From Rhodospirillaceae bacterium (GTDB taxonomy: Bacteria > Pseudomonadota > Alphaproteobacteria > UBA6615), in contig PBPM01000105.1 in assembly GCA_002724635.1 (NCBI GenBank), positions 1 through 62,470 of the forward strand: a stretch of 62,470 nucleotides of DNA. The letters are read 5' to 3'. The notes under the pieces were generated by a model, which made no database searches, had not been told where the DNA came from, and was given only the letters and a program-made list of their open reading frames with translations. A program made the translations under genes and the position numbers. Below are positions 1 through 62,470 of the stretch, piece after piece. Every line of letters starts with the position of its first letter. Positions within the stretch are counted from its first letter, which is position 1.

Positions 1-1133
1 ACGATCGGTGGGGCCGCGGGAAATGTCGTGACCACCCCCACCGCGGCGCTAATCGCAAAGATTTCGTAGAATGTGACGATACCGCCGTCCCGGGTCAGCG
101 GAATGTTGGCGAGCAGGAGTTCCCCCATGGCGCCGCCGACCCCGGAATGGTTGGCGATCGCGCCCATACCGATCACGCCGGCGACGAACAGCCACGCCCC
201 GTAATTCACTTCGTTCGTGATAACGGATGCCGACAGGATCCCGACTCCCGGCGTAATGCAGAGTAGCGCCGCGGCGAGTGCGATCCAGGCCGGTGAGATA
301 CCGTGCAGGGAATCCGTCATCCACAAGGCCAGCGCGATCAGCATTATGCCCATCAGGCGCCGCTCGGCGCTACTCCAGCCGGTTTGAATGGCGGGCTTGC
401 CCTTGGGCTCGGGCTTCGCGCCGAAAAGGATTGTGATCAGCAAGATTACGATCAATGCGCCTAGGAATCCGGCCACCGGGAAATTGAGGAAGGTGTAGCC
501 GAAATAGGTGAAGCCGACCCCAAAAATGCTCTCGGATGCGCCTACGAAGGCCATGTTGACGACGTTAGACGGAAGGATTCCGAAGGCCGGTATCGTGGTG
601 CCCCAGCCCGCGGCCATTACCAGGCCATGGCGCGCCCGCGTATTTTCGCCGAACCCGAGTTCGGTGGCGAGCGCGACGGCTAGCGGGGCCATCATGACTG
701 CGCGTCCGGATGCCGAGGGCATTATGAAGCTGAGCAGGACGCCGGCGATGGCGAGTCCACCTGCCATCAGCAGGTAGCGGGCCGGCAGGTGATTCATCAA
801 CGCCTGCACTATACGCGACGCGAGCCCGGACTTGTGGACCGCGATCGAAATGACGAACCCGCCGAACACTAGCCAGGTGGCACTCGCATGGAAGCCGGAG
901 AATGCCACATTCGGCGGGGCTATCGCGAACACGACGGTGAGCAGGAAAAGGAGCAGCGCCGTGATGTGTGCTGGGATGGCGCCGGTAGCCCATAAGGCGA
1001 TGGCGAACAGCACGACGCCGGCGGCCGGCAACATACCAGGCGTGTCGGACCACAGAGGTGCGGCCAGAAGGACGACCGTGACTAGGGCCGAAAGCAATCC
1101 GGAAATCTGGGCGGCGTTGAGCCGGGTATCCAT
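1..1133 (-). CDS. SLC13/DASS-family anion transporter (partial, 3' end outside window)
   Basis: Read on the reverse complement, an open frame starts at ATG 1133 (an in-frame ATG also lies at 1145) and stays open to the window edge, giving about 377 residues. The product is very hydrophobic, with repeated membrane segments, and contains a Ser-rich re-entrant-loop motif (SASGRAVMMAPLAVALA, about residues 145-161) and a second GILPSNVVNMAF stretch. Both are typical of the divalent-anion:sodium symporter (DASS/SLC13) group, which imports sulfate or di/tricarboxylates across the inner membrane. The substrate cannot be told from what is visible. The gene diverges from the hydratase/dehydrogenase gene at 1361, and the roughly 225-bp gap must carry both promoters. 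A TRAP- or CitM-like carrier is a weaker alternative. Confidence 0.75.
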   Translation of the reverse strand, partial: MDTRLNAAQISGLLSALVTVVLLAAPLWSDTPGMLPAAGVVLFAIALWATGAIPAHITALLLFLLTVVFAIAPPNVAFSGFHASATWLVFGGFVISIAVHKSGLASRIVQALMNHLPARYLLMAGGLAIAGVLLSFIMPSASGRAVMMAPLAVALATELGFGENTRARHGLVMAAGWGTTIPAFGILPSNVVNMAFVGASESIFGVGFTYFGYTFLNFPVAGFLGALIVILLITILFGAKPEPKGKPAIQTGWSSAERRLMGIMLIALALWMTDSLHGISPAWIALAAALLCITPGVGILSASVITNEVNYGAWLFVAGVIGMGAIANHSGVGGAMGELLLANIPLTRDGGIVTFYEIFAISAAVGVVTTFPAAPPI

Positions 1134-1360
1134 CGGTAAGCGCATGCGCGGTCGATTCAGGCGGCCGATCTTAGCCAAGGGTTTGGGCAATTTATTTAGA
1201 GGTCAGTCTAGCAATCGCCTTGCGGATGCGCGAGGCACCGTACGGTCTGGTCAGCCATGCGAAAGCCGCGTACATGGTCCGGCGCGGTTTGGACGCGCGG
1301 CGTAATTCTCGTAAGGTGCCGTTCGCGATCCAGTATTTATACGTCGCAACGGGGGAGTCT

Positions 1361-3490
1361 ATGCCGAGCGCGTCTTCCAGCGATCTCGTCCTTTATGAAA
1401 GGGACGGCGGCGTCGCGTTGATCACGATCAATAATCCGCCGGTGAATGCGCTGGCGAAAGATGTGCGCATAGCGGTTGCCGATTTCCTCGAGGCGGCGGC
1501 CGATGATCAAGCGGTGCTCGTGGTGACGATCCGGGGCAATGGACGTAATCTGTGCGGCGGTGCGGACATCCGAGAATTCAACACTCCGGATCGCGAGGTC
1601 CGGCCGATGACCCGTGATCTGATGAACCTGATCGAGGCGATGGAGAAGCCCGTTGTGGCAGCGATTCATGGTCCGACCCTAGGCGGCGGCCTGGAACTAG
1701 CGCTTGGTTGTCACTACCGCATGGTGCATCCGGATGCCCGACTCGGATTGCCCGAAGTGTTGCGGGGTGTCATTCCGGGGGCAGGCGGCACCCAGCGCCT
1801 GCCGCGGCTCGTCGGTTTTGCGAAGGCGGTCGAGATGATCACGACCGGCAGTTCAGTTGATCCTGGGACAGCACTGGAACTGGGACTGGTCGACCAAATG
1901 GCCGTCGGCGACGATTTTCTGGACGAAGTGATGCGATTTGCGCGCAACCTGATCGCCTGCGACGCCGGTCCGCGGCGGGTCAGCGAGATGACGGTCGATC
2001 TGGATGCTGAAGCCGGTACCGCGCTGGTGGCAGAGATTCGCACACAGCTTGAGAGGACCGCACGGGGGATGCAGGCACCCTTCCGATGCCTGGAGAGTGT
2101 AGCCAATACGCTTAGCATGCCGTTCGCCGACGGTTGGGTCCGAGAGGCGGAGATTAGCCGGGAAACCATTGCGTCGGTGGAATCCCGTTCACTGGTCCAT
2201 GCCTTCTTCGCAGAGCGTCAGGTCTCACGCATTCCCGACATTTCCGCTGCGACCGCAAGGCGCACGATCAAACGAACCACAATCATCGGTGCGGGCACGA
2301 TGGGCGGCGGCATCGCCATGTCGTTTGCCAATTCCGGCCTGCCGGTAACCTTGGTCGAGACCGGGCAGGAGGCACTGGACGGGGGGCTCGCGCGAATCGA
2401 GGCCAACTACGCGGCGACCCGTGACCGTGGTCGCCTGAGCGCCGCGGATATGGAGGCGCGCATGCGGCTGATCACCGGCGCGGTGGGCATCGATGCCGCG
2501 GCCGATGTCGACCTAGTGATCGAGGCCGTTTACGAGGAGATGGGTGTTAAGCAGTCGGTGTTCCGCGACCTCGACCGGATCGCCCGCGACGGCGCGATCC
2601 TAGCGACTAACACCTCGACTCTGGATGTCGATGCGATCGCCGCTGTCACGCAGCGACCCGGCGATGTGCTGGGCCTACATTTCTTCAGCCCCGCCAACGT
2701 TATGACCCTGCTCGAGATCGTCCGGGCGGAGAAGACGGAGAATGATGTCATTGCGACGGTGCTCGACTTGTCGAGCCGGATCGGCAAGACCGGTGTCGTG
2801 GTCGGCGTGTGCGATGGCTTCGTCGGCAATCGCATGCTCGCGCCGTATTTTCGCCAGTGCGACTTCCTCGTTGAGGAAGGCGCGATGCCTGAAGACATGG
2901 ACCGGGTAGCCGAGGAATTCGGATTCCGCATGGGGCCGTTTCGGGTGTCGGACCTTGCCGGGCTCGACATCAGTTGGGCGATCGAGAAGCGCCGAGCCGA
3001 AACGCGGCCGGTGGCCGAGCGGTTCTCGCCGCTCCTCCAGCGCATTTGTGAGTTGGGGCGCCATGGACAGAAGACCGGTGCCGGCTGGTATCGCTATGAG
3101 GGCCGCAGCGCGATTCCCGACCCGGAGGTCGCCGCGCTGATCTACACCCGTTCCGACGAGATGGGTATTGCGCGCCGGGCGATTTCTGATGAAGAGATCC
3201 GTCAACGAATGATCTATTCGCTTATCAACGAGGGAGCAAAGATACTAGAGGAAGGCCTCGCGATCCGGTCCTCGGACATCGACGTTGTCTGGCTGCACGG
3301 CTACGGCTTCCCGCGCTGGCGCGGTGGGCCGATGTTCTATGCCGACATGGTGGGCCTGCCCGAAATCGTCGCGACCCTCGACGGCTATCACGTTGAGTGG
3401 GGCGACAAGTGGGAACCAGCGGCGCTCCTGCGCGAGCTCGCCGATGCTGGCTCCAGCTTTCAGGAATGGGACGAGGGGCGCGCAGCCTGA
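1361..3490 (+). CDS. Bifunctional enoyl-CoA hydratase / 3-hydroxyacyl-CoA dehydrogenase (copy 1)
   Basis: This 709-residue protein has an N-terminal crotonase domain (about 10-200) and a C-terminal NAD-dependent 3-hydroxyacyl-CoA dehydrogenase (about 300-700), like FadJ or peroxisomal MFE1. It should hydrate 2-enoyl-CoA and oxidise the resulting 3-hydroxyacyl-CoA. Visible motifs are GGGLELALG (about 108) and GLPEV (about 129), which supply the two crotonase glutamates. There is also a Rossmann GAGTMGGG (about 310) and the catalytic-His motif [10 protein letters not shown] (about 439) followed by the partner Glu. I chose ATG 1361 because GGGGGAG lies just upstream and homology begins there; longer upstream frames look non-coding. 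It converges with the SDR at 3494, leaving 3 bp. A close paralogue lies at 10973. Confidence 0.9.
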
Positions 3491-3493
3491 ACG

Positions 3494-4261
3494 TCAGACC
3501 GGCACCGTCGCGCCGCCGTCCACGACCAGCACCTGACCGGTCATCCAGCTCGCCGCGTCAGAGGCGAGGTAAACGGCCGCACCGGCGATGTCCTCGGGCT
3601 CACCGAGACGGCGCAGCGGCGTTGCGGCGATCCGCGGGTCGGCAAATTTCGGATCCTCCCAAAGCGCACGCGCAAAATCCGTCTTCACCAGCCCGGGCGC
3701 GATCGCATTCACCCGGATGTTGTCGGGCCCGAGTTCGACGGCAAGGTTGCGGGCGAGCTGCATGTCCGCGGCCTTGGAAATATTGTAGGCGCCGATCACG
3801 TCTGAGCCGCGCAGGCCGCCGATCGACGAGACGAGGATGATAGCACCGCCACCCTTGGTCCGCATTTCCGGCACGGCCAACTGTGACAGCCAAAGCTGTG
3901 ACTGGATGTTGGTTTGCATGATCTTGGCGAACACACTGTCGGGGATCTCCATCGCCGGTCCGTAATAGGGATTAATGGCCGCGTTGCAGACCAGAATGTC
4001 CGCCGGTCCCCAATGATCACGGGAGGCACTGGTCAGCGCCGCAAGCTCGTCCTTGCGCCCGATATTGCACGGCACCCCAAGGGCCTCGTACCCTGCATCA
4101 GCGAGCGCTGCGGCGGTTCTCGCAACCCGGTCCTTGTCCCGGCTTGAGACGGTTACCCGAGCTCCCGCGTCGGCCAGCGCGAAGGCGACGGCGCGCCCGA
4201 TGCCCTTCGTCGCGCCGGTGACGATGGCGACTTTCCCCGCGAGATCGAGCGACACGCCCAT
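3494..4261 (-). CDS. Short-chain dehydrogenase/reductase (SDR)
   Basis: A 255-residue classical SDR, the usual length for the family. The N-terminal TGATKGIG cofactor motif is at residues 15-22, NAA follows in the middle, the catalytic Ser is in the VSSIGG segment, and Tyr159-x3-Lys163 completes the active site. The C-terminus ends in the common VDGGATV pattern. It should perform NAD(P)-dependent interconversion of a hydroxyl and a keto group. The start at 4261 is preceded by GGGGGAA at a good distance. It is divergent from the acyl-CoA dehydrogenase at 4358, so the 96-bp gap probably holds two promoters. In the lva (levulinate) pathway an SDR reduces 4-oxoacyl-CoA to 4-hydroxyacyl-CoA; a 3-hydroxyacyl dehydrogenase role is equally compatible with the sequence. 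Confidence 0.88.
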   Translation of the reverse strand: MGVSLDLAGKVAIVTGATKGIGRAVAFALADAGARVTVSSRDKDRVARTAAALADAGYEALGVPCNIGRKDELAALTSASRDHWGPADILVCNAAINPYYGPAMEIPDSVFAKIMQTNIQSQLWLSQLAVPEMRTKGGGAIILVSSIGGLRGSDVIGAYNISKAADMQLARNLAVELGPDNIRVNAIAPGLVKTDFARALWEDPKFADPRIAATPLRRLGEPEDIAGAAVYLASDAASWMTGQVLVVDGGATVPV

Positions 4262-4357
4262 GACGATTCCCCCATTTGTGTCGTTTGAAGGTATCCTAGG
4301 CGAAGTTATGACATTGGACACCCGCCCGCACGAGGCGGGAAACCATAGGGGAAAAAC

Positions 4358-5581
4358 ATGAAATTCGACCTGTCGCAACGCTGCAATGAGATGCGCGCTG
4401 AGCTGCTCGCGTTCATGGACGAGTTCATCTATCCGAATGAGGAGACGTTCGAGGAACAGCTCAGCAGCCAGGGGACGCGCTGGCACACGCCGCAGATCGT
4501 TGACGACCTTAAGGCCGAGGCGAGAAAACGCGGCCTTTGGAACCTTTTCCTGCCCGACGAGCATCACGGCGCCGGGCTGACTAACGTCGAGTACGCGCCC
4601 CTGTGCGAGATCATGGGGCGCGTCGATTGGGCGCCGGAGGTGTTCAACTGCAACGCGCCGGACACCGGCAATATGGAGGTGCTGCACATGTACGGCACCC
4701 CGGCGCAGCAGGACGAATGGCTCACGCCCCTGCTCAACGGCGAGATCCGTTCGGCCTTCGCCATGACCGAGCCTGACGTCGCCTCGTCGGATGCCACCAA
4801 CATCAGATGCTCGATCACCCGTGACGGCGATTCGTATGTGATCAATGGCCGCAAATGGTGGACGTCCAATGCGGGCAACCCGCGCTGCAGAATCATGATC
4901 GTCATGGGGAAGACGGACCCGTCGGCCGCCCGCCACGAGCAGCAGTCGCAGATTCTTGTCCCCAGCGAGACGCCCGGGGTGACGATCGAACGCATGCTCA
5001 ACGTTATGGGTTATGACGACGCGCCCCACGGCCATGCGGAGGTGGTCTTTGACAACGTTCGAGTGCCGGCGGAAAATTTACTGGTCGGCGAGGGGCGCGG
5101 CTTCGAGATCGCTCAGGGTCGGCTCGGGCCGGGGCGCATCCATCACTGCATGCGGGTAATCGGCGTGGCCGAGCGCGCGCTCGAAGCTATGTGCAAGCGT
5201 GCCGCCAAACGCGAGACTTGGGGCAAGCTGCTGGCCGAGCGCGGCATCACAGAAGAACGCATCGCCCAGTCTCGTATCGAGATCGAGATGTGCCGCCTCT
5301 TAGTGATGAAGGCGGCCTGGATGATGGACACAGTCGGCAACAAGGAGGCACGCCAAGAGATCGCGATGATCAAGGTCGCAGCGCCGAATATGGCGCTCGG
5401 CGTGATCGACCGAGCGATGCAACTGCATGGTGGTGGCGGCATGAGCGACGACTTTCCGCTGGCGGCCATGTATGCACGAACCCGTGCCATGCGGCTGTTC
5501 GACGGGCCCGACGAGGTGCATCGGCGCCAGATCGCGCGCCTAGAGCTGCGCCGGCAGGTCGACGGGTGGCCGCGCAAGTGA
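4358..5581 (+). CDS. Acyl-CoA dehydrogenase family protein, ACAD10/11-like
   Basis: A 407-residue flavoprotein of the acyl-CoA dehydrogenase fold. The FAD/substrate motif [16 protein letters not shown] sits around residue 140 and [13 protein letters not shown] around 160. The C-terminal region reads [16 protein letters not shown] and then DGPDEVH starting at Asp382. In ordinary acyl-CoA dehydrogenases the last motif is YEGT with the catalytic Glu; the Asp-Gly-Pro-Asp-Glu form is what I associate with ACAD10/11 and LvaC-type proteins. A GGGGAAA ribosome-binding site precedes the ATG. An APH-like kinase, the partner fused to this domain in eukaryotic ACAD10/11, lies at 9288. That supports dephosphorylation/dehydration of 4-phospho-acyl-CoA, but plain dehydrogenation is not excluded. 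Confidence 0.88.
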
Positions 5582-5740
5582 TCTGTCTTGGCGTGATCGT
5601 GGTGACGTTCGAGGTCTGGCCTACGGAGGACCGGCTCGCCCATCATCCCGACATCGCTAACTAGCTCGCCTCTGAGCCCTCGAAGATCGTCGGCTTCATT
5701 ACAAAAACCGCAGCATATAAACTTTCTAGGGATCCGCTTC

Positions 5741-6988
5741 ATGAGCGAACCACGCAACCTCTCCATCGACGGTGATCGGCTCTGGCAGTCGATTATGGAT
5801 ATCGCTGCGATCGGCCCGACCGAGAAGGGCGGCAGCCGGCGCCTCGCGCTGACAGACCTCGACCGCGAGGCGCGGGACCTGTTCGTCGACTGGTGCGATG
5901 CTGCGGGCTGCACCGTCAGCGTGGACCGGATGGGCAACATCTTCGCCCGGCGCGGCGGGCGGGACGATAGCCTGCCACCTGTGGTGACGGGGAGCCACCT
6001 CGATACGCAACCAACCGGAGGTAAGTTCGACGGGATTTTTGGTGTTCTGGCTGGCCTTGAGGTGATCCGCAGCCTCAATGATTTGGACTACGCGACCGAC
6101 CACCCGATTGAGGTGGTGGTCTGGACCAACGAGGAGGGTAGCCGTTTCGCACCCGCCATGATCTCATCGGGCGTCTTTGGCGGTCAGCATACTTTGGAGC
6201 ATGGCCTATCCCGCACGGACGCAGACGGACTGACCATCGGTGAGGAGCTAGAACGGATCGGCTATGCAGGTGATCTACCCGTCGGAGGCCGGGAGTTCCA
6301 CGCCTATGTCGAGGCGCATATCGAGCAGGGGCCGATCCTCGAGGAAGAGAATATCTCTATCGGCGTCGTCACCGGCGCTCAGGGCCAGCGCTGGTACGAG
6401 ATCACGCTCACCGGCCGGGAATCTCATGCGGGCACAACGCCTATGGAGCGGCGCAAGGATGCGCTCTTGGGGGCCGCGCGGGTCGTCAATCTAGTTAACA
6501 GGATCGGTATGGATAATGCGCCAGATGCGCGCTCGACCGTCGGCATTATTGAATCCTACCCTAACTCGCGGAATGTTATTCCCGGACAGGTCTTCATGAC
6601 AGCGGAGTTCCGACATCCCGATGACGGTATTCTGCGCCAGATGGATACGAAGCTGCGGGACGGGATGCGGACAATCGTGCACTCGATCGGCCTCGAGAGC
6701 CAGTTTGAGGAGATCTTCTATATCGAACCAATAGTCTTCTCCGAGCGTTGCGTTGAGGCCGTTCGCAATGCCGCCACGCGCCGTGACTTAACGACCCGGG
6801 ATATCGTCTCCGGCGCGGGCCATGACGCTTGCAACGTCGCGGCCGTGGCGCCTGCCTCGATGATATTCATTCCCTGCGTAGATGGGATCAGTCACAACGA
6901 GATCGAGTATGCGAAGCCCGAATGGGTAACCGCCGGCGGCCAGGTGCTATTGGGTGCGATGCTGGAGCTCGCCGGCACCAAGTCTTGA
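5741..6988 (+). CDS. Hydantoinase/carbamoylase-family amidase (N-carbamoyl-L-amino acid hydrolase, M20-like)
   Basis: A 415-residue member of the M20-type amidohydrolases that remove a carbamoyl group from N-carbamoyl amino acids or beta-ureidopropionate. Metal-binding and active-site motifs are present: GSHLDTQPTGGKFDG (about 87-101), the EEGSRF segment (about 130), and the lid/dimerisation stretch GRESHAGTTPMERRKDA. A late His-containing SGAGHDACN motif also belongs to the family. The length is normal. It is preceded by a 159-bp gap with an AT-rich stretch. It sits inside an acyl-CoA cluster with no hydantoinase next to it; the nearest related cyclic amidohydrolase is at 24637. Allantoate amidohydrolase is a possible alternative substrate class. 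Confidence 0.88.
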   Translation: MSEPRNLSIDGDRLWQSIMDIAAIGPTEKGGSRRLALTDLDREARDLFVDWCDAAGCTVSVDRMGNIFARRGGRDDSLPPVVTGSHLDTQPTGGKFDGIFGVLAGLEVIRSLNDLDYATDHPIEVVVWTNEEGSRFAPAMISSGVFGGQHTLEHGLSRTDADGLTIGEELERIGYAGDLPVGGREFHAYVEAHIEQGPILEEENISIGVVTGAQGQRWYEITLTGRESHAGTTPMERRKDALLGAARVVNLVNRIGMDNAPDARSTVGIIESYPNSRNVIPGQVFMTAEFRHPDDGILRQMDTKLRDGMRTIVHSIGLESQFEEIFYIEPIVFSERCVEAVRNAATRRDLTTRDIVSGAGHDACNVAAVAPASMIFIPCVDGISHNEIEYAKPEWVTAGGQVLLGAMLELAGTKS

Positions 6989-7046
6989 TTGGCGCGCCCC
7001 GCGGCTCCGACTAGACTTTCGTAAATGTATTCGGGGGGGGATAGGC

Positions 7047-8693
7047 ATGAAAATCTCAGAAACATACGAGCAGGCGTGGGGCGACTGGCACTGGGAGGTG
7101 CCGGAACTCTTCAACATGGGGGTCTCCATCTGCGACGCGCAAGACGCGAAGGCCACCGCTCTGATCGTGCCGCAGCCTAATGGTGGGCGGCGCGATTATA
7201 CCTTCGGTGATCTGAAGGCGCTGTCGAGCCGTCTGTCCAACCTGTTCGTGGCGCACGGCCTCCAGCGTGGCGACCGGGTCGCGGTGCTGCTGCCGCAGCG
7301 GCCCGAGACGCTCGTGGCCCACATCGCGGGCTATCGTGCCGGACTGATAGTGATGCCGCTGGCGCAGCTGTTCGGGCCAGACGCGCTTGAATACCGGCTG
7401 TCGGACAGCGGTGCGCGAGCAATCGTCACGGACAGCGTGAGTTGCGAGAAGTTAACCCAGATCAGGGATTCGCTTCCCGACCTTCAGCTGGTTCTTTCGG
7501 TAGACGGGCCGGCTGATGACGGGGCCGGGGGCGCACTCGATTTCCACGCCGAGTTAGAGCGTGCGAAGGACAGCTTCGCCCCGGTCGATACCGCGAACGG
7601 CGATCCCGCGCTGCTGATCTACACCTCGGGCACTACAGGGAACCCGAAGGGCGCGCTGCTGCCTCACCGGACGATGATCGGCCATGTGCCGGGCGTCGAT
7701 TTCATCTTCGACTTCCTGCCGCAGCCGGGCGACGTCATGTGGACCAACGCCGATTGGGCGTGGATAGGCGCCCTGATGGATTCGGCCATGCCAGCGCTCT
7801 ATCACGGCATCCCACAGGTGGTAAATCCGTCCGCCCGCTTCGACCCAGAGGCGGTGTTCGACCTGCTCGACCGTTACGGTGTGCGCTGCGCCTTCATCCC
7901 GCCAACGGGCCTCAAGGTGATGCGCCAAGTGGAGAATCCGCGCGGCCGCTACAACTACGATCTGCGCACCATGTTCTCGGGCGGCGAGGCGCTCGGCACC
8001 TCACTAATGGACTGGGGCCGCGAGCAGCTGGGCGTCACCATCAACGAGGCCTACGGCCAGACTGAGTGCAACGTGATCGTTGGCTGCTGCGCGACCATCA
8101 TGACGCCGCCGGACGGCTCCATGGGTCGTGCCTCGCCGGGGCACACGCTTCGAATCATGGACGAGGATGCCAACATCCAGGCGGCCGGTGATCTCGGCAC
8201 CATCTGCGTCAAGGCGCCGGATCCGGTGATGTTTCTCGAATATTGGAATAACCCGGAGGCGACCGAGGAGAAATTCCTCACCGACGAGAATGGCGATCGT
8301 TGGCTCGACACCGGCGACAAGGCGACCATGGACGACGAGGGCTGGATCTACTTCGTCGGCCGGGCCGACGACGTAATCAACTCGGCCGGCTACCGGATCG
8401 GCCCGGCCGAGGTCGAGAACTCGCTGTTGACCCATCCCGCCGTGCAGATGTCGGCGGTGATCGGCGTACCCGACGAAGCGCGCGGCGAGATGGTGAAGGC
8501 CTATGTGATCCTGAAGGATGGGCAGACCCCGAGCGACGCGCTCGCCGGGGAAATCCAGAACCATGTGAAGACGCGGCTCGCGGCGCACGAGTATCCGCGT
8601 GCGGTCGAGTTCGTGGACGCGCTGCCGATGACGACGACGGGCAAGATTCAACGCATGGTCCTGCGCGAGCAGGAGGCGGCGAAGGAATCCTGA
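7047..8693 (+). CDS. AMP-dependent acyl-CoA synthetase
   Basis: A 548-residue adenylate-forming ligase that should activate a carboxylic acid to its CoA thioester with ATP. Signature motifs are LIYTSGTTGNPKGALLPH (about 190), YGQTECN (about 335), DTGDKA in the hinge region, and the C-terminal TTTGKIQR with the catalytic Lys. The general pattern resembles the medium-chain/acetyl-CoA-synthetase-like group. ATG 7047 is chosen because a G-rich ribosome-binding site (7033-7040) precedes it and the homologous region starts there. The next gene (MaoC-like) begins 3 bp after the stop, so they form an operon. In an lva-like pathway this would be the LvaE-type activating enzyme; substrate identity is not visible. 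Confidence 0.9.
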   Translation: MKISETYEQAWGDWHWEVPELFNMGVSICDAQDAKATALIVPQPNGGRRDYTFGDLKALSSRLSNLFVAHGLQRGDRVAVLLPQRPETLVAHIAGYRAGLIVMPLAQLFGPDALEYRLSDSGARAIVTDSVSCEKLTQIRDSLPDLQLVLSVDGPADDGAGGALDFHAELERAKDSFAPVDTANGDPALLIYTSGTTGNPKGALLPHRTMIGHVPGVDFIFDFLPQPGDVMWTNADWAWIGALMDSAMPALYHGIPQVVNPSARFDPEAVFDLLDRYGVRCAFIPPTGLKVMRQVENPRGRYNYDLRTMFSGGEALGTSLMDWGREQLGVTINEAYGQTECNVIVGCCATIMTPPDGSMGRASPGHTLRIMDEDANIQAAGDLGTICVKAPDPVMFLEYWNNPEATEEKFLTDENGDRWLDTGDKATMDDEGWIYFVGRADDVINSAGYRIGPAEVENSLLTHPAVQMSAVIGVPDEARGEMVKAYVILKDGQTPSDALAGEIQNHVKTRLAAHEYPRAVEFVDALPMTTTGKIQRMVLREQEAAKES

Positions 8694-8696
8694 CTT

Positions 8697-9158
8697 ATGG
8701 CCAGGTTTTCTCATCCCGATGTGTTCCTCGATCTGGTTGGTGAGGATCTCGGCGTCAGCGACTGGGTCCTGATCGATCAGACGATGATCGACGCATTCGC
8801 CGATGCGACCAACGACCATCAATGGGTGCATGTGGACACCGAACGGTCCTCCCGCGAACTGCCCACCAGATCGACCATCGCCCACGGGTTTCTAGTACTC
8901 TCGTTGCTTGCACCGCTCAGCTACGAGATATTCGATGTCGACAATGTCGCCCACGAGCTGAACTACGGGCTCAACAAGGTGCGCTTCACGGCCATGGTAC
9001 CGGCGGGATCGCTGGTGCGCCTGCGCCAGGCGCTGACGAATGCCGAGAAGCGCGACGACGGCGGGGTCTATCTCGATTTGCTGGCGACGATGGAGCTTCA
9101 GGGCAGCGAACGCCCAGCCGCGGTGATCGAGAATCTGCGGCTAATATACCCCGGGTAG
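8697..9158 (+). CDS. MaoC-like (R)-specific enoyl-CoA hydratase, copy 1
   Basis: A 153-residue single hot-dog-fold protein. The hydratase-2 motif is visible as FADATNDHQWVHVD, with the Asp and His expected for catalysis, followed by TIAHGFLVLSLL. Family members hydrate trans-2-enoyl-CoA to (R)-3-hydroxyacyl-CoA or act as thioester dehydratases. It is translationally close to the CoA ligase upstream (3-bp gap) and converges with the kinase gene at 9288. It is very similar along its whole length to the leftward MaoC gene at 10361 (shared NYGLNKVRFTAMVP block), so the two are recent paralogues. The small size and lack of a second domain are typical. Confidence 0.87.
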   Translation: MARFSHPDVFLDLVGEDLGVSDWVLIDQTMIDAFADATNDHQWVHVDTERSSRELPTRSTIAHGFLVLSLLAPLSYEIFDVDNVAHELNYGLNKVRFTAMVPAGSLVRLRQALTNAEKRDDGGVYLDLLATMELQGSERPAAVIENLRLIYPG

Positions 9159-9287
9159 GGTGCGTCGGCCTGAACACCGCCGTCACGTCCGTGCCTTCCT
9201 TTTTCGTCATACGCGGACTTTACCCGGCTGCCCCGGCACAGTCTGGGATGAGATGTTAGGGTCAAGCTCGGGCCTGATAGCGCAGGC

Positions 9288-10364
9288 TTATTGACCGTCC
9301 GCCTCCACCAGGTCCCACGCACGGATCGAAAGCTGTCGAGTCAGGTCCCGGCGCAGCAGGGCCTCTGGCGAGGATGCGTTACCCTGTAGCCCGCGGTAGT
9401 AAACGCCTTGGATGATCGCCGCGAGCCGAAACAGCGACAAGACCAAGTAGAAGTTCCAGTTCTCGATCCCGTCACGACCAGTCGCCCGGCAATAGGCATC
9501 GACATAGTCGGTCTCCGACGGAATGCCCGGAGTGGTCGCATCGAGCCCGCGCATATCACCGAAGGATTTCTCGGGCCAGTGATAAGGAAGGCAGTTGTAC
9601 GCGAGATCGGACAGGGGGTGGCCCAGCGTCGAGAGTTCCCAGTCGAGGACGGCGATCACCTTCGGTTTGTCATGGGCGGCGATCAGGTTCTCAAGTCGGA
9701 AGTCCCCGTGAACGATGGTGGTCTCGTTGTCGTCGGGCATGTTTTCGGGCAGCCAGACCATTAGCCGGTCCATCTCGGGCAACTCGTCGGTCTTCGAGGC
9801 CTCGTATTGCTTCGACCAGCGCGCGACTTGGCGGCCCATATAGCCGCCGACCCGGCCATAGTCGCCGAGGCCGGCCGCCTTGAAGTCCACTTGGTGCAGG
9901 GCGGCGAGGGTCTCGATCATCGAATCGTAGATCGCTGCGCGTTCGCTTTCCGGTAGTTCGGGCAGGGACGGGTCGTGGAACACGCGCCCGTCGGCGTGGT
10001 CCATAAGGAAGAACTCGGTGCCGACGATGGACGTTTCCTCGCAGAGTGCAAGCGTACGTACGACGGGCACGGCGGTGTCGGCTAACGCCGAGGTGATCCG
10101 GTACTCCCGGTCGACCGCATGAGCCGAGGGCAGCAACTCGCCCGGCGGCTTCTTGCGCAGGACGTAGCGCCGGCCGCCCGCATCGGTCAGGAGGAAGGTC
10201 GGATTCGACATGCCGCCCTGGAACTGGGCGATCTCCAGCGGGCCCTCGAATCCCTCAATATTGCCCGCAATCCAGGCGACGAGCGCTGTGTCGTCGAAAC
10301 GGTGCTGCTCCAGAACTGGGACGACGTGGTCGGTGCGGGAAAATGTGCGATCTATGGCGCTCAT
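9288..10364 (-). CDS. APH-like phosphotransferase (ACAD10/11- or LvaA-type kinase)
   Basis: A 358-residue protein kinase-like/aminoglycoside-phosphotransferase fold enzyme. The N-terminal lobe contains the YVLRKKPPGELLPSAHAV segment with the ATP-binding Lys. The catalytic loop is HGDFRLENL (His about 219), followed by the metal-binding VLDWELSTLGHPLSDLAY. These features mark the subgroup usually annotated 'phosphotransferase family protein' beside acyl-CoA dehydrogenases; it is not an antibiotic resistance gene. In ACAD10/11 the same kinase domain is fused to an ACAD domain and phosphorylates 4-hydroxyacyl-CoA; in the lva pathway LvaA does this. It follows the MaoC gene at 10361 with a 4-bp overlap, so both belong to one leftward operon. 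Confidence 0.88.
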   Translation of the reverse strand: MSAIDRTFSRTDHVVPVLEQHRFDDTALVAWIAGNIEGFEGPLEIAQFQGGMSNPTFLLTDAGGRRYVLRKKPPGELLPSAHAVDREYRITSALADTAVPVVRTLALCEETSIVGTEFFLMDHADGRVFHDPSLPELPESERAAIYDSMIETLAALHQVDFKAAGLGDYGRVGGYMGRQVARWSKQYEASKTDELPEMDRLMVWLPENMPDDNETTIVHGDFRLENLIAAHDKPKVIAVLDWELSTLGHPLSDLAYNCLPYHWPEKSFGDMRGLDATTPGIPSETDYVDAYCRATGRDGIENWNFYLVLSLFRLAAIIQGVYYRGLQGNASSPEALLRRDLTRQLSIRAWDLVEADGQ

Positions 10365-10840
10365 GTGCTTGCCCCGATAGGCTCGGGGTAGAGCAGGCGT
10401 ACGGTCTGGGCGATGGCGGCGGGGCGTTCGCTGCTTTCGAGCTCAATGACAGAGTCGAGGACGAGGTGCACGCTGCCGTCGGGGCGTTTTTCAGCGCTCG
10501 CCAAGGACTGGCGCAGGCGGACCCGCGAATTCACTGGCACCATGGCGGTGAACCGTACCTTGTTGAGCCCGTAGTTGATGGTGTGGGCGAGGTTATCGAC
10601 CGCGAAGAAGGGATAGCTCAGCCCCGGGATCAGGGAAAGGACGAGGAAGCCGTGGGCGATGGTCGTGCCGGTCGGCATCTCGTTTGCGGCGCGCTCTGGA
10701 TCAACATGCAGCCACTGGTGGTCGTTTGTAACCTCTGCGAAGGCGTCGATCTGTGCCTGGTCGATGGTGACCCAGCCGCTGACGCCGAGTTCTTGGCCCA
10801 CCTTGTCTAGAAACTCGTCGGGATGTCCGTAGTGAGACAA
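10361..10840 (-). CDS. MaoC-like (R)-specific enoyl-CoA hydratase, copy 2
   Basis: A 159-residue single hot-dog-fold hydratase. Catalytic pattern FAEVTNDHQWLHVD and the following TIAHGFLVLSLI are intact. It shares long identical blocks with the protein encoded at 8697, including NYGLNKVRFTAMVP, and ends with a short C-terminal extension not present there. It starts at 10840 and its stop overlaps the start of the kinase gene (ATGA arrangement). The two are therefore probably translated together, which ties the hydratase to the kinase/ACAD chemistry. It diverges from the multifunctional enzyme gene at 10973. The reaction is presumably enoyl-CoA hydration; a dehydration direction is also possible. 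Confidence 0.87.
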   Translation of the reverse strand: MSHYGHPDEFLDKVGQELGVSGWVTIDQAQIDAFAEVTNDHQWLHVDPERAANEMPTGTTIAHGFLVLSLIPGLSYPFFAVDNLAHTINYGLNKVRFTAMVPVNSRVRLRQSLASAEKRPDGSVHLVLDSVIELESSERPAAIAQTVRLLYPEPIGAST

Positions 10841-10972
10841 TTTCTGTACTCCGTTTGACCGTTCAATTGACCGGGGGGTCGGCCCTGCGCATCATGGCCG
10901 CGCGTGGCTAATATTCTAGAGCCATGGAAGAGGTTTTGCATATGTGCAGGTACGATCCCGGGGGGAGCGGAG

Positions 10973-13066
10973 ATGAACGAAATTGTCGGCTATGAGATCG
11001 AGGGGCGGGTGGCCGTTCTGACGATCGACAACCCGCCGGTGAACGCGCTGGGGCATGCGGTGCGCGAGGGGATTGTCACCCGGGTGGAGCAGGCGGTAGC
11101 CGACGACGGGGTCGATGCTATCGTTCTGATCGGCGCCGGGCGGACGTTCCCGGCCGGCGCGGACATCCGCGAGTTCGACCAGCCCGCCCGGGAGCCGCAT
11201 CTGTTGGTGGTAGTCGATCGCATGGACACCATCGAGAAGGCGGTCGTTGCGGCGATCCACGGGACCGCGCTCGGCGGCGGGCTTGAGCTGGCGCTCGGCT
11301 GTCATTTTCGGGTCGCGTCGCCCGATGCCCGGGTGGGCCTGCCCGAAGTCAATCTCGGCATCTTCCCCGGCGCCGCGGGGACCCAGCGGCTGCCGCGCGT
11401 GGCGGGGCTCGACAATGCGCTGGAGATGATCGTCTCCGGCAAGCCCGTCGGGGCGGTGACAGCACACGATTACGGGATTGTGGATGCCATTGTTGAAGGT
11501 GATCTGCGGCCCGGCGCGTTGGCCTTTGCGCAGAAAATCATCGCGGACGGCACGCCGCGCCGCATCTCCAGCGAACCGCGCGACGGGATCGGCGCTCCCG
11601 AGGCACATGCTGAAACCATCGATAGATATCGCGACCTTGCCAACCGGCGCTTCCGGGGGCAGGAATCGCCCCATCAGGCGATCGAGAGCGTCGTCGACGG
11701 GCTGCGCATGCCTTATGACGAGGCCGTGGCCGCCGATCGCGTCCGGTTCGAGGCGTGCAAGACCAGCAGCCAGTCGGCGGCGCTTCGCTACGCCTTTTTC
11801 GCCGAGCGCGAGGCGGCGAAGATCCCGGACATCGGCAAGGATGTGGCCCCGCGCGCAGTAAAAAGCGCCGGCGTGATCGGCGCGGGCACCATGGGGCGGG
11901 GCATCGCCATCAGTCTGGCGGATTCTGGCCTGCCGGTAACCGTCGTGGAGACGGGGCAGGAGGCGCTGGACGCCGGCATGGCAGAGCTTGCGAAGCTTTA
12001 CGAGGCCATGGTCTCGCGCGGGCGGATCGATGAGGCGACGAAGGCCGAGCGCCTCGCCCGCATCACGGGGGCGATCGATTATGGTGTGCTGGGCGAGGCG
12101 GACCTGGTGATCGAGGCGGCGTTCGAGGATCTCGACGTTAAGAAAGACATCTTCCAGACGCTCGACGGGGTGGCGAAGCCGGGCGCAGTCCTCGCCACTA
12201 ATACCTCCTACATGGACATCGACGCTATCGCGACGGCCACGTCGCGGCCGCGGGACGTTATAGGCCTGCACTATTTCGTGCCCGCGAACGTCATGCGCCT
12301 GCTCGAGGTGGTACGGGGTGACGAGAGTGCACCCGACGCAATAGCGACGGGCATGGCGCTGGCGAGGCGTACCAACAAGGTGGGCGTGCTCGCGGGCGTG
12401 TGCCATGGCTTCATCGCCAACCGGTCGCGTCTGCCGCTCGTGCGCGAAGCTACGTTTCTGATCGAGGAGGGTGCTTCTCCGGCCCAAGTGGACAAGGTAC
12501 TGACCGACCTCGGTATGCCGCTCGGTCCGCTCGCCGTCAGCGACCTTTCGGGCCTCGATGTGAGCTGGCGCATGCGCCAGTCGCTTGCTGCCGACCGTGA
12601 TCCGGAGGCGCGTTACATGCACCTGGCCGACCGGATGTGCGAGCTCGGGCGGTTCGGCATCAAGGCGGGCCGGGGCTGGTACGCCTACGAGGAGGGCGGG
12701 CGCCATCCTCAGCCGGACGAGGAGGTCGAGGCGATTGCGGCGGCAGTGGCCGGGGAGCAGGGTATCGAACGGCGCGAGATTTCCGACGACGAAATCCGTG
12801 CGCGTTGCCTCTATGCCGCGATCAACGAGGGGGCAAAGATTCTCGAGGAGGGGGTGGCCGCCCGGGCGAGCGATATCGACGTGATGTGGCTCTACGGCTT
12901 CGGGTTCCCGCGCTGGCGCGGCGGCATCATGTTCATCGCCGACGAGATCGGGCTCCCCGAAATCCTGAGCCAGTTGCGGGCTTTCGAGGCGGTACACGGT
13001 AAGCTCTGGAACCCGTCGCCATTGCTGGAGCGGCTCGCGGCCGACGGTGGCAGCTTCACCCGCTAG
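10973..13066 (+). CDS. Bifunctional enoyl-CoA hydratase / 3-hydroxyacyl-CoA dehydrogenase (copy 2)
   Basis: A 697-residue fusion with a crotonase domain (about 5-195) and an NAD-dependent 3-hydroxyacyl-CoA dehydrogenase (about 295-690). Both crotonase glutamates are present in GGGLELALG (about 102) and GLPEVNLG (about 122). The Rossmann motif GAGTMGRG lies near 303 and the catalytic-His motif LHYFVPANVM near 431. The ATG at 10973 follows a strong GGGGGAGCGGAG site; a longer frame from 10904 lacks homology in its extra residues. It is a clear paralogue of the protein at 1361, with the same PPVNAL, AIHG and FGFPRWRGG-type blocks. It may serve the adipyl-CoA-like products of the box pathway nearby, but substrate choice is inference. 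Confidence 0.9.
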   Translation: MNEIVGYEIEGRVAVLTIDNPPVNALGHAVREGIVTRVEQAVADDGVDAIVLIGAGRTFPAGADIREFDQPAREPHLLVVVDRMDTIEKAVVAAIHGTALGGGLELALGCHFRVASPDARVGLPEVNLGIFPGAAGTQRLPRVAGLDNALEMIVSGKPVGAVTAHDYGIVDAIVEGDLRPGALAFAQKIIADGTPRRISSEPRDGIGAPEAHAETIDRYRDLANRRFRGQESPHQAIESVVDGLRMPYDEAVAADRVRFEACKTSSQSAALRYAFFAEREAAKIPDIGKDVAPRAVKSAGVIGAGTMGRGIAISLADSGLPVTVVETGQEALDAGMAELAKLYEAMVSRGRIDEATKAERLARITGAIDYGVLGEADLVIEAAFEDLDVKKDIFQTLDGVAKPGAVLATNTSYMDIDAIATATSRPRDVIGLHYFVPANVMRLLEVVRGDESAPDAIATGMALARRTNKVGVLAGVCHGFIANRSRLPLVREATFLIEEGASPAQVDKVLTDLGMPLGPLAVSDLSGLDVSWRMRQSLAADRDPEARYMHLADRMCELGRFGIKAGRGWYAYEEGGRHPQPDEEVEAIAAAVAGEQGIERREISDDEIRARCLYAAINEGAKILEEGVAARASDIDVMWLYGFGFPRWRGGIMFIADEIGLPEILSQLRAFEAVHGKLWNPSPLLERLAADGGSFTR

Positions 13067-13193
13067 GCGGCACCTGCAACCTGACCGCGCCAACGTGATT
13101 TCGGGTTTCCCCCGAAAGGCGGACGTTCTTGGTGCTTTTCAATGTGCGGGCGATATGGTCCCATAGGTAAAACCATTTAGGGAGGAGCTGAAA

Positions 13194-14366
13194 ATGCTCA
13201 AGAAGATGCTTGGAACGGCTGCGGTCCTGACGCTCATGGCGTCGCCCGCCGCCGCGGATATCAAGATCGGGTTCGTTACCACCCTGACCACGCCCGTGGC
13301 GGTGATCGGTAAGGACATGCGCGATGCGGTCGAGCTGGCGATGGAGCATATCGGCGGCAAGATGGCCGGCGAGGATGTGGAGATCATCTATGCTGACGAC
13401 GAGTTCAATTCCCAGAAGGGCAAGCAGGCGACCGAGCGGCTCGTGCTGCGCGACGATGTGGACATAGTCGCCGGATATATCTGGTCGAACGTCCTGCTCG
13501 CCTCCGCGCCAGTGGTGCTCAACGCGAACAAGATCCTGATCAGCGCCAATGCGGGTCCGTCGCCGCTAGCCGGCGCCCAGTGCAACGCGAACTTCTTCAA
13601 TATCGCGTGGCAGAACGATCAGACGCCGATGGCGCTGGGCGAGCTGCTGAACCAGCAGGGGGTCGATTCCCTCTACCTGGTCGCGCCGAACTATGCTGCT
13701 GGCCAGAATATGGTCGCGGGCGTCGAGCGCACCTTTAAGGGCAAAGTCGTTGGCAAGGACATGACAGTGTGGCCGTCCCAGCGCGACTGGTCGGCCGAGC
13801 TGTCCAAGGTCAAGGCGGCGAAGCCCGACGGGGTCTTCACCTTTTACCCGGGCCCGGCCGGACCGGCCTTCATCAAGCAGTACCAGCAGGCCGGCCTCGA
13901 GGGCCAAGTGCCGCTCTACTCGGTCTACACGCTCGACTCGATCAGCCTGCCGTTGTTTCAGAAGGCGGGCATGGAGACTGTGCTTGGCACTAAGATGACC
14001 CAGTTCTGGGCACCCGATCTCGATAATGCCGTGAACAAAAAGTTCGTCGCCGACTTCCGCAAGAAGTATGGGCGTTACCCGTCCTTCTATGCGGCCCAGA
14101 GCTATGACGCGATCATGTTCATCAAGTCCGGCGTTGAGGCCATGAGCGGCGACATTGGCAACATCGACGGCATGCGCGCCGCGCTCAAGAAGGCGGACTT
14201 CGATTCGATCCGGGGTGACTTCAGCTTCGGGAACAATCACTTCCCGATCCAGAACTTCTACGAGCGCACCGTGGTCAAGGATGCCGATGGCAACTGGACC
14301 ACGGCTGTGGGCCGTGCGGTGCTGAAGGATCATCAGGATCCGTATGCTAGCCAGTGCAAGATGTAG
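13194..14366 (+). CDS. HAAT-family ABC transporter, periplasmic substrate-binding protein (system 1)
   Basis: A 390-residue Leu/Ile/Val-binding-protein-like receptor. The N-terminus is a textbook signal peptide (Lys-rich n-region, hydrophobic core, cleavage after ASPAAA), followed by DIKIGFVTTLTTPVAVIG, the usual start of a type I periplasmic binding fold. It should capture a small organic acid or amino acid and deliver it to the permeases encoded downstream. A GGGAGGAG ribosome-binding site precedes the ATG. It heads a complete five-gene set (13194-17827). Next to benzoyl-CoA pathway genes, such receptors are often for aromatic carboxylates, so benzoate or a related acid is a reasonable guess but is not shown by the sequence. 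Confidence 0.88.
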   Translation: MLKKMLGTAAVLTLMASPAAADIKIGFVTTLTTPVAVIGKDMRDAVELAMEHIGGKMAGEDVEIIYADDEFNSQKGKQATERLVLRDDVDIVAGYIWSNVLLASAPVVLNANKILISANAGPSPLAGAQCNANFFNIAWQNDQTPMALGELLNQQGVDSLYLVAPNYAAGQNMVAGVERTFKGKVVGKDMTVWPSQRDWSAELSKVKAAKPDGVFTFYPGPAGPAFIKQYQQAGLEGQVPLYSVYTLDSISLPLFQKAGMETVLGTKMTQFWAPDLDNAVNKKFVADFRKKYGRYPSFYAAQSYDAIMFIKSGVEAMSGDIGNIDGMRAALKKADFDSIRGDFSFGNNHFPIQNFYERTVVKDADGNWTTAVGRAVLKDHQDPYASQCKM

Positions 14367-14390
14367 GTGCGTGCCAAACTTGAACGTGTT

Positions 14391-14416
14391 AGCGGGGATG
14401 CCGGTGCATCCCCGCT
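14391..14416 (+). terminator. Stem-loop between binding protein and permease genes (attenuator or mRNA-stabilising hairpin)
   Basis: A perfect 11-bp inverted repeat (arms 14391-14401 and 14406-14416) with a 4-nt loop lies between the binding-protein stop and the first permease start. A T-rich run follows about 14 bases later (14430-14435). Such hairpins commonly raise the amount of binding protein relative to the membrane parts by partial termination or by blocking 3' decay. I see no such element in the second transporter operon. Confidence 0.6.
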
Positions 14417-14459
14417 TGCGTGTTTGCCTCTTTTTCTGCCGGACGACCGATAGCGCCCG

Positions 14460-15389
14460 ATGGACTATGTCCTCCTCACCGAACAGTTCTTGAACGGGTT
14501 TCAGCTCGGGATTATTCTGTTCCTGATGGCCGCCGGTCTGACGCTCGTCTTCGGCATCATGGACCTGGTGAACCTTGCCCACGGCTCGATGTTCATGATC
14601 GGCGCCTTCGTAGGTGGCACCATCACCTTGGTGACGGGGTCCTTCATCCTCGGCGTCATCCTGATGATCCCGGCCATGCTCGTGATTGGTATGATCGTCG
14701 AGATGACGACCCTGCGCACGCTCTATCCGCGTGACCATCTCGACCATGTTCTCGCCACCTTCGGCCTGATCCTGTTCTTCAACGAGGCGACGCGCCTCAT
14801 CTGGGGTCCGGAAGGCCTCGTCGTGCCGTTGCCCCAGTTCCTCGACGGCACGGTCGCGCTGGGCGCCGGGATCACCTATCCGGTCTACCGGATCGTCATC
14901 ATCGTGATCGGGCTTGCCGTTGCGCTGGGACTCTATGTTCTCGTCTCGCGTACCCGGATCGGCATGCTAATCCGCGCGGGTGCGTCGAACCGCACCGTGG
15001 CCGGTGCGCTGGGCGTGAACATCCCGCTGCTGTTCTCGATCGTCTTCGGGATCGGCGCGGTGCTGGCGGGCCTGGCTGGGCTGATCATCACGCCCATCAC
15101 CGCGGCTCAGATCGGCATGGGTGAGGACGTGCTGATCCTCGCCTTCGTGGTGATCGTTATCGGCGGCATTGGCTCGATCCGGGGCGCCTTCATCGCTTCC
15201 ATAGTGACCGGCATCATCGACACCATGGGCCGCTCGTTCCTCGACGTATTCCTGCTTCTGTTCCTGCCCGAGAATGCGGCCGAGTCCGCCGGCCCGGCGC
15301 TGTCGTCCATGCTAATCTACGTGCTGATGGCCGCGATCCTGTTCTTCCGGCCCCAGGGGCTGTTCCCACCCAAGGGCGCGGGAGGGTAG
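14460..15389 (+). CDS. HAAT ABC transporter permease, LivH type (system 1)
   Basis: A 309-residue, strongly hydrophobic protein with about eight membrane helices. The early LTLVFGIMDLVNLAHGSMFM motif (about residues 23-42) and the later IGGIGSIRGAFIAS loop, which contacts the ATPase, are the marks of the LivH-type permease. It forms half of the membrane channel for the substrate brought by the protein encoded at 13194. It is followed 2 bp later by the LivM-type permease, so the operon order is receptor, LivH, LivM, LivG, LivF. The length is normal and nothing looks damaged. Confidence 0.9.
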   Translation: MDYVLLTEQFLNGFQLGIILFLMAAGLTLVFGIMDLVNLAHGSMFMIGAFVGGTITLVTGSFILGVILMIPAMLVIGMIVEMTTLRTLYPRDHLDHVLATFGLILFFNEATRLIWGPEGLVVPLPQFLDGTVALGAGITYPVYRIVIIVIGLAVALGLYVLVSRTRIGMLIRAGASNRTVAGALGVNIPLLFSIVFGIGAVLAGLAGLIITPITAAQIGMGEDVLILAFVVIVIGGIGSIRGAFIASIVTGIIDTMGRSFLDVFLLLFLPENAAESAGPALSSMLIYVLMAAILFFRPQGLFPPKGAGG

Positions 15390-15391
15390 CA

Positions 15392-16345
15392 ATGATAGAT
15401 CTGCGCAACCCCGCGAGCATCCTGACCGTCATCGTGATCGGCCTTTGTGCAGTGGTGCCCTTCCTCGCACCTTCGCTGGGCGAGCCCTTCTACGTAATTG
15501 TCTTCGCCCGCATTATGATCTGGGCCATCGCCGCGGTGAGCCTCAACCTGATAATGGGCTATGGCGGCATGATCAGTTTCGGCCACGCGGTTTATCTTGG
15601 GATCGGTGGCTATACCATCGGCATCCTCACCTTCCACGGCGTCAACAACGCCTGGATTCAGTGGCCGCTCGGGATCGGCATCTGCGCCGTCATCTCACTG
15701 ATCTTCGGTGCTATTAGCCTGCGCACCCGGGGCGTCTACTTCATCATGATCACGCTCGCGCTCGCTCAGATGATCTTCTTCCTGTCGGTCAGCGCCGAGC
15801 GCTACGGCAGCGACGACGGCCTCAACATCTTGGCGCGCAGCGACTTCGGGCTCTCCTTCTACAACCTGAATGACAAGCTCACGATGTACTACACGATCTT
15901 CGCGTTTCTGCTGGGAAGCGTGTTCACGAGCTGGCGGCTGATCCATTCGCGCTTCGGCGTGGTGATACGGGCGGCGAAATCCAACGATACCCGTGTTCAA
16001 GCGATCGGGGTCTCGACCTACCGCTATCGCCTGACGGCCTTCGTCATCGCGGGCGTTATGTGCGGCATCGCCGGCATGCTGCAGGCGAATCTGGAGAACT
16101 TCGTCTCGCCCGACATGATGAACTGGCCGCGCTCGGGGGAGCTGATCTTTATGGTGGTGCTGGGTGGCATGTCTACCCTGTTCGGGCCGGTGACGGGCGC
16201 ATTCGTCTTCCTGATGCTGTCGGAGATTCTCTCCACCTGGACCATCCACTGGCATATCATCTTCGGGCCTTTCCTAGTGCTGGTCGTGATTTTCGCGCGC
16301 GGCGGCATCGCCGGTCTGCTCTCCTCGAGGACGGCCCGTGAGTAG
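15392..16345 (+). CDS. HAAT ABC transporter permease, LivM type (system 1)
   Basis: A 317-residue hydrophobic permease. The LNLIMGYGGMISFGHAVYLG segment near residue 50 and the EAA-like loop GGMSTLFGPVTGAFVF near residue 260 identify it as LivM. It pairs with the LivH-type protein just upstream to build the inner-membrane translocation path. GGAGGG before the ATG, overlapping the end of the previous gene, indicates coupled translation. Its 3' end overlaps the ATPase gene at 16338 by 8 bp. Confidence 0.9.
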   Translation: MIDLRNPASILTVIVIGLCAVVPFLAPSLGEPFYVIVFARIMIWAIAAVSLNLIMGYGGMISFGHAVYLGIGGYTIGILTFHGVNNAWIQWPLGIGICAVISLIFGAISLRTRGVYFIMITLALAQMIFFLSVSAERYGSDDGLNILARSDFGLSFYNLNDKLTMYYTIFAFLLGSVFTSWRLIHSRFGVVIRAAKSNDTRVQAIGVSTYRYRLTAFVIAGVMCGIAGMLQANLENFVSPDMMNWPRSGELIFMVVLGGMSTLFGPVTGAFVFLMLSEILSTWTIHWHIIFGPFLVLVVIFARGGIAGLLSSRTARE

Positions 16346-17126
16346 CCTCGCTCCCGATTCAAGAGAAGGTCCCGCCCTCGAGGCGCGCGCGCTGCGCAAA
16401 AGCTTCGGCGGGCTGGTGGCGATGGACAACCTCTCGCTCGAGGTCGCCTCCGGCGAAATCCACGCCGTGATCGGACCCAACGGCGCTGGTAAGACCACGT
16501 TCTTGAACCTTCTGTCGGGGATGCTTAAGCCTGACGCAGGCGATATCCGCTTGGACGGGCGGGACATCACGCGGCTCTCGGTCCCGGCGCGGGTGAAACA
16601 GGGTCTCGCGCGCTCCTTTCAGATCACCAGCATCTTCCGTGACTTCACGGTGCTCGAGAACGTCATGCTTTCGGTTCAGTCGGGTCAAGGGCACAGCTTC
16701 CGCTTCTGGAGCCCCGCGGCATCCGACAAGGGCCTGAGCGGGCCCGCGCGCGAACTGCTGCAGAAGGTAGGGCTCGGCGATCGGGTCGACGTGGTCGCCG
16801 GCAATCTCGCCCATGGCGAGCAGCGCCAGCTCGAGATCGCGATCTCGCTCGCGACTAACCCGAGCTTCCTGCTGCTTGACGAGCCCATGGCCGGCATGGG
16901 GCCGGAGGAGAGCCAGGGGATGATCGTATTTCTGAAGGCACTCAAGGGAGACTACACGATGCTCCTGATCGAGCACGACATGGACGCGGTCTTCGCGCTC
17001 GCTGACCGGATCACCGTGCTGGTCTATGGCAAGGCGATCGCCACGGGCACGCCCGACGAGATTCGCGGCAACGCCGCGGTCCGAGCTGCCTATCTGGGCG
17101 ACGACAGCAGCGAGGGGGCGGCCTGA
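16338..17126 (+). CDS. HAAT ABC transporter ATP-binding protein, LivG type (system 1)
   Basis: A 262-residue ABC ATPase located at the cytoplasmic face of the transporter. Walker A GPNGAGKTT lies near residue 49; the signature here is the LivG variant AHGEQRQLEIA; Walker B is LLLDEPMAGM; the switch His is in IEHDMD. It starts with a GTG at 16338, overlapping the LivM gene. The last base of its stop (17126) is the first base of the downstream LivF gene's ATG. This tight packing points to a single mRNA. It energises uptake together with the LivF-type partner. Confidence 0.9.
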   Translation: MSSLAPDSREGPALEARALRKSFGGLVAMDNLSLEVASGEIHAVIGPNGAGKTTFLNLLSGMLKPDAGDIRLDGRDITRLSVPARVKQGLARSFQITSIFRDFTVLENVMLSVQSGQGHSFRFWSPAASDKGLSGPARELLQKVGLGDRVDVVAGNLAHGEQRQLEIAISLATNPSFLLLDEPMAGMGPEESQGMIVFLKALKGDYTMLLIEHDMDAVFALADRITVLVYGKAIATGTPDEIRGNAAVRAAYLGDDSSEGAA

Positions 17127-17827
17127 TGCTCGAGCTGTGCGGCATCGAGGCGTCCTATGGCGAGAGCCAGGTACTGTTCGGGATGGACCTCACCGTGGGG
17201 GCGGGAGAGGTCGCGACGCTGCTGGGCCGCAACGGTATGGGCAAGACTACGACCGTACGTACGATCATGGGAATCATGCGTCCCCATGGCGGGCGAATTA
17301 TGTTCGACGGCGCCGGCATTCAGGGTCAGCCGTCCTACAAGGTGGCCCAGGCAGGCATAGGGCTGGTGCCCGAGGGACGGCAGATCTTTCCGAATCTGTC
17401 GGTACGCGAGAATCTCGTCGCTACCGCCCGCAAAAGGCAAGGGGGCGGCGAGAACTGGACCTTCGACAAGGTAATCGACCTATTCCCCGCGCTGGCGGTA
17501 CGGCTCGAGAGCGCGGGCAACCAGCTCTCGGGCGGCGAGCAGCAGATGCTGGCTGTTGGTCGCGCCCTGATGACCAACCCGCAGCTCCTGATCCTCGACG
17601 AGGCCACCGAGGGCCTCGCGCCGCTCATCAGGACGGAAATCTGGAACTGCCTCACCGAACTCAAGACCGCCCGTCAGTCCATATTGGTGATCGACAAGAA
17701 TGTGGACGCACTCGCCAAAATCGCCGACCGTCACCACATCGTCGAGAAGGGCCGCGTTGTCTGGACCGGCACGTCCGACGAGCTGGGCGCTGACTCAGAA
17801 CTTCAGGCGCGATATTTGGGGGTTTGA
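17126..17827 (+). CDS. HAAT ABC transporter ATP-binding protein, LivF type (system 1)
   Basis: A 233-residue ABC ATPase. Walker A GRNGMGKTT, signature LSGGEQQMLAVGRAL, Walker B LLILDEATEGLAP and an IDKNVD switch segment are all visible; GMGKTT and EATEGLAP are typical of LivF. Note that the switch position carries Lys-Asn (IDKN) instead of the usual Glu-Gln-Asn or Glu-His pattern, so hydrolysis control may be slightly altered. It ends the operon and converges with the hydrolase gene at 17863 with a gap of 35 bp. Confidence 0.9.
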   Translation: MLELCGIEASYGESQVLFGMDLTVGAGEVATLLGRNGMGKTTTVRTIMGIMRPHGGRIMFDGAGIQGQPSYKVAQAGIGLVPEGRQIFPNLSVRENLVATARKRQGGGENWTFDKVIDLFPALAVRLESAGNQLSGGEQQMLAVGRALMTNPQLLILDEATEGLAPLIRTEIWNCLTELKTARQSILVIDKNVDALAKIADRHHIVEKGRVVWTGTSDELGADSELQARYLGV

Positions 17828-17862
17828 TATCGCGCGCCCCGCCGGAAGACGCCTTGTCTCAC

Positions 17863-18813
17863 CTAGGCCCCAAACCCTTCCCGAAGCCCCGCCGCAGCGA
17901 AGTCCAGCGCCTCGAAGGCGGCGTCCACATAGCCGCCCATGCTGGGGAACAGGTGCGGGTAACCCTCCCAGTTTCGCTGCCGCACCGGTACCCCGGCGTT
18001 CTTCAGGCGCTCGGCATAGGCGATCCCCTCGTCGCGCAGCGGATCGTGGCTTGCAGTGATCACCGTTGCCGGCGGAAGACCTGTCAGGTCATTTGCCAGC
18101 AGTGGCGAGACCCGCGGGTCGTGGCGCAGGGCGTCTTCGCCGCCGAGATAGTTTAGCCGCCAGCGTTCCTGCATCCGCTTTGTCAGTACCGGACCTTCGG
18201 CGTTCTCCTCGTAGGAAGGCGTGTCGAACAGCAGGCTCAGGATAGGGCATATCATCACCTGAGCGGCCAGCTTCGGGCCGCTGTCGCGAAGCTGCTGAAC
18301 CGTAACCGCCGTCAGGTTGCCGCCCGCGCTGTCACCCGCCACGGCGATGCGGGTCGAGTCGGCGCCTATTTCTAACGCATGGTCGTGGACCCAGCGCACG
18401 GCCCATTGGCAATCGTTGAACGCGGCGGGGAACTTGTGCTCTGGTGCAAGCCGGTACTCCACGGAAACGAAGATCGCCCGCGTGGCGTTCGCCATGTAGC
18501 GGCACTGGGGCTCCACTGTGTCGTGGCTCCCGATCGTCCAGCCGCCGCCATGGAAATAAACGACCACGGGGAGGGGCGTGGCGTCGTCTGCTTCGGGATC
18601 GGGTGCGGTGATCGGCACATATATCCGCAGCGGAACCGGGCCGCCGGGCCCCATCGGGTAGAGATCGATTACTCGGCGCAGCGGGACGGCCGGCTGGTTC
18701 AGAAGGGCGACCTTCTCGCGCAGTATCGCGCGTGCCTCGCCGGGCGGGAGGTCGGGAAAGCTTACGCCGGACATCATGCCGACCGCCTTCAGGATCTGGG
18801 GATGAAGCTCCAT
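17863..18813 (-). CDS. Alpha/beta hydrolase, hormone-sensitive-lipase (fold-3) family
   Basis: A 316-residue esterase-type hydrolase. The oxyanion-hole motif FHGGGWTIGSHD (about 88-99) and the nucleophile motif GDSAGGN (about 160) define the HSL group; the Asp and His of the triad lie in the C-terminal SHDPLRDEG and YPHLF segments. It should hydrolyse a short-chain ester, lactone or thioester in the cytoplasm. GGAG precedes the ATG at a normal distance. It is the last gene of the leftward box operon, 18 bp after the benzoate-CoA ligase. It might hydrolyse aromatic esters or clear a dead-end CoA ester, but nothing in the sequence fixes the substrate. Confidence 0.85.
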   Translation of the reverse strand: MELHPQILKAVGMMSGVSFPDLPPGEARAILREKVALLNQPAVPLRRVIDLYPMGPGGPVPLRIYVPITAPDPEADDATPLPVVVYFHGGGWTIGSHDTVEPQCRYMANATRAIFVSVEYRLAPEHKFPAAFNDCQWAVRWVHDHALEIGADSTRIAVAGDSAGGNLTAVTVQQLRDSGPKLAAQVMICPILSLLFDTPSYEENAEGPVLTKRMQERWRLNYLGGEDALRHDPRVSPLLANDLTGLPPATVITASHDPLRDEGIAYAERLKNAGVPVRQRNWEGYPHLFPSMGGYVDAAFEALDFAAAGLREGFGA

Positions 18814-18831
18814 GATGCACTCCGCTTTGGT

Positions 18832-20400
18832 CTAGCTTCGCAGCTTGAACCGCTGGATCTTGCCTGTCGCCGTCTTCGGCAGCTCGTCCACGAAGCGGAC
18901 CCAGCGGGGGTACTTGTAGCGGGCGAGCGCTTCCTGGCAGAAGGCCTTGAGCTCCTCAGCGAGCGCGTCGGAGGCGTCGCCCGCATCTTTCAGGATCACG
19001 AATGCCTCGGGCTTGATTAGCTCCTCGTCGTCCGCCCGCCCGATCACCGCGGCTTCGAGCACGGCATCGTGGGCGACCAGCCGTGCCTCGATCTCCACCG
19101 GGGAGACCCAGATGCCGCCGACCTTGAGCATGTCGTCGCTGCGCCCGTGGCAGGTAAAGTAGCCGCCCTCATCGACCGAGTAAGAATCGCCGGTCCGGAT
19201 CCATCCGTGGGTGATGGCGGCGGCGGTGCGCTCGGGCTGGTTCCAGTAGCGCGAAGTGATCGAATCCCCCCGGATCATCAGGTTGCCGACCTCGCCGGTG
19301 GTGACCGGCTGGTCTTCGTCGTCGACGATCCGCGCCGCGTAGCCGGGGATGATCTTGCCGCTGGTGCCTGGCTTCGCGTCGCCGGGCCGGTTTCCGATGA
19401 AAATGTGTAGGATCTCCGTTGTGCCGATCCCGTCGAGGATCGTGATGCTAGTGCGTTCGCGCCAGCGCTCGAAAAGGGTTGCGGGCAGGGGCTCGCCGGC
19501 TGATACGCAGGCCCGCAGGCTCGAGAAGTCGGCTTCCGTTGTCTCCAACGCGTGCAGCTGGGCCGCGAACAGCGTTGGCACCGCGTAGCAGATCGTCGGG
19601 CGGTAGCGTTCGATATGGTCGGCCATAATCTCGGGCGTGGGCCGCCCGGCGAACAGCACTGCTTGGCCGCCGGTCCACAGTGGAAACATCAAGGCGTTGC
19701 CGAGCCCGTAGGCGAAGAACAGCTTTGCGGCGGAGAAATGGACATCATCCGCTGTGACCCCGAGTGTCTCGACACCGTAATACTGGCTGCACACCACCAT
19801 ATCTTGGTGGGCGTGGACCGCGCCCTTCGGCGTCCCCGTTGAGCCCGAGGTGTAGAGCCAGAAGCAGTCGGCGTCGGCAGTCGCCGGCGCGGCTTCGAGC
19901 TCGACCGAGGCCTCCGCCATGCGTTCTGCGAGGCTGTCCTCTCCCTCCGTGGAGAAACTGTGGGCCGGGTTCGCCATGGCGATTGCGGGGGCTATGGTCT
20001 GGGCGAACTCCGGCGACCAAATGACACAGCTCGCACCCGAATCCTCGATGATAAACTCGTGGTCGCCCGCTCGTAGGAGTGTGTTCACGGGCACCGGCAC
20101 GAAGCCGGCCTTGATCGCGCCCCAGAAAGCGAAGAAAAAGGCCGGGCAGTCCTTGATGGCGAGAATCACCCGGTCGCCGCGCGTGAGCTCCAGTGCGGCG
20201 AGCGCGTTGCCTGCGCGGTTCACGCCCTCGGCGAGCTGGATATAGGTCGTGTCGCCGTCGTTGTCCCGGATCACCACCTTGTCGCCCCGGCCTTCGTCGA
20301 TATGCCGGTCGATGAACGGCACCGCCACGTTGAACTGCTCCGCATAGGTCAGCGTCGCGGGGCTGGTGGACGTATCGACGGTGACGGTATTGGGCTGCAT
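18832..20400 (-). CDS. bclA: Benzoate-CoA ligase family protein
   Basis: A 522-residue adenylate-forming enzyme of the benzoate-CoA ligase group. It carries WLYTSGSTGTPKGAVHAHQD (P-loop, about residue 172), DGIGTTEILHIF (about 310), an RTGDSY hinge region and the C-terminal TATGKIQRFKL with the catalytic Lys. The TEILHIF version of the A5 motif is the one I associate with benzoate, rather than acetate or fatty-acid, ligases. Expected reaction: benzoate + ATP + CoA to benzoyl-CoA. I start it at 20400, after GAGGGAAC; a longer frame to 20508 is derived from a repeat element. It lies downstream of boxB, so benzoyl-CoA is made and consumed by one gene cluster. Confidence 0.87.
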   Translation of the reverse strand: MQPNTVTVDTSTSPATLTYAEQFNVAVPFIDRHIDEGRGDKVVIRDNDGDTTYIQLAEGVNRAGNALAALELTRGDRVILAIKDCPAFFFAFWGAIKAGFVPVPVNTLLRAGDHEFIIEDSGASCVIWSPEFAQTIAPAIAMANPAHSFSTEGEDSLAERMAEASVELEAAPATADADCFWLYTSGSTGTPKGAVHAHQDMVVCSQYYGVETLGVTADDVHFSAAKLFFAYGLGNALMFPLWTGGQAVLFAGRPTPEIMADHIERYRPTICYAVPTLFAAQLHALETTEADFSSLRACVSAGEPLPATLFERWRERTSITILDGIGTTEILHIFIGNRPGDAKPGTSGKIIPGYAARIVDDEDQPVTTGEVGNLMIRGDSITSRYWNQPERTAAAITHGWIRTGDSYSVDEGGYFTCHGRSDDMLKVGGIWVSPVEIEARLVAHDAVLEAAVIGRADDEELIKPEAFVILKDAGDASDALAEELKAFCQEALARYKYPRWVRFVDELPKTATGKIQRFKLRS

Positions 20401-20475
20401 TCGGATGTTCCCTCGTTCGTGTTTGCTGCGCCCGACTTTTGGTGAGCGACCCGTAGTCGATGTTTCACTCGAGTC

Positions 20476-20567
20476 GTCATCCCTGCGCAGGCAGGGGTCC
20501 ATTAACACATTCGTCTGCCGTTTCGGACATCGGCGTCAATGGGTTCCCGCCTTCGCGGGAGTGATGA
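20476..20567. repeat. Dispersed palindromic repeat (REP-like), copy 1
   Basis: A block of about 90 bp between the ligase and boxB genes has a GC-rich hairpin at each end. The left hairpin reads ccctgcgcaggcaggg and the right one cccgccttcgcggg. Related blocks occur at 25976 and 27886 with the same order of 'tca', hairpin, 'ccata/ccatt', spacer, and a second hairpin. This matches the small palindromic repeats that are spread between genes in many alphaproteobacteria. It could act as a terminator or RNA processing site inside the box operon. Confidence 0.65.
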
Positions 20568-20581
20568 GCCTCATAACCCCC

Positions 20582-22000
20582 TCAGTGAAAAAGTACATAC
20601 TCGTAGTCGATGGGCCGGCCGTGGATGCCGCGCTTGGGCGGCGCGATCCAGCTCGCCATCTTGCCCGGCTCCGTCACCGGCACCATGAGCGAGTTCACAT
20701 TGGCGTGGTCCTCATCGGTCGGTAGCCACGCGTCCTTGCGTTTGGTCCACGCCTCGGCCGAGATGATCTCGCCTTCGGGCGTCGCCTCGATGCCCGAATA
20801 GATGCCGATCGACCGGTTGAACTTCTCGTCGGGCAGGGTGAGCGCCACGTCGATGTCGTGGGCGGCGATCATCTTGTTGAACCGGTTGAGCCCGCGCTGG
20901 CTGTCGGCCGTATAGTCCTGGCGGAGCTTCAGGTTCATGGCCGTCAGCGCCGCAATGGTCTCGGTATCGATGGTGCCGTCGTCTGCGACTTTTGGAATCT
21001 CCATCTGCTCCCCGTCGAGCCGGTGATCGTCGTGGAGCTTTGTCTCCTGGTAGCGCCCCTTGAGCCCCATGGAGAAGTAGTTGGCGGCGTTGGTAGAGCG
21101 CTCGGATCCGAACAGGTCGAGGCAGATCGAGTAATGGAAGTTGATCCACTTCTGGATGGTCTCGAGGTTGATGCCGCCGAAGGGGCGCACATCCGTCGTG
21201 TCGTGCTGCCGCATCAGCTCGCAAGTGCGCTGCAGGACGCGCATGACGCCGGTCTCGCCCACGAACATGTGGTGGGCCTCTTCGGTCAGCATGAAGCGGC
21301 AGGTGCGCGACAGCGGATCGAAGCCCGACTCCGCTAGCGCTGCCAGCTGGAACTTGCCGTCTCGGTCCTGAAAGTAGGTGAACATGAAGAAGGACAGCCA
21401 GTCGTTCGTCTGCTCGTTGAAAGCCTTAAGAATGCGCGGCCGGTCCGGGTCGCCCGCGTGTCGCTCGAGCATCTCGTCGGCCTCCTCGCGCCCGTCGCGC
21501 CCGAAATAGGCGTGCAACAGATAGACCATCGCCCACAGGTGGCGGCCCTCCTCGACATTCACCTGGTAGAGGTTCCGCAGGTCATAGAGCGACGGCGCTG
21601 TGCGGCCGAGCTGGCGCTGCTGCTCGACCGAGGCGGGCTCGGTGTCGCCTTGGGTGACGATCAGGCGGCGGAGCTCGGTGCGGTACTCGCCCGGCACCTC
21701 GGTCCAGACTGGTTCGCCCTTGTGTGCGCCAAAGCCGATCTCGCGGTTGGGCGCGGGCGCGGCCAGAAAGATGCCCCAGCGATAGTCGGGCATCTTCACA
21801 TGGTCGAAATGTGCCCAGCCGTCGGTGTCCACGCTGATGGCGGTGCGCAGATAGACCTGAGGGTCGGTGGATGCGGCCGGCCCCATCTCCTTCCACCACC
21901 GAATATAGGCGGGATGCCAGCGTTCGAGCGCGCGCAGCAGGCGGCGGTCATCGCCCAGGTTGACATTGTTGGGGATGGTCTCGTTGTAGTCGGCTTTCAT
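20582..22000 (-). CDS. boxB: Benzoyl-CoA 2,3-epoxidase, oxygenase subunit BoxB
   Basis: A 472-residue protein, nearly the same length as characterised BoxB (about 475). The start MKADYNETIPNNVNLG matches the family N-terminus, so I start at 22000 rather than further upstream. BoxB is a class I diiron oxygenase that converts benzoyl-CoA to the 2,3-epoxide using O2 and electrons from BoxA. Ligand motifs are present: EEGRHLWAM (about residues 148-156) and EEAHHMFVG (about 238-246), where the Glu and His metal ligands fall near the expected positions. It begins 4 bp after the boxC stop, so both are co-translated. No boxA gene is seen in the window, so the reductase must come from elsewhere or be replaced. 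Confidence 0.95.
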   Translation of the reverse strand: MKADYNETIPNNVNLGDDRRLLRALERWHPAYIRWWKEMGPAASTDPQVYLRTAISVDTDGWAHFDHVKMPDYRWGIFLAAPAPNREIGFGAHKGEPVWTEVPGEYRTELRRLIVTQGDTEPASVEQQRQLGRTAPSLYDLRNLYQVNVEEGRHLWAMVYLLHAYFGRDGREEADEMLERHAGDPDRPRILKAFNEQTNDWLSFFMFTYFQDRDGKFQLAALAESGFDPLSRTCRFMLTEEAHHMFVGETGVMRVLQRTCELMRQHDTTDVRPFGGINLETIQKWINFHYSICLDLFGSERSTNAANYFSMGLKGRYQETKLHDDHRLDGEQMEIPKVADDGTIDTETIAALTAMNLKLRQDYTADSQRGLNRFNKMIAAHDIDVALTLPDEKFNRSIGIYSGIEATPEGEIISAEAWTKRKDAWLPTDEDHANVNSLMVPVTEPGKMASWIAPPKRGIHGRPIDYEYVLFH

Positions 22001-22004
22001 TATC

Positions 22005-23660
22005 TCAGATCCGCCTGCGGTCATATTCGGGTTGCCTGCCGGTGCCATAGAGCTCCAGCGCGCCGTCGTCGCCGACGGCGTTGGGGCGTTGGAAAATCCA
22101 GTTTTGCCAAGCGCTCAGCCGCGCAAAGATCTTGCTCTCGATGGTCTCGGGTCCTGGGAAGCGAAGGCTCGCCTCCATGCCCGTCAGCGCGTCGGGCGAG
22201 AAGGCAGCGCGTGCCTCGATCGCAAGCCGCACCTCGTCATCCCAGTCGATGTCGTCGGGGGCGAAGGTGACGAGGCCGAGTTCCTCGGCGTCGTTCGCCT
22301 CGAGGTCGGTGCCGACCGCGGCTGCGGCCGCGGCCAGCGCGTCGTCGTCGCCGTAGAAGCGGGTCTGGAGCCGGTTTAGGCCGGTGCACATCTCAAGCGG
22401 GCCCGTGTTCATGCCGGTTAGCCGGACCGTTGCGGGCGGTAGGTTCGAGCCTTCTTCCTCGAGCGTGCCGTCGAGCATGTAGGACCGGTCGGCGGCGAGC
22501 GCGAGTTCGAACAGCGTGCCGGTAAAGCAGGAGCCGGGCTCGATCAGCGCGATCAGCGAGCGCGCCGACACGTCGATGCGCTTCAGCGTGCGGCGCAGAT
22601 AGAGCGTGATCTCGCGGACCAGCCAGTCGCCGGCGTGGTAGAGCAGGGTTGCGTCATGGGCTGCCACCATCTCCGGGTCGCCCTCGGTCCGGAACATCCA
22701 GGTGCCGATCTCGGTCTCGTTGAAGCGCAGGTGCAGGATCGCGTCGTCGAGCGCGCGGGCGATCGCCAGCGGCCAGAAGTCGACGCCGGCGTCATGGATG
22801 CCGGCCGCATCGTTCGGCGGTGCCGTGTCGGGCCCCCGAAGGGTGAAGGTTGCCGTCCGCGCGGACCGGTCGAGCGCGACGGTCAGGTTAGGATAGGTGA
22901 TTGCGTCGTCCGACAGCTCGCGGGCAAGCGGCGAGAGTTCGATGCCTTGCGCGTCGGCGGGCCGGTCGCTCAACGCGATTCGGGCGTCCGTGCGTGCGCT
23001 AACGGTCTCCTCGAACTTCGAGCGGGGCACTAACGTGTCCACCAGTTTCCATTCGAGCGCGCGGCGTCCACGCAAACCCTCGCCGGTGGTGCAAAAGAAG
23101 TCGGCCCGGTCGCGGCGCACATGGCGCTTGTCGACCACGCGGGTCAGCCCGCCGGTGCCCGGCAGCACTCCCAGCAGCGGTACCTCGGGCAGGGAGACGG
23201 CGCTCGACCCGTCGTCGATCAGCAGGATCTCGTCGCAGGCGAGCGCCAGCTCGTAACCGCCGCCGGCCGCCGTGCCGTTCACCATGCAGATATAGGCCTG
23301 GCCCGAGTTCGCGCTCGCATCCTCGATGGCATTCCGGGTCTCGTTGGTGAACTTGCAGAAGTTCACCTTTTGGTCATGGCTCGAGCCCTTGAGCATCGGG
23401 ATGTTGGCCCCGGCGCAGAAGACCCGCTCCATCGCCGACGTCACGACCACCGCGGCCACCTCCGGGTGCTCGAAACGCAGGCGCTGGACGGAGTCGTAGA
23501 GCTCGATATCGACACCGAGGTCGTAGGAGTTGAGCTTGAGCTCGTAGCCCGGCGCCAACCCGCCGGCTTCGTCCACGTCGAGGGTCAGGGTTGCCACCCG
23601 GCCGTTGACGGAAAGCCGCCAGTGGCGGTAGCGGTCAGGGTGTGTTTCAAACACGATCAT
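22005..23660 (-). CDS. boxC: 2,3-Epoxybenzoyl-CoA dihydrolase (BoxC)
   Basis: A 551-residue enzyme with two crotonase-like halves, the size of known BoxC. It opens the epoxide ring and removes formate, giving 3,4-dehydroadipyl-CoA semialdehyde. Visible features: the N-terminal ETHPDRYRHWRL segment typical of BoxC, the CoA-binding FCAGANIPML (about residue 90), GTAAGGGYELALACDEIL (about residue 130) and SLPEVPLLGVLPGTGGL. The start ATG 23660 has GAGGAG about 12 bases upstream. It is the first gene of the leftward box operon and diverges from the hydrolase gene at 23774, so the 113-bp gap should contain the operon promoter. Confidence in the family is high; flux through the pathway is inferred. 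Confidence 0.95.
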   Translation of the reverse strand: MIVFETHPDRYRHWRLSVNGRVATLTLDVDEAGGLAPGYELKLNSYDLGVDIELYDSVQRLRFEHPEVAAVVVTSAMERVFCAGANIPMLKGSSHDQKVNFCKFTNETRNAIEDASANSGQAYICMVNGTAAGGGYELALACDEILLIDDGSSAVSLPEVPLLGVLPGTGGLTRVVDKRHVRRDRADFFCTTGEGLRGRRALEWKLVDTLVPRSKFEETVSARTDARIALSDRPADAQGIELSPLARELSDDAITYPNLTVALDRSARTATFTLRGPDTAPPNDAAGIHDAGVDFWPLAIARALDDAILHLRFNETEIGTWMFRTEGDPEMVAAHDATLLYHAGDWLVREITLYLRRTLKRIDVSARSLIALIEPGSCFTGTLFELALAADRSYMLDGTLEEEGSNLPPATVRLTGMNTGPLEMCTGLNRLQTRFYGDDDALAAAAAAVGTDLEANDAEELGLVTFAPDDIDWDDEVRLAIEARAAFSPDALTGMEASLRFPGPETIESKIFARLSAWQNWIFQRPNAVGDDGALELYGTGRQPEYDRRRI

Positions 23661-23773
23661 GGGATCGCAATCTCCTCTGGATTCCCGCTAGAACACTAGT
23701 CCAACCCCATCAGCTTGTGGACCCGATAGTTGGCATATCCAACCAATTGGCGAAACCATAAGGACGTATTTGA

Positions 23774-24577
23774 ATGGCACCTGCCGACCGCCCCGACATG
23801 CAGTATTTGACCGCCGCCGGCCGGCGCCTCGAATATTACTGGACGGCCCCGTACGACAGCGATGGCCCGGCGCTGGTCTTTCTGCATGAAGGCCTCGGCT
23901 CGGCCGGGTTGTGGCGCGGTTTTCCGGCAATGCTCACCGCCGCGACCGGCCTGCCGGCGCTGGTTTATTCCCGCTACGGCTATGGCGGATCGGACGTGCT
24001 GGAGGCGGCGCGCGGAGTCGACTACATGCACACCGAGGCGCTGGAGACCCTTCCGGTTATCCGTGACGCGCTCGATCTCGACGATGTGATCCTCGTTGGC
24101 CATAGCGACGGCGGGTCGATTGCCGCGATTCACGCCGGCGCGGGGCAGTACCCGGTGCGCGGCATGATCCTCGAGGCACCCCACTTCTTCGTCGAGGATG
24201 CTAGCATCGCCGGGATCGAGGATGCGAAAACGGCTTACGAGACCACCGACCTGCCGGCTCGGATCGGCCGCCACCACATCGACGGCGACAGGACCTTCCG
24301 TGGCTGGAATGATATCTGGCTTTCGCCGGACTTCCGGAGCTGGAACATCGAGGAATATCTGTCTGGCATTACCTGCCCGACCTTGGTGATTCAGGGTGTT
24401 GACGACGAATACGGCACCGAGGACCAGCCCGCGGCGATCGGGCGGCAATCCTTGGGCCCGGTGGACGCCGTGATGGTACCGGATTGCGGCCACGCCCCCC
24501 ACCGCGATGCGACCGATGGGGTGCTTGAAGTGATGGCGGACTTCGCGGTCGCGCTCACCGGTGACGAATTGGCCTAG
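23774..24577 (+). CDS. Alpha/beta hydrolase
   Basis: A 267-residue alpha/beta hydrolase. FLHEGLGSAGLW near residue 37 gives the oxyanion region and VGHSDGGSIA (about 110) the nucleophile Ser; a final PDCGHAPHRD supplies the catalytic His. The length and motifs resemble small-molecule hydrolases such as those that open lactones or cleave C-C bonds. AAGGACG precedes the ATG. It is divergent from boxC with a 113-bp shared upstream region, so it may be co-regulated with the box pathway. Hydrolase genes often accompany box clusters, possibly to rescue lactone or CoA dead-end products, but I cannot name its substrate. Confidence 0.85.
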   Translation: MAPADRPDMQYLTAAGRRLEYYWTAPYDSDGPALVFLHEGLGSAGLWRGFPAMLTAATGLPALVYSRYGYGGSDVLEAARGVDYMHTEALETLPVIRDALDLDDVILVGHSDGGSIAAIHAGAGQYPVRGMILEAPHFFVEDASIAGIEDAKTAYETTDLPARIGRHHIDGDRTFRGWNDIWLSPDFRSWNIEEYLSGITCPTLVIQGVDDEYGTEDQPAAIGRQSLGPVDAVMVPDCGHAPHRDATDGVLEVMADFAVALTGDELA

Positions 24578-24636
24578 GCTCGCCTGTGGATGACCGGCCT
24601 CTGTTAGCGGCCGCATAGGGATGATACGAATAGCCC

Positions 24637-25965
24637 ATGACTGACACTTACGATCTGATCATCAGGGGTGGCGATGTCTGGGCTACCGGCGGCTTGGCCC
24701 GAACCGACGTCGCCGTCCGCGAGGGAAAGGTCGCCCATGTGGGCAATCTCGGCGGCGCCGACGCCGAGACCGTCATCGACGCGGTGGGTCTGACGGTCTT
24801 GCCCGGCATGATCGACAGCCAGGTGCATTTCCGTGAGCCGGGCAACGAGCAGAAAGAGGATCTCGAATCGGGTACCCGCTCGGCGGCACTGGGTGGGATC
24901 ACGGCCGTCTTCGAGATGCCCAACACCGATCCGCTGACCACGAGCGCGGAAGCCCTCGCCGACAAGATTTCCCGCGCCGCGGGCCGGTCCTGGACCGATC
25001 ATGCCTTCTTCATGGGCGCGTCAGCGGAAAACGCGGACCAGCTCGCCGAGCTTGAGCGGGTGCCCGGCTGCTGCGGCGTGAAGTTGTTCATGGGTAGCTC
25101 CACCGGCAATCTCCTCGTGCCCGACGATGAGACGGTGCGACGCGTGCTCTCGAACGGCACCCGGCGCATGTCGGTGCATTCGGAAGACGAATACCGGCTT
25201 GGGGAACGCAAGGGAGAGCGCGTGGAGGGCGATCCGTCTTCGCATCCCGTCTGGCGCGATGAAGAGACCGCGATCCGCTCGACAAAGCGCCTGCTGTCGA
25301 TCGCGCGGGAGACGCGACGACGGGTGCATGTGCTGCACATCACCACCGCCGAGGAGGTCGAGATCCTCGCCGGGTACAAGGACGTGGCGACCTGCGAGGT
25401 GACGCCGCAGCACCTGACGCTCGCCGCGCCCGACTGCTACGAGCGGCTCGGCAGCTATGCCCAGATGAACCCGCCGATCCGCGATGCGGCGCACCGTGCC
25501 GGCCTGTGGCACGGTATCGAGCAGGGTGTGTTCGACGTAATCGGATCGGATCACGCGCCCCACACTAGGGAAGAGAAGGCGCGGCCCTATCCGGCTAGCC
25601 CGTCTGGCATGCCCGGCGCGCAGACAACGGTGGCGGTGATGCTCGACCATGTCGCCAACGGCCGGTTGTCGCTGGCCCGCCTTGTCGATCTCTTGTGTTC
25701 CGGGCCCCAGCGTATCTTCAACATCGCCGGCAAGGGCCGCATCGCCTGGGGCTACGACGCGGATTTCACGCTGGTCGATCTGAAGGCGAAGCGCGAGATC
25801 ACCGCCAACTGGCTCGCCTACAAGTGCGGCTGGTCGCCGTATGAAGGTATGCAGATCACCGGCTGGCCGGTGGGGACCATCATCCGCGGCAACGTGGTGA
25901 TGCGCGACGGCGAACTCGCCGACGCGCCGGTGGGCGAACCCGTGCGGTTCATCGAGACGCTTTAA
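24637..25965 (+). CDS. Dihydroorotase-family cyclic amidohydrolase with altered metal motif
   Basis: A 442-residue amidohydrolase-superfamily protein, full length for class I dihydroorotase. It has GVKLFMGSSTG with the carbamylated Lys (Lys149), VHVLHITTAEE, and GSDHAPHT with the catalytic Asp. The first metal motif, normally Asp-x-His-x-His, reads DSQVHF: Gln62 replaces the first His while His64 remains. From memory this Gln is shared by an alphaproteobacterial dihydroorotase subfamily, so it is probably not a private mutation. The protein may open a cyclic amide such as dihydroorotate or a hydantoin with a one-metal or zinc-sparing site. No pyrimidine gene is adjacent. The HisI and COG0523 genes that follow are relevant to metal supply. 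Confidence 0.85.
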   Translation: MTDTYDLIIRGGDVWATGGLARTDVAVREGKVAHVGNLGGADAETVIDAVGLTVLPGMIDSQVHFREPGNEQKEDLESGTRSAALGGITAVFEMPNTDPLTTSAEALADKISRAAGRSWTDHAFFMGASAENADQLAELERVPGCCGVKLFMGSSTGNLLVPDDETVRRVLSNGTRRMSVHSEDEYRLGERKGERVEGDPSSHPVWRDEETAIRSTKRLLSIARETRRRVHVLHITTAEEVEILAGYKDVATCEVTPQHLTLAAPDCYERLGSYAQMNPPIRDAAHRAGLWHGIEQGVFDVIGSDHAPHTREEKARPYPASPSGMPGAQTTVAVMLDHVANGRLSLARLVDLLCSGPQRIFNIAGKGRIAWGYDADFTLVDLKAKREITANWLAYKCGWSPYEGMQITGWPVGTIIRGNVVMRDGELADAPVGEPVRFIETL

Positions 25966-25975
25966 TCCCCATCTT

Positions 25976-26062
25976 GGTCACTTCCGCGGAGGCGGGACTC
26001 CATAAACACAGATGTATGACAGGGCAAACGCCAGAGACTATGAACGCCCAACTGCGCGGGCA
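25976..26062. repeat. Dispersed palindromic repeat (REP-like), copy 2
   Basis: Between the dihydroorotase and hisI ends, this block shows the same layout as the copies at 20476 and 27886. It starts 'tca', then a CCGCGGAGGCGGGA-type hairpin, 'ctccataaacac', a spacer, and a second weaker GC-rich arm ending in 'gcgcgggca'. It is more degraded than copy 3. The two flanking genes converge here, so the element may also terminate transcription from either side. Confidence 0.55.
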
Positions 26063-26075
26063 TTAAGAGGTTTTT

Positions 26076-26555
26076 TTAAAGCTTCGTTGGGTTCGGCGCG
26101 TCGGCGTAGACCTCGACCGGGTCGAAGACCTTCTCGGTCTCCTCGTAGCCAAGGGTGACCGGGGCGTCGTCCGCGGCGCCGACCGGCACCGAGCGGTAGA
26201 AGCAGGAGCGGTAGCCCACATGGCAGCTCGCGCCGCCCTGAACGTCGACGCGCAGCCAAACCGCATCTTGGTCGTCGTCGATTCGGATCTCTCTGACCTC
26301 CTGCACCAGCCCCGATGTGGCGCCCTTGTGCCAGAGCACTTCGCGCGAGCGCGACCAGTAATGGGCCTCACCGGTCTCGATCGTCCGGGTCAAGGCCTCG
26401 GCGTTCATGTAGCCATGCATCAGCACCTCGCCCGTGTCGGCGTCTGTGGTGACCACGGGCATTAGGCCGTCGGCATCGAACTTCGGGGCCAGTTCGTGGC
26501 CTTCCTCGACCTGCTCGATGGTCTCGCGCGGAGCGAACATGGGGTTATCTGACAT
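26076..26555 (-). CDS. hisI: Phosphoribosyl-AMP cyclohydrolase
   Basis: A 159-residue HisI, which opens the adenine ring of phosphoribosyl-AMP in histidine synthesis (cytoplasm). Family signatures are clear: [28 protein letters not shown] and [14 protein letters not shown]. Of the three Cys that bind zinc in known HisI, Cys111 and Cys118 are present. The one normally in the DCDxD motif is Asp94 here (sequence IDDDQD, residues 92-97). The enzyme may therefore hold zinc differently or more weakly. No other his gene is adjacent; instead it is divergent from a COG0523 GTPase with a palindrome between them. There is no HisE domain. I cannot tell whether this is the only HisI in the genome. Confidence 0.92.
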
Positions 26556-26606
26556 CTGACCGCTTTCCGTACGGGGGGGCCCATTGCCCCACCCGGTTTG
26601 ACCCGT

Positions 26607-26614
26607 GTTATAAC
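26607..26614. promoter_or_regulatory. GTTATAAC palindrome, possible Zur-box core
   Basis: In the 103-bp gap between divergent hisI and the COG0523 GTPase gene, 'cgtgttataacggt' contains a perfect 8-bp palindrome. Zur operators in proteobacteria are centred on a similar A/T-rich palindrome (GTTATAAC or close). Flanking symmetry is limited (gtGTTATAACgg), so the match is suggestive only. Its location between two genes related to zinc handling is the main support. Confidence 0.4.
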
Positions 26615-26658
26615 GGTTTCGTCCCGCGAAATGTCAAGCGGGCGGTTCGCAAAACGTA

Positions 26659-27780
26659 ATGGTCATGAGCGACGCAGCATCCCCGGATTCGGCACAGAAA
26701 CCCGATGAACTGATCCCTGTCTCCCTGCTGACGGGCTTCCTCGGCAGCGGCAAGACGACTGTGCTGAACCATGTCCTGCATGATCCGCGCATGGATAAGT
26801 CCGCGGTTATCGTCAACGAATTCGGTGAGGTAGGCCTCGACCATGAGCTTATGGTGGCGGGTAGCGAGGACATGGTGCTGCTCAACAGCGGCTGTTTGTG
26901 CTGCACGGTGCGCGGCGATCTCGTGAACACACTGCGCGACATGGTGATGCTCCGCCTGCGCGAGGACGTGCCGTCCTTCGACCGGGTGCTGATCGAGACG
27001 ACCGGACTCGCCGATCCCGCGCCGATTCTGCACACGCTGATGTCCGACCAGCTTGTGACCAACTATTTCCGCCTCGACGGGGTGATCACAACCGTCGATG
27101 CCGCCAACGGCGCCGACACGCTCGACCGGCAGTTCGAATCGGTGAAGCAGGTGGCGGTCGCCGACCGGCTGTTACTCACTAAAACCGATCTCGCCGACGG
27201 GGCCGCGCGCGAGACCCTTGAAACCCGGCTCGCGGCGGCGAACCCCGCCGCCCCGCGTATCAAGGTGATGAATGGCGATGTCAATCCGAACCTGTTGTTC
27301 AACGCCGGACTGTTCGACCCGAAGACTAAGACGGCGGATGTCGAGCGCTGGCTGCGCGACGAAGCTTACGGTCATGCCCATGATCACGACCATGGGCACG
27401 AACATGGGCACGGGCATGACGTGAACCGCCACGACGATCACATCAGCTCGTTCTGTGTGACCTATGACGAGCCGCTGCGCCTCGACGCGCTGGAGCAATG
27501 GTTTGATACCATCATGATGCTCAAGGGGCCGGACCTCCTGCGAATCAAGGGAATCGTAAATGTGGAAGAAATGGACAGGCCCGTCGTGATTCACGGGGTG
27601 CAGCATGTCTTCCACCCGCCTGCCGTCCTCGACGTCTGGCCGTCGGACGACCGGCGCACCCGGATCGTGTTCATTACCCGCGACGTAGAGCGCAAGGCGA
27701 TCGAGGACACGCTAACCTGGTTCTCGGACGACAAGCTTCGGGCCCACGGGAAGCCCAACGCGGCTCTGACGATCGACTGA
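26659..27780 (+). CDS. COG0523 (CobW/ZinT-type) GTPase with His-rich metal loop
   Basis: A 373-residue G3E-family GTPase. Walker A is GFLGSGKTT (about residues 25-33), the metal-binding motif is CLCC (residues 79-82), a guanine-specificity segment LTKTDLAD follows, and the C-terminal CobW domain is intact. Between the two domains lies a His-rich run (about residues 238-262, more than ten His) that is typical of zinc chaperone members such as ZigA/YeiR-like proteins. It should move a metal ion, most likely zinc, to client enzymes using GTP. A second ATG at 26665 is also possible. Beside hisI and a metal-altered dihydroorotase it suggests a low-zinc response. A cobalt or nitrile-hydratase role is less likely because no such genes are near. 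Confidence 0.88.
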   Translation: MVMSDAASPDSAQKPDELIPVSLLTGFLGSGKTTVLNHVLHDPRMDKSAVIVNEFGEVGLDHELMVAGSEDMVLLNSGCLCCTVRGDLVNTLRDMVMLRLREDVPSFDRVLIETTGLADPAPILHTLMSDQLVTNYFRLDGVITTVDAANGADTLDRQFESVKQVAVADRLLLTKTDLADGAARETLETRLAAANPAAPRIKVMNGDVNPNLLFNAGLFDPKTKTADVERWLRDEAYGHAHDHDHGHEHGHGHDVNRHDDHISSFCVTYDEPLRLDALEQWFDTIMMLKGPDLLRIKGIVNVEEMDRPVVIHGVQHVFHPPAVLDVWPSDDRRTRIVFITRDVERKAIEDTLTWFSDDKLRAHGKPNAALTID

Positions 27781-27885
27781 GGCGAGATTCGAGGAGCGGG
27801 CCCGCGTAGGGCGCTCGAGGTTAAAATTCCCATTTTCGTCACCTCAGCTTCCCGTCCGCCGCACCTCGTCGTGCCCGCTCTACCT

Positions 27886-27975
27886 CATCACTCCCGCGAA
27901 CGAGGGAGCCCATAATCACCGATGATGCATGCCGGGGCAGGCGCCCATGCTTATGGGTGCCCGCCTTGGCGGGCA
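27886..27975. repeat. Dispersed palindromic repeat (REP-like), copy 3
   Basis: This is the clearest copy, in a 347-bp gene-free stretch (27781-28127) after the GTPase gene. It has the hairpin cccgcgaacgaggg, then 'agcccataatcaccgatg', a spacer, and a second hairpin tgcccgccttggcgggca. The preceding bases from about 27826 ('attcccattttcgtcacc') look like part of another degraded unit. I see no gene in the rest of the gap, which must contain the promoter for the crotonase gene. Confidence 0.65.
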
Positions 27976-28127
27976 ATACGAACTGAAGGATTGCAGGGAG
28001 CAATTGTCATCTCATGTGTCCATCACCGTCATGCCCGGACATCTCGACACGTCTCGCACCCGCGCGGCATTTGCGCGATACTGCGTGCCTGTTCACCGAG
28101 TCTTTTCCGAGAAAACGCGAGAATCCT

Positions 28128-28907
28128 ATGTCCGACACCGTTCAGGTCGAGCGCCGTGACGATATCGCCATCGTCTCCCTGCACCGCACCGAGAAGCGCA
28201 ACGCACTGCGCCAGGAGGACTGGATCGCCGTCGGCGACACCATCGATGCGCTGGGTGAGGACGACGACCTGCGCTGTGTCGTCCTGCGGGGTGCGGGCGA
28301 GGAGGCCTTTTGCGCCGGCGCGGACATCACGAATTTCGAGGCCGAGCGGTCCGACCGGAAGAAGGTGAAGACTTATGAGGCCGCGACCGACCGGGCTTTC
28401 CTGAGCGTGCGCAATTCACACCATCCTGTTATTGCGATGATCCACGGATTCTGCATCGGCGGCGGCTTCGAGCTGGCCCTGGCGGCCGATCTGCGTATCT
28501 CGGGCGAGTCCGGCCGGTTCGGCGTTCCGGCCAAGAATATCGGGCTCTTCCTTGGCTATAATCTGGTCCAGTTACTGGTCGACGCGGGCGGCCGCGCCGT
28601 CGCCTCCGAGATCCTACTCGAGGGCCGGGCGATTTCGGCTGAGGAAGCGCTGATCAAGAACCTCGTGACCCGGGTCGTGCCCGACGTCGAGCTCGAGGAA
28701 AACGTTATGAAGGCCGCCCGGCGGATCGCCGACGGCGCGCCCTTGTCTCATCGCTTTCACCGGGCGGCGCTCCAACGGCTCGCCGACCCGCGCCCGTTGA
28801 CTCGGGCCGAGCTGGAGGGTCAGTTCGACTATGCGGACAGCGAGGATTACATGGCCGGGTACAACGCGTTCAAAGCGCGCGAGAAGCCGAAGTTCCGGGG
28901 CCGCTAG
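28128..28907 (+). CDS. Enoyl-CoA hydratase/isomerase-family protein (crotonase)
   Basis: A 259-residue single-domain crotonase. LHRTEKRNAL at the N-terminus, FCAGADITNF (oxyanion loop, about residue 63) and GGGFELALAADLRI (about residue 110) show the fold and the first catalytic Glu. The second Glu, usually in an LPE motif, is absent: the chain reads FGVPAKNIG there. So it may not be a standard hydratase; isomerase, hydrolase or a ring-substrate hydratase activity fits as well. The start at 28128 is where homology begins; a longer frame from 28014 runs into repeat-rich DNA. The MFS gene follows directly (stop TAG, then GTG), which implies co-translation. Confidence 0.88.
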   Translation: MSDTVQVERRDDIAIVSLHRTEKRNALRQEDWIAVGDTIDALGEDDDLRCVVLRGAGEEAFCAGADITNFEAERSDRKKVKTYEAATDRAFLSVRNSHHPVIAMIHGFCIGGGFELALAADLRISGESGRFGVPAKNIGLFLGYNLVQLLVDAGGRAVASEILLEGRAISAEEALIKNLVTRVVPDVELEENVMKAARRIADGAPLSHRFHRAALQRLADPRPLTRAELEGQFDYADSEDYMAGYNAFKAREKPKFRGR

Positions 28908-30164
28908 GTGACGGGCCTCGCGACGCCGGCGGCGAAGCGGCCGCCTACGATGCGGCTCGTCGCGGTAATCTTCCTGCCCTTCGCGCTCGGCTATTTTTTC
29001 TCCTATCTCTACCGCACCGTCAACGCGGTGATCGGTCCGGACCTAGCGCTCGAGATGTTGCTGTCGCCGGGCCAGCTGGGCATGCTCACCAGCACCTACT
29101 TCATCGCCTTTGCCTCGGCCCAGATCCCGGTCGGCATCTATCTCGACAGCCACGGGCCACGTCGCGTGGTGGCAGTATTGCTGCTCATCGCCGCGGTTGG
29201 CGCCTTCCTGTTCTCGATCGGAGAGGGGCTGTGGGGCCTGGTACTTGGCCGGGCCCTGATCGGGCTCGGCGTCGCGGCCTGCCTGATGGGGGCATTCAAG
29301 GCCATGAGCGAGTGGTTTCCGGGCGAGAAACTTCCCTTCATGAATGGGCTCGTCGTTGCCTTCGGCGGCTTGGGTGCCATGGTCGCGACCGCACCGACCG
29401 AGGCGTTCGTCTCCGAGGTGGGGTGGCGCTTCGGCTTTGCAGCACTTGCCATCGCCACTCTTCTCGTTGCGGCGGCGATCTGGTACGTCGCGCCCGAGCG
29501 CGAGCGCGCTGGCGCGTCCGAGCCCATGGCGTCGCGCATCAACGGCATGGTCTCCATCTACCGCAGCGGGCTGTTCTGGTGGGTAGCGCCGCTCGCGGCC
29601 CTGTCCCAGGGCAGCTTTCTCGCCATCCAGACCCTGTGGGCGGGCCCCTGGTTGCGCGACGTTGCCGGGCTCGATTCCCGTGCCGTCAGCTTCACCCTGC
29701 TGGCCGGTGCGGCCGGCTTCGTGCTTGGCAACGTCTTTATAGGCCTGATCGCCGAGCGACTGGCCCGCCGGGATATCCCACCGCTGGTGACCGCGGCAGG
29801 CGGCATGGCGCTGTTCATCCTGGTCCAGCTGCTGGTGTTGCTCGAATGGACATTCGCGCCGGAGCTGCTCTGGTTCATCTTCGGCGCGACCGGGACCGCG
29901 GGCGTAGTCATCTTCGCCGTGCTAGCGCGCATGTTCCCCGCCGAACTCGTCGGGCGGGCCAGCACGGCCCAGAACCTATTGATTTTCGGCGCGGCGTTCG
30001 CCCTGCAATGGGGCATGGGCGAGGTGATCAACCTCTGGCCCGTTGCGACGGACGGTGCTTACTCGGTCAAGGGTTATCGCGCCGCCTTTGGTGCCGCACT
30101 AGCCCTGCAGGTCGCCGCCTTCGCTTGGATGCTGGCCTACCGGCCGAAGCCGAAGTCCGCATAG
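28908..30164 (+). CDS. Major facilitator superfamily transporter
   Basis: A 418-residue protein with about 12 hydrophobic segments. The first half has the DSHGPRRVV loop 2-3 motif of the MFS (form of DxxGRR) and the N-terminal YRTVNAVIGPDLA region seen in organic-anion and nitrate-type carriers. It starts with GTG immediately after the crotonase stop, so the two are one unit. It may carry the acid (or its product) on which the crotonase pathway acts. The family is sure; direction and substrate are unknown. Confidence 0.87.
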   Translation: MTGLATPAAKRPPTMRLVAVIFLPFALGYFFSYLYRTVNAVIGPDLALEMLLSPGQLGMLTSTYFIAFASAQIPVGIYLDSHGPRRVVAVLLLIAAVGAFLFSIGEGLWGLVLGRALIGLGVAACLMGAFKAMSEWFPGEKLPFMNGLVVAFGGLGAMVATAPTEAFVSEVGWRFGFAALAIATLLVAAAIWYVAPERERAGASEPMASRINGMVSIYRSGLFWWVAPLAALSQGSFLAIQTLWAGPWLRDVAGLDSRAVSFTLLAGAAGFVLGNVFIGLIAERLARRDIPPLVTAAGGMALFILVQLLVLLEWTFAPELLWFIFGATGTAGVVIFAVLARMFPAELVGRASTAQNLLIFGAAFALQWGMGEVINLWPVATDGAYSVKGYRAAFGAALALQVAAFAWMLAYRPKPKSA

Positions 30165-30636
30165 CGCAAGAAGCGTTTGGTGCTTGGCCGTTTAGCGCCG
30201 GTCGGACGTTTCCCGAAGGACGGAGACCGTCGCCTGGTTCCTGCGGAAGGGTTGCGAGACCTGTCCCATGAAGCTCGCCTGCATCGGCCTGTCGATTCCG
30301 ATATCCGCCGGTGGGCACCGGTCGGCGTAGTATAAGGTCCGTATCGCGACATCGAAGAGCAACAGGGTGGCCGGACTCAAAGCCGAGCCATGTCCCGAAG
30401 AGGCAGGCGGCGAGGATACGTTGTCAGAGCAGGAAGGTCGGCGTGTAGCCGACGAGCCCCCGTTAATTGCCGTCACCGGTGATGGCGTCGGCGCCACCTT
30501 CGAAAACGATACGCAACGCAAAAACTTCGCAATCACAGCGGGTGCCTTTGGCACCCGGTGTTTTGTAGCCATCCAACCGAATTCTCATGGCACAAAATGG
30601 TGATGCTTTCGCAGTATCCCCCTTGCGCTATCGGGC
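30165..30636. other. Intergenic region of about 470 bp with no convincing gene
   Basis: Both neighbours point into this stretch (MFS gene from the left, quinone oxidoreductase from the right). Short open frames exist on both strands (for example 30367-30603 rightward), but none has a ribosome-binding site or recognisable motif. A hairpin gggtgcctttggcaccc at about 30540-30556, followed by a T-run within 'ggtgttttg', could be a weak terminator. I see no tRNA or repeat here. Confidence 0.5.
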
Positions 30637-31620
30637 TCATTCCGCCGGGCGGACGATCACAGTGCCGAGTTTGTCGCCGGATTCGACAAATTCGTGGGCC
30701 GCAGCGCACCGATTGAGCGGGAATGTCGCAGAGACGTTGTGGATTCCTTGGCCCTCGGCCAGCCATGCGATGATGTCTGAGCGCGCGGCCTCGATTGCTG
30801 CGCGAGGTACGCTGTGCAGTACCATGAATCGGACGATTGCGTTGCGCAGCGCCATGCGCAGCATGAGATTCTTGGGGTCGCCGGTCGTAGCGTAGACCGA
30901 GATCGTGCCGCCTGTAGCGAGAACTCGGGACGTCAGGTCGAGATTCGCCGCGAGATCCACCTCGACGACGCGATCGACGCCCTGTCCATTCGTCAGGTCG
31001 AGGATTTGCTCGGCGGCGTTCGCGTCGCGGTAATTGACCGTATGGTCGGCACCGCCGACCTTCGCATGGGCCGCTTTCGCGTCCGAGCTGACCGTCGCAA
31101 TCACTGTGGCGCCCCCCCATTTCGCCCACTGCACCCCATAGTGGCCGACAGCGCCCGCGCCCCCGGTTACCAAAACGGTCTTGCCCAAGACAGGCCCGTC
31201 GGAGAACACGTTATGGTAGCCGGTCATGCAGGGAATGCCGAGGCATGCGCCTTCATTGAAGTCGAGCGCATCGGGTAGGGGCGCTAAGAGCCAGGCATCC
31301 AGGGTGATGTATTCCGCCGCGGTGCCAAAGGCGCGGCCTTGGAGCTGGCCGTTGAAAAGCCAGACGCGCTGGCCCTCGGCGAGGCCGGTCACGCCGTCAC
31401 CGATCGCGTCGACTACGCCCGCACCGTCGCTGTTGGGGATGATACGAGGATGCTCCATGCCGTAGGTGCCGAGGCCCCGGCGCTTAACGTCGGCAGGGTT
31501 GACGCCCGAGGCAAAGAGCTTCACACGCACCTCGCCCGGTCGCGGGTCGGTCGCCTCGATCTCTCCGCAGTGCAGTACATCGCGTGCGGGGCCGAGTTCT
31601 TCGTACCAGACGGCTTTCAT
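30637..31620 (-). CDS. Zinc-free medium-chain dehydrogenase: NADPH:quinone oxidoreductase
   Basis: A 327-residue medium-chain dehydrogenase/reductase of the QOR type. The N-terminal catalytic domain carries FASGVNPADVKRR and IPNSDGAGVV; the nucleotide-binding domain starts with VLVTGGAGAVGHYGVQWAK (about residue 148). The Cys/His zinc ligands of alcohol dehydrogenases are missing, as expected for quinone oxidoreductases. It should reduce quinones or alpha,beta-unsaturated carbonyls with NADPH. The start at 31620 follows AGGAACACC; a longer frame lacks homology. It diverges from the HIT gene at 31729, with about 108 bp between them. Confidence 0.87.
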   Translation of the reverse strand: MKAVWYEELGPARDVLHCGEIEATDPRPGEVRVKLFASGVNPADVKRRGLGTYGMEHPRIIPNSDGAGVVDAIGDGVTGLAEGQRVWLFNGQLQGRAFGTAAEYITLDAWLLAPLPDALDFNEGACLGIPCMTGYHNVFSDGPVLGKTVLVTGGAGAVGHYGVQWAKWGGATVIATVSSDAKAAHAKVGGADHTVNYRDANAAEQILDLTNGQGVDRVVEVDLAANLDLTSRVLATGGTISVYATTGDPKNLMLRMALRNAIVRFMVLHSVPRAAIEAARSDIIAWLAEGQGIHNVSATFPLNRCAAAHEFVESGDKLGTVIVRPAE

Positions 31621-31728
31621 GGCGGTGTTCCTGATAGTTACTACCCGGCGATCATGCCGCATGACGTTTGTCTGTACTAGCTGATGAGGTCTGCGCGCCG
31701 GCGCGCTAGACTGCTGGAGCTGTAACTG

Positions 31729-32151
31729 ATGAGCGCAACCAATATGCCCGACTTCGAACTCCACCCCCAGCTCGCCGCCGACACGTTACCCGTCTGTTCG
31801 TTGCCGCTCTGCGAGGTGCTTCTGCTAAACGACGCCAATTATCCTTGGCTGGTGCTGGTCCCGGCGAGGGCGAATCTCCGGGACTTTCACGACCTCTCTT
31901 CGGACGACATGGTGACAGCGGGGCGCGAGATCAGCCGGGCGAGTGAGGCGCTGGTCGGGCTGCTCGCGCCGGATAAGATCAACGTCGCCGCACTCGGCAA
32001 CATGGTGCCTCAGTTGCACATCCACGTGATCGCTCGCTTCACCGATGACGCGGCCTGGCCGAGCCCGATCTGGGGTGTCGTTCCTGCACAGGAATACGAA
32101 TCCAGTGCTTTGGATACATGGCTCGCCGATCTGCGCCGGGCCTTCGGCTGA
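31729..32151 (+). CDS. HIT-family hydrolase
   Basis: A 140-residue histidine-triad protein, likely a nucleotide hydrolase or transferase acting on nucleoside phosphoramidates or dinucleotides. The triad segment reads VPQLHIHVIARF (about residues 104-115): the first His of the classical His-x-His-x-His pattern is Gln, while the two central His including the nucleophile remain. This Gln form is common in one proteobacterial HIT branch. It also has the NDANYPWLVLVP and NVAALGN stretches of this branch. It is 31 bp upstream of the DNA helicase gene, so the two may share a transcript. Confidence 0.87.
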   Translation: MSATNMPDFELHPQLAADTLPVCSLPLCEVLLLNDANYPWLVLVPARANLRDFHDLSSDDMVTAGREISRASEALVGLLAPDKINVAALGNMVPQLHIHVIARFTDDAAWPSPIWGVVPAQEYESSALDTWLADLRRAFG

Positions 32152-32182
32152 AGGTTTTTTAAAAGGCGCTTTGGTACAACAG

Positions 32183-34639
32183 ATGCATAGCAAGCTGCCG
32201 ACCGCACTATCCGACTGGTTCGCATCCCGCGGCTGGGTGCCCCACACCCATCAGCTGGCGATGCTGGACGCGGCCACCGAGGGACGCTCGGCACTGCTGA
32301 TCGCGCCCACCGGCGGCGGTAAGACCCTGGCCGGTTTCCTGCCGAGCCTGGTCGAGCTGACCGATGCCTATCCCACCCCGGACGGCCTGCACACGCTCTA
32401 CATCTCGCCGCTGAAGGCGCTGGCGGTGGACATCCACCGGAACCTCGAGATCCCCATTGCCGAGATGGGCCTGCCGATACGGGCCGAGACTCGGACGGGC
32501 GACACGCCCCAGGCGAAGCGCCAGCGCCAGCGGCGCACCCCGCCGCAGATGCTCATGACCACGCCCGAGAGCCTTGCGCTTCTGCTCTCCTACGAGGACG
32601 CGGCTGAGATTTTTGGCCGGCTGCGCTGCGTCATTGTCGACGAGTTGCATGCGCTTGAGAACAACAAGCGCGGCGATCTCCTCGCGCTCGGCCTTTCGCG
32701 CCTTGCAGGCCTCGCACCCGACGCGCGCCGGGTGGGCCTTAGTGCGACGGTGGCGCAGCCCGACCGTTTACGCCGCTGGCTTTCGCCGACCCGCGATGCC
32801 GGTGATGTATCGCTGGTCCTTGGTGAGGCGGGCGTCGAGCCACGCATTGAAGTTCTGGAGACGGCGGTAGAGATGCCCTGGTCGGGCCACATGGGTGCCC
32901 ATGCCATGCCCGAGGTCTACGCGCGCCTGCGTGACGGTGGTACGACCATCGTCTTTGTGAACACTCGCGCTCAGGCGGAGATCGTGTTTCAGGAACTCTG
33001 GCGCTTGAACGAGAGCGGGCTACGGATCGCGCTTCATCACGGCAGCCTCGCGCCCGAGCAGCGCCACAAGGTCGAGGCGGCGATGGCGCGTGGTGACCTC
33101 GACGCTGTCGTCGCGACCTCGTCCCTCGATCTTGGGGTCGACTGGGCGGCGGTCGATCTTGTAATCCAGGTGGGCGCGCCGAAGGGCTCGACCCGGCTCC
33201 TGCAGCGCGCGGGTCGCTCCAACCATCAGATGGACAGCCCGAGCCATGCCGTCCTCGTGCCAGCCAACCGGTTCGAGGTGCTTGAGTGCCGGGCGGCGGT
33301 CGAGGCGATCCGCGCCCAAACGCTGGACGGCATCCCGGCCCGGCCCGGCGGGATGGACGTGCTGGCCCAGCACATCTTGGGCACGGCCTGCTCCGGGCCC
33401 CTGGACCGCGATGCGTTGTACGCAGAGGTGCGCACGGCGGGGCCGTATACCGACCTCCCGCGAGAGGATTTTGACGATGTCTTCGAGTTTGTCGCGACGG
33501 GCGGCTACGCCCTCGGTGGCTACAAGAAATTCCAGCGGCTGTTCCGTACGTCGACCGGGACGTACGAGATTGCTAGCCGGACGGCTGTCCGAGACTATCG
33601 CATGAATGTCGGCACCATCGTCGAAGCGCCGACCCTCAAGGTGTGCCTCGGTCGGGGGCGGGTGCTTGGCGAGGTTGAGGAGAACTTCGTGAACTACCTT
33701 ACCAAAGGGGATACGTTCGTGTTCTCGGGCCGGCTGCTCGAGTTCGTCGAGGTGCGTAAGACCAGCGTGATCGCCCGGCCGGGTAAGGGCGCCGCGCCGG
33801 CTGTGCCCGCCTATGTGGGCGGCCGGCTGCCCCTCTCGAGCCATCTCGCCGACCGGGTGCGGACGATCCTATCGGATCCAAAAACCTGGGCCGATCTACC
33901 GGAGCAGGTCGCGAACTGGCTCGATGTGCAGCGCTGGCGCTCGATCTTGCCGCCGCGCGATGGGCTTCTGGTCGAGACCTTTTCGCGCGCCAACAAGCAC
34001 TATCTGGTCGCCTACTGCTTCGAGGGCCGGAATGCACACCAGACCCTCGGCATGTTGCTGACCCGGCGCATGGAGCGCGCCGGGCTCAACCCGCTGGGTT
34101 TCGTCGCGACGGACTATGTGATCGGCTTGTGGAGCACGAAGTCCTGCAAGGCAGCCGACATCGATGCGCTGTTCGACGAGGACATGCTGGGCGACGACCT
34201 TGAGGCCTGGATGGCGGATTCCTCCATGCTCAAGCGGACCTTTCGCAACGTCGCTGTGATTGCTGGGCTGATCCAGCGCCACCACCCGGGAGCGCAGAAG
34301 ACCCGCCGCCAGGTGACCTTCAACTCCGACCTGATCTACGATGTGCTGCGCTCCCACGAGCCAAACCACATCCTACTCCGTGCCACGCGCGCCGACGCGG
34401 GCGCGGGCCTGACAGATGTGCGTCGCCTGTCGGCTATGCTGGCGCGGGTCCGCGGGCGCATCACGCACTGCCATCTCGACCGGGTCTCGCCCTTGGCCGT
34501 GCCGATCCTGCTCGAGATCGGTCGCGAGAGCGTCTACGGCGCGGCGATCGACGAGCTGTTGGGGGAATCGGCCGAAGCGCTTATCTCTGAGGCCATGGAC
34601 AATGCGGTCACGAAGGAGCTGGGCTTCGATGCGGCCTGA
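32183..34639 (+). CDS. Ligase-associated DEXH-box DNA helicase (Lhr-like)
   Basis: An 818-residue superfamily 2 helicase. Motif I APTGGGKT is at about 43-50, DELH (motif II) near 153, SAT (motif III) near 190, and motif VI QRAGRSNH near 345; the C-terminal Lhr-type domain is complete. The length fits the bacterial 'ligase-associated' group, which works with an ATP-dependent ligase and the PdeM nuclease in DNA repair. The start is uncertain: ATG 32183 lacks a clear Shine-Dalgarno site, while an in-frame TTG at 32171 has AAAAGGC upstream. Its end overlaps the PdeM gene by 11 bp. The usual ligase and exonuclease genes are not in the window. Confidence 0.93.
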   Translation: MHSKLPTALSDWFASRGWVPHTHQLAMLDAATEGRSALLIAPTGGGKTLAGFLPSLVELTDAYPTPDGLHTLYISPLKALAVDIHRNLEIPIAEMGLPIRAETRTGDTPQAKRQRQRRTPPQMLMTTPESLALLLSYEDAAEIFGRLRCVIVDELHALENNKRGDLLALGLSRLAGLAPDARRVGLSATVAQPDRLRRWLSPTRDAGDVSLVLGEAGVEPRIEVLETAVEMPWSGHMGAHAMPEVYARLRDGGTTIVFVNTRAQAEIVFQELWRLNESGLRIALHHGSLAPEQRHKVEAAMARGDLDAVVATSSLDLGVDWAAVDLVIQVGAPKGSTRLLQRAGRSNHQMDSPSHAVLVPANRFEVLECRAAVEAIRAQTLDGIPARPGGMDVLAQHILGTACSGPLDRDALYAEVRTAGPYTDLPREDFDDVFEFVATGGYALGGYKKFQRLFRTSTGTYEIASRTAVRDYRMNVGTIVEAPTLKVCLGRGRVLGEVEENFVNYLTKGDTFVFSGRLLEFVEVRKTSVIARPGKGAAPAVPAYVGGRLPLSSHLADRVRTILSDPKTWADLPEQVANWLDVQRWRSILPPRDGLLVETFSRANKHYLVAYCFEGRNAHQTLGMLLTRRMERAGLNPLGFVATDYVIGLWSTKSCKAADIDALFDEDMLGDDLEAWMADSSMLKRTFRNVAVIAGLIQRHHPGAQKTRRQVTFNSDLIYDVLRSHEPNHILLRATRADAGAGLTDVRRLSAMLARVRGRITHCHLDRVSPLAVPILLEIGRESVYGAAIDELLGESAEALISEAMDNAVTKELGFDAA

Positions 34640-35348
34640 TACGGCATCCATCGAAGTTGCGAGCCAGTCGATTACCCTCGACCATTCGGGCGCGGCATGG
34701 CTGATGAAGACCGGCGACCTGCTGGTGGCGGATTTGCACTTCGAGAAGGGTTCGGCCTTCGCAGCGCGGGGGCAGGGCCTTCTGCCGCCTTATGACACCG
34801 CCGAAACTTTGGGCCGCCTCGAAAAGGCCTGCGCGCGCCTCAAGCCAAACCGCGTCATCTGCCTCGGCGACACGCTGCACGATCTGGCGGGCGAGGCGCG
34901 CATGGCTGACGGCGACCGGCGGCGCCTCGCGCGTCTCGTAGAGAAACATGACTGGGTGTGGATTGCCGGGAATCACGATCCTGCGCCGCCCGCCGACTTC
35001 GGCGGTAGCTCGACGAACGAGTTGCGCGTCGATGACCTCGTTCTCTGCCACGACGTCGCTGAGCGCGCGCCGGACGCGGGAATTGCCGTCGGCGAGGTGT
35101 GCGGGCACTATCATCCCAAGGCGACCGTACGGGTGCGCGGCCAGCGGATTTCCGGGCGCTGCTTCGCGACTGACGGGCGGCGACTCATTCTGCCGGCCTT
35201 CGGCGCCTTCGCCGGCGGCCTCAATGCCCGCGAACCGGCGATCGCCAGGCTCATGTCGGGCCGGTTCCGGGTCTACCTGATCGGGCCGTCGGGCCTGTTC
35301 GCCTTCTGGCATGACCAGCTAGTGCCCGATCCAAAGTGGGCCGCCTGA
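34629..35348 (+). CDS. pdeM: Ligase-associated DNA damage response endonuclease PdeM
   Basis: A 239-residue calcineurin-like metallophosphoesterase. All metal-binding motifs are visible: ADLHFEKG (Asp-x-His), GDTLHD, GNHD and the late GHYHPK. These fit the small PdeM group found with Lhr-like helicases and ATP-dependent ligases. It probably cleaves DNA or removes 3' blocks during repair in the cytoplasm. The ATG at 34629 lies inside the end of the helicase gene (11-bp overlap), so translation is coupled. It is followed 12 bp later by a photolyase gene, which makes this a compact DNA-repair block. Confidence 0.92.
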   Translation: MRPDTASIEVASQSITLDHSGAAWLMKTGDLLVADLHFEKGSAFAARGQGLLPPYDTAETLGRLEKACARLKPNRVICLGDTLHDLAGEARMADGDRRRLARLVEKHDWVWIAGNHDPAPPADFGGSSTNELRVDDLVLCHDVAERAPDAGIAVGEVCGHYHPKATVRVRGQRISGRCFATDGRRLILPAFGAFAGGLNAREPAIARLMSGRFRVYLIGPSGLFAFWHDQLVPDPKWAA

Positions 35349-35360
35349 CGTAATAGGTTC

Positions 35361-36806
35361 ATGTCCACGCGACCCCCCGTCATCGTCTGGTTCCGTCAAG
35401 ATTTGCGGCTCGCAGACAACCCGGCGCTCGCTGCCGCCGCTGAAACGGGCCAACCGGTCCTGCCGCTCTTCATCCTCGACGAGGAAACACCCGACGTACG
35501 GCCGCTCGGCGGTGCATCGCGCTGGTGGCTGCACCACAGCCTAGAATCGCTGGCGGCGGGCCTGCGCGACCATGGGCTTCAACCCAGCTTGCACCGGGGC
35601 GCCGCCGCGGACGTGCTCGCGGAGGTTGTCAAGCAAACGGGGACGGACCGGGTCGTCTGGAATCGCTGCTACGAGCCCGGCGCAATCGCCCGGGACACCG
35701 CGGTGAAGGCGATGCTGAAAGATGCAGGCGTCGCCGCCGAGAGTTTCAACGGATCGCTCCTGATCGAGCCTTGGCGGATAGAGACCAGCCAGGGTGGACC
35801 CTACAAGGTGTTCACCCCCTATTGGCGGCGCCTGCGCGAGCTCTACAAGGCACCACCCTTGGCGGTGCTACCAAAGAAGCTGCCGGCCGCGGAGCCACAA
35901 TCTGGGAACACGCTCGATGCATGGGCGCTTCTGCCCACCGAGCCCGACTGGGCGGGCGGCCTCCGTGAGACTTGGGAGGTCGGTGAGGGCGCCGCAATGG
36001 CGCGGCTGGGCGATTTCCTTGACAATGGTCTCGCTTGCTATCCTCAGGAGCGCGACCGGCCCTACATCGCGGGCACCTCGCGCCTGTCGCCCCATCTTCA
36101 CTGGGGTGAGATCGGGCCGCACCAGATTTGGCGAGCCGCCGCCGCGTATCTCGATCGCGGTGGTGCCGTTGCCGCCGGCGCTGAGGCGCTCCTGCGCGAG
36201 CTCGCTTGGCGGGACTTCAACAATCACCTGTTGTTTCACTTCCCGGGGATCGCTACGTCGAACTGGCGCGAACAGTTCGATGTCTTTACCTGGCGCGACG
36301 ACCCCGACGCGCTAGCGCTCTGGCAGAGGGGTCAAACCGGCTTTCCGCTAGTGGACGCGGGCATGCGAGAACTCTGGCACACGGGTTTCATGCACAACCG
36401 GGTCCGTATGATCACCGGCTCGTTCTTAGTTAAGGACCTGATGATCGACTGGCGCCTAGGCGAGGCCTGGTTTTGGGACACGCTGGTGGACGCAGACCTC
36501 GCAAACAATGCTGGCAACTGGCAGTGGGTTGCGGGCTCGGGTGCCGACGCGTCGCCGTTCTTCCGAATCTTCAACCCCGTGACTCAGGGCGAGAAGTTCG
36601 ACCCGGCGGGCACCTATGTGCGCCGCTGGGTACCCGAGTTGTCGGAGCTACCGCAAAAGTGGATTCACAAGCCTTGGGCCGCCTCTCCGGAGATTCTCGA
36701 TGCCGCCGCCGTCCGGCTCGGAGAGAACTACCCTGCGCCCATGGTCGACCATGGCGTTGCCCGCGATCGAGCGCTCGAAGCGTACCAGACAATCCGCGGG
36801 AACTGA
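35361..36806 (+). CDS. phrB: Deoxyribodipyrimidine photo-lyase
   Basis: A 481-residue flavoprotein that uses light to split UV-induced pyrimidine dimers. The N-terminal antenna domain starts VIVWFRQDLRLADNPAL. The FAD-binding C-terminal half has GTSRLSPHLHWGEIGPHQIW, ELAWRDFNNHLLF, NRVRMITGSFLVKDL and DADLANNAGNWQWVAG, the most conserved photolyase segments. The length is normal for class I CPD photolyases. A 6-4 photolyase or cryptochrome is less likely because the NNAGNWQW segment is of the CPD type. It follows PdeM closely, so it may be expressed with the repair genes. Confidence 0.93.
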   Translation: MSTRPPVIVWFRQDLRLADNPALAAAAETGQPVLPLFILDEETPDVRPLGGASRWWLHHSLESLAAGLRDHGLQPSLHRGAAADVLAEVVKQTGTDRVVWNRCYEPGAIARDTAVKAMLKDAGVAAESFNGSLLIEPWRIETSQGGPYKVFTPYWRRLRELYKAPPLAVLPKKLPAAEPQSGNTLDAWALLPTEPDWAGGLRETWEVGEGAAMARLGDFLDNGLACYPQERDRPYIAGTSRLSPHLHWGEIGPHQIWRAAAAYLDRGGAVAAGAEALLRELAWRDFNNHLLFHFPGIATSNWREQFDVFTWRDDPDALALWQRGQTGFPLVDAGMRELWHTGFMHNRVRMITGSFLVKDLMIDWRLGEAWFWDTLVDADLANNAGNWQWVAGSGADASPFFRIFNPVTQGEKFDPAGTYVRRWVPELSELPQKWIHKPWAASPEILDAAAVRLGENYPAPMVDHGVARDRALEAYQTIRGN

Positions 36807-36926
36807 TCCGGGGACTAGGCCGCGTTTTTATGAATCTGTCATCGCACCGTTAAGCAGCGTCTATCGCTTTTGGATACGCAGCTTTCAGAGATATTCTGAC
36901 TGCCTTGTGATTCCGGAGCAGAAGGG

Positions 36927-37136
36927 ATGAACCACCACCCCACCGACTTTGCTACGCGCGGGGGAGGCGGCGAGGGGTCGAAAGAAACGCCGGCGAATCT
37001 GTACAAACTCGGATTCCTCGGCGATGTCGCGCACGCCCGCGATATCGACTGCCTGGGCTTGCTGAGGGGCGTGATCGCGGTCGCGGTCCTCGCGGCCGCC
37101 GCGACGCACTGGGTTTGCGGGACTGTAGGCCGTTAG
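36927..37136 (+). CDS. Small hypothetical protein with a C-terminal membrane segment
   Basis: A possible 69-residue protein. GGAG lies 8 bases before the ATG, which is good for a start. The first 40 residues are polar and Gly-rich; residues about 43-63 form a hydrophobic helix (LLRGVIAVAVLAAAATHWVC) suited to one membrane pass. I recognise no family. It converges with the heme A synthase gene and overlaps its stop by 4 bp. Codon use is not clearly different from neighbours. The preceding 120 bp (36807-36926) hold no gene. It might be chance coding, so confidence is low. Confidence 0.35.
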   Translation: MNHHPTDFATRGGGGEGSKETPANLYKLGFLGDVAHARDIDCLGLLRGVIAVAVLAAAATHWVCGTVGR

Positions 37137-38191
37137 GCTGCGCTGCGCATCTCGTGCAGGAACCAGAGGAGCAGGGTAAACAGCAGGACCGCACCGGCCT
37201 GGTGGCAGGCCGCAGCGTGGACCGGGACCACTAGGACCAGCGTAGTGATGCCGAGCACCACCTGAAGCAATGCCATCCCCATGAGTGCGTTCGCGACCAT
37301 GCGAGCCCTAGGTGCAAGTGCGAGACAGCGGCTCTGACACCAAAGCGCAGCAACCGCGCCGATGCTGACCAGCGCCAGCACCCGATGGTGGAACTGGATT
37401 GTTCCATGGTCCTCGAACGGTGCGGCAGCGTGTTCGAAATACCCCGGCGGCAGCAGGCCGCCCTCCATGAGCGGGAATGTATTGAAGACCAGGCCGGCAT
37501 CGGTGCCCGCGACGAAGGCGCCCGAGAATATAGTCAGGGCGACCAGTATGAGGGCAAGGAGTCCCAGGCACCGGGTGCGCGATGCGACCCCGTCTGCTCT
37601 CACCGGCGTGACGGGACTGACGAGCGACAAGCCCGTCCAGACGAGTAAGGCGTAAATTAGGAAGGCGAGCGAGAGATGGGCGGCCAGCCGGTACTGGCTG
37701 ACCTCGGGCACGTCTACAAGCCCGCTGCGCACCATGTACCAGCCGAGTAAGCCTTGGGCACCGCCGAGCAGAAATAGGAAGATTAGTCGCGGGACTAGGG
37801 AGGGACGAACGCGACCGCGAACCAGATACCAGACGAAGGGTAGGAAGAAGACGAGCCCAATCAGTCGGCCCCAAGCTCGGTGGATATACTCCCACCAGAA
37901 GATGGTACGAAATTCTGCTAGGGTCATTCCCGCATTGACCTGCAGATATTGCGGGCTCGTCCGGTACGCTTCGAAGGCCTGTTGCCAAGCAGATCCCGTC
38001 AGTGGCGGCAGGATACCCGTCACGGGCCGCCAGTAGACGATAGACAAGCCTGACTCGGTCAGCCGCGTGATGCCCCCGATGACGATCATGGCGAGCACCA
38101 TGGCCGCGCAAACGATCAGCCATTGCCCGATTGCACGGTCGTTGCCTACATGATGATAGTCGGCCGGATCGCTACGGGTGACTGGGGTCAT
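37133..38191 (-). CDS. ctaA: Heme A synthase (COX15/CtaA)
   Basis: A 352-residue inner-membrane protein with about eight helices. GGITRLTESGLSIVYWRPVTG near residue 39-59 is the family signature, and the conserved heme-ligand His occur in the WEYIHRAWGR and QFHHRVLAL segments plus later PVHAACHQ. It oxidises the C8 methyl of heme O to make heme A for aa3-type cytochrome oxidase. The size fits the type found in mitochondria and alphaproteobacteria. No cox genes are close. The N-terminus is preceded by a gap of 126 bp up to the korB end. Confidence 0.93.
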   Translation of the reverse strand: MTPVTRSDPADYHHVGNDRAIGQWLIVCAAMVLAMIVIGGITRLTESGLSIVYWRPVTGILPPLTGSAWQQAFEAYRTSPQYLQVNAGMTLAEFRTIFWWEYIHRAWGRLIGLVFFLPFVWYLVRGRVRPSLVPRLIFLFLLGGAQGLLGWYMVRSGLVDVPEVSQYRLAAHLSLAFLIYALLVWTGLSLVSPVTPVRADGVASRTRCLGLLALILVALTIFSGAFVAGTDAGLVFNTFPLMEGGLLPPGYFEHAAAPFEDHGTIQFHHRVLALVSIGAVAALWCQSRCLALAPRARMVANALMGMALLQVVLGITTLVLVVPVHAAACHQAGAVLLFTLLLWFLHEMRSAA

Positions 38192-38297
38192 GCGCTCGCG
38201 TCAGTTTTCCTTCGACCGACTAGAACCTGCGGCGTCATCCGCGCGCGGGCAAGACACCGCGCTAATAGGTCGCAGGGGCGCGGGGCTGGCAAAACTG

Positions 38298-38318
38298 GGC
38301 CGGAGCCTTTTACCGGCC
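38298..38318 (-). terminator. Possible terminator after korB
   Basis: On the leftward strand a 6-bp GGCCGG/CCGGCC stem with a 9-nt loop begins at the korB stop codon, and a short T-run (AGTTTTGCC) follows. The stem is short, so it would terminate weakly at best. The opposite-strand reading has no T-run. Confidence 0.35.
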
Positions 38319-39343
38319 TATTCGACGGTCCAGGTCTGGCCGCGCTGGAGAAGCTGGTTCAGATCTGCCGTGGCGCCGTCCTTAGCTGCTTGCTCTATTT
38401 GGGCGTGCACCGAGGTCTCGTAGGTCGGGGCCGGGTCGGCATAGAGGACGCCGAGCGCCACCGGAAAATCCGGCGGGTCCATCTGGGCGAGCATCGTCGC
38501 GAGGCCGCGATTGGTCTCGTCGTGAATTGCGATGTCTGACTCGGTGATTCCGTCCTCGCCGAGGGTGACGACCTCGAGCCGCATCTCGTCCTTGTTAAGC
38601 AACAAGCCTTTGGACTTGTCCTTGCCGAAAAGGAGTGGCTGGCCATGTTCCACATGGATCTGCATCTCGTCTTGAACGCTCTTCTCGGTGAAGTGCTTGA
38701 ACGCTCCGTCATTGTAAACGATGCAGTTCTGGAAGATTTCGACGAAGGACGCACCCTTGTGATTGTAGGCGCGCTTGAGGACCTCGGGTAGATGCTTCTG
38801 CAGGATGTCCGATGAGCGGGCGATGAAGGTGCCACCAACGCCCAGCGCGAACTGTGCCGCCGAGACCGGGTTGTCGATCGAGCCGACCGGGGTTGAAGGC
38901 GACTTTGTGCCGATCCTCGAGGTCGGGGAATATTGCCCCTTGGTCAGGCCGTAGATCTGGTTGTTGAACAAGAGGATCTGTAGATCGATGTTGCGGCGGA
39001 TCGCATGCATCGTGTGGTTGCCGCCGATTGACAGCATGTCGCCGTCGCCGCCCACGACCCAGACATCGAGCTCGGGGTTGGCGAGCTTGACGCCCGAAGC
39101 CAATGCCGGCGAGCGGCCATGGATCGTGTGAAACCCGTAGGTCTCCATATAGTAGGGGAAGCGCGCCGCGCAGCCGATGCCGGACACGAAGACGGTGTTC
39201 TTCGGGTCGGCCTCAAGCTGGGCGAGCGTATTCTGGACACCCTTAAGAATGGCGTAGTCGCCGCAGCCCGGGCACCAGCGAACTTCCTGATCCGTTGCAA
39301 AGTCGCGGGCGGTGAGCTTTTCGGGGGGGCTTTGAACGTTCAT
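38318..39343 (-). CDS. korB: 2-Oxoacid:ferredoxin oxidoreductase, beta subunit (KorB)
   Basis: A 341-residue TPP-binding subunit of the 2-oxoglutarate (or related 2-oxoacid):ferredoxin oxidoreductase. The cluster-binding Cys are visible at 24 and 27 (WCPGCGD), 58 (GIGC) and about 200 (FQNCIVYND), and the TPP motif is VVGGDGDMLSIGGNH. The reaction is 2-oxoacid + CoA + oxidised ferredoxin to acyl-CoA + CO2 + reduced ferredoxin. The ATG at 39343 has GGAG upstream inside the end of korA; there is a 1-bp gap, so the two subunits are co-translated. The two-subunit type is often oxygen-tolerant and found in aerobic alphaproteobacteria. Its exact substrate cannot be read from sequence. Confidence 0.93.
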   Translation of the reverse strand: MNVQSPPEKLTARDFATDQEVRWCPGCGDYAILKGVQNTLAQLEADPKNTVFVSGIGCAARFPYYMETYGFHTIHGRSPALASGVKLANPELDVWVVGGDGDMLSIGGNHTMHAIRRNIDLQILLFNNQIYGLTKGQYSPTSRIGTKSPSTPVGSIDNPVSAAQFALGVGGTFIARSSDILQKHLPEVLKRAYNHKGASFVEIFQNCIVYNDGAFKHFTEKSVQDEMQIHVEHGQPLLFGKDKSKGLLLNKDEMRLEVVTLGEDGITESDIAIHDETNRGLATMLAQMDPPDFPVALGVLYADPAPTYETSVHAQIEQAAKDGATADLNQLLQRGQTWTVE

Positions 39344-39344
39344 T

Positions 39345-41213
39345 TTATTTCTCCAGCCGTGCGCGGATTGCGTCTTCAAGCTCTCCGATGAGGAACGGCT
39401 TGCCGTTGACTTTGTTGAGCCCCTCGGCGGGCAGTAAATACTGGTCACGCAGAAGAGTGCGCAACTGACCGTTGTTCATCTCCGGCACGAGGGTCTGATC
39501 GAACGAGCCGACCAGTTCTCTGAGGTTGCGCGGCAGCGGCCAGATGTGGCGAAGATGAATCTGGGCCACGTCGTATCCCTCGTCGCGCATATTGTTAACG
39601 GCGCGATTGATAGGGCCGTAGGTCGAACCCCAGCCGATGACTGCCAGCTTCGCTCCGGCCTCGCCCACGTCTACCTGCTGTTCGGGGATGTCGTTAGCTA
39701 TACCAAGCAACTTGGCGGCGCGTACGTCGGTCATCTTCTGATGGTTGTCCGGGTCGTAGGAAATGTGGCCGCTGTCATAGGAACGTTCGATGCCGCCGAT
39801 GCGGTGCATCAGGTTCGGCGTTCCGGGCTTAACCCAGGGGCGCGCGAGCGTCTCGTTATCGCGCATAAAGGGCTGGAAGTCCGTTGGATCGGTACGGAAG
39901 TTCACATCGAACTGCTCCGCGTCGCCCGCGTCGGGGATGCGCCAAGGCTCGGAGGCATTTGTGATGTAGCCATCCGTCAGGACCATGACAGGGGTCATGT
40001 ACTTTGTCGCGATGCGAACCTCCTCGATGGCGACCTCATAGCCATCCGACGGTGTCGAGACTGAGATGACCGGCATCGGCGCGTCGCCGTTGCGGCCGTA
40101 GACGGCCTGGTAGAGGTCCGACTGCTCGGTCTTGGTCGGCATGCCGGTCGATGGGCCGGCGCGCTGGGAGTTGATGACCACCAGTGGCAATTCGGTTGCA
40201 ATGGCTAGGCCGATCGCCTCCATCTTAAGCGCGATCCCTGGGCCGGAGCTGGAGGTTATGCCGAGCGAGCCAGCATAGGAGGCGCCTATGGCTGCGACCG
40301 CGGCGGCGATCTCATCTTCCGCCTGAAAGGTCAAGACACCGAATTCCTTCATCCGCGCCAACTGGTGCAACAGGGAGGAGGCCGGAGTGATCGGGTAGGA
40401 GCAGAAGGCGATTTTTAGATTGGCGAGTAGGGAGCCTGCTAGGAGACCGAGGGAAACCGATTCCGCGCCGGTGATGGTACGGTACAGCCCCGGCTCGATC
40501 TTTGCCGGCTCGACGTCGAAAGTACCAAGTTCTGCGGGCATCTCCGCTGTCTCGCCGAAGGCATGACCGGCGTTCAGCGCGGCGATATTGGCCTTCGCTA
40601 CATCCGGGTTCTTAGCGAACTTGGTTTCCAGCCAGTCGATCGAGGCCTGGCGCTTGCGACCATACATCCAGTAGACGAGGCCGAGCGCCCACATGTTCTT
40701 GGATCGCAGCGCCTCCTTATTCGAAAGCCCGAATTCCTTTACCGCTTCGACGGTGAGCCGGGACATGTCGATCTTGACGAGCCGGTAGCTCTCGAGGCTG
40801 TCATTCTCGAGCGGGTTTTCGTCATATCCGGCCTTGGCTAGGTTGCGGTCGGTGAAGGCGCCAGAATCCGCGATGACGATGCCTTTCGGCTTCACGTCCT
40901 CGAGGTTGGTCACCAGCGCCGCCGGGTTCATCGCAACTAGCACGTCCAGCTTGTCGCCCGATGTCATAATCTTGCGGGCGCCGAAATTGATCTGGAATGC
41001 CGACACGCCAAAGGTCGTGCCCGCGGGTGCGCGGATCTCGGCAGGGAAATCGGGGAAGGTGGCGAGGTCGTTGCCGGCGATCGCCGCTGTCATCGTGAAC
41101 TGACTGCCGGTCAGCTGCATTCCGTCGCCGGAGTCACCTGCGAAACGCACGACTGCGGATTCGATTTCCTGGCGGTCTTCTTCCGGCCGTTCGATGGCCG
41201 CTACCTCAGACAT
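39345..41213 (-). CDS. korA: 2-Oxoacid:ferredoxin oxidoreductase, alpha subunit (KorA, gamma-alpha fusion)
   Basis: A 622-residue subunit in which the gamma domain (about 20-210; RFAGDSGDGMQLTG near the start) is fused to the alpha/pyrimidine domain (about 240-600). YPITPASSLLHQLA (about 275), SSSGPGIALK and RAGPSTGMPTKTEQ are characteristic. With KorB it oxidatively decarboxylates a 2-oxoacid and reduces ferredoxin in the cytoplasm. It is the first gene of the leftward korAB pair. The upstream gap of 153 bp to the ferredoxin-NADP reductase gene holds no gene. The fusion is normal for this two-subunit class. Confidence 0.93.
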   Translation of the reverse strand: MSEVAAIERPEEDRQEIESAVVRFAGDSGDGMQLTGSQFTMTAAIAGNDLATFPDFPAEIRAPAGTTFGVSAFQINFGARKIMTSGDKLDVLVAMNPAALVTNLEDVKPKGIVIADSGAFTDRNLAKAGYDENPLENDSLESYRLVKIDMSRLTVEAVKEFGLSNKEALRSKNMWALGLVYWMYGRKRQASIDWLETKFAKNPDVAKANIAALNAGHAFGETAEMPAELGTFDVEPAKIEPGLYRTITGAESVSLGLLAGSLLANLKIAFCSYPITPASSLLHQLARMKEFGVLTFQAEDEIAAAVAAIGASYAGSLGITSSSGPGIALKMEAIGLAIATELPLVVINSQRAGPSTGMPTKTEQSDLYQAVYGRNGDAPMPVISVSTPSDGYEVAIEEVRIATKYMTPVMVLTDGYITNASEPWRIPDAGDAEQFDVNFRTDPTDFQPFMRDNETLARPWVKPGTPNLMHRIGGIERSYDSGHISYDPDNHQKMTDVRAAKLLGIANDIPEQQVDVGEAGAKLAVIGWGSTYGPINRAVNNMRDEGYDVAQIHLRHIWPLPRNLRELVGSFDQTLVPEMNNGQLRTLLRDQYLLPAEGLNKVNGKPFLIGELEDAIRARLEK

Positions 41214-41366
41214 TCGGGTGTATCCTTCCCGTAAATTCGACTTCGATTTCGGATTAATTTTCGCGGGCGTGCATGCGTTATCGCGCCGGTGCTACATTCA
41301 TCCGGCTGTAGGCTGGATTCAAGCATAAACTGGTCCTGCTCCAGCCCAACGAAAGTTTTTTGCCGG

Positions 41367-42668
41367 TTAGTCAAGGGTGCCGATCATACTCTCGATTGTG
41401 ACAAATTTTCGCCGCGGTGCGCCGGGTTTTGCCGCCGCAACTTCGGCCGCATCGATCGTCTGCCAGTCGCCATAGGTGAGAGTGCGCACGTCCCGTTCCG
41501 TCAGAAGGGCTTCCAGTGCCTCGCGGCCGGGCTTCGAACCGTCCTCGATGTCCTCGAAAATCTGCGTCGCCGCAATGTCGCCATCGGGCTTGTTGGTGCC
41601 GATGACGCCGGTCGGACCACGCTTGATCCAGCCCACCGCATAGACGCCGTCACCGACTCGGCCCTCTTCATGCACGACCACGCCATTATCGGCATCGAAC
41701 GGGACGCCCGGGAAGGGGTCGGAGAAATAGCCGATGGCCGGAATCACCAGTCCGCATTCGATATCGAAAAACTCGCCCGTGCCGACGGACCGGCCGTTCT
41801 CGACGCGGGTATGCTCCATGCGAATGCTCTCGACCTTGTCGCCGCCGAGAATTTCGACCGGCTTGGCGTAGAAGGTGAAGTGGACCCGCTTGGACTTGCC
41901 CGCGGGATCGACGTTGGGGAATTCCTTCATCGTCGTGAGGTTGCGATCCTTGAGCCGCTTGTCCCGGTCCGACCAATCGCCCGTGACCCCGTCGGGCAGC
42001 TGGGCTGGGTCGATGACTGGCTGGCAGTCGTCGAGTTTGCCCATTTCGCGCAGCTCGACATTCGTGAACTTGGCCTCGATCGGCCCGCGCCGCCCAACCA
42101 TGTAGACGTCGGTGATTGGGGAGGCCTCGATCGCGTCTGCGGCATGGTCGGCGATGTCGGTTTCGGTCATCTCCTCGGGTGTCTTGACTAGGACTCGAGC
42201 GACGTCGACGGCGACATTGCCCTGACCGATGACCACAACGGTGCCGGTGTTGAGATCGGGCTGCAGTTCGGTGAAATCGGGATGGCCGTTGTACCAGCCG
42301 ACGAAGTCGGCCGAGCCGAACACGCCCGCCTTGTCCTCGCCCGGAATGCCCAGCTTGCGGTCTCGCGGTGCGCCAACAGCGAGCACGATTACATCATACA
42401 TTTCCTGCAGCTCGGCGATGGTCACATCGCAGCCCACCTCAACATTGCCGAAGTAGCCCACGCCGTCGGTTAGCGCCGTCTTTTCATATACGCGCGCCAC
42501 CTTCTTGGTCGTCTGGTGATCGGGGGCGACGCCGCCGCGGATCAGCCCGAACGGTGTCGGCAGGCGTTCAATGATATCGACGCGAACGTCCTTCTTGCCC
42601 TTGAGTAAGGCGTCGACCGTATAAAAGCCGCTCGGCCCTGCGCCAATGACCGCAACATTGATTGTCAT
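41367..42668 (-). CDS. Ferredoxin-NADP reductase, adrenodoxin-reductase (FprA) type
   Basis: A 433-residue FAD protein with two Rossmann motifs: VIGAGPSGFYTVDALL for FAD at the N-terminus and VVIGQGNVAVDVARVL for NADPH near residue 145. Additional family landmarks are RGGVAPDHQ, RRGPIEAKFT and VGWIKRGPTGVIGTNK. It should pass electrons between NADPH and a ferredoxin. The gene lies just upstream of korAB in the same direction, with 153 bp between, so a common ferredoxin pool is likely. It is not BoxA-like (it has no ferredoxin domain), but could in principle reduce a ferredoxin for oxygenases. Confidence 0.92.
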   Translation of the reverse strand: MTINVAVIGAGPSGFYTVDALLKGKKDVRVDIIERLPTPFGLIRGGVAPDHQTTKKVARVYEKTALTDGVGYFGNVEVGCDVTIAELQEMYDVIVLAVGAPRDRKLGIPGEDKAGVFGSADFVGWYNGHPDFTELQPDLNTGTVVVIGQGNVAVDVARVLVKTPEEMTETDIADHAADAIEASPITDVYMVGRRGPIEAKFTNVELREMGKLDDCQPVIDPAQLPDGVTGDWSDRDKRLKDRNLTTMKEFPNVDPAGKSKRVHFTFYAKPVEILGGDKVESIRMEHTRVENGRSVGTGEFFDIECGLVIPAIGYFSDPFPGVPFDADNGVVVHEEGRVGDGVYAVGWIKRGPTGVIGTNKPDGDIAATQIFEDIEDGSKPGREALEALLTERDVRTLTYGDWQTIDAAEVAAAKPGAPRRKFVTIESMIGTLD

Positions 42669-42872
42669 AGTTCCTCCCTATAAACCGGCAGGACTATATC
42701 CAAACCAGCCCCGACTACCAACATATCTCAATGTTAAGTGCGTACATGATTCGAGCCGACCATTCGATTTGCGTTGGCCCTTTACCTCAACATGAGTATA
42801 TGGTTTACCGTGGGACGGAAGAGCCTGGTCATCGCGTCGCTAACATCACCGATCCCAAAGGAGACCGCTTTC

Positions 42873-44093
42873 ATGCTTCGCAAGCGCTTTCGCAAAACCC
42901 TGACGGCCGGGGCGACGGCCCTGCTGACCCTTGCCTCTTCATCACTGGTCCATGCTCAGGAAGGACCGATCCGGATCGGCGAGATCAACAGCTATACGGG
43001 TCCACTGGCCTCCTTCACCCTGCCCTACAGGAATGGCTGGCAGCTAGCTGTCGAAAAAATCAACGCCAAGGGCGGGGTGCTGGGGCGATCGCTCGAGGTG
43101 GTCTCGCGCGACGACGGCGCAAAGCCGGCCGATGCTGTGAAGTTCGCTGAGGAACTTGTGCGGCGCGAGAAGGTCGATCTGATCGCTGGGACGTTCCTCT
43201 CGAACATTGGGCTCGCCGTTTCGGACTTCGCGCAACGCAACAAGGTTCTGTTCGTGGCCTCGGAGCCGCTCTCAGACGCGATCGTCTGGGCCAAGGGCAA
43301 CGACCACACGTTCCGGCTGCGTCCCTCGACCTACATGCAGGCCGCAATGCTGGCGGAGGAGGCGGCGAAGCTTCCGGCCAAGCGCTGGGCCACTGTCGCG
43401 CCGAACTATGAATATGGCCAGTCGGCGGTGAAGGCGTTCCAGGATGTGCTCACGGGGCTGCGTCCCGATGTGGAGTTCGTGGAGAAGCAGTGGCCAGCGC
43501 TGTTCAAGCTCGACGCCGGCGCTACTGTTCAGGCTCTCGCCAAGGCCAAGCCCGACGCGATCTATAACGTCACCTTCTCGATCGATCTCGCAAAGTTCGT
43601 GCGCGAGGGGCAGTTGCGCGGTCTTTTTAAGGACCGGGAAGTGGTCAGCCTGCTCACTGGCGAGCCGGAGTATCTCGACCCACTCAAAAGCGAGGCCCCC
43701 GAGGGCTGGATCGTCACCGGCTATCCTTGGCAGGGGATCGATGACCCCGCCCACAAGGCGTTCCTCGATGCCTACAGCAAGCGCTTCAACGACTATCCGC
43801 GTGCGGGTTCGATCGTCGGCTACAACACAATCCTTACCATCGCCGCCATGCTCGAGAAGGCTGGATCCACGGATACGGAAGCCATGGTCGCGGCGATGAA
43901 GGACTTGGAGCTGGAAACCCCGTTCGGGCCGATCACCTACCGTTCCATCGATCACCAGTCGACTATGGGCGCCTATGTCGGGCGCACGGCGAAGGTTGAC
44001 GGGAGGGGCGTAATGGTGGATTTCCGCTATGCGGATGGCGCCGACTATTTGCCCAAGGACGCTACGGTGCGGAAACTGCGACCGGCGAAGTAG
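42873..44093 (+). CDS. HAAT-family ABC transporter, periplasmic substrate-binding protein (system 2)
   Basis: A 406-residue Liv-type binding protein. A signal peptide (MLRKRFRKTL, hydrophobic core, cleavage near SLVHA) is followed by IRIGEINSYTGPLASF, the family start. AAAGGAGA lies 9 bases before ATG 42873; upstream in-frame ATGs give a non-signal extension and are rejected. It diverges from the reductase at 41367, with about 200 bp between them for two promoters. It belongs to the operon up to 47466. The substrate is unknown; it differs clearly from the protein at 13194. Confidence 0.88.
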   Translation: MLRKRFRKTLTAGATALLTLASSSLVHAQEGPIRIGEINSYTGPLASFTLPYRNGWQLAVEKINAKGGVLGRSLEVVSRDDGAKPADAVKFAEELVRREKVDLIAGTFLSNIGLAVSDFAQRNKVLFVASEPLSDAIVWAKGNDHTFRLRPSTYMQAAMLAEEAAKLPAKRWATVAPNYEYGQSAVKAFQDVLTGLRPDVEFVEKQWPALFKLDAGATVQALAKAKPDAIYNVTFSIDLAKFVREGQLRGLFKDREVVSLLTGEPEYLDPLKSEAPEGWIVTGYPWQGIDDPAHKAFLDAYSKRFNDYPRAGSIVGYNTILTIAAMLEKAGSTDTEAMVAAMKDLELETPFGPITYRSIDHQSTMGAYVGRTAKVDGRGVMVDFRYADGADYLPKDATVRKLRPAK

Positions 44094-44147
44094 CGTCACG
44101 GTGAACGACCAGCGCCGCCGGGCGAGACCAAGGCGCCGGAGGGTCTG

Positions 44148-45986
44148 TTGAGCTTTATAGTCGTCCAGGCGATCACGGGGCTCGCGAGTGCGGCGTCCCT
44201 ATTCCTGATCGCCGCGGGCTTGTCGATTGTCTTCGGCGTTACCCGCATCGTGAACTTCGCCCATGGCTCGCTCTACATGCTCGGCGCCTATTTGGCCTAT
44301 AGCCTGTCGACGATGATCGGCGATAGCTTCATCGGCTACCTCTTCGCCATGCTGCTCGCCGCTGTTGCCGTGGGTGGTGTCGGAGCTGTAATGGAAACGA
44401 TGCTGCTGCGGCGGATCTATCGCGCGCCGGAACTGTTCCAGCTGCTGGCCACCTTCGGTGTCGTGCTCGTCGTGCAGGACGTCTCGCGCCTGATCTGGGG
44501 CGCCGACGACCTTTTCGCGGCCCGCATGCCGGTTCTCGATGGTTCCGTCTCGCTATTGGGCCATTCGGTGCCGGCCTACGACTTCTTCCTTATCGCCGTC
44601 GCGCTGTTCGTCATGGGCGGCCTGTGGCTGCTCTTCCACCGCACGCGCTTCGGCGTGCTAGTGCGTGCCGCGACCGAGGACCGCGAGATGGTTGCGGCGC
44701 TGGGCATTAATCAGCGCTGGCTGTTCACCGGCACCTTTATCGTTGGAGCGGCGCTCGCCGGGCTCGGCGGGGCGCTGCAGATCCCGAGACAGGCGGCGAG
44801 CTTGTCGATGGATCTGAACATTATTGTCGACGCCTTCGTGGTCGTCGTGATCGGCGGGATGGGCTCGATCATGGGGGCGTTCGTAGCCGCGGTCCTGATC
44901 AGCGAGCTTCTGGCCTTCGGTGTGGTGATCTTTCCGGAGATCACGCTGGTGCTGATCTTCTTGGTGATGGCCGTGACCCTTGTCCTGAAGCCGAGCGGAC
45001 TGTTCGGCCGACAGGAGTTCACAACTCAGGAGGATCGGCGCAGCCCCGACCCGCCATTGCGCGTGGGGACCGGAGCGATGCGGGTCTTTTGTTGGGGCTT
45101 GCTGGCAATCGGTCTGGTGTTGCCCCTGGTTGTCGGCGAGTTCGCGGTTGTCATCCTGACCGAGATTGCGATCCTCTCGCTGTTCGCCGCGAGCCTGCAC
45201 TTCCTGCTCTGGGGTGGCGGGCTGATAAGCTTCGGCCACGCCGCCTATTTCGGGCTTGGTGCCTACGGGGCCGGTCTTGCCGTCTTCCATCTATCGCTGG
45301 CGATGGCGCCCGCGCTGTTGTTGGCACCGCTGGCGGGTGCCGTGGGTGCACTACTGTTCGGCTGGTTCTGCGTGCGTCTTTCGGGAATCTACATGGCGAT
45401 GCTGACGCTCGCCTTTGCGCAGATTGCCTGGTCCGCAGCCTTCCAGTGGATTGGCTTCACCGGGGGTGACAATGGGATTTTGGGCGTCTGGCCGAGTACG
45501 TGGGCGTCCGAGCCGTTGGTGTTCTACTACCTCGCTTTCGGGGTCTGTGCCGCAGTGATTTGGGGACTGCGCCATACTGTGTTCAGCCCCTTCGGTTACA
45601 CGTTGCGCGCCACGCGAGATTCGGCGCTGCGGGCTGCCGCCATCGGTATCGACGTAACGCGGCATCGCTGGCTCGCCTTTACGCTCGCGGGCGCCGCGGC
45701 GGGCGTTTCCGGCGGATTTTTCGCGTTTGCCAAAGGCAGTGTGTTTCCCGAAGTATTATTCGTCTCTACCTCGATCGACGGGCTGGTCATGGTGCTACTC
45801 GGCGGGATGCAGTCGCTCGCCGGCCCGATCTTGGGCGCAATCGCCTTCACAGAGATGGAGACCGAGCTCACGCGGCTGACCGAGCTGTGGCAGCTCTGTC
45901 TGGGAATCCTGATTATCGTGCTGGTGGTGGTTCTGCCGAACGGGTTGGTGGGCCTGTCGTCGCTGTTGCAACGGCGGCGATCATGA
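44148..45986 (+). CDS. Fused HAAT ABC permease (LivH-LivM in one chain, system 2)
   Basis: A 612-residue membrane protein in which a LivH half (about 1-290; LSIVFGVTRIVNFAHGSLYM) is joined to a LivM half (about 310-612; LLWGGGLISFGHAAYFGLG). The linker (about 288-308) is polar and charged. Each half has its own EAA-type loop: IGGMGSIMGAFVAA in the first and LGGMQSLAGPILGA in the second. The start is a TTG at 44148, supported by GGAGGG at 44138-44143. Many related systems have separate genes, as in system 1 here; the fusion is known in the family but less common. Confidence 0.9.
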   Translation: MSFIVVQAITGLASAASLFLIAAGLSIVFGVTRIVNFAHGSLYMLGAYLAYSLSTMIGDSFIGYLFAMLLAAVAVGGVGAVMETMLLRRIYRAPELFQLLATFGVVLVVQDVSRLIWGADDLFAARMPVLDGSVSLLGHSVPAYDFFLIAVALFVMGGLWLLFHRTRFGVLVRAATEDREMVAALGINQRWLFTGTFIVGAALAGLGGALQIPRQAASLSMDLNIIVDAFVVVVIGGMGSIMGAFVAAVLISELLAFGVVIFPEITLVLIFLVMAVTLVLKPSGLFGRQEFTTQEDRRSPDPPLRVGTGAMRVFCWGLLAIGLVLPLVVGEFAVVILTEIAILSLFAASLHFLLWGGGLISFGHAAYFGLGAYGAGLAVFHLSLAMAPALLLAPLAGAVGALLFGWFCVRLSGIYMAMLTLAFAQIAWSAAFQWIGFTGGDNGILGVWPSTWASEPLVFYYLAFGVCAAVIWGLRHTVFSPFGYTLRATRDSALRAAAIGIDVTRHRWLAFTLAGAAAGVSGGFFAFAKGSVFPEVLFVSTSIDGLVMVLLGGMQSLAGPILGAIAFTEMETELTRLTELWQLCLGILIIVLVVVLPNGLVGLSSLLQRRRS

Positions 45987-46756
45987 CCGGTGAGGCGTCC
46001 GTCCTGGCGGTTGAGAACTTGGCCAAAGCCTTCGGTGGTGTCCGAGCTGTCGGCGGTGTGTCGTTTGACGTCAATCCCGGCGAGCGGGTCGCGCTGATCG
46101 GCCCGAACGGCGCGGGCAAGACGACGCTGTTCAATTGCATCAACGGCCAGCTAAGGCCCGATGCCGGACGGGTGCGCGTGTTGGGCGCGGACGTGACAGG
46201 GAATGCGCCGCACCGAATATGGCGCTATGGGGTTGGGCGCACATTCCAGATCACGGCTAACTTCGCTAGCATGACGGTTCGCGAGAATGTGCAACTGGCG
46301 CTGGCATCCGCCAACGGCGCGGCGACGGGGCTGGGACGCAGGCTCGAGCGGCGCTATTGCGGTCAGGCGGAGATGCTAGTCGCGATGGTTGGACTGGAGG
46401 CGCGCGCTAATGACGCCACCGTTAAACTTCCCTATGGCGACCTTAAGCGGCTCGAGCTTGCCGTCGCCATGGCCAACACCCCGTCGCTGTTGCTGATGGA
46501 TGAACCGACGGCGGGCATGGCGAACGATGCGCGTGTCGGAATGATGGAACTGGTGGACGCGATGGTTGCTGAGCGCGGCGTCTCGGTGCTGTTCACCGAG
46601 CACGACATGGACGTGGTATTTGGGCATGCGGATCGGGTGATCGTTCTCGACGGGGGCCGGGTGATCGCCGCGGGCAGTCCCGAAGCGATACGCGCCGATG
46701 CGAGTGTGCGTGCGGTTTATCTCGGCACGTTCGAGGGGACGGGAGATAAGCCATGA
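45983..46756 (+). CDS. HAAT ABC transporter ATP-binding protein, LivG type (system 2)
   Basis: A 257-residue ABC ATPase. GPNGAGKTT (Walker A), PYGDLKRLELA (the LivG-like degenerate signature), LLLMDEPTAGM (Walker B) and TEHDMD are present. The ATG at 45983 overlaps the permease stop (ATGA), so translation is coupled. It forms the energy unit of the transporter with the LivF-type protein that follows. Full length and undamaged. Confidence 0.9.
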   Translation: MTGEASVLAVENLAKAFGGVRAVGGVSFDVNPGERVALIGPNGAGKTTLFNCINGQLRPDAGRVRVLGADVTGNAPHRIWRYGVGRTFQITANFASMTVRENVQLALASANGAATGLGRRLERRYCGQAEMLVAMVGLEARANDATVKLPYGDLKRLELAVAMANTPSLLLMDEPTAGMANDARVGMMELVDAMVAERGVSVLFTEHDMDVVFGHADRVIVLDGGRVIAAGSPEAIRADASVRAVYLGTFEGTGDKP

Positions 46757-47466
46757 GCGAGGTGGCTCTGAGGCTTTCGGGCATTGAGGCCTTTTACGGA
46801 GCGGCACAGGCACTATTCGGGGTCGATCTAGACGTTCCCGCCGGAGCGGTGACCGTCCTGCTCGGGCGCAACGGGGCCGGCAAGTCGACGACCCTCAAGG
46901 CGGCGATGGGCCTAGTCGATGTGCGCGCCGGATGTGTAAAGGTCGGGGTTGTGGAGATCACGCATATGCCGTCCTACCGGATAGCGCGTACGGGCGTTGG
47001 CTATGTGCCGGAGACTCGCCGGGTTTTCGCCGGGCTCAGCGTGGTTGAGAATCTGACGGTGGGCGAGCACAGCGCGGGGGACGGGCCGATCGTTTGGACG
47101 CGCGAGCGTATCTTCGACCTGTTTCCGCCGCTCGCGGGCATGCGTGACCGGCTGGCGGGGCAATTGTCCGGCGGCGAACAGCAGATGCTGACCATCGCGC
47201 GCACGCTCATGGGCAATCCGGGGATCATATTGCTGGACGAACCGTCGGAGGGGCTTGCACCGGTGATCGTGCAGCAGATCGCGGCGACGATCCGGACCCT
47301 GGCGGCGGAGGGACTTACGGTTCTGTTGTCGGAACAGAATGTTCGGTTCGCCATGCATGTGGCCAGCCGGGCCGCCGTGATCGAGCGCGGGCGCATCCTG
47401 GTCGAGGGACCGATCGACAAGATCGCCGCTGACGAAAGCGTGCGTGCGGCTTATCTAACGCCCTGA
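46753..47466 (+). CDS. HAAT ABC transporter ATP-binding protein, LivF type (system 2)
   Basis: A 237-residue ABC ATPase. Walker A GRNGAGKST, signature LSGGEQQMLTIARTL, Walker B IILLDEPSEGLAP and switch segment SEQNVRFA are all present, the last being typical of LivF. The ATG overlaps the previous stop by 4 bp (ATGA). It closes the second transport operon. Downstream comes a gene remnant on the other strand. The two halves of the transporter come from a different lineage than system 1, judging by motif details. Confidence 0.9.
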   Translation: MSEVALRLSGIEAFYGAAQALFGVDLDVPAGAVTVLLGRNGAGKSTTLKAAMGLVDVRAGCVKVGVVEITHMPSYRIARTGVGYVPETRRVFAGLSVVENLTVGEHSAGDGPIVWTRERIFDLFPPLAGMRDRLAGQLSGGEQQMLTIARTLMGNPGIILLDEPSEGLAPVIVQQIAATIRTLAAEGLTVLLSEQNVRFAMHVASRAAVIERGRILVEGPIDKIAADESVRAAYLTP

Positions 47467-47493
47467 CACTTGTTTTTGCTGGTCGGGCACACG

Positions 47494-47741
47494 TCAGTGC
47501 AGTTCAAAGGACTTCGCGAAGTTGCGGAATTTCGGCGGTGCGATTATCTCGGTGTGGCCGACCCGGTCCGAGCGGGGTGGGCTTTCCAGATTCTTGATCC
47601 AGAAGCCTAGGAACTTTTGTAGTTTGGGGAACTCGGGCGGATAGCCGAGCTTCGGCCAGACGAAATGCTGCGGATGCCAGAATGATCGGGCGTGTGATCG
47701 ATGATCTCGGCGGTGGTCATCTGCGACCCTTCCAGCTGCAT
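47494..47741 (-). pseudogene. Frameshifted remnant of an unknown gene
   Basis: On the leftward strand a frame opens at ATG 47741 (MQLEGSQMTTAEIIDHTPDH). It continues smoothly in another frame as FWHPQHFVWPKLGYPP through to a stop at 47494, ending KFRNFAKSFELH. The switch falls at about 47682. The two parts together read like one protein of about 83 residues with aromatic-rich, protein-like composition, which suggests a one-base deletion or a sequencing error. I do not recognise the family. It sits between the transporter and groES operons. If the sequence is right it is not functional. Confidence 0.45.
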
Positions 47742-47807
47742 CACCAAGCCCTTACGCAATATTGATACCTCTTTCTTGGCTCATACCAAATCGCCAGAGG
47801 ATTTGAA

Positions 47808-47835
47808 TTATCCGAAGCCGCATGCATGCGGATAA
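47808..47835. promoter_or_regulatory. Nested palindrome, possible operator
   Basis: A perfect 14-bp palindrome (ccgcatgcatgcgg, 47818-47831) lies inside an outer inverted repeat: ttatccg at 47808 and cggataa at 47829. It is about 130 bp upstream of the groES promoter and just upstream of the gene remnant. I recognise no known regulator site. It might belong to the remnant's lost promoter or to a second groES control. Confidence 0.35.
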
Positions 47836-47939
47836 GAAACAACGTTTAACTTCAGAACATTAGCACTGATCGACTGAGGGTCCTGCCAATCCGCGCCGGG
47901 ATCGGGTTAAAAAAACTCGAAACCCGCGTCCTGCGAGGG

Positions 47940-47968
47940 TTGACAGGGGATGCTCGGATCACTATCTG
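47940..47968 (+). promoter_or_regulatory. Predicted housekeeping promoter of groESL
   Basis: TTGACA at 47940-47945 is a perfect -35 box. Seventeen bases later TATCTG (47963-47968) serves as a fair -10 box. The next bases are the CIRCE operator, so the start of transcription should fall within or beside it, as needed for HrcA repression. Confidence 0.65.
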
Positions 47969-47969
47969 T

Positions 47970-47996
47970 CTGGCACTCAAGCGGGATGAGTGCTAG
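47970..47996. promoter_or_regulatory. CIRCE element (HrcA operator) upstream of groES
   Basis: The inverted repeat ctggcactc-N9-gagtgctag closely matches CIRCE (TTAGCACTC-N9-GAGTGCTAA), with the exact 9-bp spacer. It sits directly after the -10 box and 50 bp before the groES start codon. HrcA should bind here and repress groESL until heat or misfolding stress. Confidence 0.92.
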
Positions 47997-48046
47997 TAAC
48001 TCGGCGAGCCCGCGGAAATGTCCATATTTTACAGGAGGATAAGGGG

Positions 48047-48361
48047 ATGAGCTTTCGCCCTTTGCATGACCGGGTTGTGATACGTCGCGTCGATTCCGAC
48101 GAGAAGACGGCGGGCGGCATCATTATTCCGGATACGGCCCAGGAAAAACCCTCGGAAGGCGAAGTCGTCTCCGTGGGCCCCGGTGGCCGTACCGAGGACG
48201 GCAAGGCTATTGCCATGGATGTGAAGGCCGGAGACCGGGTCCTGTTCGGCAAGTGGTCGGGCACGGAAGTCACGATCGACGGCGAGGAACTCCTGATTAT
48301 GAAGGAGTCCGACATCATGGGCGTCATCGAGGCCAAGAAGAAGGCCAAGAAGGCCGCTTAA
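48047..48361 (+). CDS. groES: Co-chaperonin GroES
   Basis: A 104-residue co-chaperonin. It starts [20 protein letters not shown] and contains [15 protein letters not shown] (the mobile loop that touches GroEL), [14 protein letters not shown] and the ending MGVIEA with a Lys-rich tail. The size is standard. AGGAGGATAAGGGG precedes the ATG. It forms the lid of the GroEL folding cage. It is the first gene of an operon controlled by a CIRCE element and is followed 27 bp later by groEL. Confidence 0.97.
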
Positions 48362-50041
<1,680 letters not shown>

Positions 50042-50066
50042 GCTCGTCCATCCGGACAAGACAAAG

Positions 50067-50099
50067 AGGGCCGCACTGGCGACAGTGCGGCCCTTTTTT
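50067..50099 (+). terminator. Rho-independent terminator of groESL
   Basis: A perfect 12-bp stem (agggccgcactg / cagtgcggccct, arms 50067-50078 and 50083-50094) with a GCGA loop is followed by a run of six or more T. It lies 26 bp after the groEL stop. The arms are strong enough for efficient termination. Confidence 0.92.
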
Positions 50100-50102
50100 C
50101 TT

Positions 50103-50226
50103 TAGGGCATCGTCCTTCCAGACGCTCCGTCTTCTGCGAAGCCGGTGCTCCTCAGGGTAAGGGTCTACCTTGAATACCTTCGCCCGCCTCATGGTGAGGA
50201 GCAGACCATCGGTCTTCTTCTCAAAG
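50103..50226. repeat. Dispersed repeat with 'cctcag/ctgagg'-type inverted arms
   Basis: The stretch 'gtgctcctcagggtaagg' (about 50143-50160) pairs imperfectly with 'cctcatggtgaggagcag' (about 50189-50206). Together with flanking 'catcgtccttccagacgctccg' -like bases, this resembles a family of repeats common between genes in alphaproteobacteria. It is different from the three REP-like copies at 20476, 25976 and 27886. No gene is visible in it. Confidence 0.5.
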
Positions 50227-50241
50227 GAAGTTTTGTGCTGT

Positions 50242-51123
50242 TTACTCTTCCTCGACGGCGCGGATGATGCCGGCCTGATCCAGATCGGCCCAGCCGCGGT
50301 CCATCATCTTCTGCCAGAGTTCGAGGTTGGTCCTCACGGACAAAAGGTCGATGCCCACCTGCTCGGCCAGTTCGAGAGCCTGGAGGATGTCCTTGTGATG
50401 GACGGATGCACGGCCGTGAGGCTCGAAGGTGCGTTCGACCATCCGCCCGCCATGCAGATCAAGGACTCGGGATTCAGCGAAGCCGCCAAGTAAGGCTTCA
50501 CGAACCTTTGCAGGATCGACGCCGGCCCGGGCGGCAAGCGTGAGACCCTCGGCGACCGCCGCGAGTGTGACGCCGACAATCGCTTGGTTGGCGGTCTTGG
50601 TCACCTGGCCGGCGCCCACGTCGCCGATATGGGTGATATTCTTCCCCAGCACCTTGAAGACTGGCATGACCTGCGCCAGCACCGCGTCCGGGGCGCCGAT
50701 CATGATCGTCAGATTTCCGGCCTTGGCCCCGACTGTGCCGCCCGACACAGGCGCGTCCACATAATGAGCGCCTCGCGCCGCAGCCTCTTGCCCCCAAGCG
50801 CGGGTCTCGCGCACCTTGGTGGTGCCCATGTCAATCAAGGTCTTACCGTCTGACAAGCCCGCCAGAACACCGTCATCACCATGTAGCACCTTGTCCACCG
50901 ACGGGGTGTCGGTGACCATCATGATGGTGATGTCGCTCGCCGCAGCGACGCCGCGCGGGGTTGCGGCCATCGCGGCACCAAGTTTCGCAAGCTCTTCGGC
51001 GGGGCCGGGTCTGCGGCTGGTCACGGTCAGCGACGCACCCGCCGCGAGTAGGTTGCGCGCCATGGGCTTACCCATCAGCCCGAGGCCGATGAACCCTATT
51101 TTCGTGCTCGTCAAATTGCCCAA
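50242..51123 (-). CDS. NAD(P)-dependent beta-hydroxyacid dehydrogenase (3-hydroxyisobutyrate dehydrogenase family)
   Basis: A 293-residue member of the 3-hydroxyisobutyrate/tartronate-semialdehyde reductase family. The Rossmann motif IGFIGLGLMGKPMARNLL is at the N-terminus, the substrate motif YVDAPVSGGTVGA is near residue 121-133, and the catalytic Lys occurs in the GQVTKTANQ segment. It should interconvert a short 3-hydroxyacid and its semialdehyde or oxoacid. The neighbours do not form an obvious operon with it: groEL is separated by a terminator and a repeat, and the AEC gene is divergent. The exact substrate cannot be assigned. Confidence 0.88.
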   Translation of the reverse strand: MGNLTSTKIGFIGLGLMGKPMARNLLAAGASLTVTSRRPGPAEELAKLGAAMAATPRGVAAASDITIMMVTDTPSVDKVLHGDDGVLAGLSDGKTLIDMGTTKVRETRAWGQEAAARGAHYVDAPVSGGTVGAKAGNLTIMIGAPDAVLAQVMPVFKVLGKNITHIGDVGAGQVTKTANQAIVGVTLAAVAEGLTLAARAGVDPAKVREALLGGFAESRVLDLHGGRMVERTFEPHGRASVHHKDILQALELAEQVGIDLLSVRTNLELWQKMMDRGWADLDQAGIIRAVEEE

Positions 51124-51367
51124 GATACCGCTCCCGTGCCGAACCTAGATGAGTGCGCAACGCGTCCACGCTGCGCGCTCGATGGCGGCGGTGGGCACCA
51201 TGACCATGGTGTAGGCGAGTGCGGATTGAGGTTCGACCATTTCCAATATTTTCTTGCTGATGCGTGGTTTCGTTAAAGCGGTCGGGGAGTGTGGCGTCAA
51301 GTTGCTCGGCATGGCGGCGTCGAAAGTCAGTATCGACAGGGTCTAGGCCGCCCAATAGGCTGTTTCT

Positions 51368-52306
51368 ATGTCCGCCGTTATCAATGTCGCCATTCCAGTT
51401 TTCGCGATCATGTTCGCAGGCTACCTCGCCGGCCGATTCCGCGTCCTGGGGTCATCGAGTTCGGAAGCGCTCAACGCCTTCGTCTACTGGTTCGCGCTGC
51501 CGCCGGTCTTGTTTCTGTCGATGGCCAGCGAGCCGGTCGAAAAGATTCTCGACTGGCCCTTCATCTGGACATTTCTCGGCGGTATGGCGATTGTTGCGAT
51601 CCCTTCTATAGTCCTCGCACGGACCGTATTCCGGAACAGCCTTGGCAGGGTGACCCTGCATGGTCTGACGGGGGTGTTCTCCAATACCGGCTATATCGGC
51701 ATTCCGCTGTTCCTCGCGGCCTTCGGCCCCGATGGCGCGCTGCCGGCGGTGATCGCGACGGCGGTGAACAACGCAGTGCTACTTGGCCTGACGATCTTGC
51801 TGATCGAAATGGACGGCGGCGATGGGCCGTCGCCGTTTCGTCTGTTCGGCAACGCGGTGCTTGCCGTCGTGCGCGGGCCGCTGTTCCTAGCACCATTGGC
51901 CGGTTTGCTCTGGTCTTGGGCTGGCTTGGGGCTGCCCGAGCCGGCCACTAACTTTCTGTCCCTGATGGCTGCGGCCGCCGCACCATGCGCCCTGTTCGCG
52001 ATGGGGCTATTCATGGTGGGCAAGCCGATCACTAGCGGTGCACCCGAGGTTGGCTGGATGGTGTTCGTGAAGCTGATTGCCCAGCCATTTGCAACTTGGT
52101 GGCTGGCTGTAACGGTCTTCGATCTCGATTTCGAATCCACGCGTGGCGTGGTCCTTATCGCCGCACTCCCCACTGGTGCACTCGCTTTCGTGATGGCCCA
52201 GAAGTACGGAATCTTCGTTCAGCGCTGTTCCGCTGCGATCCTAGTCTCGACGGTTGTCTCGGTGTTTACGGTCAGTGCGCTCCTAGCCTGGTTTGGCATG
52301 GCCTAA
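51368..52306 (+). CDS. AEC-family (auxin efflux carrier-like) transporter
   Basis: A 312-residue membrane protein with about ten hydrophobic segments. IPVFAIMFAGYLAGRF at the N-terminus and the NTGYIGIPLFLAAFG helix (about residue 102-116) are typical of the AEC family, as is the ending with an ALPTGALAFVMAQKYG segment. Bacterial members move malonate, malate or other small acids. It starts about 244 bp from the divergent dehydrogenase at 50242. It converges with the helicase gene at 52315 with 8 bp between. The substrate is unknown. Confidence 0.88.
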   Translation: MSAVINVAIPVFAIMFAGYLAGRFRVLGSSSSEALNAFVYWFALPPVLFLSMASEPVEKILDWPFIWTFLGGMAIVAIPSIVLARTVFRNSLGRVTLHGLTGVFSNTGYIGIPLFLAAFGPDGALPAVIATAVNNAVLLGLTILLIEMDGGDGPSPFRLFGNAVLAVVRGPLFLAPLAGLLWSWAGLGLPEPATNFLSLMAAAAAPCALFAMGLFMVGKPITSGAPEVGWMVFVKLIAQPFATWWLAVTVFDLDFESTRGVVLIAALPTGALAFVMAQKYGIFVQRCSAAILVSTVVSVFTVSALLAWFGMA

Positions 52307-52314
52307 CAAAGACG

Positions 52315-55083
52315 TTATTCGCCCAGAAAAGCTTCCGTCGCTTCGATGGCTTCGATCAGGCCAATGCGTTCCGGCACAACGTCGTGGGGAAAGGCGCTGA
52401 ACAGGCGCGTCGGCGTTGCGGCGTCGAGGATTACGAATACACCCCGGTCGTCCTTGCGCCGGATGAGGCGGCCATAGGCCTGGGCGAGGCGCAGGCGTGC
52501 GAGCAGGTCGTCATGGTTACGGCCACCGAACGCCTCGCGACGGGCGCGGTGCAGGATCGTTGGGCGCGGCCAGGGGATGCGGTCGAAGGCGAGCATGCGG
52601 AGTGAACGTCCGGGCACATCGACCCCGTCGCGTACGGCGTCGGTGCCGAGCAGGCAGGCGTCGGTCTCCGCCCGGAAGATGTCTATCAGGGTCGCGACGT
52701 TGAGCGCCTCCACATGCTGGGCGTAGAGCGGCAGCCCGGCGGCATCGAGTGCGTCGGCCATGCGCGCATGTACCTGGCGCAGCCGCGCGATCGAGGTAAA
52801 GAGCCCGATCCCGCCGCCGCCCGCTGCGAGGAACAGTTCGCGCATCGCGGCCGCAATCTGGTCGGCATCATTGCGGCGTACGTCAGTGACGACAAACACG
52901 CGGGTTTGTTCGCCATAGTCGAAGGGCGAGGCGACGCGGGCGTGGATGGCAGGCGCAGGCATATGCACAGAGCCGGTACGGGCCTCGGCGCTGTTCCAGT
53001 CCGGTTCAGCATCCGCTATGCGGTCGGTCAGCGTCGCTGAGGTGAATACCATGCCGTGAGTAATTGGCGCCATGGCCTGAGCGAAGGGCAGGGTTGGGTC
53101 CACCCAGTGCCGGTAGAGGCCGGCGTCGACCTCGCGACCGTCAATGCGCTCCACCTCTATCCAATCGACGAAGGCGTCTGACACGGGCTCGTTGATTGCG
53201 TCGAGCATGTCGATCCAGGCGCTTATCAGTATTTCCGTGCGCCGTTGCAGGGCGCGTGCGACCGCCTCGATACGCTCGCGCGTGGCTCTTTCGAGCTCGT
53301 CGGCATCGTTGTCCAGCCGCTGGATCAGTCGGCTACAGAGCTTGCTGAGGGGTGTCGCTAGACCGACAAGGTTCTCGCGCAACGCGGCGGCGGCATCGGG
53401 CAGGCCATCCGAAGGCGGGCGAACCTCCGTCTCGAGTGAATAGGCGGCGTCGCCGGCATTAGCGCGGGCGAACACCTGTTCACGGACCTCGGCTAGGAAG
53501 GCTTCCGCCGGGCCCTCGGTCATCGTGCCAGAAAGGCGATTGAGCCAGCCGGGGGCGGGCAGAATCTGCGCCGCGTCAAGTGCCGCGGCGAGCGCTTCGG
53601 CCGCGTTGGTGTCGTCGGCGGCGATCAGGCCCTCCGTCCGCTCGCGCAGGCCGCGTGCCCGGCCACCCGACCGGCGCCGACTGCCGCCCTCGTTACCGAG
53701 CAGCCAGCGGCGCAACTCGGCCATCTCGTGCCCGCTCAGATGTGCGGCAAATGCCGAATCGGCGGCGTCGAAAATATGGTGGCCCTCGTCGAAGACATAC
53801 CGCGAGGGGATGTTGCCGCCATCGTTCGCACCGCCGTCGGCGGCGCTAAGCGCGGCCTGTATCATCACCAGCGCGTGGTTGGCTACTACCAGTCGAGCCT
53901 TGCGCGCCTTGCGCACCGAGTGCTCGACGAAGCAGCGGCTGTAATGGCTGCAGGCGGAATAGATGCATTCGCCGCGCCGGTCCGAGAGGCCTAGGGTGGG
54001 CGGCACGCCGACCAAATCGACCAGCCAGGCGGGAAAGTCGCCGCCTAGGTCGCCGTCTCGCGTGGCCTGGACCCAGCGCGCTGTGAGCGCCACCCCGAGA
54101 GCATTACGCCGCTGCAGTGTCGTGAAGCGACCTACCGCGTCCTCGAGATTTAGTAGGCAGAGATAATTCTCCCGGCCCTTGCGGATCACCACCCGCCGCG
54201 CCTTCTCCTCAGGGTCGGGATAGAGGCTGTCAAGCTCCTGGTCGATTTGCTGCTGCAGGTTGCGCGTGTAGGTGCTGATCCAGACCGGACCGGCATTCTT
54301 CTCCGACCATAGGCTGGCCGGCGCGATGTAACCTAGCGTCTTGCCAGTGCCGGTGCCCGCCTCGGCGAGGACAATGTTGGGGCTGTCCGGCGCGGTGCGT
54401 GTGGCAAAGGCGTCTGCAGTTGCGGCGGCGTAGTCGAGCTGTCCCTCGCGTCTCTCAGCATCGAACCCGAGCAGCAGCGCGAGGCGTTCACGCGCCTCGT
54501 CGGCGGAGACCGGGTCGTTTCCTGGGGGCGGCTCCGGTGCGGTCTCGCTCCACTCGGGGACGTCGCGCCAGACGGCCAGCGCGCTCGCCACCCGGGCGTC
54601 GCTGTGGTCGGGCGAGTCGTTCGTGTTGAGGGCTGCGAGCACGAGGGGTGCCCACAGCCAGCCCGTACGCTGCAGCGCACGCGCGATCGCCGCGGCATTC
54701 TCATAGTTCTGGCGGGCCTCGGTGAGGTCGCCGAGCAGGCGGTCTGCGACTGCGACCAGCGCGTCCGCCTCGTCCGCGTCCGTGATTCCCAGCGTGCGGG
54801 CGAGTCCGCGGACGGTCGGCAGGGTGAATTCCGCCGGACGGACGAAAGCGAAAAGCTCAAGCACGTCGTAACCGTTGACATGGTCCGTGCCCAGCCGCCG
54901 GGCGGTTGACGGGGCGTGGCACAGGATTGGCGGCTGCGCGCGGGCGCGCCGCGCCGCCTCGTCGGCGCCGAGCGCATCGCGCGTGCCGTCCGGCGCGCGC
55001 CAAGTCGCGAAGCTGCGGCCGACGACGAGTGCCGGCATATCGACCGCGCGGACGTCGGGGGCGGGGAGGGGGTGTTTGCTCAT
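52315..55083 (-). CDS. DinG/XPD-like ATP-dependent DNA helicase
   Basis: A 922-residue superfamily 2 helicase of the iron-sulfur DinG/XPD type. Walker A is EAGTGTGKTLGYIAP (about residue 242-256) and the Walker B box is FDEGHHIFD (about residue 432). Between them four Cys, one in NYLC and three in GECIYSACSHYSRC, can hold a [4Fe-4S] cluster. The C-terminal motifs VFTSATLTDR and QAYGRLIRRKDDRG are present. It should unwind damaged or structured DNA (and R-loops) 5' to 3'. An N-terminal region of about 200 residues precedes the helicase core. I start at ATG 55083; upstream frame reads non-coding. It converges with the AEC gene. Confidence 0.9.
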   Translation of the reverse strand: MSKHPLPAPDVRAVDMPALVVGRSFATWRAPDGTRDALGADEAARRARAQPPILCHAPSTARRLGTDHVNGYDVLELFAFVRPAEFTLPTVRGLARTLGITDADEADALVAVADRLLGDLTEARQNYENAAAIARALQRTGWLWAPLVLAALNTNDSPDHSDARVASALAVWRDVPEWSETAPEPPPGNDPVSADEARERLALLLGFDAERREGQLDYAAATADAFATRTAPDSPNIVLAEAGTGTGKTLGYIAPASLWSEKNAGPVWISTYTRNLQQQIDQELDSLYPDPEEKARRVVIRKGRENYLCLLNLEDAVGRFTTLQRRNALGVALTARWVQATRDGDLGGDFPAWLVDLVGVPPTLGLSDRRGECIYSACSHYSRCFVEHSVRKARKARLVVANHALVMIQAALSAADGGANDGGNIPSRYVFDEGHHIFDAADSAFAAHLSGHEMAELRRWLLGNEGGSRRRSGGRARGLRERTEGLIAADDTNAAEALAAALDAAQILPAPGWLNRLSGTMTEGPAEAFLAEVREQVFARANAGDAAYSLETEVRPPSDGLPDAAAALRENLVGLATPLSKLCSRLIQRLDNDADELERATRERIEAVARALQRRTEILISAWIDMLDAINEPVSDAFVDWIEVERIDGREVDAGLYRHWVDPTLPFAQAMAPITHGMVFTSATLTDRIADAEPDWNSAEARTGSVHMPAPAIHARVASPFDYGEQTRVFVVTDVRRNDADQIAAAMRELFLAAGGGGIGLFTSIARLRQVHARMADALDAAGLPLYAQHVEALNVATLIDIFRAETDACLLGTDAVRDGVDVPGRSLRMLAFDRIPWPRPTILHRARREAFGGRNHDDLLARLRLAQAYGRLIRRKDDRGVFVILDAATPTRLFSAFPHDVVPERIGLIEAIEATEAFLGE

Positions 55084-55196
55084 TGGGTGAGAGTAGCGGG
55101 GCGCCTCCGAATCCCGAAAGCATTGTCGAGATTTGTGGCAGATTCGATTCAAATAGCTATCAAAGCGAGATACCCGAAGCATTCCAAGGGGCTGGT

Positions 55197-55472
55197 ATGA
55201 TTGATCAAGGTTCCATGACGCATCTGTCGGCGCTGGTGGCGAAGCCGCCCGCTGAGGAGCCGGCGGTCTCGCCCTAGAGCTCCGAAGGCAGTCCCGAGAA
55301 CCAGAGCCCTGAATATCCGGCCAATTCGGTTGATGTCTCCGACGAAGCGCAGATCATCCAGACGGTCCGGGAGGCGGCCGACGCCTGGGTCGATCGCACG
55401 TCGATTGAAACCTTTGTGAAACACTCCGTTTCGCTGTCCGATTGCGCCACAAGCCTCAACCTGACCATCTGA
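55197..55472 (+). pseudogene. Small reading frame interrupted by an in-frame TAG
   Basis: ATG 55197 has AAGGGG six bases upstream. A 26-residue frame (MIDQGSMTHLSALVAKPP...) reaches TAG at 55275-55277, after which the same frame stays open for 64 codons to TGA at 55470. The second part reads like protein (DEAQIIQTVREAADAWVDRT, then ETFVKHSVSLSD). I recognise no family. It lies between the helicase and lysyl-tRNA synthetase genes. An amber mutation in a real small gene, a sequencing error, or a chance frame are all possible; no recoding signal was seen. The rest of the gap holds only promoter-length DNA. Confidence 0.35.
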
Positions 55473-55564
55473 TGCCCGTCCCGTCGGGTGCGGAGGGTGG
55501 TTGACCTGATTCCGGCCCGAGCCTAGGTTCCGCCGCACGATATTTGGTGGGAAACCACGGGCTC

Positions 55565-57166
55565 ATGGCACACGATCAAGACATGCTTCTGACGGCGAAG
55601 GCCTGGCCATTCAAGGAGGCGCGGTCGATTCTCGACCGACTCAGCGGACCCGCCGCCGCCCCTAGCCTCGACAAGGGCTATGTCCTATTCGAGACCGGTT
55701 ACGGTCCGTCGGGCCTGCCCCATATTGGCACCTTCGGCGAGGTAGCGCGTACCACCATGGTGCGTCGTGCCTTCGCCGAACTGTCGGATATTCCCACGCG
55801 CCTTATCGCTTTCTCCGACGACATGGACGGTCTGCGTAAGGTGCCAACGAACCTGCCCGAACAGGAGATGCTCGCGGGCCATCTGGGCAAGCCGCTGACC
55901 GCCGTACCCGACCCATTTGGCACCCATGATAGCTTCGCGGCTCACAATAATGCGCGCCTGCGGTCGTTCCTCGACGACTTCGGTTTCGCGTATGAATTTT
56001 ACAGCTCGACCGAATGCTACAAGGCAGGCCTGTTCGACGACACGCTGCGCGCGATGTTGGCGCATTACGACGCGATTATGGGAGTGATTCTGCCTACCCT
56101 AGGCGCGGAACGGCAAGCGACCTACAGCCCGTTCCTGCCGGTCTGTCCGCGCACGGGTGTGGTGCTGCAGGTGCCGATGGATGTCACCGATCCCGATGCG
56201 GGCACAGTCACCTATACCGACCCCGAGACGGGGGCTTCGATCGAGACCCCGGTCACCGGCGGTCACTGTAAGCTGCAATGGAAGGCCGACTGGGCAATGC
56301 GCTGGGTCGCTCTTTCGGTCGACTACGAGATGTCGGGCAAGGACTTGATCGATTCCGTGAACTTGTCGGGGAAGATCTGCCGAATCCTTGGCGCGAGGCC
56401 GCCGGCCGGGCTGACCTACGAATTGTTTCTCGACGACAAGGGCGAGAAGATATCCAAGTCGCGCGGCAACGGGCTAACAATAGAAGATTGGCTCACCTAT
56501 GGCCCGCCCGAGAGCTTGTCCCACTACATGTTTGGCAAGCCAAAGTCGGCCAAGCGGCTGCATTTTGATGTTATCCCGAAATCGGTCGACGAGTATCTGA
56601 CCAATGTCGCAAGTTTTCCGGGCCTAGCGCCAGACAAGCAGCTCGATAGCCCGGCCTGGCACATCCATGCTGGCGATGTGCCGCCGGCGGGCGCGGATCT
56701 GTCCTTTGGCCTGCTGCTCAACCTAGCGGGCGCCTGTAACTCCGAGGACCCGGATGTGCTGTGGGGCTTCATCGCACGCTATGCCGTTGGTGCGACGCCG
56801 GAGAACAGCCCCTTCCTCGACCGGCTCGTCGGCCACGCGATCGCCTATTATCGAGACTTTGTGAAGCCGTCGAAACAATATCGTGCGCCAGACGACCGTG
56901 AACGCGCGGCGCTGACGGAACTAGCGGACCGCTTAGCCGCTATGCCGGCGGACTCGGACGGCGAGGCGCTGCAGAACCAAGTCTACGCCGTGGGCAAGGC
57001 GCATGATTTCGAGCCCCTGCGCGACTGGTTCCGCACTCTCTATGAGGTGTTGTTCGGGCAAAGCCAGGGGCCGCGCTTCGGCTCATTCGCCGCGCTATAC
57101 GGCCGCGACGCGACGGTCGATCTTTTGCGCCGGGCGCTTGCCGGCGAGGATCTCAGTATCGCCTGA
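55565..57166 (+). CDS. lysK: Lysine--tRNA ligase, class I
   Basis: A 533-residue class I-type lysyl-tRNA synthetase, the kind found in archaea and many alphaproteobacteria in place of the class II enzyme. The HIGH-type motif is [10 protein letters not shown] (His53) and the KMSKS-type motif is KISKSRGN (Lys295). Both occupy the right places in a Rossmann-fold catalytic domain; the C-terminal alpha-helical cage domain follows. It charges tRNA-Lys with lysine in the cytoplasm. I use ATG 55565; TTG 55544 in frame could be an alternative. It converges with the aminotransferase gene with 8 bp between. Confidence 0.95.
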
Positions 57167-57174
57167 CTGCGGTG

Positions 57175-58023
57175 CTATGCCCTGTTTGCGTGGGCGAAGG
57201 CCCAGTATAGCTCTCGGGCCCGGTGGTAGATCGGGCCTGGCTGTAGCTGCCGGTCCTCGTAACGGATGACGGGCTGGACCTTGCCGTAGTTGCCGGAGTT
57301 GAAAATCTCGTCCGCCGCGTCTAACTCCGCAGTCTCCACCGTGCGTTCCTGCACCTCGATGCCGTCCTCGCGCAGCAACCCGATCAGCCGCTGGCGGGTG
57401 ATGCCGTTCAGGAAGGACCCGTTAGGGACCGGCGTGATCGCGACGCCGTCGCGCACGATCCAGATGTTGGCGGTTGCTAACTCTGCGACATGTCCCAATG
57501 AGTCGCGCATAACCGGATTGTCGAAGCCACGTTCGCGGGCATCGATGATCGCGCGCGAGGAATTGGGATAGTGGCACGACGCCTTGGCGTCGGTCGGGGC
57601 GACTTCGGGCCCGGGCCGGCGATAGGGGCTCAGGCAGCAGGAGAAGCCGTCCCCCGTCGGCATCGGCGCTTCGAACACGGTCAGCACGAAGCGCGTGCTC
57701 GCCGAATCGGGCGCGAGCAACCCTATGCCAGCGTTGGCGTAGAGCATCGGTCGGACATAGAGTTCGGCGTCGTCGCCGAACTGCGCAATGCCGTCGCGGG
57801 CGATCTGCTCGATGTCGCCGGCCGACAGAGGGCTCTCGAGATGCATGGCCTTGGCCGAGTTCACGACCCTTTGGCAGTGGCGGTCGAGATCGGGCGTGAC
57901 TCCCTCGAAGGCGCGCGCTCCGTCGAAGGCGATCGATCCGAGCCAGATGGCGTGGGAGGTCGCGCCGATTACCGGAACGTTGCCCTCCTGCCATTCGCCG
58001 TCGATATAGGTGATCGCGGTCAT
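57175..58023 (-). CDS. Class IV aminotransferase (branched-chain aminotransferase-like)
   Basis: A 282-residue PLP enzyme of fold type IV. The catalytic Lys is in the DAKASCHYPNSSRAI segment (about residue 150). VRPMLYANAG, RDSLGHVAELATANIW and NGITRQRLIGLL are characteristic family blocks. It probably moves amino groups between branched-chain amino acids and 2-oxoglutarate; D-amino acid or 4-amino-4-deoxychorismate-type activity is an alternative. The start at 58023 follows GGAGCGGCCC; a longer frame up to 58116 has no homology. It diverges from the deformylase gene at 58163, with about 140 bp in between. Confidence 0.85.
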   Translation of the reverse strand: MTAITYIDGEWQEGNVPVIGATSHAIWLGSIAFDGARAFEGVTPDLDRHCQRVVNSAKAMHLESPLSAGDIEQIARDGIAQFGDDAELYVRPMLYANAGIGLLAPDSASTRFVLTVFEAPMPTGDGFSCCLSPYRRPGPEVAPTDAKASCHYPNSSRAIIDARERGFDNPVMRDSLGHVAELATANIWIVRDGVAITPVPNGSFLNGITRQRLIGLLREDGIEVQERTVETAELDAADEIFNSGNYGKVQPVIRYEDRQLQPGPIYHRARELYWAFAHANRA

Positions 58024-58162
58024 GGGCCGCTCCAGGTGCGTAAGAATGGATACCAAGGATAGCGCCATCCACCTGTAAGGCGCGAGCCTTCCGTCGTACG
58101 GTCGCAATCCGCGCAACGCGCTGGGCCTTTACGCGCGTGCAGCGTAATCGCATATTCCCATC

Positions 58163-58717
58163 ATGGCGATACTCAAGATAGCCCGCATGGGCCACCCGGT
58201 CCTCAGCACCCCCGCGGCCGAGGTTCCAGACCCGACGGCACCCGATGTCGCGCGGCTTGTGGATGCGATGATCGCGACCATGGAGGATGCGGACGGCACC
58301 GGTCTGGCCGCGCCCCAAGTGCACATGCCCTGGCGGATTGTCGTCTACAAGGTTGAAAGCGAACGTGCCGCGCACGAGGGTGCGGAAGACGTTAGCGTCC
58401 CGCTAACGGTCATGGTCAATCCGTTGGTCACCCCTGTCGGCGAGGAAACGAATCTCGGCTTCGAGGCTTGCCTGTCCGTGCCTGGCATGGCTGGGGCGGT
58501 GCGCCGCTTCGACCGGGTTCAAGTGACCTACCAGACGCTGGCGGGCAAGGCGATCACGCTGGACGCCGAGGGATTTCATGCCCGGGTGATACAGCACGAA
58601 TGCGATCATCTCGACGGCATACTCTATCCCAGCCGGATCGAGGACATGTCCCAGTTCGGTTTCGTTGAGGAGTTGAGCAAGGATCAGGCGCCCGCGGAGG
58701 AAGCCGATGACGGCTGA
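58163..58717 (+). CDS. def: Peptide deformylase
   Basis: A 184-residue metalloenzyme that removes the formyl group from new proteins. The three motifs are GTGLAAPQV (about 51-59), EACLSVPGM (about 106-114) and QHECDHLDG (about 147-155), which supply the Cys and two His metal ligands and the catalytic Glu. The second motif has Ala where the most common form has Gly (EGCLS); Ala occurs in a divergent branch. The overlap of 11 bp with the COQ9 gene shows co-translation. Because many alphaproteobacteria have more than one def gene, this may not be the main copy. Confidence 0.9.
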   Translation: MAILKIARMGHPVLSTPAAEVPDPTAPDVARLVDAMIATMEDADGTGLAAPQVHMPWRIVVYKVESERAAHEGAEDVSVPLTVMVNPLVTPVGEETNLGFEACLSVPGMAGAVRRFDRVQVTYQTLAGKAITLDAEGFHARVIQHECDHLDGILYPSRIEDMSQFGFVEELSKDQAPAEEADDG

Positions 58718-59378
58718 AACCTCTCATCTCCTCACCGAGCGGCGGGCAATCCTGGCCGCGGTTCTGCCTCATGTGCCGTTCGACGGTTGGTCGGCGAAGT
58801 CGTTGCGCGCCGCGGCGGGGGATGCGGGGCTCGACCCGGCGCTGGTGACTCTCGCCTTTCCCGGCGGGATCGCCGGGCTTATCGCCTTCTGGAGTGTTGA
58901 GGCCGACCGCGCTATGACCGCGGCTTATGACGAGGCCGACGGGGACGGGATGCGGTTTCGCGAGCGGATCACGTTCCTAGTGCGCGCCCGGATCGGCGCG
59001 GTCGTGGCCCATCGCGAGGCGGTCCGCCGCGCGCTTACCTATCTGGCTCAACCTCAGCACGGCGGGCGCGGTCTCAAATGCCTTTACCGCACCGTCGACG
59101 AGATGTGGTACGCGGCGGGCGACAGGGCAACTGACTTCAATTTCTACACCAAGCGTCTAACCCTCGCCGGGGTCTATTCCGCGACGTTGCTCTTCTGGCT
59201 CGATGACGCGTCTGAGGACAGCGAGGCGACCTGGGAATTTCTCGACCGGCGCATCGCTGGAGTCATGCGCATTCCTGCGCGTAAGGAAAACATCCGCCGC
59301 GCGATGGCCTATCTGCCCAACCCGAAGCGGTTTGCCCGGCTGGCGTCCGAACGCCTGCGCGAGGGCGGGGTCGGATAA
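58707..59378 (+). CDS. COQ9 family protein (ubiquinone biosynthesis)
   Basis: A 223-residue COQ9 homologue. The TetR-like N-terminal helices (RRAILAAVLPHVPFDGWSAKSL) and the C-terminal lipid-binding core (DEMWYAAGDRATDFNFYTKR, then LTLAGVYSATLLFWLDD) are typical. COQ9 binds isoprene lipids and helps COQ7-type hydroxylation in ubiquinone synthesis at the membrane. This family is restricted to mitochondria and alphaproteobacteria, which supports the taxonomic call. Its start overlaps the end of the deformylase gene by 11 bp. Confidence 0.92.
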   Translation: MTAETSHLLTERRAILAAVLPHVPFDGWSAKSLRAAAGDAGLDPALVTLAFPGGIAGLIAFWSVEADRAMTAAYDEADGDGMRFRERITFLVRARIGAVVAHREAVRRALTYLAQPQHGGRGLKCLYRTVDEMWYAAGDRATDFNFYTKRLTLAGVYSATLLFWLDDASEDSEATWEFLDRRIAGVMRIPARKENIRRAMAYLPNPKRFARLASERLREGGVG

Positions 59379-59504
59379 TTACGTTTCTCAGGGTGCTCCG
59401 AATCGCGTCACAAAGCCGGCAAGCTGACATTCAGGAGTTTTTCTCGGGCGTTCATTCCATGGATTGATCTGCGCGTCCGCCTTTGCCGGGAAAGCTGTTT
59501 GCGA

Positions 59505-60593
59505 TCATCCGCCAAACGCCTTCCCCAGCCGGGTGACGTGACCCATCTTGCGGCCCGCACGGGTCTCAGTCTTGCCGTACAGATGCAGGTGCGCACTGGG
59601 GTCGGTGATTGCCTTACGCCAGGCCTCGACCTCGTCGCCGACGAGGTTTTTCATCACCGCATCGCAGCGTCGCGTGGGGTCCCCTAGCGGCAGGCCGCAG
59701 ATTGCGCGGACAAGCTGTTCATACTGGCTCGTGCGACTCGCATCTATGCTCCAGTGCCCGGAATTGTGAGGGCGTGGGGCGACCTCGTTGACCAGCACCT
59801 CGCCGTTCGCCGTCACGAACATCTCCACGGCCAGTAGGCCGATCACGCCGAGGCCTTCGCACAGTCGGATCGCAATGTCGCGGGCGGCCTCGGCGGTCGC
59901 GTCCGGAATCGCAGCCGGGACGATGGTCTCGTCGAGGATATGGTTGCGGTGCCGGTTCTCGACCGGGACGAAGGCGGCCGTATCGCCATTCGTGGAGCGG
60001 GCGACGATCACCGAGATTTCTAGTTCGAAGTCGACAAACCCCTCGAGGATGCCGCCGTCGGTTTCGGGACTTGCGCCGCTGTCGGACCAAGCATGCACCG
60101 GGTCGGTACCGTCGGCGATGGCGACCTGACCCTTGCCGTCATATCCGAAGCGCACGGTCTTCAGGACCGACGGCGTGCCGACCTCTTCGATCGCGGCGGC
60201 CAGTTCGTCGGCGCCGGTGACGGCGCGGAAGGGTGCGGTGGCGATCCCGAGTTCGTTGGCGAAACTCTTCTCGCGCAGCCTGTTCTGGGCCACGGCCTGA
60301 ACGGCGGGCGATGGACGGACCGGCGTGTGGCGGGCGATTCGTTCAAGCGTGGCGATCGGGATGTTTTCGAATTCTAGGGTCGCGACATCGATGTTGGCGG
60401 CGAAGGCATCGACCGCGTCGTTGTCGTTGAACGCGGCCAGCGTGGTCCGGGTTGCGATCTGTGCCGCGGGCTCGTCGGCGCTATGGCAGAAGACGTGACA
60501 GCGATAGCCGAGATTGGCCGCCGCCAGTGCGGTCATCCGGCCGAGCTGGCCGCCGCCGAGGATGCCGATGGTACCGCCGGGTTCGACTGGCAT
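59505..60593 (-). CDS. purK: 5-(Carboxyamino)imidazole ribonucleotide synthase (PurK)
   Basis: A 362-residue ATP-grasp enzyme. IGILGGGQLGRMTALAA at the N-terminus is the PurK mark; VLKTVRFGYDGKGQ holds the ATP-binding loop and VNEVAPRPHNSGHWSIDA the metal-binding end. It carboxylates AIR with bicarbonate and ATP in purine synthesis. It follows purE in the same direction with a 26-bp gap. The start is not certain: ATG 60593 fits the family N-terminus; an upstream GTG at 60614 would add seven residues. The 126 bp after its end hold no gene. Confidence 0.95.
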   Translation of the reverse strand: MPVEPGGTIGILGGGQLGRMTALAAANLGYRCHVFCHSADEPAAQIATRTTLAAFNDNDAVDAFAANIDVATLEFENIPIATLERIARHTPVRPSPAVQAVAQNRLREKSFANELGIATAPFRAVTGADELAAAIEEVGTPSVLKTVRFGYDGKGQVAIADGTDPVHAWSDSGASPETDGGILEGFVDFELEISVIVARSTNGDTAAFVPVENRHRNHILDETIVPAAIPDATAEAARDIAIRLCEGLGVIGLLAVEMFVTANGEVLVNEVAPRPHNSGHWSIDASRTSQYEQLVRAICGLPLGDPTRRCDAVMKNLVGDEVEAWRKAITDPSAHLHLYGKTETRAGRKMGHVTRLGKAFGG

Positions 60594-60619
60594 ACTGTCA
60601 TCTGCGCTCGCCACGGGCG

Positions 60620-61114
60620 TTAGGCGTCGTCGGTCGGTCGTTCGGCCACCGCGCCCGTCTGGTCCGCGCGCCACTCGTCGAGAGCGTTGGCCACATCGGA
60701 GTTCTCCAGCGAGACCACTGCGGCGGCGAGCAGGGCTGCGTTGACGGCCCCCGCCCGACCGATGGCGAGGGTGCCGACGGGAACGCCGGCGGGCATCTGG
60801 ACGATCGACAGCAGACTGTCCATGCCCGACAGGGCTATGCTTTCGACCGGCACGCCGAAGACCGGTAGGCTGGTCATGGCTGCAGTCATGCCCGGCAGGT
60901 GCGCCGCGCCGCCGGCCCCGGCGATGATTACCTTCAGGCCCCGGTCGCGCGCCGTCTTGGCGTAGTCGGACATCCGGTCGGGGGTGCGATGGGCCGAGAC
61001 GATCCGCGTCTCATGCGCGACCCCGAGGGTGTCAAGGGTCTCGGCAGCGTTGCGCATAGTCTCCCAGTCGGACTGGCTTCCCATGATAATCCCGACAACC
61101 GGCGCGTCTGCCAT
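60620..61114 (-). CDS. purE: N5-carboxyaminoimidazole ribonucleotide mutase (PurE)
   Basis: A 164-residue class I Pur[14 protein letters not shown] (phosphate-binding), SAHRTPDRM and [12 protein letters not shown] (active site with the conserved His) are all present. It moves the carboxyl group of N5-CAIR to give CAIR in purine synthesis. GGGAG lies before the ATG. purE is the first gene of a purE-purK pair. The gap upstream (61115-61565) carries the promoter. Confidence 0.96.
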
Positions 61115-61565
61115 CTGTATCTCCCTAGGGGATGCGGGCCGTGTGGCCCAGAAAAGCGGGGATTATAGGAGCGCAGCGGAGCGTGGCAAGCGCGACCGGG
61201 CAGATTTCGCCCTATTTACAGCGAGACGCAAACATTTGTTAACCACTTCCGGAACTAGGTTCGACCGGCGTATTTATGTAGCAATCTAATTATTTGTCCG
61301 CGTTTGGTGTCACCCTGATGAGGTTCGGAAGAAGATCGAACTTACACAGACAGGCCGGACGAACACGGCGAAACCGGTCCGAGATGTGGTCGTCCGACAA
61401 ACTGTCTCCTTTCCTCAGCGACGCGGCGGCACGGCATATCGCTATTATAGTAGGCCCACGGATTGGCGCTTACGGCATCATGGCTTCCCATGCCGGGGTG
61501 AATCAGCTTAGCATTTGAAGGTTGATAACGCGATACGTCCCAGCTTTGACAAGGAGATATGCCAC
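61115..61565. other. Intergenic region upstream of purE and the DUF465 gene
   Basis: This stretch of about 450 bp separates divergent purE and the DUF465 gene. It has an AT-richer part (about 61205-61300), unlike the surrounding genes, probably for promoters. A frame at 61294-61518 (74 codons) has no good ribosome-binding site or recognised motif and is not called. I see no hairpin pair, purine riboswitch or tRNA. A TATTAT sequence near 61443 may be a -10 box. Confidence 0.4.
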
Positions 61566-61733
61566 GTGCCGATGGACAAACGGATTGAGACTCTCAAGCT
61601 AAGACACGCCTCTCTCGAAGATGAAATTGGAGGCGAGGAACAGCGCCCCAATCCAGATCAGTTCGTGATATCGGAGTTGAAGAAGGAAAAGCTCAAGCTG
61701 AAGGATGCCATCTTCACCCTTGAAGCGACCTAG
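61566..61733 (+). CDS. DUF465 / YdcH-family small protein
   Basis: A 55-residue, charged, helical protein. The pattern RIETLKLRHASLEDEI, then RPNPDQFVISELKKEKLKLK, matches DUF465, a short coiled-coil family common in alphaproteobacteria and often placed next to purE. Its molecular job is not known. I chose GTG 61566 because AAGGAG lies 9 bases upstream; the in-frame ATG 61572 is the alternative. An out-of-frame ATG at 61559 is ignored. A terminator follows at 61759. Confidence 0.85.
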   Translation: MPMDKRIETLKLRHASLEDEIGGEEQRPNPDQFVISELKKEKLKLKDAIFTLEAT

Positions 61734-61758
61734 CCGGCATAGGGTAAGAGACATTGAA

Positions 61759-61791
61759 AAAGGCGGCTCGTTAGAGCCGCCTTTATCGTTT
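61759..61791 (+). terminator. Rho-independent terminator
   Basis: A perfect 11-bp stem (aaaggcggctc / gagccgccttt, arms 61759-61769 and 61774-61784) with a GTTA loop lies 25 bp after the DUF465 stop. T-rich bases follow on the right side, and A-rich bases precede it, so it may also stop transcription of the leftward acyl-CoA ligase gene, whose stop is at 61806. Confidence 0.85.
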
Positions 61792-61805
61792 CATCTGTCG
61801 GCGCG

Positions 61806-62470
61806 TTATTTTGCGGCGCGCGCTAGTTCGTTGGCCTGATCGCGAAGTTTGAACTTCTGGATCTTCCCCGTCGACGTCTTGGGCAGCGGCCCGAACACGA
61901 TATGCCGCGGGCATTTAAAGTGCGCGAGATTATCCCGGCAATGCTGGATGATCTCGTCCTCTGTGGCCTTGGCCCCCGGCTTGAGCTCGATGAACGCGCA
62001 GGGGGTCTCGCCCCACTTCTCGTCCGGACGGGCGACCACGCCCACGGCAGCCACCGCCGCATGCTTGTAAAGAGTGTCCTCGACCTCGATGGAGGAAATG
62101 TTTTCGCCGCCCGAGATGATGATGTCCTTCGACCGGTCCTTGAGCTCGATATACCCGTCGGCGTGCCAGACGCCCAGATCGCCGGTATGGAACCAGCCGC
62201 CCGCGAAGGCCTCCCCCGTCGCCTGAGGGTTCTTGAGATAGCCCTTCATCGTGACGTTACCGCGGGTGAAGACCTCGCCCATGCTTTCGCCATCCTGGGG
62301 TACTGGGACCATGGTCTCGGGGTGGGCGACCATCATGTCTTCAAGGACTTCGTAAGGAACGCCCTGGCGGGACTGCAGGCGGGCCCGCTCGTTGAGCGGT
62401 AGCTCGTTCCACTCGTCCTGCCAGGCGCAGATGATTGCCGGGCCGTAGATCTCGGTCAGGCCGTAGACGT
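61806..62470 (-). CDS. Acyl-CoA synthetase (AMP-forming), partial: 5' end outside window
   Basis: The leftward frame is open at the right edge and gives the last 220 or so residues of an adenylate-forming ligase. YGLTEIYGP (motif A5) occurs right at the edge, then GWFHTGDLGVWHADGYIELK, RSKDIIISGGENISSIEVED, and the catalytic C-terminal PKTSTGKIQKFKLRDQA. The motif set fits medium-chain fatty-acid-like CoA ligases (AlkK-type). The N-terminal part is not available. It is separate from the two ligases at 7047 and 18832. Confidence 0.9.
   Translation of the reverse strand, partial: VYGLTEIYGPAIICAWQDEWNELPLNERARLQSRQGVPYEVLEDMMVAHPETMVPVPQDGESMGEVFTRGNVTMKGYLKNPQATGEAFAGGWFHTGDLGVWHADGYIELKDRSKDIIISGGENISSIEVEDTLYKHAAVAAVGVVARPDEKWGETPCAFIELKPGAKATEDEIIQHCRDNLAHFKCPRHIVFGPLPKTSTGKIQKFKLRDQANELARAAK

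Follow-up and report, generated by a model that had tools for sequence, protein, structure and literature searches.

How a bacterium could feed 4-hydroxy acids into β-oxidation is the question raised by one end of a DNA stretch of 62,470 nucleotides from a Rhodospirillaceae bacterium (contig PBPM01000105.1), referred to here as the window. It carries genes for an APH-family kinase and for a protein of the acyl-CoA dehydrogenase (ACAD) fold, which the initial annotation combined with an SDR and a CoA ligase into a module of the 4-hydroxyacid or levulinate type, akin to the Pseudomonas lva pathway. Bacteria commonly encode, as separate genes, the ACAD10/11 pathway that was described in mammals in 2024-2025. 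Based on sequence, phylogeny and gene order, we consider the locus very likely (probability about 0.83) to be a split, stand-alone counterpart of ACAD10/11, with the kinase half and the lyase half encoded by two genes. The study also corrects which neighbour genes belong to an ACAD10/11-type module.

Gene content of the locus

The following genes are relevant to the locus.

3-1190, minus strand: DASS/CitMHS-family carrier, cut at the window end; Pfam CitMHS and Na_sulph_symp above cut-off; putative uptake role, a guess
1361-3490 (start approximate), plus strand: FadB1, enoyl-CoA hydratase/3-hydroxyacyl-CoA dehydrogenase fusion
3494-4261 (approximately; start set by eye), minus strand: SDR oxidoreductase; possibly a 4-oxo/4-hydroxyacyl-CoA enzyme, a guess
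4358-5581, plus strand: ACAD10/11/LvaC-type ACAD-fold protein, predicted 4-phosphoacyl-CoA lyase; R255, R260, H263, R266, D382
5741-6988, plus strand: M20-family amidase, allantoate/carbamoylase type; in a variable insert, probably outside the module
7047-8693, plus strand: AMP-forming acyl-CoA ligase; in the variable insert, membership doubtful
8697-9158, plus strand: MaoC1 hydratase; in the variable insert directly after the ligase, paralogue of MaoC2
9288-10364, minus strand: APH-family kinase of the ACAD10/11 lineage, predicted 4-hydroxyacyl-CoA kinase; H219-G220-D221, N226, D241, R178
10361-10840, minus strand: MaoC2 hydratase; best PDB match 2c2i (Rv0130)
10973 (ATG)-13066, plus strand: FadB2, hydratase/dehydrogenase fusion
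18832-23660: benzoate-CoA ligase, BoxB and BoxC, with an ABC transporter between these and the module

The SDR, the ACAD with its DGPDEVH motif at residue 382, the ligase and the kinase were all recovered where the initial annotation had placed them, as was the 4-base ATGA overlap between the kinase and a MaoC gene. The second MaoC gene, the upstream FadB1, the M20 amidase, the carrier and the box genes were absent from that annotation. MaoC1 and MaoC2 share 65% identity, FadB1 and FadB2 49%. The kinase and ACAD genes lie on opposite strands and do not form a single operon; nothing stood out when the three divergent intergenic regions were searched, with no null computed, for a shared operator. 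The genome is a draft with 6.15% contamination, which is an unlikely explanation of the locus because relatives have the same one.

Probable halves of ACAD10/11

The ACAD is 57% identical to human ACAD11 over 395 residues, and its best PDB matches are 4hr3 (497 bits) and ACAD11 (479), with the next ACAD at 157. In ACAD11 the residues R626, R631, H634, R637 and D753 include the catalytic Asp, and R626, H634 and R637 contact the phosphate from one helix, as described in the available part of PMC12440821. By alignment, they correspond to R255, R260, H263, R266 and D382 of the window ACAD, once a one-residue offset between the ACAD11 chain and the numbering in the same part of PMC12440821, derived by hand, is applied. 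All five residues are present in 81 of 81 ACAD11-type rows, where some genomes are counted twice, and, among 13 further ACADs encoded in the same genome, in one. Asp at position 382 occurs in 4 of these 13 and is not specific alone, because three of them (L016, L018 and L019) carry it without the other site residues.

Phylogenetic analysis agrees with the residues. In a first tree, built from 22 of the 81 ACAD11-type rows, 11 rows of a second lineage discussed below (type-2) and 8 of 12 other ACADs of the genome, the ACAD11-type rows, human ACAD11 included, fall on one side of a branch with support 100/99. This tree left out L016-L019, three of which have Asp at 382. A second tree with 14 ACAD11-type rows and all 12 other ACADs of the genome kept the group (100/100), and L016-L019 stay outside it. 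Both trees contain ACAD11 but not LvaC. The ACAD does not group with Glu-type ACADs, and sequence comparison assigns it to the ACAD10/11/LvaC kind; identity, clade and site residues thus bear out the ACAD10/11-like character first proposed for it.

The kinase matches the Pfam APH model with 171 bits and shares 46% identity with the kinase domain of mouse ACAD11 over 342 residues; 3dxp (373) and ACAD11 (320 and 317) are its best PDB matches. The HGD motif, the Asn and the Asp-Trp pair are invariant among 12 kinases (D221, N226 and D241 in the window kinase), and the CoA-side Arg R176 of ACAD11 corresponds to the conserved R178. At the position of ACAD11 R86 the one-residue offset places no Arg in the window kinase, and the kinases conserve an Arg next to the helix-C Glu. 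In a kinase tree whose bootstrap had not settled and from which LvaA is absent, the window kinase lies in a group of six with the mouse ACAD11 kinase, with a support of 88/99 that is below the starred level of the tool. Type-2 kinases do not form one group in this tree (4 changes), and ACAD11-lineage kinases need 3 changes; two Pseudosulfitobacter kinases are placed among those of the ACAD11 lineage, and the branch of the L190 kinase is very long. Taken together, a pair of kinase and phosphate-eliminating ACAD is well supported by these comparisons, and the proposal that the two genes are the halves of ACAD10/11 is upheld by sequence, residues and phylogeny alike.

Conservation of gene order

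Across the bacterial family the order DASS-type carrier, FadB, SDR, ACAD, kinase, MaoC and second FadB is kept. Because this order recurs in related genomes, the grouping of the genes is more than chance. Fifteen family loci were compared, selected for presence of the kinase, which is therefore found in 15/15. MaoC2 and FadB2 each occur in 14, the SDR in 11 and FadB1 in 10; the carrier adjoins the core in 8, with some of the others cut by contig ends or by the extent of the stretches taken. The M20 amidase is found in 5 of the 15 and MaoC1 in 3. On a wider scale, an ACAD at least 50% identical was seen in 37 of 80 kinase loci, at most 1.5 kb away in 28, and not seen in the other 43, many of whose stretches are cut by contig ends. 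An SDR at least 50% identical occurs in 12 of the 80, at most 170 bases from the kinase in 9. At a threshold of E 1e-40 the kinase was not found in 6 of 24 family genomes. Of 289 genomes of the class, 115 encode the ACAD with a match of E 1e-120 or better.

The downstream FadB fusion and the SDR, both taken as module members at the outset, belong to the conserved core. The arrangement with an added MaoC, initially regarded as a variant, is less unusual than it appeared: MaoC or FadB fusions adjoin the kinase/ACAD pair elsewhere too.

Alternative readings of the locus

An ordinary FAD-linked acyl-CoA dehydrogenase near an APH kinase with no relation to it is a highly improbable reading of the pair. 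Pfam and NCBIfam do assign only generic names to the two proteins, but the ACAD combines the Asp with the full phosphate site inside the ACAD11 clade, and the kinase is of the ACAD11 lineage and recurs with a similar ACAD as counted above. Quite unlikely, too, is that FadB, MaoC and SDR serve the adjoining box (benzoyl-CoA) pathway and flank kinase and ACAD by chance. The nearby box genes would fit this idea, yet L064, L066 and L068 keep FadB-SDR-ACAD-kinase-MaoC-FadB and have no ABC transporter or box match in about 7 kb past FadB2 (the L067 stretch is cut soon after FadB2). Family synteny thus disfavours the box pathway as the purpose of the FadB and MaoC genes.

That the locus is the lva pathway proper, with ligase, SDR, kinase and ACAD acting in series on levulinic acid, is likewise unlikely. 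The four roles do lie inside 7 kb, and an lva-like cluster of P. citronellolis is also spread over both strands and lacks an lvaB homologue, according to the accessible part of PMC6692424. However, the ligase is found in 3 of 15 family loci only, the carrier is of the DASS type whereas the same part of PMC6692424 has an acetate-type symporter in the P. citronellolis cluster, and inspection by eye of the first 20 kb showed no LvaR-type regulator among ORFs of 140 aa or longer. Since it sits in a variable insert with the M20 amidase and the second MaoC, the CoA ligase is not a secure module member, and no ligase is constant in the family locus. Among the four lva roles originally assigned, those of kinase and ACAD stand on sequence, residues and phylogeny; the SDR belongs to the conserved core, with a guessed role, and the ligase is a doubtful member. 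In P. putida, a strain with lvaE deleted could still grow on levulinate (PMC6692424, in part). Nothing in the analysis points to levulinate, and we do not favour it as the substrate. Also unlikely, if slightly less so, is the same kinase/lyase chemistry on another hydroxyl position or on a ring-derived acid. The hydroxyl position is not readable from sequence and the same phosphate site is found in a paralogous lineage, but the close relatives ACAD10/11 use 4-hydroxy acids, and in cells phospho-acyl-CoA formed from 4-hydroxyhexanoate and not from 5- or 6-hydroxyhexanoate, as far as the available part of PMC11342911 reports.

LvaB and a second lineage in the same genome

The initial annotation saw no LvaB-like small protein, and we agree: between the genes in 1100-13200 there is no free-standing small ORF. 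All ORFs of 60-160 aa in this region, except the two MaoC genes, overlap larger or MaoC genes, and by gene coordinates the intergenic gaps are at most about 170 bases. DUF2277, considered as the LvaB family, was rejected, as none of 8 wider DUF2277 loci, from 20 matching genomes, had the window kinase or ACAD. Our guess is that LvaB is a DUF6285 protein. A DUF6285 search of the draft genome, with controls that ring in 2 of 14, gave no match, and none was seen beside ACAD11-type kinase loci in L001-L233.

Elsewhere in the genome, at 5746-8737 of locus L074, an SDR, a further APH kinase and a second ACAD are neighbours; this ACAD is only 35% identical to the first yet shares its Arg-Arg-His-Arg-Asp site. 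The type-2 lineage to which it belongs recurs in other bacteria, where DUF6285 frequently accompanies it and a histidine phosphatase does so at times. DUF6285 adjoins an APH kinase in 30 of 30 loci examined, and it turned up next to type-2 kinases. Conversely, no APH kinase was found in the 1.5-kb flanks of 11 of 30 type-2 ACAD loci, nor in wider stretches of these 11, several of which are cut by contig ends. Not every DUF6285-kinase pair is a lyase system, because the neighbouring ACADs in L281, L307, L308 and L309 are Glu-type. A light search of the open PMC literature yielded no account of either the type-2 lineage or DUF6285. We give even odds to the view that the genome holds two independent kinase/lyase systems, that type-2 is an undescribed and widespread phospho-hydroxyacyl-CoA lyase family for a different hydroxy acid, and that DUF6285 is the partner of the type-2 kinase and perhaps the LvaB family. 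If true, this lineage matters more than the main locus, as it would extend an odd elimination chemistry to new substrates.

Proposed route

Both genes match the halves of ACAD10/11, so that published studies of relatives supply the kinase and lyase roles, and from these studies we infer the two chemical steps. In the available part of PMC11342911, split bacterial orthologues stood in for either ACAD10 domain in vitro. The APH-family kinase would phosphorylate the 4-hydroxyl of 4-hydroxyacyl-CoA with ATP, and the ACAD-fold protein would use FAD and Asp382 to eliminate the phosphate, held by R255, H263 and R266, yielding 2-enoyl-CoA with no net oxidation. Hydration and oxidation by MaoC2 and the FadB-type fusions could then lead through β-oxidation. 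The SDR probably converts 4-oxo- into 4-hydroxyacyl-CoA and back, or one hydroxyl configuration into the other; uptake of the acid is probably the task of the DASS-type carrier, and the insert-encoded CoA ligase or another in the genome may serve for activation. What SDR, carrier and MaoC do is guessed, and so is the substrate, a 4-hydroxy or 4-oxo acid of short or medium length. Judged by its genes, this marine-type bacterium can probably feed 4-hydroxy acids into β-oxidation.

Comparison with known systems

Like mammalian ACAD10/ACAD11, the locus has both homologous domains, with the catalytic Asp and phosphate-site residues, and no LvaB-like partner gene is seen (mammalian side from parts of PMC12440821 and PMC11342911). 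It differs in having two genes on opposite strands, in a bacterial setting with SDR, MaoC, two FadB fusions and a carrier. With the P. putida lva operon it shares a stand-alone kinase and ACAD, a nearby SDR and, in this strain, a ligase; it differs by the lack of a visible LvaB, a ligase that is not conserved, and the addition of MaoC and FadB (compared with parts of PMC6692424, PMC12440821 and PMC11342911). The window kinase is also closer to ACAD11 than P. putida LvaA is, whose identity to the ACAD10/11 kinase domains is 29% (PMC11342911, in part).

The LvaA/LvaC orthologues of Burkholderia pseudomallei are a similar split pair of kinase and ACAD, and theirs were assayed and replaced the ACAD10 domains (PMC11342911, in part). 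Polaromonas, Hydrogenophaga, Marinobacter, Mesorhizobium, Deinococcus deserti and Sphingobium likewise have a kinase and an ACAD11-type ACAD with SDR, FadB, MaoC or ligase in varied combinations, and differ from the window in the order and number of FadB/MaoC genes. The D. deserti locus departs further, with an extra histidine phosphatase and a kinase just 32% identical; a small gene beside its ACAD has no Pfam match. The window locus is a further member of an established kind, whose chemistry is known from the work of others.

Predicted ACAD10/11-type kinase and lyase

The window is contig C101 of an alphaproteobacterial draft genome (2.95 Mb, 137 contigs, contamination 6.15%), and its genes run in the following order.

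Minus strand, first in order: DASS/CitMHS carrier, incomplete at the window edge
Plus strand: FadB1, a hydratase/dehydrogenase fusion
Minus strand: SDR
4358-5581, plus strand: ACAD
Between ACAD and kinase, plus strand: M20 amidase, AMP-forming ligase and the hydratase MaoC1
9288-10364 and 10361-10840, minus strand: APH-family kinase and MaoC2, a paralog of MaoC1; the genes share an ATGA overlap
Plus strand: FadB2, a second fusion
Downstream of FadB2: branched-chain-type ABC transporter, then an esterase
18832-23660, behind the transporter: benzoate-CoA ligase, BoxB and BoxC (aerobic benzoyl-CoA degradation)

The initial annotation had called the ACAD ACAD10/11-like and had given it and the kinase the lyase and kinase roles of the Pseudomonas lva pathway. 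By sequence, the predicted identification of the pair as kinase and lyase is strong. The best PDB matches of the ACAD are 4hr3 (497 bits) and ACAD11 (479 bits), with other ACADs at 157 bits or less. It is 57% identical to human ACAD11 over 395 residues and 24-36% identical to the nine ACADs of its own genome that were compared. According to Rashan et al. (PMC12440821), D753 is catalytic in ACAD11 and R626, H634 and R637 contact the phosphate. Counted on alignments with a chain offset of one, R626, H634, R637 and D753 correspond to R255, H263, R266 and D382 in the window ACAD. The R-R-H-R-D set is kept in all 81 ACAD11-type rows (a few genomes are represented twice) and occurs in one of 13 other ACADs of the genome (L007), four of which have Asp at the catalytic place. 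L016, L018 and L019, also from this genome, combine that Asp with a phosphate site devoid of the Arg and His residues, and form a separate clade. In a tree of 41 rows, 22 ACAD11-type rows split off at 100/99 and a second, type-2 group of 11 at 99/95, with eight other own-genome ACADs outside; when all 12 others were included, the ACAD11-type rows stood apart at 100/100.

The kinase matches 3dxp (373 bits) and then the ACAD11 kinase domain (320 bits, 46% identity). HGD, Asn and Asp-Trp are unvarying across 12 aligned kinases including this one. The kinase tree groups it with the mouse ACAD11 kinase (six members, 88/99, not starred; the bootstrap had yet to settle), and a second lineage contains the kinases accompanied by DUF6285.

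A candidate second system in the genome

A type-2 set is encoded on another contig, at L074 5746-8737 (G000:C22, about 45745-48736).

7967-8737, minus strand: SDR
6744-7943, minus strand: type-2 ACAD
From about 6735 to 5746, minus strand: APH kinase

This ACAD is 35% identical to the window ACAD, has R-R-H-R-D, and finds 4hr3 and ACAD11 as its best PDB matches (202 to 196 bits; others 161 or less). The signature is kept in 30/30 loci of the lineage, with an adjacent APH kinase in 19, an SDR in 22 and a DUF6285 match in 11, and recurs in five annotated plasmid relatives (Azospirillum, Pseudosulfitobacter twice, Thermus, Haladaptatus), where a phosphotransferase gene adjoins the ACAD in all except Haladaptatus. 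L260, L280 and both Pseudosulfitobacter plasmids pair the type-2 ACAD with a kinase of the ACAD11 lineage. At E 1e-90, 48 of the 289 class genomes searched have a type-2 ACAD. Together, this suggests that type-2 ACADs may carry out the same chemistry as the ACAD11 type.

LvaB and DUF6285

In PMC6692424, LvaB of P. putida is a 12-kDa partner of LvaA, and the P. citronellolis cluster is described with a histidine phosphatase gene in place of lvaB, no homologue having been found. A search that took DUF2277 as the LvaB family is void. DUF6285 is a candidate kinase partner. It is present in 29/349 genomes of the phylum, and an APH kinase adjoins it in 30/30 loci fetched (L281-L310, two of which overlap). 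Five genomes have open frames of 455-495 aa that may represent fusions of the two. DUF6285 was found neither in this genome (controls ring in 2/14) nor in L001-L233, a set that takes in the ACAD11-type loci. In L281, L307, L308 and L309 the pair adjoins an ACAD with the ordinary catalytic Glu, so the pairing has another meaning there.

Neighborhood and distribution

The kinase is present in 18 of 24 genomes of the bacterial family, this one counted. Of the other 17 family loci, 15 were read, chosen for having the kinase (15); among them the core genes are MaoC2 (14), FadB2 (14), ACAD (12), SDR (11), FadB1 (10) and carrier (8). Contig ends or the limits of the stretches read account for several of the absences. 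In L065 the kinase stands alone. The binding protein of the ABC transporter lies near FadB2 in seven loci. No match to BoxB or BoxC came from any of the 15 stretches; most of these stop too soon to be informative.

The ACAD-kinase interval looks like an insertion site with content outside the core, because its genes vary among family loci (M20 in five, ligase in three, MaoC1 in three) and about 30 bases separate ACAD and kinase in L068. In the window the variable insert (5741-9158) holds an amidase-type gene, the ligase and the second MaoC; that of L055 (5428-10037) adds a gamma-glutamyltransferase, as well as an amidohydrolase lying in two frames.

With a cut-off of E 1e-120, the window ACAD has relatives in 115 of the 289 class genomes searched; at 1e-60 it has them in 204 plasmid records. 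Of the best 80 of at least 588 kinase loci (46 longer than 17.5 kb), 37 include an ACAD with 50% identity or more, which lies within 1.5 kb in 28, and 12 include an SDR above the same threshold. A MaoC match occurs in 11 of the 80 loci, a FadB fusion in 12. Gene orders include fadJ-ACAD-kinase in Sphingobium and SDR-MaoC-small gene-ACAD-SDR-SDR-kinase-histidine phosphatase in Deinococcus deserti. From these counts and orders, MaoC and FadB are therefore recurrent, not constant, neighbors. On the Sphingobium plasmid (L049, 9920-17650) epoxide hydrolase and P450 genes follow the run. No kinase match was found near the ACAD present in Cupriavidus pHG1 or Tistrella pTM2.

The initial annotation is weak on the ligase and on levulinate. 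With its predicted kinase and lyase, the locus adds another member to an already known kind, and the chemistry is not new.
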